Positions 1 through 22,825 of a stretch of DNA of 22,825 bases are shown here, in pieces. Position 1 is the first letter of the stretch; each line of letters opens with the position of its first letter. The translations under genes and the position numbers were made by a program. Origin of the DNA: Paramacrobiotus metropolitanus (lineage: Eukaryota > Tardigrada > Eutardigrada > Parachela > Macrobiotidae); contig NW_026570654.1 of assembly GCF_019649055.1 (NCBI RefSeq), positions 1-22,825 of the forward strand, written 5' to 3'. The notes beneath the pieces are model-generated. The model did no database searches and was not told the origin of the DNA. It worked only from the letters and a program-made list of their open reading frames with translations.

Positions 1-89
1 TTAATCGTGAATCCTGCTTCGACTAAGCTCATTAAGACGTTTCTCAAGTTCTGCATGAAGATTTCCCAAGTTTTCCAGCGAAGATAACA

Positions 90-612
90 TCAATCGATAT
101 ACGAAAACACAGCCCTTTCTTTTCGCTTTCGAGTGTACTTTATCCATACACAATTTGAATGTTGCTGTCCGTTGCATACGCCGAATGGCATTCTTTTAAA
201 TCGGTACATTCCATCTTGCGTTACAAGGTCGTCTTGTTGATTGACGCTGGATCCATTGGGATCTGCCAAATCCACTTTGTAAGTCCATTTTTGTAATATT
301 TGTTGCCTGCGCGTCAAGCAGTTCATCTGGGTTCGGTAGCGGGTAGTTATTTCTCGTCAGCTTGTTAAGCGGTCTGCAGTTGACACAAAATCTTGTCCCC
401 ATGGTCCCGTCGCCGTTTTTCTTTACTGCCAGCACGACTGGAAAACTCCACTCGGCATCTGACGGTTCGATCACATCTTGTGCCAACATCTCTTCGATAT
501 GTTTCGTTATAAATTCACGGCCTGTCCAACTCGTTCTGGCCGGGTTACATTTACTACTGGTTTCGCATCTCCGTATCGATTACGTGAGTGACCCTTCATC
601 GCCGTATGGTTT
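90..612 (-). pseudogene. Reverse transcriptase fragment (Ty3/Gypsy type), frameshifted
   Basis: RT would copy the element RNA into cDNA. From 489 down to 196 the frame encodes the fingers/palm start, including IEPSDAEWSFPVVLAVKKNG, RFCVNCRPLNKLTRNNYPLP and KMDLQSGF; the D of KMDL is the first catalytic aspartate. The frame then breaks. Matching sequence resumes in another frame at 326-90 with VTQDGMYRFKRMPFGVC and the start of the catalytic Y-I-D-D box. That box is broken by a 1-nt shift that creates a TGA just after YID, near position 90. Upstream, between about 510 and 612, another frame holds the run-up to RT (GDAKPVVNVTRPE), so a further shift lies near 510. RFCVN replaces the usual RFCVD. 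The family assignment is firm; the copy is inactive as read. Confidence 0.85.
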
Positions 613-651
613 CTTTGATGTGGGTAGGACCTTCAGAATTCCCAAAATGCG

Positions 652-820
652 TTATACACGTCGTTCTTCTGTTCTTGGTAAGTCAGGTCCCAATTTCAAG
701 TTTTCGATTATCTTTTTCAATTCAGCTTTTGTTGTATCGTCCACCTCAGGTCCTCGAGTACGTTTTACTGTCCCTGCGTTGACCTTTACATTCTCCATAT
801 GTTCATACGGCTCAACGTAG
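652..820 (-). pseudogene. Pol linker fragment upstream of RT
   Basis: An open minus-strand stretch of about 55 codons runs to a TAA at 652-654. It includes the segment VNAGTVKRTRGPEVDDTTKA followed by an amphipathic run (ELKKIIENLK). Its position, just before the RT fingers, fits the helical lead-in of Ty3/Gypsy pol. It contains the element's recurring octamer at 780-787, read as K-V. It has no start codon and is separated by frameshifts from the RT fragment on one side and from the acidic pol segment on the other. I infer it is a decayed internal part of the polyprotein, not a gene of its own. Confidence 0.5.
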
Positions 821-921
821 CCGAAGCTGATTTTTCTTCACGATCCTGTATTTGCTACTATGATTCGCAATGACGATTTCGAAGTATTTTCCTCTATGAT
901 CCGTCACTCCTGCCAGACACT

Positions 922-1880
922 TCAGTTTCCACTTGTGGGAACCGGTGTAAACATCAGCTTGTTCTGGGCCGGTGCATATTTTCCCATCTTGACCTTTACC
1001 CTTGTGCAGTTTGACGGTTTCAATTTAATTCTTTGATCACTGTAGACTTTAATCACATCTTTCGACATTCTGGCTTTTTCCACTTTCAACCTTCTGACTT
1101 TAATATCCTTTTTTTTCTCATCTACTTCGTCATCCTCATCCAAGTCCATTAAATCCTCTTGCTCCGAAAGGTCACTTACACCTGAATCTTCCGAAGTTGT
1201 TGAGTTATCGCGAACTCGTCACTCTGAATCTGAGTTACTGCTCTCATATTCTTGTGCAGTAGCTTGACTTTGTTAGTCTTTTTCAGTGGGCGTTCGTCAA
1301 CTCCTTCGTCTTCTGACGAAAGGTCACTTTCGTTTTCCCGCGAATCGCTAAGTTTTTTCGCTTTCGAATTTTTGAGCAGGGGTTTGTCCCCTTTTTTTGC
1401 CTTTCGCCCATTTCGTGCGGCGACTCTCGGGTGACTCCTTGCTACTCGGATTCTCGCTGGTGACCTTTCTGATTGGTCGGAGTTTGACCTTTCTTCGTCC
1501 GATTTTGACTTTTCCATTTCATTTATGTTTTCAAAGCTCGTTAATGGCTTTTCGGTCAGCTCGGTCGGCGGACATTCCTCACCGTTATCGAGTGACCTTT
1601 CCCCGTTTTTTGCCTCAGTTACTGGGTTTTGCTGTTCATTCGATATTCGCTCCACTTCCTCCTTAAACTTCCTCCACATTTCACCTCTATCCGTTAACAT
1701 CTGCGCGATATCGAAAGCCGACTTTGAACTTTCTTCTGTTTCATTGGATCCTCCTTCAAGTATCTCTTTGACCGGTTCCTCTTTTTCCGCTTCTTTTACA
1801 GTCCCTTTATCAATTCCATCCTGTTGAACTGTTTCGTAGCCTTTAGGTCGTTTGGGGCCGACGAAAATGCAGTTTGCCAT
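922..1880 (-). pseudogene. Acidic/lysine-rich pol linker segment, frameshifted
   Basis: Two overlapping frames look like one former coding run. From 1880 to 1176 there is a Glu/Lys/Ser-rich protein of about 234 residues with repeated E-R-S (GERSLDN, EERSNSD, SERSPAR) and an acidic patch (SDLSSEDEGVDE). It ends at TAA. The second frame is open from about 1215 to 922 and continues the same acidic style (STTSEDSGVSDLSEQEDLMD, then DLDEDDEVDEKKK). A single frameshift near 1200-1230 therefore probably separates them. There is no recognisable fold; the composition predicts disorder. The octamers at 990, 1167, 1319, 1461, 1485 and 1593 are read as K-V, D-L, D-L, R-S, R-S and R-S. Low-complexity drift is possible, but long open frames with a common style argue for former coding. 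Confidence 0.5.
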
Positions 1881-2076
1881 CAGTTCTTCGGTGATTCATC
1901 ATTTGGAATCGTTTCATACATGCACCACGTATCACCGCCTCGTTCGGGGTAATCCACTCGTCTGGATCTGGTGCAAAGGTCACCTTTTTCTTTGCATCAA
2001 CTCGGTAACCTTCTTCTCCGGGTTACTTGTAATTCTCTCATATCTTTGACATCAAATGGGAATTTCTCTTTCGAAT

Positions 2077-2262
2077 TTATTCCAGTATTTTCAAATGCTT
2101 CTTCGGTCCCTCTTTCAACGCGTTGTAATACGCTTCGAGTGACTCAAACAGGTGTACAAGTCCTGCCGGGAAAATTATCGTCCTCCCTTCACCTTTGTAC
2201 ATGTGGTTTACGAAAGTCCCAGAAAGGTCAACTCTTGCTTCTTCCCAACTCCCCTTCTTCGT
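2077..2262 (-). pseudogene. Continuation of pol linker after an in-frame TGA
   Basis: The protease ORF ends at a TGA (2263-2265), but the same frame stays open for another 61 codons to TAA at 2077-2079. It reads as credible protein, including VDLSGTFVNHMYKGEG and LVHLFESLEAYYNALKEGP. I read the TGA as a nonsense mutation in a formerly longer polyprotein. Readthrough is possible, but the context gives no specific support for it. Between 1880 and 2077 short blocks of plausible coding jump between frames (for example KKVTFAPDPDEWITPNEAV near 1990-1935), which points to further indels. No known domain is recognisable. Confidence 0.5.
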
Positions 2263-4008
2263 TCATCTCTCTATCTCTCTTTCAAATCTCTTTTCGGTTG
2301 CTACCGGGTCAAGGGGATCTTGGATTCCCTTTTCAACACGTTGTAGCCAATGATTTAGCCATTTGCCTCTCCCAATTATAAAGCTTTCCACGCATGACAG
2401 CCACGTTCGATATCTATTCCAATGATACCGTTTGATGTGTGGTTTCCACATTTCGTTTGTCCGCATGATGCTTTTCGCTTCCTTTTGGGCATGACCTTTA
2501 AGGTCAGCTATTGCGGCATTACATTTCGGCCATTCTGAAAGGTCATCTTGGGAAGCATTTTCGCAACATTCTGCACATTCCCATTGTGGTTGTATTCTGC
2601 ACGGGTCCTCAAAGTAACCGTGGTGACAACTCCCGGCTCGTTCTTCTGGAGTTAATGTCCTTTGACTCGCTTGCGGTTTTACCTTATCCTGTGCTGTAGT
2701 ATCCTCCTCGCATTCGGTTGGAGTCACGCTTTTGTCCTCAGAGGATATCTCGATGACCTCTGGTTCTTTTGGTGTTCTGTGACCTTTCAACTGTTCGAGT
2801 GCCTTGTTACGAATTTCACTTGTGAACATCTGTTCCTCTTCAGCTATTCGTTTCAAAACCCGTAACCTTTCACTCTTTTTATCCTTCCATACTTTAGCTG
2901 TCTTTATTCCCAGTGCCTCTGGTACTGGGATAGGCGTTGCCCACTCCCTGCCCGGCACGAGCGATTGTTTCGCCGCAGCTGTCGCTTCTTTCTGTGTGGC
3001 AGCTATTTCTTCAAGTGTTTTTGACCTTTCGTCATTGATAGCAGAGTGTGGTTCGAAAAAGGGTTCCTTTTGAGGGTCACGTTCTGTTACTTCTTCTTTA
3101 GCTTCATCTGGTGACCTTTCATTTTGGGTAGCAGATCGTGGTTCGAAAAGGTTCGAGGTACGCTCTGGTTCCAAGTTCCCAGTCGCTGGTAACCTTTCGT
3201 CTTCCTTTCCCAGTGCCTCTGGTACTGGGATAACTTTTCCATTTTCGTTTATCGTTTCCAGTGCCTCTGGTACTGGGATAATTTCTTCCTGCTGCACTTT
3301 TGTCATTCCCGGTGCCTCTGGTACTGGGATGACCTTTTCTCTTCCCTTTTTTGTCAGCATTGTCCGGTTTAACGTGTTTTCGATCTCTTGCCGAATCATT
3401 TGCAACTGCCCAAATGGTGACAATTCTTTTTGCGTCATCTTTTTCTTTACGTTTCCCGGTGCCTCTGGTACTGGGATTAGCGTTTTATTAGCAGTTGGAA
3501 CGTTTTCCTGTTTTTCAAGTTCGGTGACCTTTCCGACTTGTACTTTGGCAACTGGTTTCGGGTCATCTTCCTTTTCTTCTTCACCTTCATTGTCCATCAA
3601 TACGAATTTCTTTTCCAAGAAGTCAAATCCCAATAACACTTGTACGTCGTCACACTTCGGTCGGACGTAGAATGAATGTTCGCTTGTCTTCTTCCTTAAG
3701 GTCACTGGTGCTACACAGTAATGCGTCACCAGGAATCCTGACGTTCCACTAATTCCGTTTATTTTCACCAATCTGTCTGGTGGCAATGGGAGCATGTGAA
3801 GTCCATTCTTCTCACAAAACGGTTTGCTGATCAGCGACGTCTCAGCGCCGGTGTCCAACATTGCGTTGACCTTTATGTCTCCCACTTTCACTTCGTGTGT
3901 ATACGCTTCAATTCTTTTGGGCAATTTCCCGTTTTGAATCTTCAATGTATGAATCTTACATTTCACGGGAATGAGCGATACTGGTCCTGGATCCATATCG
4001 GGAAGCAC
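2263..4008 (-). CDS. Pol segment: retropepsin-type aspartic protease plus long charged linker
   Basis: The protease would process the polyprotein. Residues about 36-140 form the domain: DIKVNAMLDTGAETSLI (catalytic LDTGA, residues 51-55, about 3844-3858) and LLGFDFLEKK (125-134), the second conserved block. After it comes a charged linker of some 440 residues with five copies of IPVPEA(P/L) (from residues 178, 227, 244, 260 and 360). A cysteine cluster follows at 461-482, C-x8-C-x7-C-x2-C-C, with a further C at 496; it could bind zinc but matches nothing I know. The C-terminal part is Trp-rich (MWKPHIKRYHWNRYRTW). The first codon is not ATG (GTG at 4008). The frame is the same as the upstream ORF, separated only by TAA at 4036-4038, so this is an internal polyprotein segment. 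A long spacer between protease and RT is atypical for the family. Confidence 0.82.
   Translation of the reverse strand: MLPDMDPGPVSLIPVKCKIHTLKIQNGKLPKRIEAYTHEVKVGDIKVNAMLDTGAETSLISKPFCEKNGLHMLPLPPDRLVKINGISGTSGFLVTHYCVAPVTLRKKTSEHSFYVRPKCDDVQVLLGFDFLEKKFVLMDNEGEEEKEDDPKPVAKVQVGKVTELEKQENVPTANKTLIPVPEAPGNVKKKMTQKELSPFGQLQMIRQEIENTLNRTMLTKKGREKVIPVPEAPGMTKVQQEEIIPVPEALETINENGKVIPVPEALGKEDERLPATGNLEPERTSNLFEPRSATQNERSPDEAKEEVTERDPQKEPFFEPHSAINDERSKTLEEIAATQKEATAAAKQSLVPGREWATPIPVPEALGIKTAKVWKDKKSERLRVLKRIAEEEQMFTSEIRNKALEQLKGHRTPKEPEVIEISSEDKSVTPTECEEDTTAQDKVKPQASQRTLTPEERAGSCHHGYFEDPCRIQPQWECAECCENASQDDLSEWPKCNAAIADLKGHAQKEAKSIMRTNEMWKPHIKRYHWNRYRTWLSCVESFIIGRGKWLNHWLQRVEKGIQDPLDPVATEKRFEREIER
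2910..3478 (-). repeat. Five dispersed copies of a 21-bp IPVPEA-coding repeat
   Basis: The plus-strand core GTGCCTCTGGTACTGGGAT recurs at about 2911, 3211, 3259, 3310 and 3457, encoding IPVPEA on the minus strand. Spacing is irregular (300, 48, 51, 147). Three copies have the flanks TCCCAGT...ACTGGGA, a 7-bp inverted repeat, so the unit could fold. In the two other copies one arm base differs (P instead of L in the peptide). This is an internal coding repeat within the protease-RT linker. Confidence 0.85.
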
Positions 4009-4035
4009 TTGCCCTTTAGCTGGAGTGCTGTGACC

Positions 4036-4935
4036 TTACAGTATTTCGCTCAGCTTATCGATTCTGTGTGGAACGTTAGTTCGAACATCGTAAAATTTTC
4101 GCGGTTTTGTCTTGTCGGCTTGCTTCTCCACAGCGGTTTTACCACTGGTGACCTTTTCAGCGTTCTGCACTTGCTCGTTTGCTTTTGTGCCAGCTGTGTG
4201 ACTTTTTGTCACTTCGTTTATCGTCTGATGAATCAACTCTTCTTTACGGTTTTCATTTCGCTTATCTCGCAGCTTCTCCATGACTTCACTTGTTATTTGC
4301 TCCGCTCGCTTCAATTCGTCTTCTTCGCTATCTTTCATCTCATCTGGTGACCTTTCATATGTAATCATATCATATCCCTTTTCGGTCATCCATTCGATCA
4401 CCTTCGCGGACACTTCATTGTTCGTTTTCGTCTGATCAATTTGTGACGACATTCCGTCTGTTCGGGCTGGTGACTTATCGTTTGCATCCTTATGCAGTGC
4501 TTGTGATAAGTCCCGTGACCTTTCGACTGCGTTATTCTGTTGCGTTTGCGTCATCTCATTTGACCGTCCTTTTTGTTCATTTTGCGCTAAGTCCTGTGAC
4601 CTTTCGTTGCGCTTCATGACAAATCCGCCGTTTGTCAGCTTTTGTATGGGGACTTTTTCTCCATAATTCGGCGGTTTATCCTGTGGCGGAGCATTACGTG
4701 AATAATTCCAGTCAGCGCATGTCTTCTTATATTCCTCTGCGTTGAATGCTGGGACTGGGTTCGGTGACCCTTGGGTTGGTTTCCCGGTAACCAACTCTTC
4801 TAATCGCTTTCTTTCACATTGCGTTCGCAACTGTTGCATGTCCCAGTAATCCTCCTGTGACATTCTCGCTTTCTGCTTTGCTTTTGGCGTCACAGGTATC
4901 CACATCCCGTGATTGCCATTCGGTCTGTAGGCCAC
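4036..4935 (-). CDS. Pol/Gag-Pol linker ORF upstream of protease
   Basis: This is a 299-codon hydrophilic ORF rich in Glu, Lys, Asn and Gln, with repeated E-R-S motifs (ERSPDE, ERSRDL, ERSQDL) encoded by the element's octamer. I see no known domain; composition predicts disorder. It has no ATG at its 5' end (GTG), lies in the -1 frame relative to the preceding ORF (overlap 4890-4935 and a little beyond), and is in frame with the protease ORF downstream. Its terminal TAA sits inside TAAGGTCAC, one base from the recurring AAAGGTCAC, so the stop looks like an A-to-T nonsense mutation in a copy of that motif. It is best read as the part of the polyprotein joining the repeat region to protease. 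Confidence 0.6.
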   Translation of the reverse strand: MAYRPNGNHGMWIPVTPKAKQKARMSQEDYWDMQQLRTQCERKRLEELVTGKPTQGSPNPVPAFNAEEYKKTCADWNYSRNAPPQDKPPNYGEKVPIQKLTNGGFVMKRNERSQDLAQNEQKGRSNEMTQTQQNNAVERSRDLSQALHKDANDKSPARTDGMSSQIDQTKTNNEVSAKVIEWMTEKGYDMITYERSPDEMKDSEEDELKRAEQITSEVMEKLRDKRNENRKEELIHQTINEVTKSHTAGTKANEQVQNAEKVTSGKTAVEKQADKTKPRKFYDVRTNVPHRIDKLSEIL

Positions 4936-6001
4936 TTTTTGCCATTTTCCTTCTGTTGCAGAGTTACTGCATCAACAAGTGAGTCTTCGGAGTCCTGTTG
5001 TGCCGGTTCGCTATTCTTCTGCTGCGCTGTTCGCAGTGTCAAGTCTGTTTCTTGACCTTTTAACACGGCACTTTCACCGTGACCTTTAGCGTTCGCATCT
5101 GCTCCGCGACCTTTCACTTGAACTTTTCCAACGGAAGGTGACCTTTCATCTTTACTACTAACGGTGATATTCTGCTTAATCCATTCTTGCCTTGCCAGCT
5201 TCTCTTCTTCGTCTTCTGAACAGTTCCAAAACTTTGGCTTTATCTCTCCGTAACATTCGCAACTTGGTTCATTCGCTTTGTCATTTTCTGCCAAAAATTT
5301 TCGGAATTTCGCATGCTGCTCATTTTCTTCTTGCGCAGTATCGTTCTGCGGTTTGTTCTGATTCAGCAGCGCCTGTTTAATCTTTGCATTCCGTTGTGCG
5401 CGTCGTTGTGCTAGCACTTCTTCGCTGCAGTACGGTGACCTTTCGTTTTGCTGCACTTTTTGCAGTGTCGCGCTACCGTCACGACAATTTCCACTCGCAG
5501 TACCATTCTGCGGTGACCTTTTATCCACTTGAACATTTCCACTCGCAGTGCCATTCTGCGGTGACCTTTTGTCCACTTGAACGTTTCCACTCGCAGTACC
5601 ATTCTGCGGTGACCTTTTGTCCACTTGAACGTTTCCACTCGCAGTGCCATTCTGCGGTGATCTTTTATCCACTTGAACGTTTCCACTCGCAGTACCATTC
5701 TGCGGTGACTTTTGGTTCTGTGACGGTATCCTTATAACCGTTCCAATTTCTTTTTGCGATGACGGCATCCATATAGCCGTTTCTATTTGCTGTGGCGGCA
5801 TCCATCTAGCCGTTTCTTGTGGTTGCGGCATCCATATAGCCAGTCCATTTTGCTTTTTCGCTGACGGCATCCATATAGCCGTTGCAGTGGTCACGTTCAC
5901 TGCAGTACCATTCTGCAGTGGTGACCTTTCCGTTCCCTTTTTATCCGGTGGTTTAGGGTCGGGTCGATCAGTAGGCTCACCGGTGCCTACTGATCTTGCC
6001 C
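4890..6001 (-). CDS. Repeat-rich ORF entered from gag by -1 frameshift
   Basis: This frame is open from about 6076 but has no ATG near its beginning, only GTG at 5900. It is positioned to be entered by -1 slippage at the heptamer at 6002-6008. It begins GTGEPTDRPDPKPPDKKGTE, then has about five AIWMP-type repeats (near residues 9-70 counted from the GTG), then five 16-residue repeats built on RSPQNGTASGNVQVDK. The remainder is charged. There is one cysteine pair (CECYGEIKPKFWNC). No enzymatic domain is recognisable. It overlaps the following ORF (4036-4935) in the -1 direction. In the overlap the sequence C-AAA-AAG in the zero frame is a near-canonical slippery site, but I see no strong stem at the right distance. 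An indel there is equally possible. Confidence 0.62.
5491..5717 (-). repeat. 48-bp tandem repeat, about five units
   Basis: CCACTCGCAG recurs at 5491, 5539, 5587, 5635 and 5683, an exact 48-bp period. Each unit encodes 16 residues built on RSPQNGTASGNVQVDK, so the array keeps the frame. Each of the first three units carries one TGACCTTT (5514, 5562, 5610); the last two have single-base variants of it (TGATCTTT, TGACTTTT). Copies differ at only a few positions, indicating recent expansion or homogenisation. Confidence 0.95.
5722..5885 (-). repeat. AIWMP-coding short repeats
   Basis: Variants of GACGGCATCCATATAGCC occur about five times, each roughly 30-40 bp apart, encoding (T/L)AIWMP, ARWMP or VIRIP on the minus strand. 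They directly precede the 48-bp array in the coding direction. A related IWMP/MWIP sequence recurs near 4900. This is a second family of coding repeats with no assigned function. Confidence 0.8.
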
Positions 6002-6008
6002 GTTTCCC
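5966..6008 (-). promoter_or_regulatory. -1 programmed ribosomal frameshift signal at the gag end
   Basis: On the minus strand the gag frame reads CAG GGA AAC GGG, giving the heptamer G-GGA-AAC (6002-6008) in the exact X-XXY-YYZ phase. After a 6-nt spacer (5996-6001) comes a perfect 11-bp stem: GATCAGTAGGC (5985-5995) pairs with GCCTACTGATC (5966-5976 on the plus-strand map) around an 8-nt loop. The gag TAG (5987-5989) lies inside the stem. GGGAAAC is an established slippery sequence in retroviral gag-pro junctions, and 5-9 nt to a stem is the normal geometry. A -1 slip leads into the downstream open frame. Function is inferred; the sequence elements are directly visible. Confidence 0.82.
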
Positions 6009-8143
6009 TGAACCGGCGCCCCACCTTGTTGTACGCCTTGCACATTCCCTTGCACATTTCCTTGAACTTGTTCATTCACCGGGCCACCTCCGTTTTGCTG
6101 GCCACCACCCTGTTGGTAGTTTCCTTGGCCGCCTCCATTGTTCTGGCCTCCTCTAAAATTGCCGCGGCCAAAGCCTCTGTTTCTTCCTCTGAAGCCGCCA
6201 CGGCCGAAGCCACCGCCGCGATAGCCGCCGCCTTGGCCACCGCCATTTCCATTTCCATAGTTGCCGTTTCCATTCCCTTGTTGGTTTTGGAAGTTTGCTT
6301 TGTGCTGGTACCATTGGGCGATAAGGTCATATCCATTTGCGATCGCTTGGCGCCAACCACCAAGTCCGCGCAATCGTTGCCACTCGTTAAAGGCGAACAG
6401 GTTCGGGTTCTGTTCCGGTGGTGTGTTGGCGAATTTGCATCCCTGGGTCTGGTGATTGCCATACATACAGTACTGGCACATCTGCGCGTTGTTTGCCACC
6501 CATCCATCAATCATCTGGAACTTAAATTCGGTTCGTGACCCTTGATTTTGCTGGTTGTTGTTCTGGTTTCCTCTGTTTGGCTGATAGTAACCTTGACCTT
6601 GACCCTGATTCTGGAAGTTTCCTTGACCTCCGTTCCAATTTCCATTTCCATATCCGTTTCCACCGAAATTTCCGTTACCCACTCCTTGTTGTGGTAACCC
6701 AACATTGATAGGGGCCACGTTCTGTGGGGCTGGTGGGGCCACATTCTGAGGTACCGGTCTCACTTGAGCTGCCGCCTGTATCGCCGCCACCATTGCGTAC
6801 GTCAACGGTTGCCCAGTCTGACTGTCGATAAAGGTCACCTCCTTTGTGGCCTCTTGGACCGGTGCCTCTCTGCGATACTCAACTGGCTGTTGAACCGGTG
6901 CAACTGCCGCTCTTTGCTGTGGCAACATCTCAACTTGACCTGTCCGGATCGTCACATAATCTTGGCTGCGTTGACCTTTGGGCGCTTTATATTTCTCTTC
7001 TCCCGCTGACCAATGACGGAAGAAATCTTTAATCTCGGTTGGAGTCCTGCACTGTTGTGTGCGTAGTGCCTTATAAAGGTCACCGTCCACTCTACATCCT
7101 TCGATCAGGAAACCGACTGCCTGCTTTTCAGTTATGATCCTCTTCGCCTTGTATTTCATAATCGCTTGATAGAATTGATCAAGCGATTCTTTTCCAAGGT
7201 CAAATTTTCTTGCCATGGCTTCTCGTAATCCGAGGACTTCTTCATCCCGATCTCCATATTCATCTTTGAATTTGGCCATCCATTCTGTAATTGTATATTC
7301 TGTTTCCTCCTGGAGTGCGATCTCTCTCTCTCCTTCGAACCAGGTTTTCGCTGGTCCTTTCACTGCGCTGGCTATCTCGATTAAGATCTGGTCGTCGGTG
7401 AGGTGATACGTTCGTTGGGTATCCCTGACCAGTTGTGTCCAACCATTCACTGCGTCGCGACTTCCGTCAAAGGTCACCAATGTCGTTTTCCGTGCCATCG
7501 AATTGAGTGCATTTACCAATTTTTGTGTTGGATCTTGATCTTCTACTGCACTAGAATCACTGTCGTCATCTTCCTGGTTTCGCTTCGCCTTTGCGTAGCG
7601 GGACTTCCTTGGGCGTTCTTGACGGCTAGGCGGTCTATCCCGTTCTTGACGGCTAGACGGTCTATCCTGTTTCCTTTCGTCGATGAAAATTTTTGTTTCG
7701 ATATGTGGAGGAAATTGGGAAGGGTCACCTTGATTCGTAAGTGAATAACTTTCCGATGGTGGCTCTTTGTCATCTTTGACCTTTTCCCCGTCCTTTTCGT
7801 TTTTGACGCTTCCTCTGCCAGTACCAGTTCGTAGCGGCATGTCGAAGTGGAAGCTTTTGCCCGTGCCCGTTTCATGCGCCTTGCTGTAACTGGGCGGGGG
7901 CGACTCCACTGTTGTAGTCCTGACTCCATATTGCAGAAGCTGTTCGTCTTTGTGCTTGTTGGACATAACAAGCGCCTTATTCTCATCTTCGAGGCGCCTG
8001 ATTTTTAAGTCAAATTGCTCTTTCTCGTTCTTCAGATTTTGGTTCTCTTGGTTGACCTTTAACATGTTCTGGTGGAGTTGGATTGTTTTCTCCTGGATCA
8101 CCTTCTCCGTATCATTTTCCACCCTCCTGATGTGTTCCGCCAA
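5987..8143 (-). CDS. gag: Gag, C-terminal part: capsid-like domain, CCHC zinc knuckle, RGG tail
   Basis: Gag would form the particle and bind element RNA. Residues 1-70 complete a coiled coil. PPSY at 83-86 (7886-7897) matches the PPxY late-domain pattern. A basic Arg/Ser stretch (about 155-188) includes a short repeat (RQERDRPPSRQERPRKSR). Residues about 205-390 resemble the Ty3/Gypsy Gag capsid domain (TFDGSRDAVNGWTQLV, AKTWFEGERE, ESLDQFYQAIMKYKAKRI). The zinc knuckle is C556-x2-C559-x4-H564-x4-C569 (6437-6478). The tail is Gly/Asn/Gln-rich with RGG/FGRG repeats, suited to RNA binding. The 5' end has no ATG (the first internal one is at codon 27, about 8065) and overlaps the upstream coiled-coil ORF in the -1 frame. 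The two are therefore probably one protein split by an indel or a second frameshift. Confidence 0.85.
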   Translation of the reverse strand: MAEHIRRVENDTEKVIQEKTIQLHQNMLKVNQENQNLKNEKEQFDLKIRRLEDENKALVMSNKHKDEQLLQYGVRTTTVESPPPSYSKAHETGTGKSFHFDMPLRTGTGRGSVKNEKDGEKVKDDKEPPSESYSLTNQGDPSQFPPHIETKIFIDERKQDRPSSRQERDRPPSRQERPRKSRYAKAKRNQEDDDSDSSAVEDQDPTQKLVNALNSMARKTTLVTFDGSRDAVNGWTQLVRDTQRTYHLTDDQILIEIASAVKGPAKTWFEGEREIALQEETEYTITEWMAKFKDEYGDRDEEVLGLREAMARKFDLGKESLDQFYQAIMKYKAKRIITEKQAVGFLIEGCRVDGDLYKALRTQQCRTPTEIKDFFRHWSAGEEKYKAPKGQRSQDYVTIRTGQVEMLPQQRAAVAPVQQPVEYRREAPVQEATKEVTFIDSQTGQPLTYAMVAAIQAAAQVRPVPQNVAPPAPQNVAPINVGLPQQGVGNGNFGGNGYGNGNWNGGQGNFQNQGQGQGYYQPNRGNQNNNQQNQGSRTEFKFQMIDGWVANNAQMCQYCMYGNHQTQGCKFANTPPEQNPNLFAFNEWQRLRGLGGWRQAIANGYDLIAQWYQHKANFQNQQGNGNGNYGNGNGGGQGGGYRGGGFGRGGFRGRNRGFGRGNFRGGQNNGGGQGNYQQGGGQQNGGGPVNEQVQGNVQGNVQGVQQGGAPVQGNGQDQ

Positions 8144-9789
8144 CTGGGTAACATCTCTTTTAATTTCGTATATTCTTCAGCTGCCGCTTTCAGCTGGTTC
8201 TTTGTGTGGGTGACCTCGTCTTCTCTCATCATTGCCGTTTGGGTCATATCAATCAACTCCGTGTTGAGTCTGATGATCTCCTGTGACTTCTGATGGACCG
8301 TTTGTTGCCATTCTTTATCTTTCAGTTCGAGCACCGTGACCTTTTCATCCAGGAGGTGTGCCTCATGTTTCCACCTCCTGCCCTGTTCGGTAGATGTCTT
8401 AGTGGTTCCTTTCAGCTCGGTATTCTCTTCGGTGACCTTTCTGTTATCCTCCTTCAACGCCTGGTTCTCTTCCATGACCTGTCTGATTTCATTGCTCAAC
8501 CGTGCGCCTTCGGTGGCTGTGAGTTCACGCAGGTCCTTAGCCACTTTGACGGCGTCGTCGGCTCTTCTCTGATGATCCTGTGATTCCTTCTGGAGGGTTC
8601 TGATACTCTCGTCGCGCAGCTTCAGTTCGTTTCTGAGCTTAAACACCTCGTTGGTATTTGTCAACAACCGTTGAGTCGCGTCAATGAGTTTGGCCGCGTA
8701 TTCGTCTCTCTTAGCTTCCGCTTCAGTGACCTTTAGTTTCAGTGAGTCACATTCGTCTTTCAGTTCGGCTAAGTGCCGTGACCTTTCCGCTGTTTCTTCG
8801 GACATGCTCTCATTAAGGTCACTGACTGCAAGGTGACCTTCCATTTCTCTGTCATCTACCATTTTCAGGTATTCCTCTGCCATTTCCTTTTGTTTTTCGT
8901 ATTTGACCTTCCATTCTTCTGCCGTGCTCTCCAGATAACCCCGTTGTTGTTCCATTTCAAATAGTCGGGTCTCGAGCGATACCAGTCTCTCTTGGTATTC
9001 CTGCTTTCTTTTAGCCATCTGACCGTCCTTGGTGTCGAGTTCACTTTCCAAGTCTTGAACACGTCTCCTCAAAGTCAGTGTAGGGCTAATCGGTGAAGGT
9101 GGTCGTACATTTATGACCTTTCCAGTTTGCGTCCGTTCAATGAGATGCTCTGGTATTTCTTTGAAAGGTGTCATCCCTTCAGCGCGGTCAGCTTGTCTCA
9201 TCGCAGATTGGAAGGACATATTCATCGTCGTTTCATCGTCCGTAAAATATGATTCATTTGATTCATCTGACACCATTGGAGTAGCCCAAAGGTCATCGTC
9301 TGCCGCTTTGTCATTCAATGAAAGGTCACTCAGTCCCAGTTCAGCAAATTCCTCTTCGGTGACCTTTGTCTTTTCCGTTTCCGATCGAGTCAGGTTCACA
9401 TTTTTATCCTGCTCATTCGTTCCGCTGATGGTAGCATCCAACTGTGATGCTCCAACCGGTTCCGCTCCTCTTTCTGTGGGCTTTTCCTCCCCGGTGACCT
9501 TTATCTGGTTTATCGGATTGCCTCCCGCCGCAGACGCGGGAGTTTCCTTTCCGTCGCCACTGGAGCTCTCTTCGTTCTGTATTGCTCCGAGCGCCACTTC
9601 GTATGTGTTGTCGCTGCCTTTGCTGTCTTTTCTTGCAAAGGTCACAGCCGCTCGGGTCTGTCTGTCATGTCCGACTGGACGCGCGAGCGACTTATATTCC
9701 TTCTTATAAGGATCGACTGTGCCTTGTTGTGATCCTCGGGAGCTCCTGCTTCCCTGACTGCTGGTGGATGTCGGTTCTTCTTTGTCCAT
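8098..9789 (-). CDS. gag: Gag, N-terminal part: disordered head plus long coiled coil
   Basis: The likely start is the ATG at 9787-9789 (NMDKEEPTSTSS...); the open frame extends slightly further to a GTG at 9834. The first 230 or so residues are polar and disorder-like. From about residue 240 of the ATG-started protein to its end, dense heptads (RRRVQDLESELDTKDGQ, EENQALKEDNRKVTEENTEL) predict roughly 300 residues of coiled coil, which is large for a Gag. It ends at 8098 in a short out-of-register tail. Coiled-coil character carries on in the -1 frame of the next ORF, so the break near 8150 splits one rod. No canonical slippery heptamer is present in the overlap, which favours an indel over programmed shifting. 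Twelve octamer copies lie inside, read as K-V, R-S, D-L or V-T-F. Confidence 0.8.
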   Translation of the reverse strand: MDKEEPTSTSSQGSRSSRGSQQGTVDPYKKEYKSLARPVGHDRQTRAAVTFARKDSKGSDNTYEVALGAIQNEESSSGDGKETPASAAGGNPINQIKVTGEEKPTERGAEPVGASQLDATISGTNEQDKNVNLTRSETEKTKVTEEEFAELGLSDLSLNDKAADDDLWATPMVSDESNESYFTDDETTMNMSFQSAMRQADRAEGMTPFKEIPEHLIERTQTGKVINVRPPSPISPTLTLRRRVQDLESELDTKDGQMAKRKQEYQERLVSLETRLFEMEQQRGYLESTAEEWKVKYEKQKEMAEEYLKMVDDREMEGHLAVSDLNESMSEETAERSRHLAELKDECDSLKLKVTEAEAKRDEYAAKLIDATQRLLTNTNEVFKLRNELKLRDESIRTLQKESQDHQRRADDAVKVAKDLRELTATEGARLSNEIRQVMEENQALKEDNRKVTEENTELKGTTKTSTEQGRRWKHEAHLLDEKVTVLELKDKEWQQTVHQKSQEIIRLNTELIDMTQTAMMREDEVTHTKNQLKAAAEEYTKLKEMLPSWRNTSGGWKMIRRR

Positions 9790-9864
9790 GTTGATCGGAT
9801 AACTTGGACGCTCCTGCCAATTGTTCTCACACACACGTTATTGTATGGTTTATTCAATGATCCT

Positions 9865-10380
9865 AAAGGTCACTCTGTACCTCCGAAATTTTTCTAAGTC
9901 CTTATTAAAGGTCACTTTTCGGCTGAAAAATTTCGACTAAGTCCCGTTTAAAGGTCCCTTTTTTGATAAAAAGTTCGAGAGGTTTGCCCTAAAAGGTCAC
10001 TTTCGGACAAAACTTCGAAACAGCTTTTACAGTTTGAAACACGTTAGCGAATGAAATCCTACAGCTGCAAATATCGCTGTACCACTATTCAGTTCAATTT
10101 CACTTCGATAAAGGTCACCGTTCGTCAGTTTCAGATCATAAAGGTCACTTAAATAGGTCAATTTGGTCAATTCCAACTTTTTTGATAAAGGTCACTTTTC
10201 AAAGTCAAAGGTCAACTTCTGGTCTCAAAGGTCACTTTCCGACACAATTTATGTTAAAAGGTCATTTTCCAGCTCAATTCGAGTTAAAGGTCAATTTCCA
10301 GCTCAATTCTATCAAAGGTCACTTTCTAGCTCAATTTTGATCAAAGGTCACTTTTCCTTTATCTTAACTCAAAAGGTCAC
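9865..10380 (+). repeat. Leader array of 13 AAAGGTCA octamers
   Basis: Octamers start at 9865, 9907, 9992, 10110, 10140, 10187, 10207, 10227, 10257, 10286, 10314, 10343 and 10372, all in the plus orientation (antisense to the element). The last six are a tandem array with 28-30-bp periods, built of AAAGGTCACTTTCCAGCTCA-like units. The spacings 20, 20, 30, 29, 28, 29, 29 are close to whole helical turns. The array lies between the putative promoter and the gag ATG, the same relative place as the Su(Hw)-site insulator of Drosophila gypsy. AGGTCA is the classical nuclear-receptor half-site; receptor binding here is inference. Confidence 0.9.
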
Positions 10381-10472
10381 TTTCCGTCTCCCTTATCTCA
10401 TCTCAAATCGAATTTCCCATTATCGCTCAAGTTCAACGGAAAATCCCCATTCGGGTTGTTTACTTTGTTCTG

Positions 10473-10680
10473 ATTGGTCCGCTAGCTCAAATTATTCAGT
10501 TCAAATTTCAGCCAATTACAGCTCAGATAACTGACCAATCACGTTAGTCCATTTAAATTTATATAAGCCTGACGTCACGGTCAACGGCCAGACGTGCGTA
10601 TCGTGTGCAAAACCCCGCCTACTTTTACGCTCAGCTCAGTACGGACCAATAAGAATTGCCAATTTTACCAACTAGCCAAT
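10473..10680 (-). promoter_or_regulatory. Putative LTR (U3) promoter region
   Basis: Reading the minus strand there are three ATTGG boxes (10676, 10659 and 10646 on the map), then the palindromic CRE TGACGTCA (10570-10577), then TATATAAAT (10557-10565). This order and spacing suit a pol II promoter firing leftwards into the leader and gag. Further CCAAT/ATTGG boxes lie at 10535, 10512 and 10473. The TATA sequence can be read on either strand, so a plus-strand promoter is not excluded. The LTR limits are undetermined. Confidence 0.5.
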
Positions 10681-10940
10681 CCCGTAATTAATAACGGTTT
10701 TCTACCTGTTAACCGTCCGTCCGTTCCGCGTTCCACGGGGAAATGATCCAGATGATCCAGATTCTTCTTCCACTATCCGTTCCCGCGTCGCCGCTGTTCC
10801 GTAGCGTGCCTCGCGCTATTAATAGGCTACTGTGCCGGCTGTGCCGTAGCAGCAGTAGTTTTACGCTCTACTCCAGTTTGGAGGAGTCTGATCTGGTCTT
10901 TTCCGTGCGCCCCCTTCGGCGTTTCGGCGCTTCTGCCCCA

Positions 10941-11089
10941 CGGCTTAGGATTCGCTGAATCCTTGCCGAGTACCAGTGACACCAGTGTAGGTCTTCGCTG
11001 AAGACTCTACACCGAGGAACACTGGCGACTGAACTCTTGCACTCTTTCACAGCTGAGGAAACAGCACAGGTCTTCGCTGAAGACGCTGT
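10941..11089 (+). repeat. Three hairpins sharing a TTC-GCT-GAA core
   Basis: Hairpin 1 has AGGATTC/GAATCCT arms around GCT (10947-10963), with CGGC/GCCG outside. Hairpin 2 has GTGTAG-GTCTTC/GAAGAC-(T)-CTACAC around GCT (10985-11012). Hairpin 3 has GTCTTC/GAAGAC around GCT with outer ACAGC/GCTGT (11061-11089). The stems differ but are each self-complementary, with a shared GCT loop. It is not known whether they belong to the LTR or the flank. Confidence 0.7.
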
Positions 11090-11099
11090 ACCGAAAACC

Positions 11100-11615
11100 A
11101 AAGCTGGTAATCCGCGTCCGATGGAGGAATTGCACCGCTTGTGGTGTTGCGCTTTGCTGTAGGACAGACCTTTGCCTTACTGGTCACGGTAAACAAGTCA
11201 AATAACAGGCCAGATTTGCCTGACAAAGTCAAATCAGATCAGTCAACTCAAATCAGAGAACCGCTGTCGGCTCTGCTACCATCTAAAGCTAGATCCAACT
11301 GTGATCCAGATACGGAGACCTAAACGGAATAGATCCCGTGGAAGTGAGCAATGCGATCTGGATTGCGAACTACGCGGAATCACGAAACGTCGCACCGCTA
11401 ATTGCTGACTTTTTATAATATTGAGAATTCCGACAACAGAAAATCAATAATGATCGGCGCAGCTCGATCGTAAAACGTGGAGCCAATTCCACACTGTGTA
11501 ACACTGTGCAGCACGTGCTATGCCGCGCCCACTAACAAAACATAAGCCAATCAAAGGCGAGACACAACACAGACACGTAATCCAGTGGCGAGTAGCGTCA
11601 CGAGCGTGAACGCTA
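11100..11615. other. Stretch without a supported gene
   Basis: Only short unremarkable ORFs occur here. No upstream exon like exon A of the intact F-box gene is visible, which is consistent with the neighbouring F-box copy being truncated at its 5' end. The right boundary of the retroelement may fall in or just before this stretch, but I could not identify a target-site duplication. Confidence 0.5.
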
Positions 11616-12422
11616 GTGAACCCCCGCTCACACAGGTTTAGGTTGCCATTGGAGCTGCAGAAAGAAATCTTCCTGTCGCTGGACACCGTTGATCGGCAGC
11701 GCTGTCGTCGCACCTGCCAACTGTGGGAGACGCTTCTGACGTCTGTGGATTTGTGCCAAGATGTCCGCATCTCACGAGACGACTTCGGTCTTCGGTCTTT
11801 TTCGATCTGCGAATTGGATTCGGTCAAATTTGCATACGTGGTGTGCGCTTGTGTCTGCAAGTATAGTATGTCACGGGACTTACGCGCACAATTAGCATCC
11901 ATCCAGGGAACACCTTCTGTAAATTACGGGAAAATTGGACTTTCGCTCATGAAACCGTAAGATTGGTTAAGACCATCCTGGACAGCGCCGGCCTTCGCGT
12001 TCCTCGTTTGATAGAGCATCGCCGATCACTAGCCATCCCGCTGTACTGGAGTCCTTTTAACTTGCACTGGCTGTTTGCTGATCTGGTAGCGCTGAATTCC
12101 CAGCTGGCGTCGCGCTGTGACCGTGTGATTTGGGCAAATTATTCACTGGACTGTCAAGACTACGACGAAGAGGTAGTAATGAAATTCCGCATTCCCGTTA
12201 CTGCCTTCACAGCAGACAATATCGATGAGGCACAAATTTGGGACCTGTTCGAGAAGCATTTGTGTGATAAGGGGAGATGCGATACGCAGCGTATTGCCCA
12301 CTTTATAGCGAATTCGACGGACAGTTCTGGGAAAGCAAAAGGAGTGAAAAGAGTGAGTAACTGTATAAGCTGGTTCCAGCATTTCTAACATAAAGCCTAA
12401 AGGTACAGAATACGGATACATG

Positions 12423-13198
12423 TAGGGTTGTCATCACGTCGTCACGCAGTTTCACAATCACGCCGTTTTCCTGCTCACAATCCCATCGTGCCGAACATTT
12501 GAGGGGGTGATAAAAAAATGTGATGAGTGATGGGACGGTGATGTGATGGGATGAATTTTTATTGTTAAAAATGAAAGGTCAAAATCCGGTTACCTAAATT
12601 ATAGCGCGTCGGCAGTGCAGACATTTTTAACAACATTTTTAACAAATTCTGTGATAGAGCAGTTTAGAATCGAGAAATGCGAAAAGTTGCACAAGCATAC
12701 TATGAGTGACTTGGTTCGCCTCTGGTTTGGTTTGATTTATTTTAAAAATATTCGCAAAAACTTGTAGCAATTTTATACCGTCGTCGTGCTTTGGCAGTAG
12801 AGTTTGTAAATTATCTGCCAAAATGGCCGGAGATTGGGATGCTGAGTGACTGTTGTGGAAGATGATGAAAACATACTTGACGTAATCTCCCAACGGCTTT
12901 CTAGTACTTGCGAACTGCTGCAAAACTGCGAGAACCATAAAAGCTCGTATGCAAGTTTTGGCTTTGAACTGATGTCAACTTGTTGTAGTTAAACTAGTTG
13001 CTTCGGTTTTTTCGACTCTTTTGAAAGGCATCTTTGTTGAAAACAGTTCGCATAAAATTTCGAATTTTTCGTTGTGAAAAATATGTCAGAAATAAATAAA
13101 TAAATAATTATTAATAATCTATCCCACCAATCACATCACTTCCTGTTCACATTCCAGTCACATCCCACCTCCAAAACCTTGGTGGGATGGCAACCCTA
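12423..13198. mobile_element. hAT-type MITE inside the F-box pseudogene intron
   Basis: A 776-bp insert is bounded by 13-bp terminal inverted repeats, TAGGGTTGTCATC at the left and GATGGCAACCCTA at the right (one mismatch). It is flanked by a perfect 8-bp duplication GATACATG (12415-12422 and 13199-13206). An 8-bp duplication with termini starting YARGG is typical of hAT elements. TGATGGGA/TCCCATC-type motifs repeat near both ends, as expected of transposase-binding subterminal sites. There is a 99-codon minus ORF (12639-12938) but no recognisable transposase, so it is non-autonomous. The paralogous intron lacks it, dating insertion after the gene duplication. Confidence 0.9.
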
Positions 13199-13206
13199 GA
13201 TACATG

Positions 13207-13890
13207 TACACTTCGATTGAAACCGTCATTGGATCACTTATACTTTACGGTGCAGCCAGAACTTACTATAGGTAGAGGACTGGGATTGTCGATATTGTCT
13301 GCCGCTACGCTATAGATTTTGCCGCTCCGCCCGATAAGCAATTTTTCCGATCTGATATAAAACTTTTCCGATACCGCTTTTTCCGATGAAAACATCGGAG
13401 TTATCGTACATAGCGGAGGCCTCCGATGACTTATCGGGCCAGCTCTGGTGCTCAGTGATCCACCGTATGGTAGCTTGGTAGCACTGATCCAGTGACGGTT
13501 TCAGTCGAAGTACGGATGTTTCGCGCGAAGTATGCGCTGTGAACGATTGCCACCATAGTACGTCCGCCCAGTCACAAATCACGCCTCTCAATACCCAAGA
13601 AAATTACAAGGGAAAAAAGTTATTCGTTTATAATTTATATTGATAAGACACACTTTAGACCGACCGACTCTGGAGTTGCGTGTAACCTGTGAATTGCAAT
13701 ACCAGTTTGTAATTATACGAATACTATGATCGTGGGTGCTTGGGGTTGTTACTTATTAGTTTTTACTAAACCACCACTGTATTGACTTCTTCTACAAATA
13801 AATCTGTGGTTGTTGCGTACGTTATCGAATTCGATGCCGTTCTGTCTTGTTTTCTGTTTCCCGCTATATTGGTGCGTTAAACTGTAAATC
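13207..13890. other. Intron remainder of the F-box pseudogene
   Basis: This part of the enlarged intron has no counterpart in the 147-bp intron of the paralogue, so it probably holds a second insertion. It contains a 93-codon minus ORF (13310-13591) that I do not recognise. No terminal inverted repeats or duplications are evident. Confidence 0.35.
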
Positions 13891-14109
13891 CTACTCTCGT
13901 TATTCTATTTGGAGGATTATCAAGCATGCGACCCGCGCGCGTCCGCTCATTATCGCAGACACCAGTGGACGTTGTCCAGTGTGGCTGAAGTGGACGTGCG
14001 CAAGCTCAACGAATTCTGCCTGTTTGCCTTGTCAAGCTACATGAAATATTATGAATGGTTTAGCAGCGATGAAAGCGATGACTCCAGTTACAGCTCCGAG
14101 GACGATTAG

Positions 14110-14999
14110 CCAACAGCCCGCTTGGCGAGTTACTCGCCAGTCTATAGTTCAGTAACTTCCCGTGTATAAGTATTCCTATTCCGTCGAGCATCGAGTTTAA
14201 CAACGGCAGAATCGTTCCTTGCACTCGTATACTTTGCTTGTCTGTCTTTGCTTTGGTTGTATAGTAAAAAATGGAATAATTGTGAGCTAATTTGCTTTTT
14301 TCAGCGCTTGGTTCTGCAACTTCTGCTTACAAATTAAACGAATACCGCGTTTAGCTGATTAAGAATTGCAGTTTTCATAAGCCCCGTCTAACACGTGGAC
14401 AGTACCTGTGCATGGGTTTTGCTTGAAAGATGAAACACAGAAATCGCATATAAGTATTAATATTTTGGCAAGCACTGACTGCTCCGTCATGTTCAATACT
14501 TTAATTAAGGAATCTAATTTTAGCAATACGTCTTCCTATATACCGTAATTCCCGCCTTCCGGCATTCGAAGATTCCATACTTAAAATTCTGCCATCTGCA
14601 TAGCTGCACAATAAATTACATACGAGTATTATTATTAATTGAGCCAATGTCCGTACGTGATGTATAGCGACAAGGTTTACAAAATTATTACTGTACTGAA
14701 CTTCGCACTCGACAACATTTGCAAATGCCTGTACAGATCAGCGACTCAGCTGGCAACTTTATTTCTTGATGTGCAACTCAAGAAGACAACAGCAAGATGA
14801 TCAAACAGAAATATTATTCTATGCATAGAAACATAGACACGCCTAACAGCAGACAAATCCAGCGCGGGAACGCGGCCTCCGTTCAGGATCAGCTCCACCG
14901 GGAACGGATTTGGATCAGTTGTTCTCTGTTCTCTGACCTCCCGAGACTATTTTCTGCTGATTGAGTGTACAAGCCCGTCCGGATGATGAGTACGATATA
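14110..14999. other. 3' flank of the F-box pseudogene, otherwise empty
   Basis: 14150-14280 aligns by eye with the 3' flank of the intact paralogue at 18950-19080 (CTTGCACT..., TTTGCTTTGGTT...ATGGAATAA), marking the extent of the duplication. The rest is AT-rich with no supported gene. Confidence 0.5.
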
Positions 15000-15104
15000 G
15001 AACAGCGAAAAATGTAAATTCATGGGTTACGGCGTAACCCATGAATTTACATTTCAAATTCATGGGTTACGGCGCAACCCATGAATTTACATTTTTCGCT
15101 GTTC
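15000..15104. repeat. Compound palindrome: duplicated hairpin inside an outer inverted repeat
   Basis: Left hairpin: perfect 21-nt arms (15010-15030 and 15034-15054) around GGC. Right hairpin: AAATTCATGGGTTAC (15056-15070) against 15074-15088 around GGC, with one mismatch. The outer ends (GAACAGCGAAAAATG at 15000 and CATTTTTCGCTGTTC ending at 15104) are also perfectly complementary, so the whole 105 bp can fold as one cruciform or as two hairpins. This could be a foldback/MITE relic. Confidence 0.95.
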
Positions 15105-16028
15105 CGTCACGGTACTACTAACGGTCAACGTCGAAATTTCACCGGCTTTCTTCCTGTAGGCATTATAACGTCGGCAGAACATTTTCCAGCGTTTTGACAA
15201 TGTAGAAAGTTTTGAAGGACACGAAAATCCAACGGCGCTTCGACATTGATCTTTATGTACAGTTTATTATTCGGTACTTCAACCTCAATTCAATTAGATA
15301 AAAAAAATCTGAAAAAAACTTTGGTATGTATTTCAGCATTATTCTGAAAACGCTGTTTGGTATAATGCTCAGCATTTACACAAATTGTCAGATCTGGAAT
15401 AGTGCCAAGGATATACAAATTGCATCCAGTTGTATAATGCTTAGCAATTAGCATTATTCCAAATTCATAGCATTACACACAGCCACATCAACATAACCTA
15501 TCCACATAATACAAAAGTGCAAAACATCGACATAGTACCTACATAAGTAGCATTTTGACCTCTTCGTCTTATTCTTTGCGAAACGTCGATATGCGGCGAC
15601 ATTGGGTGGGGCTTCCAGTACCGGTTTGGAAAGTGGAGTTGCGCCAGTATAATTATGATATTTTGTGTTTGAGAAATCCAAGTCGCAGTTCGATGCTTGA
15701 ATTATCGAATCGAAACAGCGAAATTTTTAACAGTCGCTGCAAATTTGCAGTGTATGAGGTTAAGGATGATCGTGCGGTATACTGGCGCCGAAAAATAAAA
15801 AAATGTCATTTTCTCATACTATCGTATTATCGTATTTTGTTCGTGTAGCCAAATGTCCATTCTTGTGAGTGAACCAGAAAACGGTTTCAGCGCGCAACAT
15901 CTGCACCGCAATCTGGCCAAATTAAAAGAAATAAAAAGTATTCCACACTCTGCTATTCCAGACTTCCAGTACTGCATGTGCCGAAATTCTACGCTGCTGA
16001 ATCGTTTTCACACGAGACCACTCAAGCA
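15105..16028. other. AT-rich stretch, no supported gene
   Basis: Two plus-strand ORFs of about 100 codons exist (15555-15848, 15853-16173) but show no recognisable domain and no paralogue in the window. Short inverted AATGC/GCATT repeats occur around 15360-15460. I see nothing firm. Confidence 0.4.
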
Positions 16029-16131
16029 CCAAGCCGGCAGGCCAAAAATCACCCCCAGGCCGGCAGGCCAAATTACAAGCCGGCAGGCCAAAAATCAGAT
16101 TGGATGGATGTTTGGAGTCAGATTGGATGGA
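16029..16131 (+). repeat. Short direct repeats (GCCGGCAGGCCA x3, CAGATTGGATGGA x2)
   Basis: GCCGGCAGGCCA occurs at 16033, 16059 and 16079, each followed by AAA-rich sequence. CAGATTGGATGGA follows at 16096 and 16119. The GCCGGC core is itself palindromic. This is a small local minisatellite. Confidence 0.9.
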
Positions 16132-16208
16132 TCGGGATTGAATTCTGACCATGACGCTATTGAGCGCTTTTAGGACCATTGTAAGATCAATGCATGCGTA
16201 CACTGCTC

Positions 16209-16309
16209 CGACAGAAAGGTGGACGGCTCATCCACCAATCTGCCGAAGGTCGGTAGATTGGTAGATGCGATTTCATTGAACATCCACCATCCACCCGTTC
16301 ACCTTTCTG
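16209..16309. repeat. Imperfect inverted repeat with inner hairpin
   Basis: CAGAAAGGTGGACGG near 16212 is matched in inverse by CCGTTCACCTTTCTG ending at 16309. Inside, CCAATCTGCCGA (16235) pairs with TCGGTAGATTGG (ending 16261) with one mismatch around AGG. The size and layout resemble a very small foldback element; no target duplication is identified. Confidence 0.6.
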
Positions 16310-16945
16310 CCGGCTACAGACGCGCGCTTATCCCTAGCGACGCTGTTCGTATTGTTGCTGACAAACAGTGTCAGCAAAATTAAATGCTATTTTGTCGACT
16401 TACGATTCACGAATAAAGCGATACTATTCCACATAATCATACGAACTTGAGCCGGTCTCTGGCGTACTTTCTGTCGTAGATGTCAGTCTGTGATCAGTTC
16501 AATGCTCCGTGGACATGCGCCCATGGAGCAGCAGTCACCTGTTTTACGAGCACGACATGTCAGTGCTTGAATGGGTTCTACGCCGAATTAAAAATCCGTT
16601 CGGTAGTGATGTTTGCAGATCTCGCTCGAGCACGAACTCAGGTACTTTCGATCTCCATGATTTTGATGTCTATTTCTAGTATTCTCCTCTCGATTTGACC
16701 GCTTAAGATTCTTTCTCGCACATTCAGTATCTGGTGGCTTGTCTGCTTCCTTTAAATTGTGGGTGAGCAAAACTTCTTGGCGGACCCTATGGGCAATTTG
16801 TGACGTAGTTTGGTGTACTGCATTCGTTGGTGACGACAGGAAACGCATTTCCCGTCTGTCATTCTGGATAATTTTGCTCAATTACAGATAACGTGCTCAC
16901 CTTTGGACGGGCTTATCTTTCGGCCTTTCCTTTGACCAAATCAGA

Positions 16946-18925
16946 ATGCAAATATGCGAACGGTCGTTACTGTATTGGTGGAATGCCGTGGATGTCGAGA
17001 TTGACGGTCGGCTGCAACGCGGGCTTTTCGGCATGGAGAGGAATGGCAGCACGACGCCGTGTCTTATCGTGGATTTCCGTTGCCCGGCACAGCGATCGGT
17101 CCTGGTTGAGTACGGCACGGTAACTGATAGCCATCCCGGTGGTATAAGCGTAGGAGCTGGCATGGAGGTGCTGGCCCTGTTACGCGACCATCAAGATCGC
17201 CCTTGGACATGGTATCCCGGAAAAGTTCTCCACTCGTTCGAGAAAGGAAGCCTACAAGGCTACGCCTTGGTGGAAGTGACGCGGGCCGAATACCGTTGCT
17301 GCGAACTGGTTCCCTGCTCTCAGATCCGTTGGCCGTTGTCGAAAGAAGTATTCCAGGAAATGGTAACACGAGTTGATCAAATAATCAAACTATATATGAT
17401 ACAATATAAGACATATGAGAAAAATCCACGTACTAATAATTAATGTTTTTTTATACGCTTGTGCACGAGCATAATAAAAACCTCGCGAGTTCGCTAATGT
17501 AGAACAACCTAGAGAATACCGTGTCTCTGGCGGCCGGTCGGTATTGTAAGTGTCCAATGCGAAAAACTCGAAGTATTCAGGTACTGTGGAGGCAGGTATT
17601 CGAGAGCTGCAGTTTCTGCAGGTACCGTCAGAAATCAGTTCTCATTGTTCTACCTTTAGGCGAAAGCATTCGCGCGTAAAAGGCAGGGACTGGGCCGTAG
17701 CAAAGTCTCATCCCGTGACGTTCACGATGATAAACGTTCTGATGATGTGGAAGCGGTGTCGAATGAGCCACCACACAAGAAGAAATTCCGTGCTGATGGA
17801 AGCAAGTTGCGGTTGCCTTTGGAGCTGCTGAAAGAAATCTTCCTGATGCTGGATACCGTGGACCGGCAGCGCTGCCGTCGAACCTGCCAACTATGGGAAA
17901 CACTTCTGACTGCTGCGGATTTATGCAAAGATATCCGCATCTCGCGACGCGACTTCGGTTTGCCCCTTAATGACCATTGGAACCGGGGCCGCGAATGCGA
18001 CTACGTGGTGTCCGCTTGTCTCTTTAAGTATATCACTGCAGCCACGCGTACAATTTGCATTCATTCAACAGGAAGATTCTGTACTGAACCGGAAGATTTG
18101 AGCACAGCCCATGCCGCAGTTGGGTTGGTCAAGAACATCCTGGACCGCGTCGGCCTTCGCGTTCCCCTTTTGATCGAGCCCCGGCGATCACTAGCGATCC
18201 AGATTTATCGGGATAGCGTCTTTGACTTGCGCATGCTGTTTGCTGATCTGGTGGCGCTGTATTCCCAGCTGGCAACGCGTTGTGACCGCTTGATTTGGGC
18301 AGATTATTCGTTGGACTGTGAAGACCAGGGCCCAACGGTTTTCATGAAATTCCGCATTCCATTTGCTGTTTTCACACGAGACAACATCAGTGAGGCACAG
18401 ATTTGGGATTTGTTCGAGAAGCACATGTATTCTGATGGAGAGCCTATAGACACTCAGCGTATTGCCCACTTTATAGCCAATCTGACTAACAGGCCTGCTA
18501 AAGCAGAAGGAGTGAAAAGAGTGAGTAACTTTACGTAATTCCACTTCGCTTTGTATTGGCTTCTTCTTCTTGCCTGCGTCACTTTCGTAATGTTGTGGTA
18601 ATAATGCTGTGTTACCTGCGTATAGTCGTATTGGTGCGTTAAATTGCGAATTCGTTCAATTCTGCAGATTTTGAAGGAATATCAAGCCTGTGATCCGCGA
18701 GTGTCCGCGCATTATCGCGGACACAAGTGGACGTTGTCCAATGTGGCTGCAGTGGACGTGCGCAAACTGAACAAATTCTGCCTGTCCACCTTGTCGGCCT
18801 TCATGAGGATCAGTGGATTTTACGTGAGGCAATGCGAGGAGTGCAGTAATCCCTGCGATGAGTGTGGATGCTGGTCTGATGACCATGGATTTTTGGAATC
18901 CAGTGACAATTCCGAAGACGAGTAG
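16946..18925 (+). CDS. F-box protein with N-terminal WNAVDVE domain, three exons
   Basis: Exon A is 16946-17362, exon B 17660-18520 and exon C 18668-18925, about 511 residues. All junctions are phase 0 with GT-AG: ...QEM|gtaaca, tttag|GCGAAA, AAAAGA|gtgagt, ctgcag|ATTTTG; a TAG in frame directly at the exon B acceptor supports that boundary. Exon A encodes WNAVDVEIDGRLQRG, FRCPAQRSVLVEYG and MEVLALLRDHQDRPWTWYPG, an unknown domain that could be Tudor/Agenet-like. Exon B has a basic linker and the F-box (RLPLELLKEIFLMLDTVDR...CRRTCQLWETLL), then a long leucine-rich C-terminal region (LVKNILDRVGLRVPLLIEPR, QIWDLFEKH). Exon C has ACDPRVSAHYRGHKWTL, a Cys cluster C-x2-C-x3-C-x2-C-x-C and an acidic tail. 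F-box proteins normally link substrates to SCF ubiquitin ligases; the substrate is unknown. An upstream non-coding exon is possible. Confidence 0.82.
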
Positions 18926-19074
18926 CCAATAGACCCCTTGGGGGTACAGTCTACAGTTCTGCTGTTACCAAGGATACCGACGAAATAGGAATGCTCTTAA
19001 ACACGGCACAATCGGTCCTTGCACTGGCGTATTTCTGCTTGTCTGCGGCTGCTTTGGTTTTATGGTAAATAATG

Positions 19075-19138
19075 GAATAAATCAATGTAATAAATCAATG
19101 GAATAAATTAATGGAATGGAATAAATATTGGAATAACT
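19075..19138 (+). terminator. Expanded AATAAA-rich repeat, probable polyadenylation region
   Basis: AATGGAATAAATC-like units repeat four to five times, giving several AATAAA signals about 150 bp after the F-box gene stop. The pseudogene's homologous 3' flank has just one ATGGAATAA (near 14270), so the array expanded in this copy after duplication. Confidence 0.6.
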
Positions 19139-19199
19139 TTGTTTGTTGCTCCTTGCTGCATTCGGTTCTGAAATAAACGTTCTTACTGCTTAGAAATTA

Positions 19200-20355
19200 T
19201 CTGTATAGTGTGTACTGTGTAGTAGTGAAAATTGGTTTTTATGCGGGTCCATTCAGGCAAGTGAAATGGTGGGTGGACGGAACGTGAAACCGTTTTCTGA
19301 AAGCGGTCGGCATGCGAAACAGAACGAGAAACACTCAGTAGAGTCTGTAAAGATGCATGCATTTCCTTTAAGCGTTTTCCTGTGCATTACGGTTATTAAA
19401 TTTGGCAGAAGCACGACCATTGTAGTCATCTTGTTGTAAAATTAATATTCTGTACGTAAATTCAATAATTCATCGTTACTTACACAGTTACACCCAGGCC
19501 CGTCGCGAGACGCCCTTGCTGTTATGAAAACTCTCTTTTCATCCTAGTTTTCATCGTCCATTACTCCATTAAACATCACCGAACTTGCCGTAAAATTCTG
19601 AACAAGTGACGGAGTCTAATTAGTTAAAGTTGCACTCACTGGGTTTCGTATGAGGAGCGAAAATCACTCATTACCAGGACATCTGTATGAAGGAGTTGGC
19701 GAATTTCGGTGTTTGACGTAGTTGCAACCGCCCGATACGGCAGCGTGATTCGGCGTTCAGCTCTTGCACTCTGCACTGCAGAGTCGGCAGTCGATTTTCT
19801 GATTAACTTTCAGACTTTCTGTTTTTTTTTGCTAGTGTGGTCTCACTCTTCAGTTTTCACCGTCGCAACTTGATTATTCCCCACTTATTCACCACTCTCC
19901 AAATCCGAGTCCTAAGTAGCAGGTTTTTAAGTCTGCTGAGACAGGTACGAAGAGCCTTTGACCAGACCTGGCAGTAGCAGTATGTAGATAAAGTGTAGTA
20001 CTAGTAAGTCAGTAACCACAACAGCGTTCAGCACGTTGTCGTAGACTCGTAGTACACGGCGCCAAGGACTTATCAAGCACCCTATTGGACAAGAAGGCTT
20101 TCGAGCAAATCTGATTGCGGGTCTAGCATCAGCGCAGTTTTCTGATCTGGCAAGCTTTTGGAGAAAGGTACGGTACCTCAGTTAAGGGGAAGAGAACTGC
20201 TGGTTCTTTTGGGTTTCTCCAATAGTTTTCTAAATCAGAAACATTCGCTGATTCTAAATCTATATTCAGATTCGCTCCGATGGAATAGGGAACTTGACAA
20301 GTCCTTGCATGGCACAGTATAATTAAGCTGGGCGCCGTCCGAAGTAGATCGTGAA
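19200..20355. other. Intergenic stretch, no gene seen
   Basis: AT-rich, with stops in all frames at short intervals. I see no paralogue of other sequence in the window and no convincing repeat. Confidence 0.5.
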
Positions 20356-20358
20356 AGT

Positions 20359-20432
20359 TGCACCGAGGGGGGAATCGAAGACCGTCTACGTCGTACGATA
20401 CGCGTAGGCAGTACCACTGCACCACGACGGCG
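20359..20432 (-). pseudogene. tRNA-like relic or SINE head
   Basis: On the minus strand TGGTGCAGTGGTA (20412-20424) matches the pol III A box and tRNA D-arm. CTTCGATTCCCC (about 20368-20379) resembles a B box and T-arm with a changed base (C for G before TTCGA). They are spaced as in a tRNA, and a CTACG/CGTAG stem sits where the anticodon stem would be, but its loop is 12 nt and the acceptor arms do not pair. It is therefore a degenerate tRNA gene or a tRNA-derived SINE head, not a functional tRNA. Confidence 0.45.
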
Positions 20433-20574
20433 CAAAGTTTTGAAAATCCTTGAAAGACTGTGTGTATTTGTAGATGTGGGTGAAAGTACTCCAGTAGTCT
20501 TGCAAATGTCACTAGTTTGTCTTGAACCGCTTCGCTTTCTCATAGACTGTGTCCAGAAATCCTACCAGTCAGCC

Positions 20575-22270
20575 ATGTTTGCGATCTTGAAGAACCAGAT
20601 CAACGTCGTGGGCGACAACAACTTCCTGCTGTATGGCCGCGTGGTGGACGTAGCCGACGATGCGCTGGGCATCGATCTGCTCTGCGCCGGGCGTCGACGC
20701 GAGCGCATCCCCTTCCAGCAGCTGCTCTGTCGCCCAGCGCAGAACCTGGCATGCCTTTTCTTTCTGGGTATATACCACTGGGAGAGCGTGGCCGTGGAAG
20801 TGCTGCTGCGACGGGACGGTACGTGGCGCTGGTGGTCAAGCGACAAGCGCATTCGACCGCTGCCCGCCGGTTGGCGGGGGGCTTCCGCAGAACAGCTGCA
20901 GCGGATGAAGGAGGTGCACCTGGCGCTCGTGGACGGCGACGGAAGCCAGGACACGGACGCTCAGGGTCAGGTGGTCTGCTTCGACGTCGCGGATGGCCAG
21001 GTGCAGTACGTCGTGGACCTGTACGGTGGCGGCGGGCTGGGACAGTCTCAGGATACGGCACAGGTTGGTCATTATTTCCAAGACAGACTTTTACTGCAAG
21101 ATTCTGCGGTACGAATTCTTTGCGTTGGGATTTGCAGAAAATCGTGGATGAACTGCACAGCGCGCTGACCCAGCGCCTCCCGGTCATCCTGTGTGAGATG
21201 ACGGCCCGGCTGGAAGGCGGCACACCGGATGCAGCTGGTGCGCTGGGCGTGGACGTGTGACCGCACGTGTTGGCCCAGATGGACACACGGACGCTGACCC
21301 GGCTGCGCGTGGTGTGCCCAGCGTGGAACACCATCCTGGACGCCGCGGCGCTGTCGACCTCCCTGCTCATCAAGAAGGACGGGACCGGCTAGCGTGTGCG
21401 CGCGCTCGACTACCCCCTAACGGCACCCTCCTACACGCTCTGGGCCCATTCTGCACGCTCTGCGCCCCTCCACGCGCATCCTCCTCTACGCCCGCGACCC
21501 CCAACACCCACTCCTCACCGTGGACTGCTTCACCGTGCTGGACGCGCTGCGGATGGTGGGAGGCGGGGTGCGGCGCGTGCCGGCGCTGTACGTGGCCGGG
21601 GCGGAGTTGGTCCTGGATGTGGGCCATGTCTGGGAGTCTTGGAACTCGGTTTGCGGGACGCATGAACCGAAATGGGGAGGGGCGGCCGCCGCGTGACTGG
21701 CTGGACCTCCGGTTGGGTGATGTCATCGCGTGGTTCGGGAATATGCCGTGCGATGCGTTTATCTGGTCCGGGCCCGGCTGCAGCTGCTGCATAAACTCGG
21801 GCCAATGGGACTGCGCCTTCGGCACGAGTCGTATGGAAGTGGGCGGCAGCATCTCCTGGGCGCGACTGCCGGTCAGCGGGGACGGGGGCTGGGCGTGCGC
21901 GGTGTGGAGTGCGGTGGACGCGGGACTGGAACCGATCAGTAGTTTCTCAGAGCGAACTTGAAAAAGCCAACACCGCTAACATATTGAGTATCTCTGCATT
22001 AACTTTTTCTGAATCAGCTCCAAAACGTTGCGGTTGTCAATCACTACGTTGATGACAGTCCTGGGATCCTCAATCGCCAACCGTCAGCCTCATCTGTGTT
22101 GGTCATTCGTAGATTCTGTGCACGATGCAGACCGCCGATCCGCGTCCGTCCTCGCATTACCGCGGGAAGCAGTGCTGCACGGATGGAGTGGAGGATCTCG
22201 CTTGGAGAATCTGTCGCGCATTACGCTGCACTTTCTGCTGACGCTACTTAGTATTGAGGAATTCTCTTAA
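20575..22270 (+). pseudogene. Third F-box family member, GC-rich, disrupted
   Basis: It has the same three-exon plan as the intact gene. Exon A starts at the ATG at 20575 (MFAILKNQINVVGD) and includes VAVEVLLRRDGTWRWW, matching VLALLRDHQDRPWTWY of the paralogue. It ends CAG|GTTGGT at 21063, phase 0. Exon B begins after TTTGCAG at 21138, phase 0 (KIVDELHSALTQRLPVILCE). An in-frame TGA at 21258 precedes the F-box (VLAQMDTRTLTRLRVVCPAW), and a TAG follows at about 21390. Further family-like sequence (LYARDPQHPLLTVDCF, VLDALRMVGG) is in another frame to about 21690. Exon C begins after TCGTAG at 22113 (ADPRPSSHYRGKQCCT), then shifts frame (ENLSRITLHFLLTLL). About 20580-21960 is visibly GC-rich, unlike its neighbours and paralogues. 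An old pseudogene, or a diverged gene with assembly errors. Confidence 0.68.
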
Positions 22271-22540
22271 GGTCAGGTATTTTCGCATCGATCTGTCGTA
22301 TCGGTGGTGTAATTTTGCCAGGTTTCCTGTTAATGGATGTGTCCGAGTTGCTGAAGAATAATATTATTGCATCACTTGTTTAATTACGTTGGCTTTCTTT
22401 TCTGTGGTCGTCCGACATTCATGAATCGCTCGCCGACATGTTTCCCTATTTCTCGACTTCTCTCTGAATAACTACTGTACTTCGCTTTGACCACTATTTC
22501 GAACACTTGCACTGACGTCATTCTGTTTTCTCGTGTTTTT
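22271..22540. other. 3' flank of the third F-box copy
   Basis: No gene is visible. This AT-rich stretch leads into simple repeats. Confidence 0.4.
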
Positions 22541-22695
22541 TATGTAAATATGTATAAGAATATAACCAAGGAAAACATAAGAATAAAGACGAAAGAAAAA
22601 ATTAGAAGACATAAGAAGAAATACGAAAGCATGAGAAAACATAAGAAAACCTAAGAAAATTTAAGAAAACATAAGAAAATGAAAAAATATAAGAA
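22541..22695 (+). repeat. A-rich ACATAAGAAA-type degenerate tandem repeat
   Basis: Units such as AAGAAAACATA recur with 10-16-bp spacing over about 150 bp, almost without C or T clusters. This is a purine-rich microsatellite-like array. Confidence 0.85.
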
Positions 22696-22704
22696 ATGAC
22701 ACAG

Positions 22705-22825
22705 CATTCAGAGTCAGACTATATTAAAAGTATTCATATTCAGAATTTATTCTTTCGGAATCTGAATTTTTAATATTCAGACTCAGACTTTTATTTAGGA
22801 TTCAGACTCAGAGTTTTAGATTCAC
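22705..22825 (+). repeat. ATTCAGACTCAGA repeats at the window edge
   Basis: ATTCAGAGTCAGACT, ATTCAGACTCAGACTTTT and ATTCAGACTCAGAGTTTT occur in direct orientation, with TTCGGAATCTGAAT as a partial inverse between them. The array probably continues past the window. Confidence 0.75.

Follow-up and report, generated by a model that had tools for sequence, protein, structure and literature searches.

Transposons carry binding-site arrays in their non-coding parts. In the Drosophila gypsy element, the Su(Hw) insulator is a 340-bp stretch of the 5' untranslated region that contains 12 Su(Hw) sites (PMC2374998). The Arabidopsis VANDAL elements are DNA transposons that encode their own anti-silencing protein, VANC, and their short words are described as lying mainly in non-coding DNA (PMC5735166). 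Among host enhancers, the NBRE, given as AAAGGTCA in the introduction of PMC4777543 and as another string in its discussion, is bound by NR4A nuclear receptors as monomers.

Here we analyzed a window of 22,825 nucleotides that is one whole contig (NW_026570654.1) of the tardigrade Paramacrobiotus metropolitanus and carries a Ty3/Gypsy-type (Metaviridae) LTR retrotransposon of ~24 kb. Like gypsy, it is an LTR retrotransposon with roughly a dozen closely packed sites, apparently for a single DNA-binding protein, in the leader upstream of gag (PMC2374998). A search of the open-licence literature found no earlier description of such an element.

A truncated Ty3/Gypsy-type element

The element lies on the minus strand, starts near position 11630, and is truncated by the contig end at position 1. 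The first-pass annotation had placed it at 780..10380; these positions hold as the span of the octamer, not as the borders of the element. The size of a full copy, ~24 kb, comes from LTR pairs at other loci: a query with positions 11290-11600 gave 12 same-contig pairs at 17.2- to 24.2-kb spacing (from 40 scored matches of 253 candidates). LTR pairing was shown on those other copies; in the window copy, the 3' LTR is off the contig. The 5' LTR (11284..11630, minus strand, edges approximate) is ~350 bp long, with its outer edge set where identity among 30 aligned copies begins (~11630) and its inner edge placed solely by a primer-binding-type word. This word, TGGTAGCAGAGC (11270..11281, minus strand), is primer-binding-site-like in pattern and in its position after the 5' LTR, and we take it to be of the initiator-Met tRNA type, an assignment not compared with host tRNAs. 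In copy L071, which aligns to the window at 87.8%, pol domains follow the Ty3/Gypsy order RVT_1, RNase H, H2C2, and rve, and the protease is seen in the window itself. Thus, the LTR pair, the protease-RT-RNase H-integrase order, and the primer-binding-site-like word after the 5' LTR identify the element as Ty3/Gypsy type.

A leader of ~1.5 kb (9790..11269, minus strand) runs from the primer-binding-site-like word to the first gag-type ATG (9787-9789). Within it, 13 octamers (9865..10379) form an array of single orientation (TGACCTTT on the coding strand), often spaced 28 to 30 bp apart, that is conserved in other aligned copies. The body contains 45 octamers (780..9644) in both orientations (34 AAAGGTCA and 11 TGACCTTT on the coding strand), 40 of which lie within six open reading frame (ORF) pieces, all on the minus strand. 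These are a gag-type ORF, read stop to stop and coiled-coil-like by eye (8098..9837; 10 octamers); a gag/nucleocapsid-type ORF with a G/N/Q-rich C terminus (5987..8176; 6 octamers); two linker ORFs (4890-6071 and 4036-4971) with ERSP, KGH, and KVT peptides and 48-bp tandem repeats (12 octamers across 4036..6071); an ORF that contains a retroviral aspartyl protease at about 3619-3894 (2263..4035; PF13650, E value of 4e-8, with PF13975 and RVP; 8 octamers); and an ORF in the protease-RT interval (1176..1895; 4 octamers). Neither gag-type ORF had a Pfam match. A Cys/His-containing stretch in the protease-RT interval (2386..2655, minus strand) is common to a sister-family protein, P0009, although not in every Cys; a 231-amino-acid piece is 64% identical to P0009 over 228 positions, and a Pfam scan found no known domain in the stretch. 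The start of reverse transcriptase (196..579, minus strand) was recognized by sequence reading, the RT block being cut by the contig end and the fragment having no Pfam match.

Octamer counts, conservation, and codon choice

The whole window contains 59 copies of the octamer AAAGGTCA or its complement (25 on the plus strand and 34 on the minus strand). Our recount agrees with the 58 copies between 780 and 10380 and the further copy at 12574 noted in the first-pass annotation, and the longer word to which it saw most copies extend, AAAGGTCAC, is present at 40 of the 58. The enrichment is stronger than it had claimed: 300 dinucleotide shuffles of 780-10380 gave a mean of 0.58 octamers and a maximum of 4, and 500 synonymous-codon shuffles of the six ORF pieces, which kept both protein and codon usage, gave a mean of 4.1 and a maximum of 11 and did not reproduce the observed 40. 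The many one-base variants that it reported did not stand, since these are scarce in the whole window (AGGGTCAC, 5; TAAGGTCAC, 3; AAAGGTCCC, 1). No octamer was found in 10381-11640, which spans the LTR and the first ~0.9 kb of the leader.

We rejected the idea that enrichment is peculiar to the window copy, as all 29 other fetched copies bear 13 to 21 octamers in 2.4 to 3.3 kb. The two outcomes that the first-pass annotation said would refute it, copies without the enrichment and similar counts in codon-preserving shuffles, were both looked for and did not occur. The query that found those 29 copies was taken from the array itself. Chosen via a protease search, the C1 copy (L071/L092) has 34 octamers in 11.3 kb outside the leader. 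For the conservation test, sites were defined from single copies, since a majority definition is biased. Motif windows were identical in 79 to 94% of other copies, compared with 21 to 48% for other windows, and none of 5,000 random draws reached motif-window identity in any of 12 tests. Variants common to at least three copies occurred at 0.00 to 0.09 per motif column, compared with 0.26 to 0.46 elsewhere, while private variants arose at similar rates in octamers and neighboring sequence. Conservation of the octamers beyond their surroundings, together with similar private mutation, points to selection while the element was active and decay afterwards.

The window element (family A) has relatives, among which family C also carries AAAGGTCA, and families B1 and B2 carry mostly another word in the same architecture. 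In the reading frames of the window, 40 of the 47 places able to hold the octamer without protein change are filled, as are 33 of 50 in the C1 copy pieces (L071 and L092) and 32 of 43 in family C (L069). The two orientations are filled alike (32/38 and 8/9 in the window, 20/29 and 5/7 in L071, and 26/36 and 6/7 in family C). One-base variants fill 0 to 20% of their permitted places in the window, versus 85% for AAAGGTCA, and overall occur at shuffle level or slightly above. Those above it, including TAAGGTCA (4 versus 0.5, window) and AGAGGTCA (4 versus 0.4, C1 copy), are possibly decayed octamers. Base 9 is G in none of 17 permitted places across the three sets. Rarely filled variants and a ninth base that is never G indicate an 8-bp read that needs both A's, which is the NBRE. 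The FTZ-F1/ERR-type word TCAAGGTCA was rejected as the element's word, with CAAGGTCA filling just 2 of the 24 window places that permit it. Judged from these sequence patterns, the octamer acts as double-stranded DNA, independently of orientation, and is under selection.

Two other origins of the word bear on this conclusion. The words could act in RNA, body AAAGGUCAC pairing with leader GUGACCUUU to compact or mark genomic RNA. Although the leader array has one orientation and 34 of the 45 body words the other, and a joint switch of leader and body word in the B families would also fit, the similar filling of both orientations and the presence of AAAGGTTA, a body word still able to pair by G-U, in only 2 of 28 places make RNA pairing very improbable. 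Alternatively, a protein-level or codon-usage effect (ERSP, KVT, and KGH peptides), or a mutational or conversion bias, could make the word. Octamers do sit in recurrent peptides, and all 12 ERS occurrences in the window ORFs are encoded as GAA AGG TCA; however, family B1 encodes all six of its ERS peptides without the octamer. Moreover, octamers occupy five of the six coding phases (the sixth creates a stop codon), 13 lie in the non-coding leader, synonymous shuffles gave about a tenth of the observed number, and private mutations, unlike shared ones, are about as frequent in octamers as in their neighbors. We rejected the protein-level or codon-usage origin, which these data practically refute, and the explanation as a whole has almost no probability left.

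Candidate readers and sister-family words

The C-terminal extension of NR4A receptors reads the 5' A's of their site. The host has an NR4A gene, both DNA-binding domain exons of which best match NR4A-group chains in the PDB, and the next exon encodes a C-terminal extension near-identical to that of Nurr1. The element in turn carries exact AAAGGTCA with both 5' A's. The A-extended nuclear-receptor half-site recognized at first pass is supported and can be narrowed to the NR4A monomer site. Around receptor genes, in a biased sample of 91.5 kb of host DNA, the octamer occurs 21 times, compared with 3.2 expected; in 28 kb of arbitrary DNA, octamer and reversed control are equally frequent (4 and 5). 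None of 25 background octamer sites lies in DNA similar to pieces of A, B, or C.

A different host nuclear receptor, or more than one with divergent P-boxes, could read the words, the B families having moved to a paralogue. P-boxes were unusual in some of the 63 zf-C4 exon hits that we obtained, and among the translations are what we take, by reading, to be receptors of FTZ-F1 and ERR type. However, FTZ-F1 and ERR prefer TCAAGGTCA, the word rejected above, and AGATCG/AGCTCG is not, to our knowledge, a described receptor half-site, so we regard this alternative as improbable. Other receptors could read the octamer, tardigrade NR4A being presumed to have NBRE specificity.

Family B1 is closer to A than family C is, yet has no octamer in 15.5 kb; B2 has 8 in 11.4 kb. 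The absence from B1 loci also led us to reject a general property of host LTR elements as the sole cause. At a different RT locus (C1:1506077), a single example, the forward strand of 1484695-1547784 held no AAAGGTCAC. Family C is 55% identical at the DNA level, and 15 of its 29 comparable octamers are in place, versus 123 of 5,102 other windows. B1 and B2 instead carry AG[A/C/T]TC[A/G] (AGHTCR)-type words in leader and genes, with AGAT[CG]-type words leading in B2. AGHTCR was picked after inspection of B leaders; in a word ranking, which alone was unguided, it is listed twice, with its complement, and ranks 1-2 in B1 and 53-54 in B2. Words were ranked against synonymous shuffles because an expectation-maximization motif search without a motif-frequency cap returned mostly base composition. 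Compared with the A word, the B words are softer, and two of them are hardly or not enriched genome-wide. Leader base frequencies were taken from 22 A, 4 B1, 4 B2, and 1 C leaders; for this set, landmarks were missed in 8 of the 30 loci of family A and 4 of the 5 of family C, and the L080 and L086 leaders end at the locus end rather than the gag landmark. We know of no report of AGHTCR-type words as an NR4A site.

These families qualify the proposal of the first-pass annotation that a host-factor site had spread along the body: the selected, orientation-independent DNA octamer and the host NR4A sustain it, while sister families closer than C use another word. Thus, a fixed host receptor does not explain everything, and a reader encoded by the element, in the linker, the Cys/His stretch, or 3' ORFs, is a live rival in which word and reader change together between families, as with VANC. 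Its case is that the word is family specific at conserved architecture (AAAGGTCA in A and C, AG[ACT]TC[AG] in B1, and AGAT[CG] type in B2), that ORFs after pol had no Pfam match in the pieces scanned, and that VANDAL words also differ between related families (PMC5735166). Nevertheless, the integrase zinc finger is the sole DNA-binding domain recognized in the pieces scanned, from an element read except for ~5 kb; the A/C word is an exact host receptor site, enriched in host DNA around receptor genes; and VANDAL words lie mainly in non-coding DNA as described in PMC5735166. We consider an element-encoded reader unlikely, if less so than another host receptor.

The reading we favor, with modest confidence, is that a sequence-specific protein binds the DNA at the octamers, likeliest the host NR4A in families A and C, and probably keeps the provirus open and transcribed. 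The element would retain octamers because it needs such a protein bound along its DNA in many places, and in families A and C an NR4A-type receptor would bind AAAGGTCA as a monomer. Selection would have driven most codon-permitted places to the octamer and kept the array in the leader, which may serve as an internal enhancer or boundary. Receptor bound along leader and body would recruit co-activators and hold the ~24-kb provirus in open, transcribable chromatin. NR4A would bind these sites in vivo, the gain being open chromatin or transcription; roles in transcription, insulation, and chromatin are indistinguishable by sequence, and none of our observations speaks to the integration role suggested in the first-pass annotation. 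The site-free LTR and first ~0.9 kb of leader argue against a simple LTR-promoter enhancer. The B families would have shifted to another, softer word and so probably have another reader.

Several observations sit uneasily with NR4A as reader: saturation of coding DNA exceeds the need of an enhancer or insulator, the LTR has no site, and B1 is octamer-free despite its closeness to A. NR4A need not activate, since Nurr1 is reported to recruit CoREST and silence HIV (PMC9295971). Accordingly, the word could be a host silencing mark targeted by a repressor, possibly NR4A with a co-repressor, from which the B families escaped by change; the word is missing from B1 and nearly missing from B2. An attacked element should lose the word, however, and in A lineages it is selected and nearly maximized in coding DNA, which renders a silencing mark highly improbable.

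Comparison with known systems

From the octamer pattern, the element seems to mark its length with a protein-binding label. Here the choice among synonymous codons itself seems to have been shaped so that most permitted places hold a transcription-factor site, and the sister families provide a natural word swap. NR4A receptors are known for stress induction; if NR4A binds, a stress-induced receptor class would be linked to mobile-DNA control in a tardigrade. Tentatively, and short of an even expectation, we propose that a giant animal retrotransposon lineage labels its whole body, genes included, with one protein's site at most codon-permitted positions, that families switch word in leader and genes together, and that this identity code is read by NR4A in part of the families and by a different reader elsewhere, holding the 24-kb provirus open. 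With one reader and two words, the system could be used for a direct test of the old question of how elements flag their own DNA for expression or anti-silencing.

Compared with gypsy/Su(Hw), the word and presumably the protein differ, sites also fill coding DNA, sister families use another word, and an insulator role is putative. The Su(Hw) consensus as given in PMC2374998, YRYTGCATAYYY (TGCATA type), is unlike the array word GTGACCTTT when compared by eye. The host-enhancer NBRE is the identical octamer, described singly in the portions of PMC4777543 consulted, whereas 58 copies occur here in 9.6 kb. Alu repeats carry HNF4-alpha sites (PMC3252374), likewise nuclear-receptor-type sites on a retroelement; as far as the two accounts can be compared, body-wide saturation by synonymous choice occurs only in the tardigrade element. 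With VANDAL/VANC, the element shares a short word reiterated along its length, one-orientation non-coding arrays, and words that differ between related families (PMC5735166). Unlike in VANDAL, 40 of the 58 octamers here lie in six ORF pieces and 5 elsewhere in the body, with synonymous codons recruited to carry the word.

Structure and copies of the element

The window spans all of contig C434, and the element occupies its minus strand. Its 5' LTR extends to ~11630, and a primer-binding-type word follows the LTR at 11281-11270. A non-coding leader of 1.5 kb separates this word from gag-type ORFs, which begin at 9789 and are followed by a linker, an aspartyl protease (profile match), and the start of a reverse transcriptase (RT) truncated by the contig end. 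A piece of another copy of the same family (family A), L071 of the C1 copy, aligned to the window with 87.8% identity over 3.6 kb. Beyond the window's end, this copy encodes RT, RNase H, H2C2, and integrase, the Ty3/Gypsy order. ORFs 3' of integrase on three pieces (P0006, L092, and L093) matched no Pfam family above its cut-off, and P0006 had two protein relatives at E ≤ 0.001, both from Paramacrobiotus metropolitanus (8000 candidates scored).

An LTR query (40 scored of 253 candidates) returned at least 12 same-contig pairs, 23.8-24.2 kb apart in 7 of 12 and 17.2-22.0 kb apart in the other 5; LTR-to-LTR copies of ~24 kb include C76:624420-648847, C7:773269-797727, and C83:401891-426352. Such a distance is very long for an LTR retrotransposon. 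Equal query scores for both LTRs in 8 of the 12 pairs suggest young insertions.

Elsewhere in the window, a plus-strand ORF (17660-18538) matched the F-box profile, and its five database relatives were all from P. metropolitanus; a related F-box-like ORF lies at 11610-12388, also on the plus strand. Positions 21001-22000 are GC-rich (64%), and each strand of this block contains long open frames. ORF 20526-21260, which reaches into this block and was the only ORF scanned there, had no Pfam match.

Saturation and conservation of the octamer

The octamer AAAGGTCA occurs 59 times in the window, and the first-pass annotation had placed 58 of these within 780-10380. Our recount gave the same 58, compared with a mean of 0.58 and a maximum of 4 in 300 dinucleotide shuffles. 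The excess also withstood a codon-preserving control: the six ORF pieces hold 40 octamers, versus a mean of 4.1 and a maximum of 11 in synonymous shuffles (n = 500). Another 13 form an array in the leader, in a single orientation throughout, and 5 body octamers lie outside the six ORF pieces. Octamers within ORFs occupy five phases out of a possible six; the remaining one would create an in-frame stop.

For each ORF place, we asked whether synonymous codons alone could yield the octamer with the protein fixed. In the window, 40 of 47 such permitted places are filled (32/38 in coding orientation, 8/9 in reverse). The C1 copy filled 20/29 and 5/7, respectively, in L071 and 8/14 in L092, which has zero permitted reverse places, and a more distant octamer-bearing family (family C, element L069) filled 26/36 and 6/7. 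The equal filling of both orientations points to an octamer that acts as double-stranded DNA and not as RNA. All 24 one-base variants in the window filled at most 20% of their own permitted places, and the top fillings in the C1 copy and L069 sets were 17% and a single 1/3 case. Variants exceeding shuffles, namely TAAGGTCA (4 versus 0.5 in the window, 3 versus 0.6 in the C1 copy) and AGAGGTCA (4 versus 0.4 in the C1 copy), are possibly decayed octamers. Base 9 was G in 0 of 17 permitted places, and the window ORFs encode the tripeptide ERS as GAA AGG TCA every time (12 of 12). In-frame tandem repeats occur at 3195-3480 (IPVPEA-type peptides) and 5488-5713 (ERSPQNGTASGNVQVDK-type peptides), the second carrying the octamer along.

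A leader-array query (40 scored of 113 candidates) retrieved 30 family A loci, including the window itself. All 29 other loci carried 13-21 octamers per 2.4-3.3 kb, although copies that lost the array would be under-represented since the query contains it. Conservation was then evaluated with sites taken from single copies, using six reference copies and two regions (12 tests). Motif windows were identical in 79-94% of the remaining copies versus 21-48% for other windows, and in each test 0 of 5000 random draws reached the motif mean. Variants common to at least three copies numbered 0.00-0.09 per motif column versus 0.26-0.46 elsewhere, while private variants, found in one copy only, were similar (0.24-0.32 versus 0.33-0.35 in the array; 0.20-0.23 versus 0.18 in gag). 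This pattern is the mark of purifying selection while the lineages were active, with neutral decay once a copy had inserted.

A different word in sister families

A protease search (150 scored of 781 candidates) separated family bands at ~89-100% identity for A, 79-85% for the sister families B1 and B2, and 72-76% for C. Across the leader-to-protease stretch, DNA identity was 0.64 for A-B1, 0.55 for A-C, and 0.51 for B1-C. Family C is saturated: L069 carries 38 octamers along 8.5 kb, and 5/5 copies have 5-7 clustered TGACCTTT within ~220-380 bp. Of 29 comparable octamers, 15 coincide in position between C and A, versus 123/5102 other windows. B1 had 0 octamers in 15.5 kb (five loci), kept none of A's 26 octamer places (versus 314/4846 other windows), and filled none of 15 permitted places. 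B2 had 8 octamers in 11.4 kb (five loci) and filled 2 of 12 permitted places. The body results for B1, B2, and C each come from a single element.

The B leaders are rich in GA[A/G/T]CT, with 27-31 in four B1 leaders (6.5-8.0 expected) and 19-29 in four B2 leaders (5.3-9.2 expected). The A leader has 15 GACCT (1.4 expected) and 10 GA[A/G/T]CT (4.6 expected), a level attained by shuffles. Reading frames were compared with protein and codon usage fixed, using two copies of A and one element each of B1, B2, and C. AGGTCA was enriched in A (z 15.7 and 13.6) and C (7.7) and weakly in B1 (1.9) and B2 (2.2); AG[ACT]TC[AG] was enriched in B1 (5.9) and B2 (7.5), with no enrichment in the A copies and C (0.6, 0.1, and -0.7). 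Scrambled and reversed control words gave z values of -2.1 to 2.1. When 184,320 degenerate patterns were ranked without guidance, AG[ACT]TC[AG] came 1st in B1 and 53rd in B2, where AGAT[CG]-type words were ahead. One aligned site reads TATGAAAGGTCACCAG in A, TACGAAAGGTCACCAG in C, and TATGAGAGATCACCAG in B1. In the B2 leaders L083 and L084, 2-3 TGACCTTT remain amid new words, as if between two labels.

Candidate reader and known systems

A host NR4A gene lies on contig C45; its two DNA-binding-domain exons both best match NR4A-group PDB chains (one NGFI-B, the other Nurr1), and a following exon encodes VVRTDSLKGRRGRLPTKPK, near-identical to Nurr1. In the NGFI-B-DNA structure, this C-terminal extension reads the 5' A's. 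AAAGGTCA matches the nuclear-receptor half-site proposed in the first-pass annotation and is specifically the NR4A monomer site NBRE (PMC4777543).

Genome-wide (169.8 Mb, 533 contigs, elements included), the octamer occurs 42,562 times versus 15,522 for its reversed word, and AAAGGTCAC occurs 19,414 times versus 3,461. The B words AACGATCT (5,662 versus 3,492) and AACGAGCT (3,945 versus 4,515) are hardly enriched and not enriched, respectively. In 91.5 kb around host nuclear-receptor genes (L039-L067), we counted 21 octamers versus 3.2 expected under a third-order model, a ~six-fold excess, and 8 reversed words versus 8.5. Enrichment was less clear in 28 kb of arbitrary host DNA (octamer, 4 versus 1.1; reversed word, 5 versus 1.9). 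In a comparison with the A, B, and C pieces, none of the 25 host-sample octamers lay in similar DNA. Given the NR4A gene, the NBRE identity, the host-DNA enrichment, and the B words' genome-wide counts, a host protein likely reads the octamer in families A and C. The excess around receptor genes could possibly reflect receptor cross-regulation. The host receptor set is large (63 zf-C4 exon hits), and includes several unusual P-boxes (e.g., NGCSG, DGCSG, and TGCKS), whose receptors are candidate readers of altered half-sites.

In our favoured reading, many receptor molecules would sit on the leader and body and would hold this long provirus open and transcribed; repression is also described as possible for NR4A proteins (PMC9295971). 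We found no published description of such an element in searches of an open-licence library; a tardigrade repeat study covers two other species, Paramacrobiotus being absent from its main text (PMC11071193). The leader array would act as an internal enhancer or boundary, for which the Drosophila gypsy leader array is a precedent (PMC2374998), but the word differs from that of Su(Hw), and a Su(Hw) insulator was rejected on this ground. Membership in a VANDAL-type system was likewise rejected, as the words lie in coding DNA; no element-encoded reader was found in the sequence read, which ends ~5 kb short of the 3' LTR. The body-wide label would nevertheless work like the anti-silencing label described for VANDAL/VANC (PMC5735166), but with a host protein as its proposed reader.
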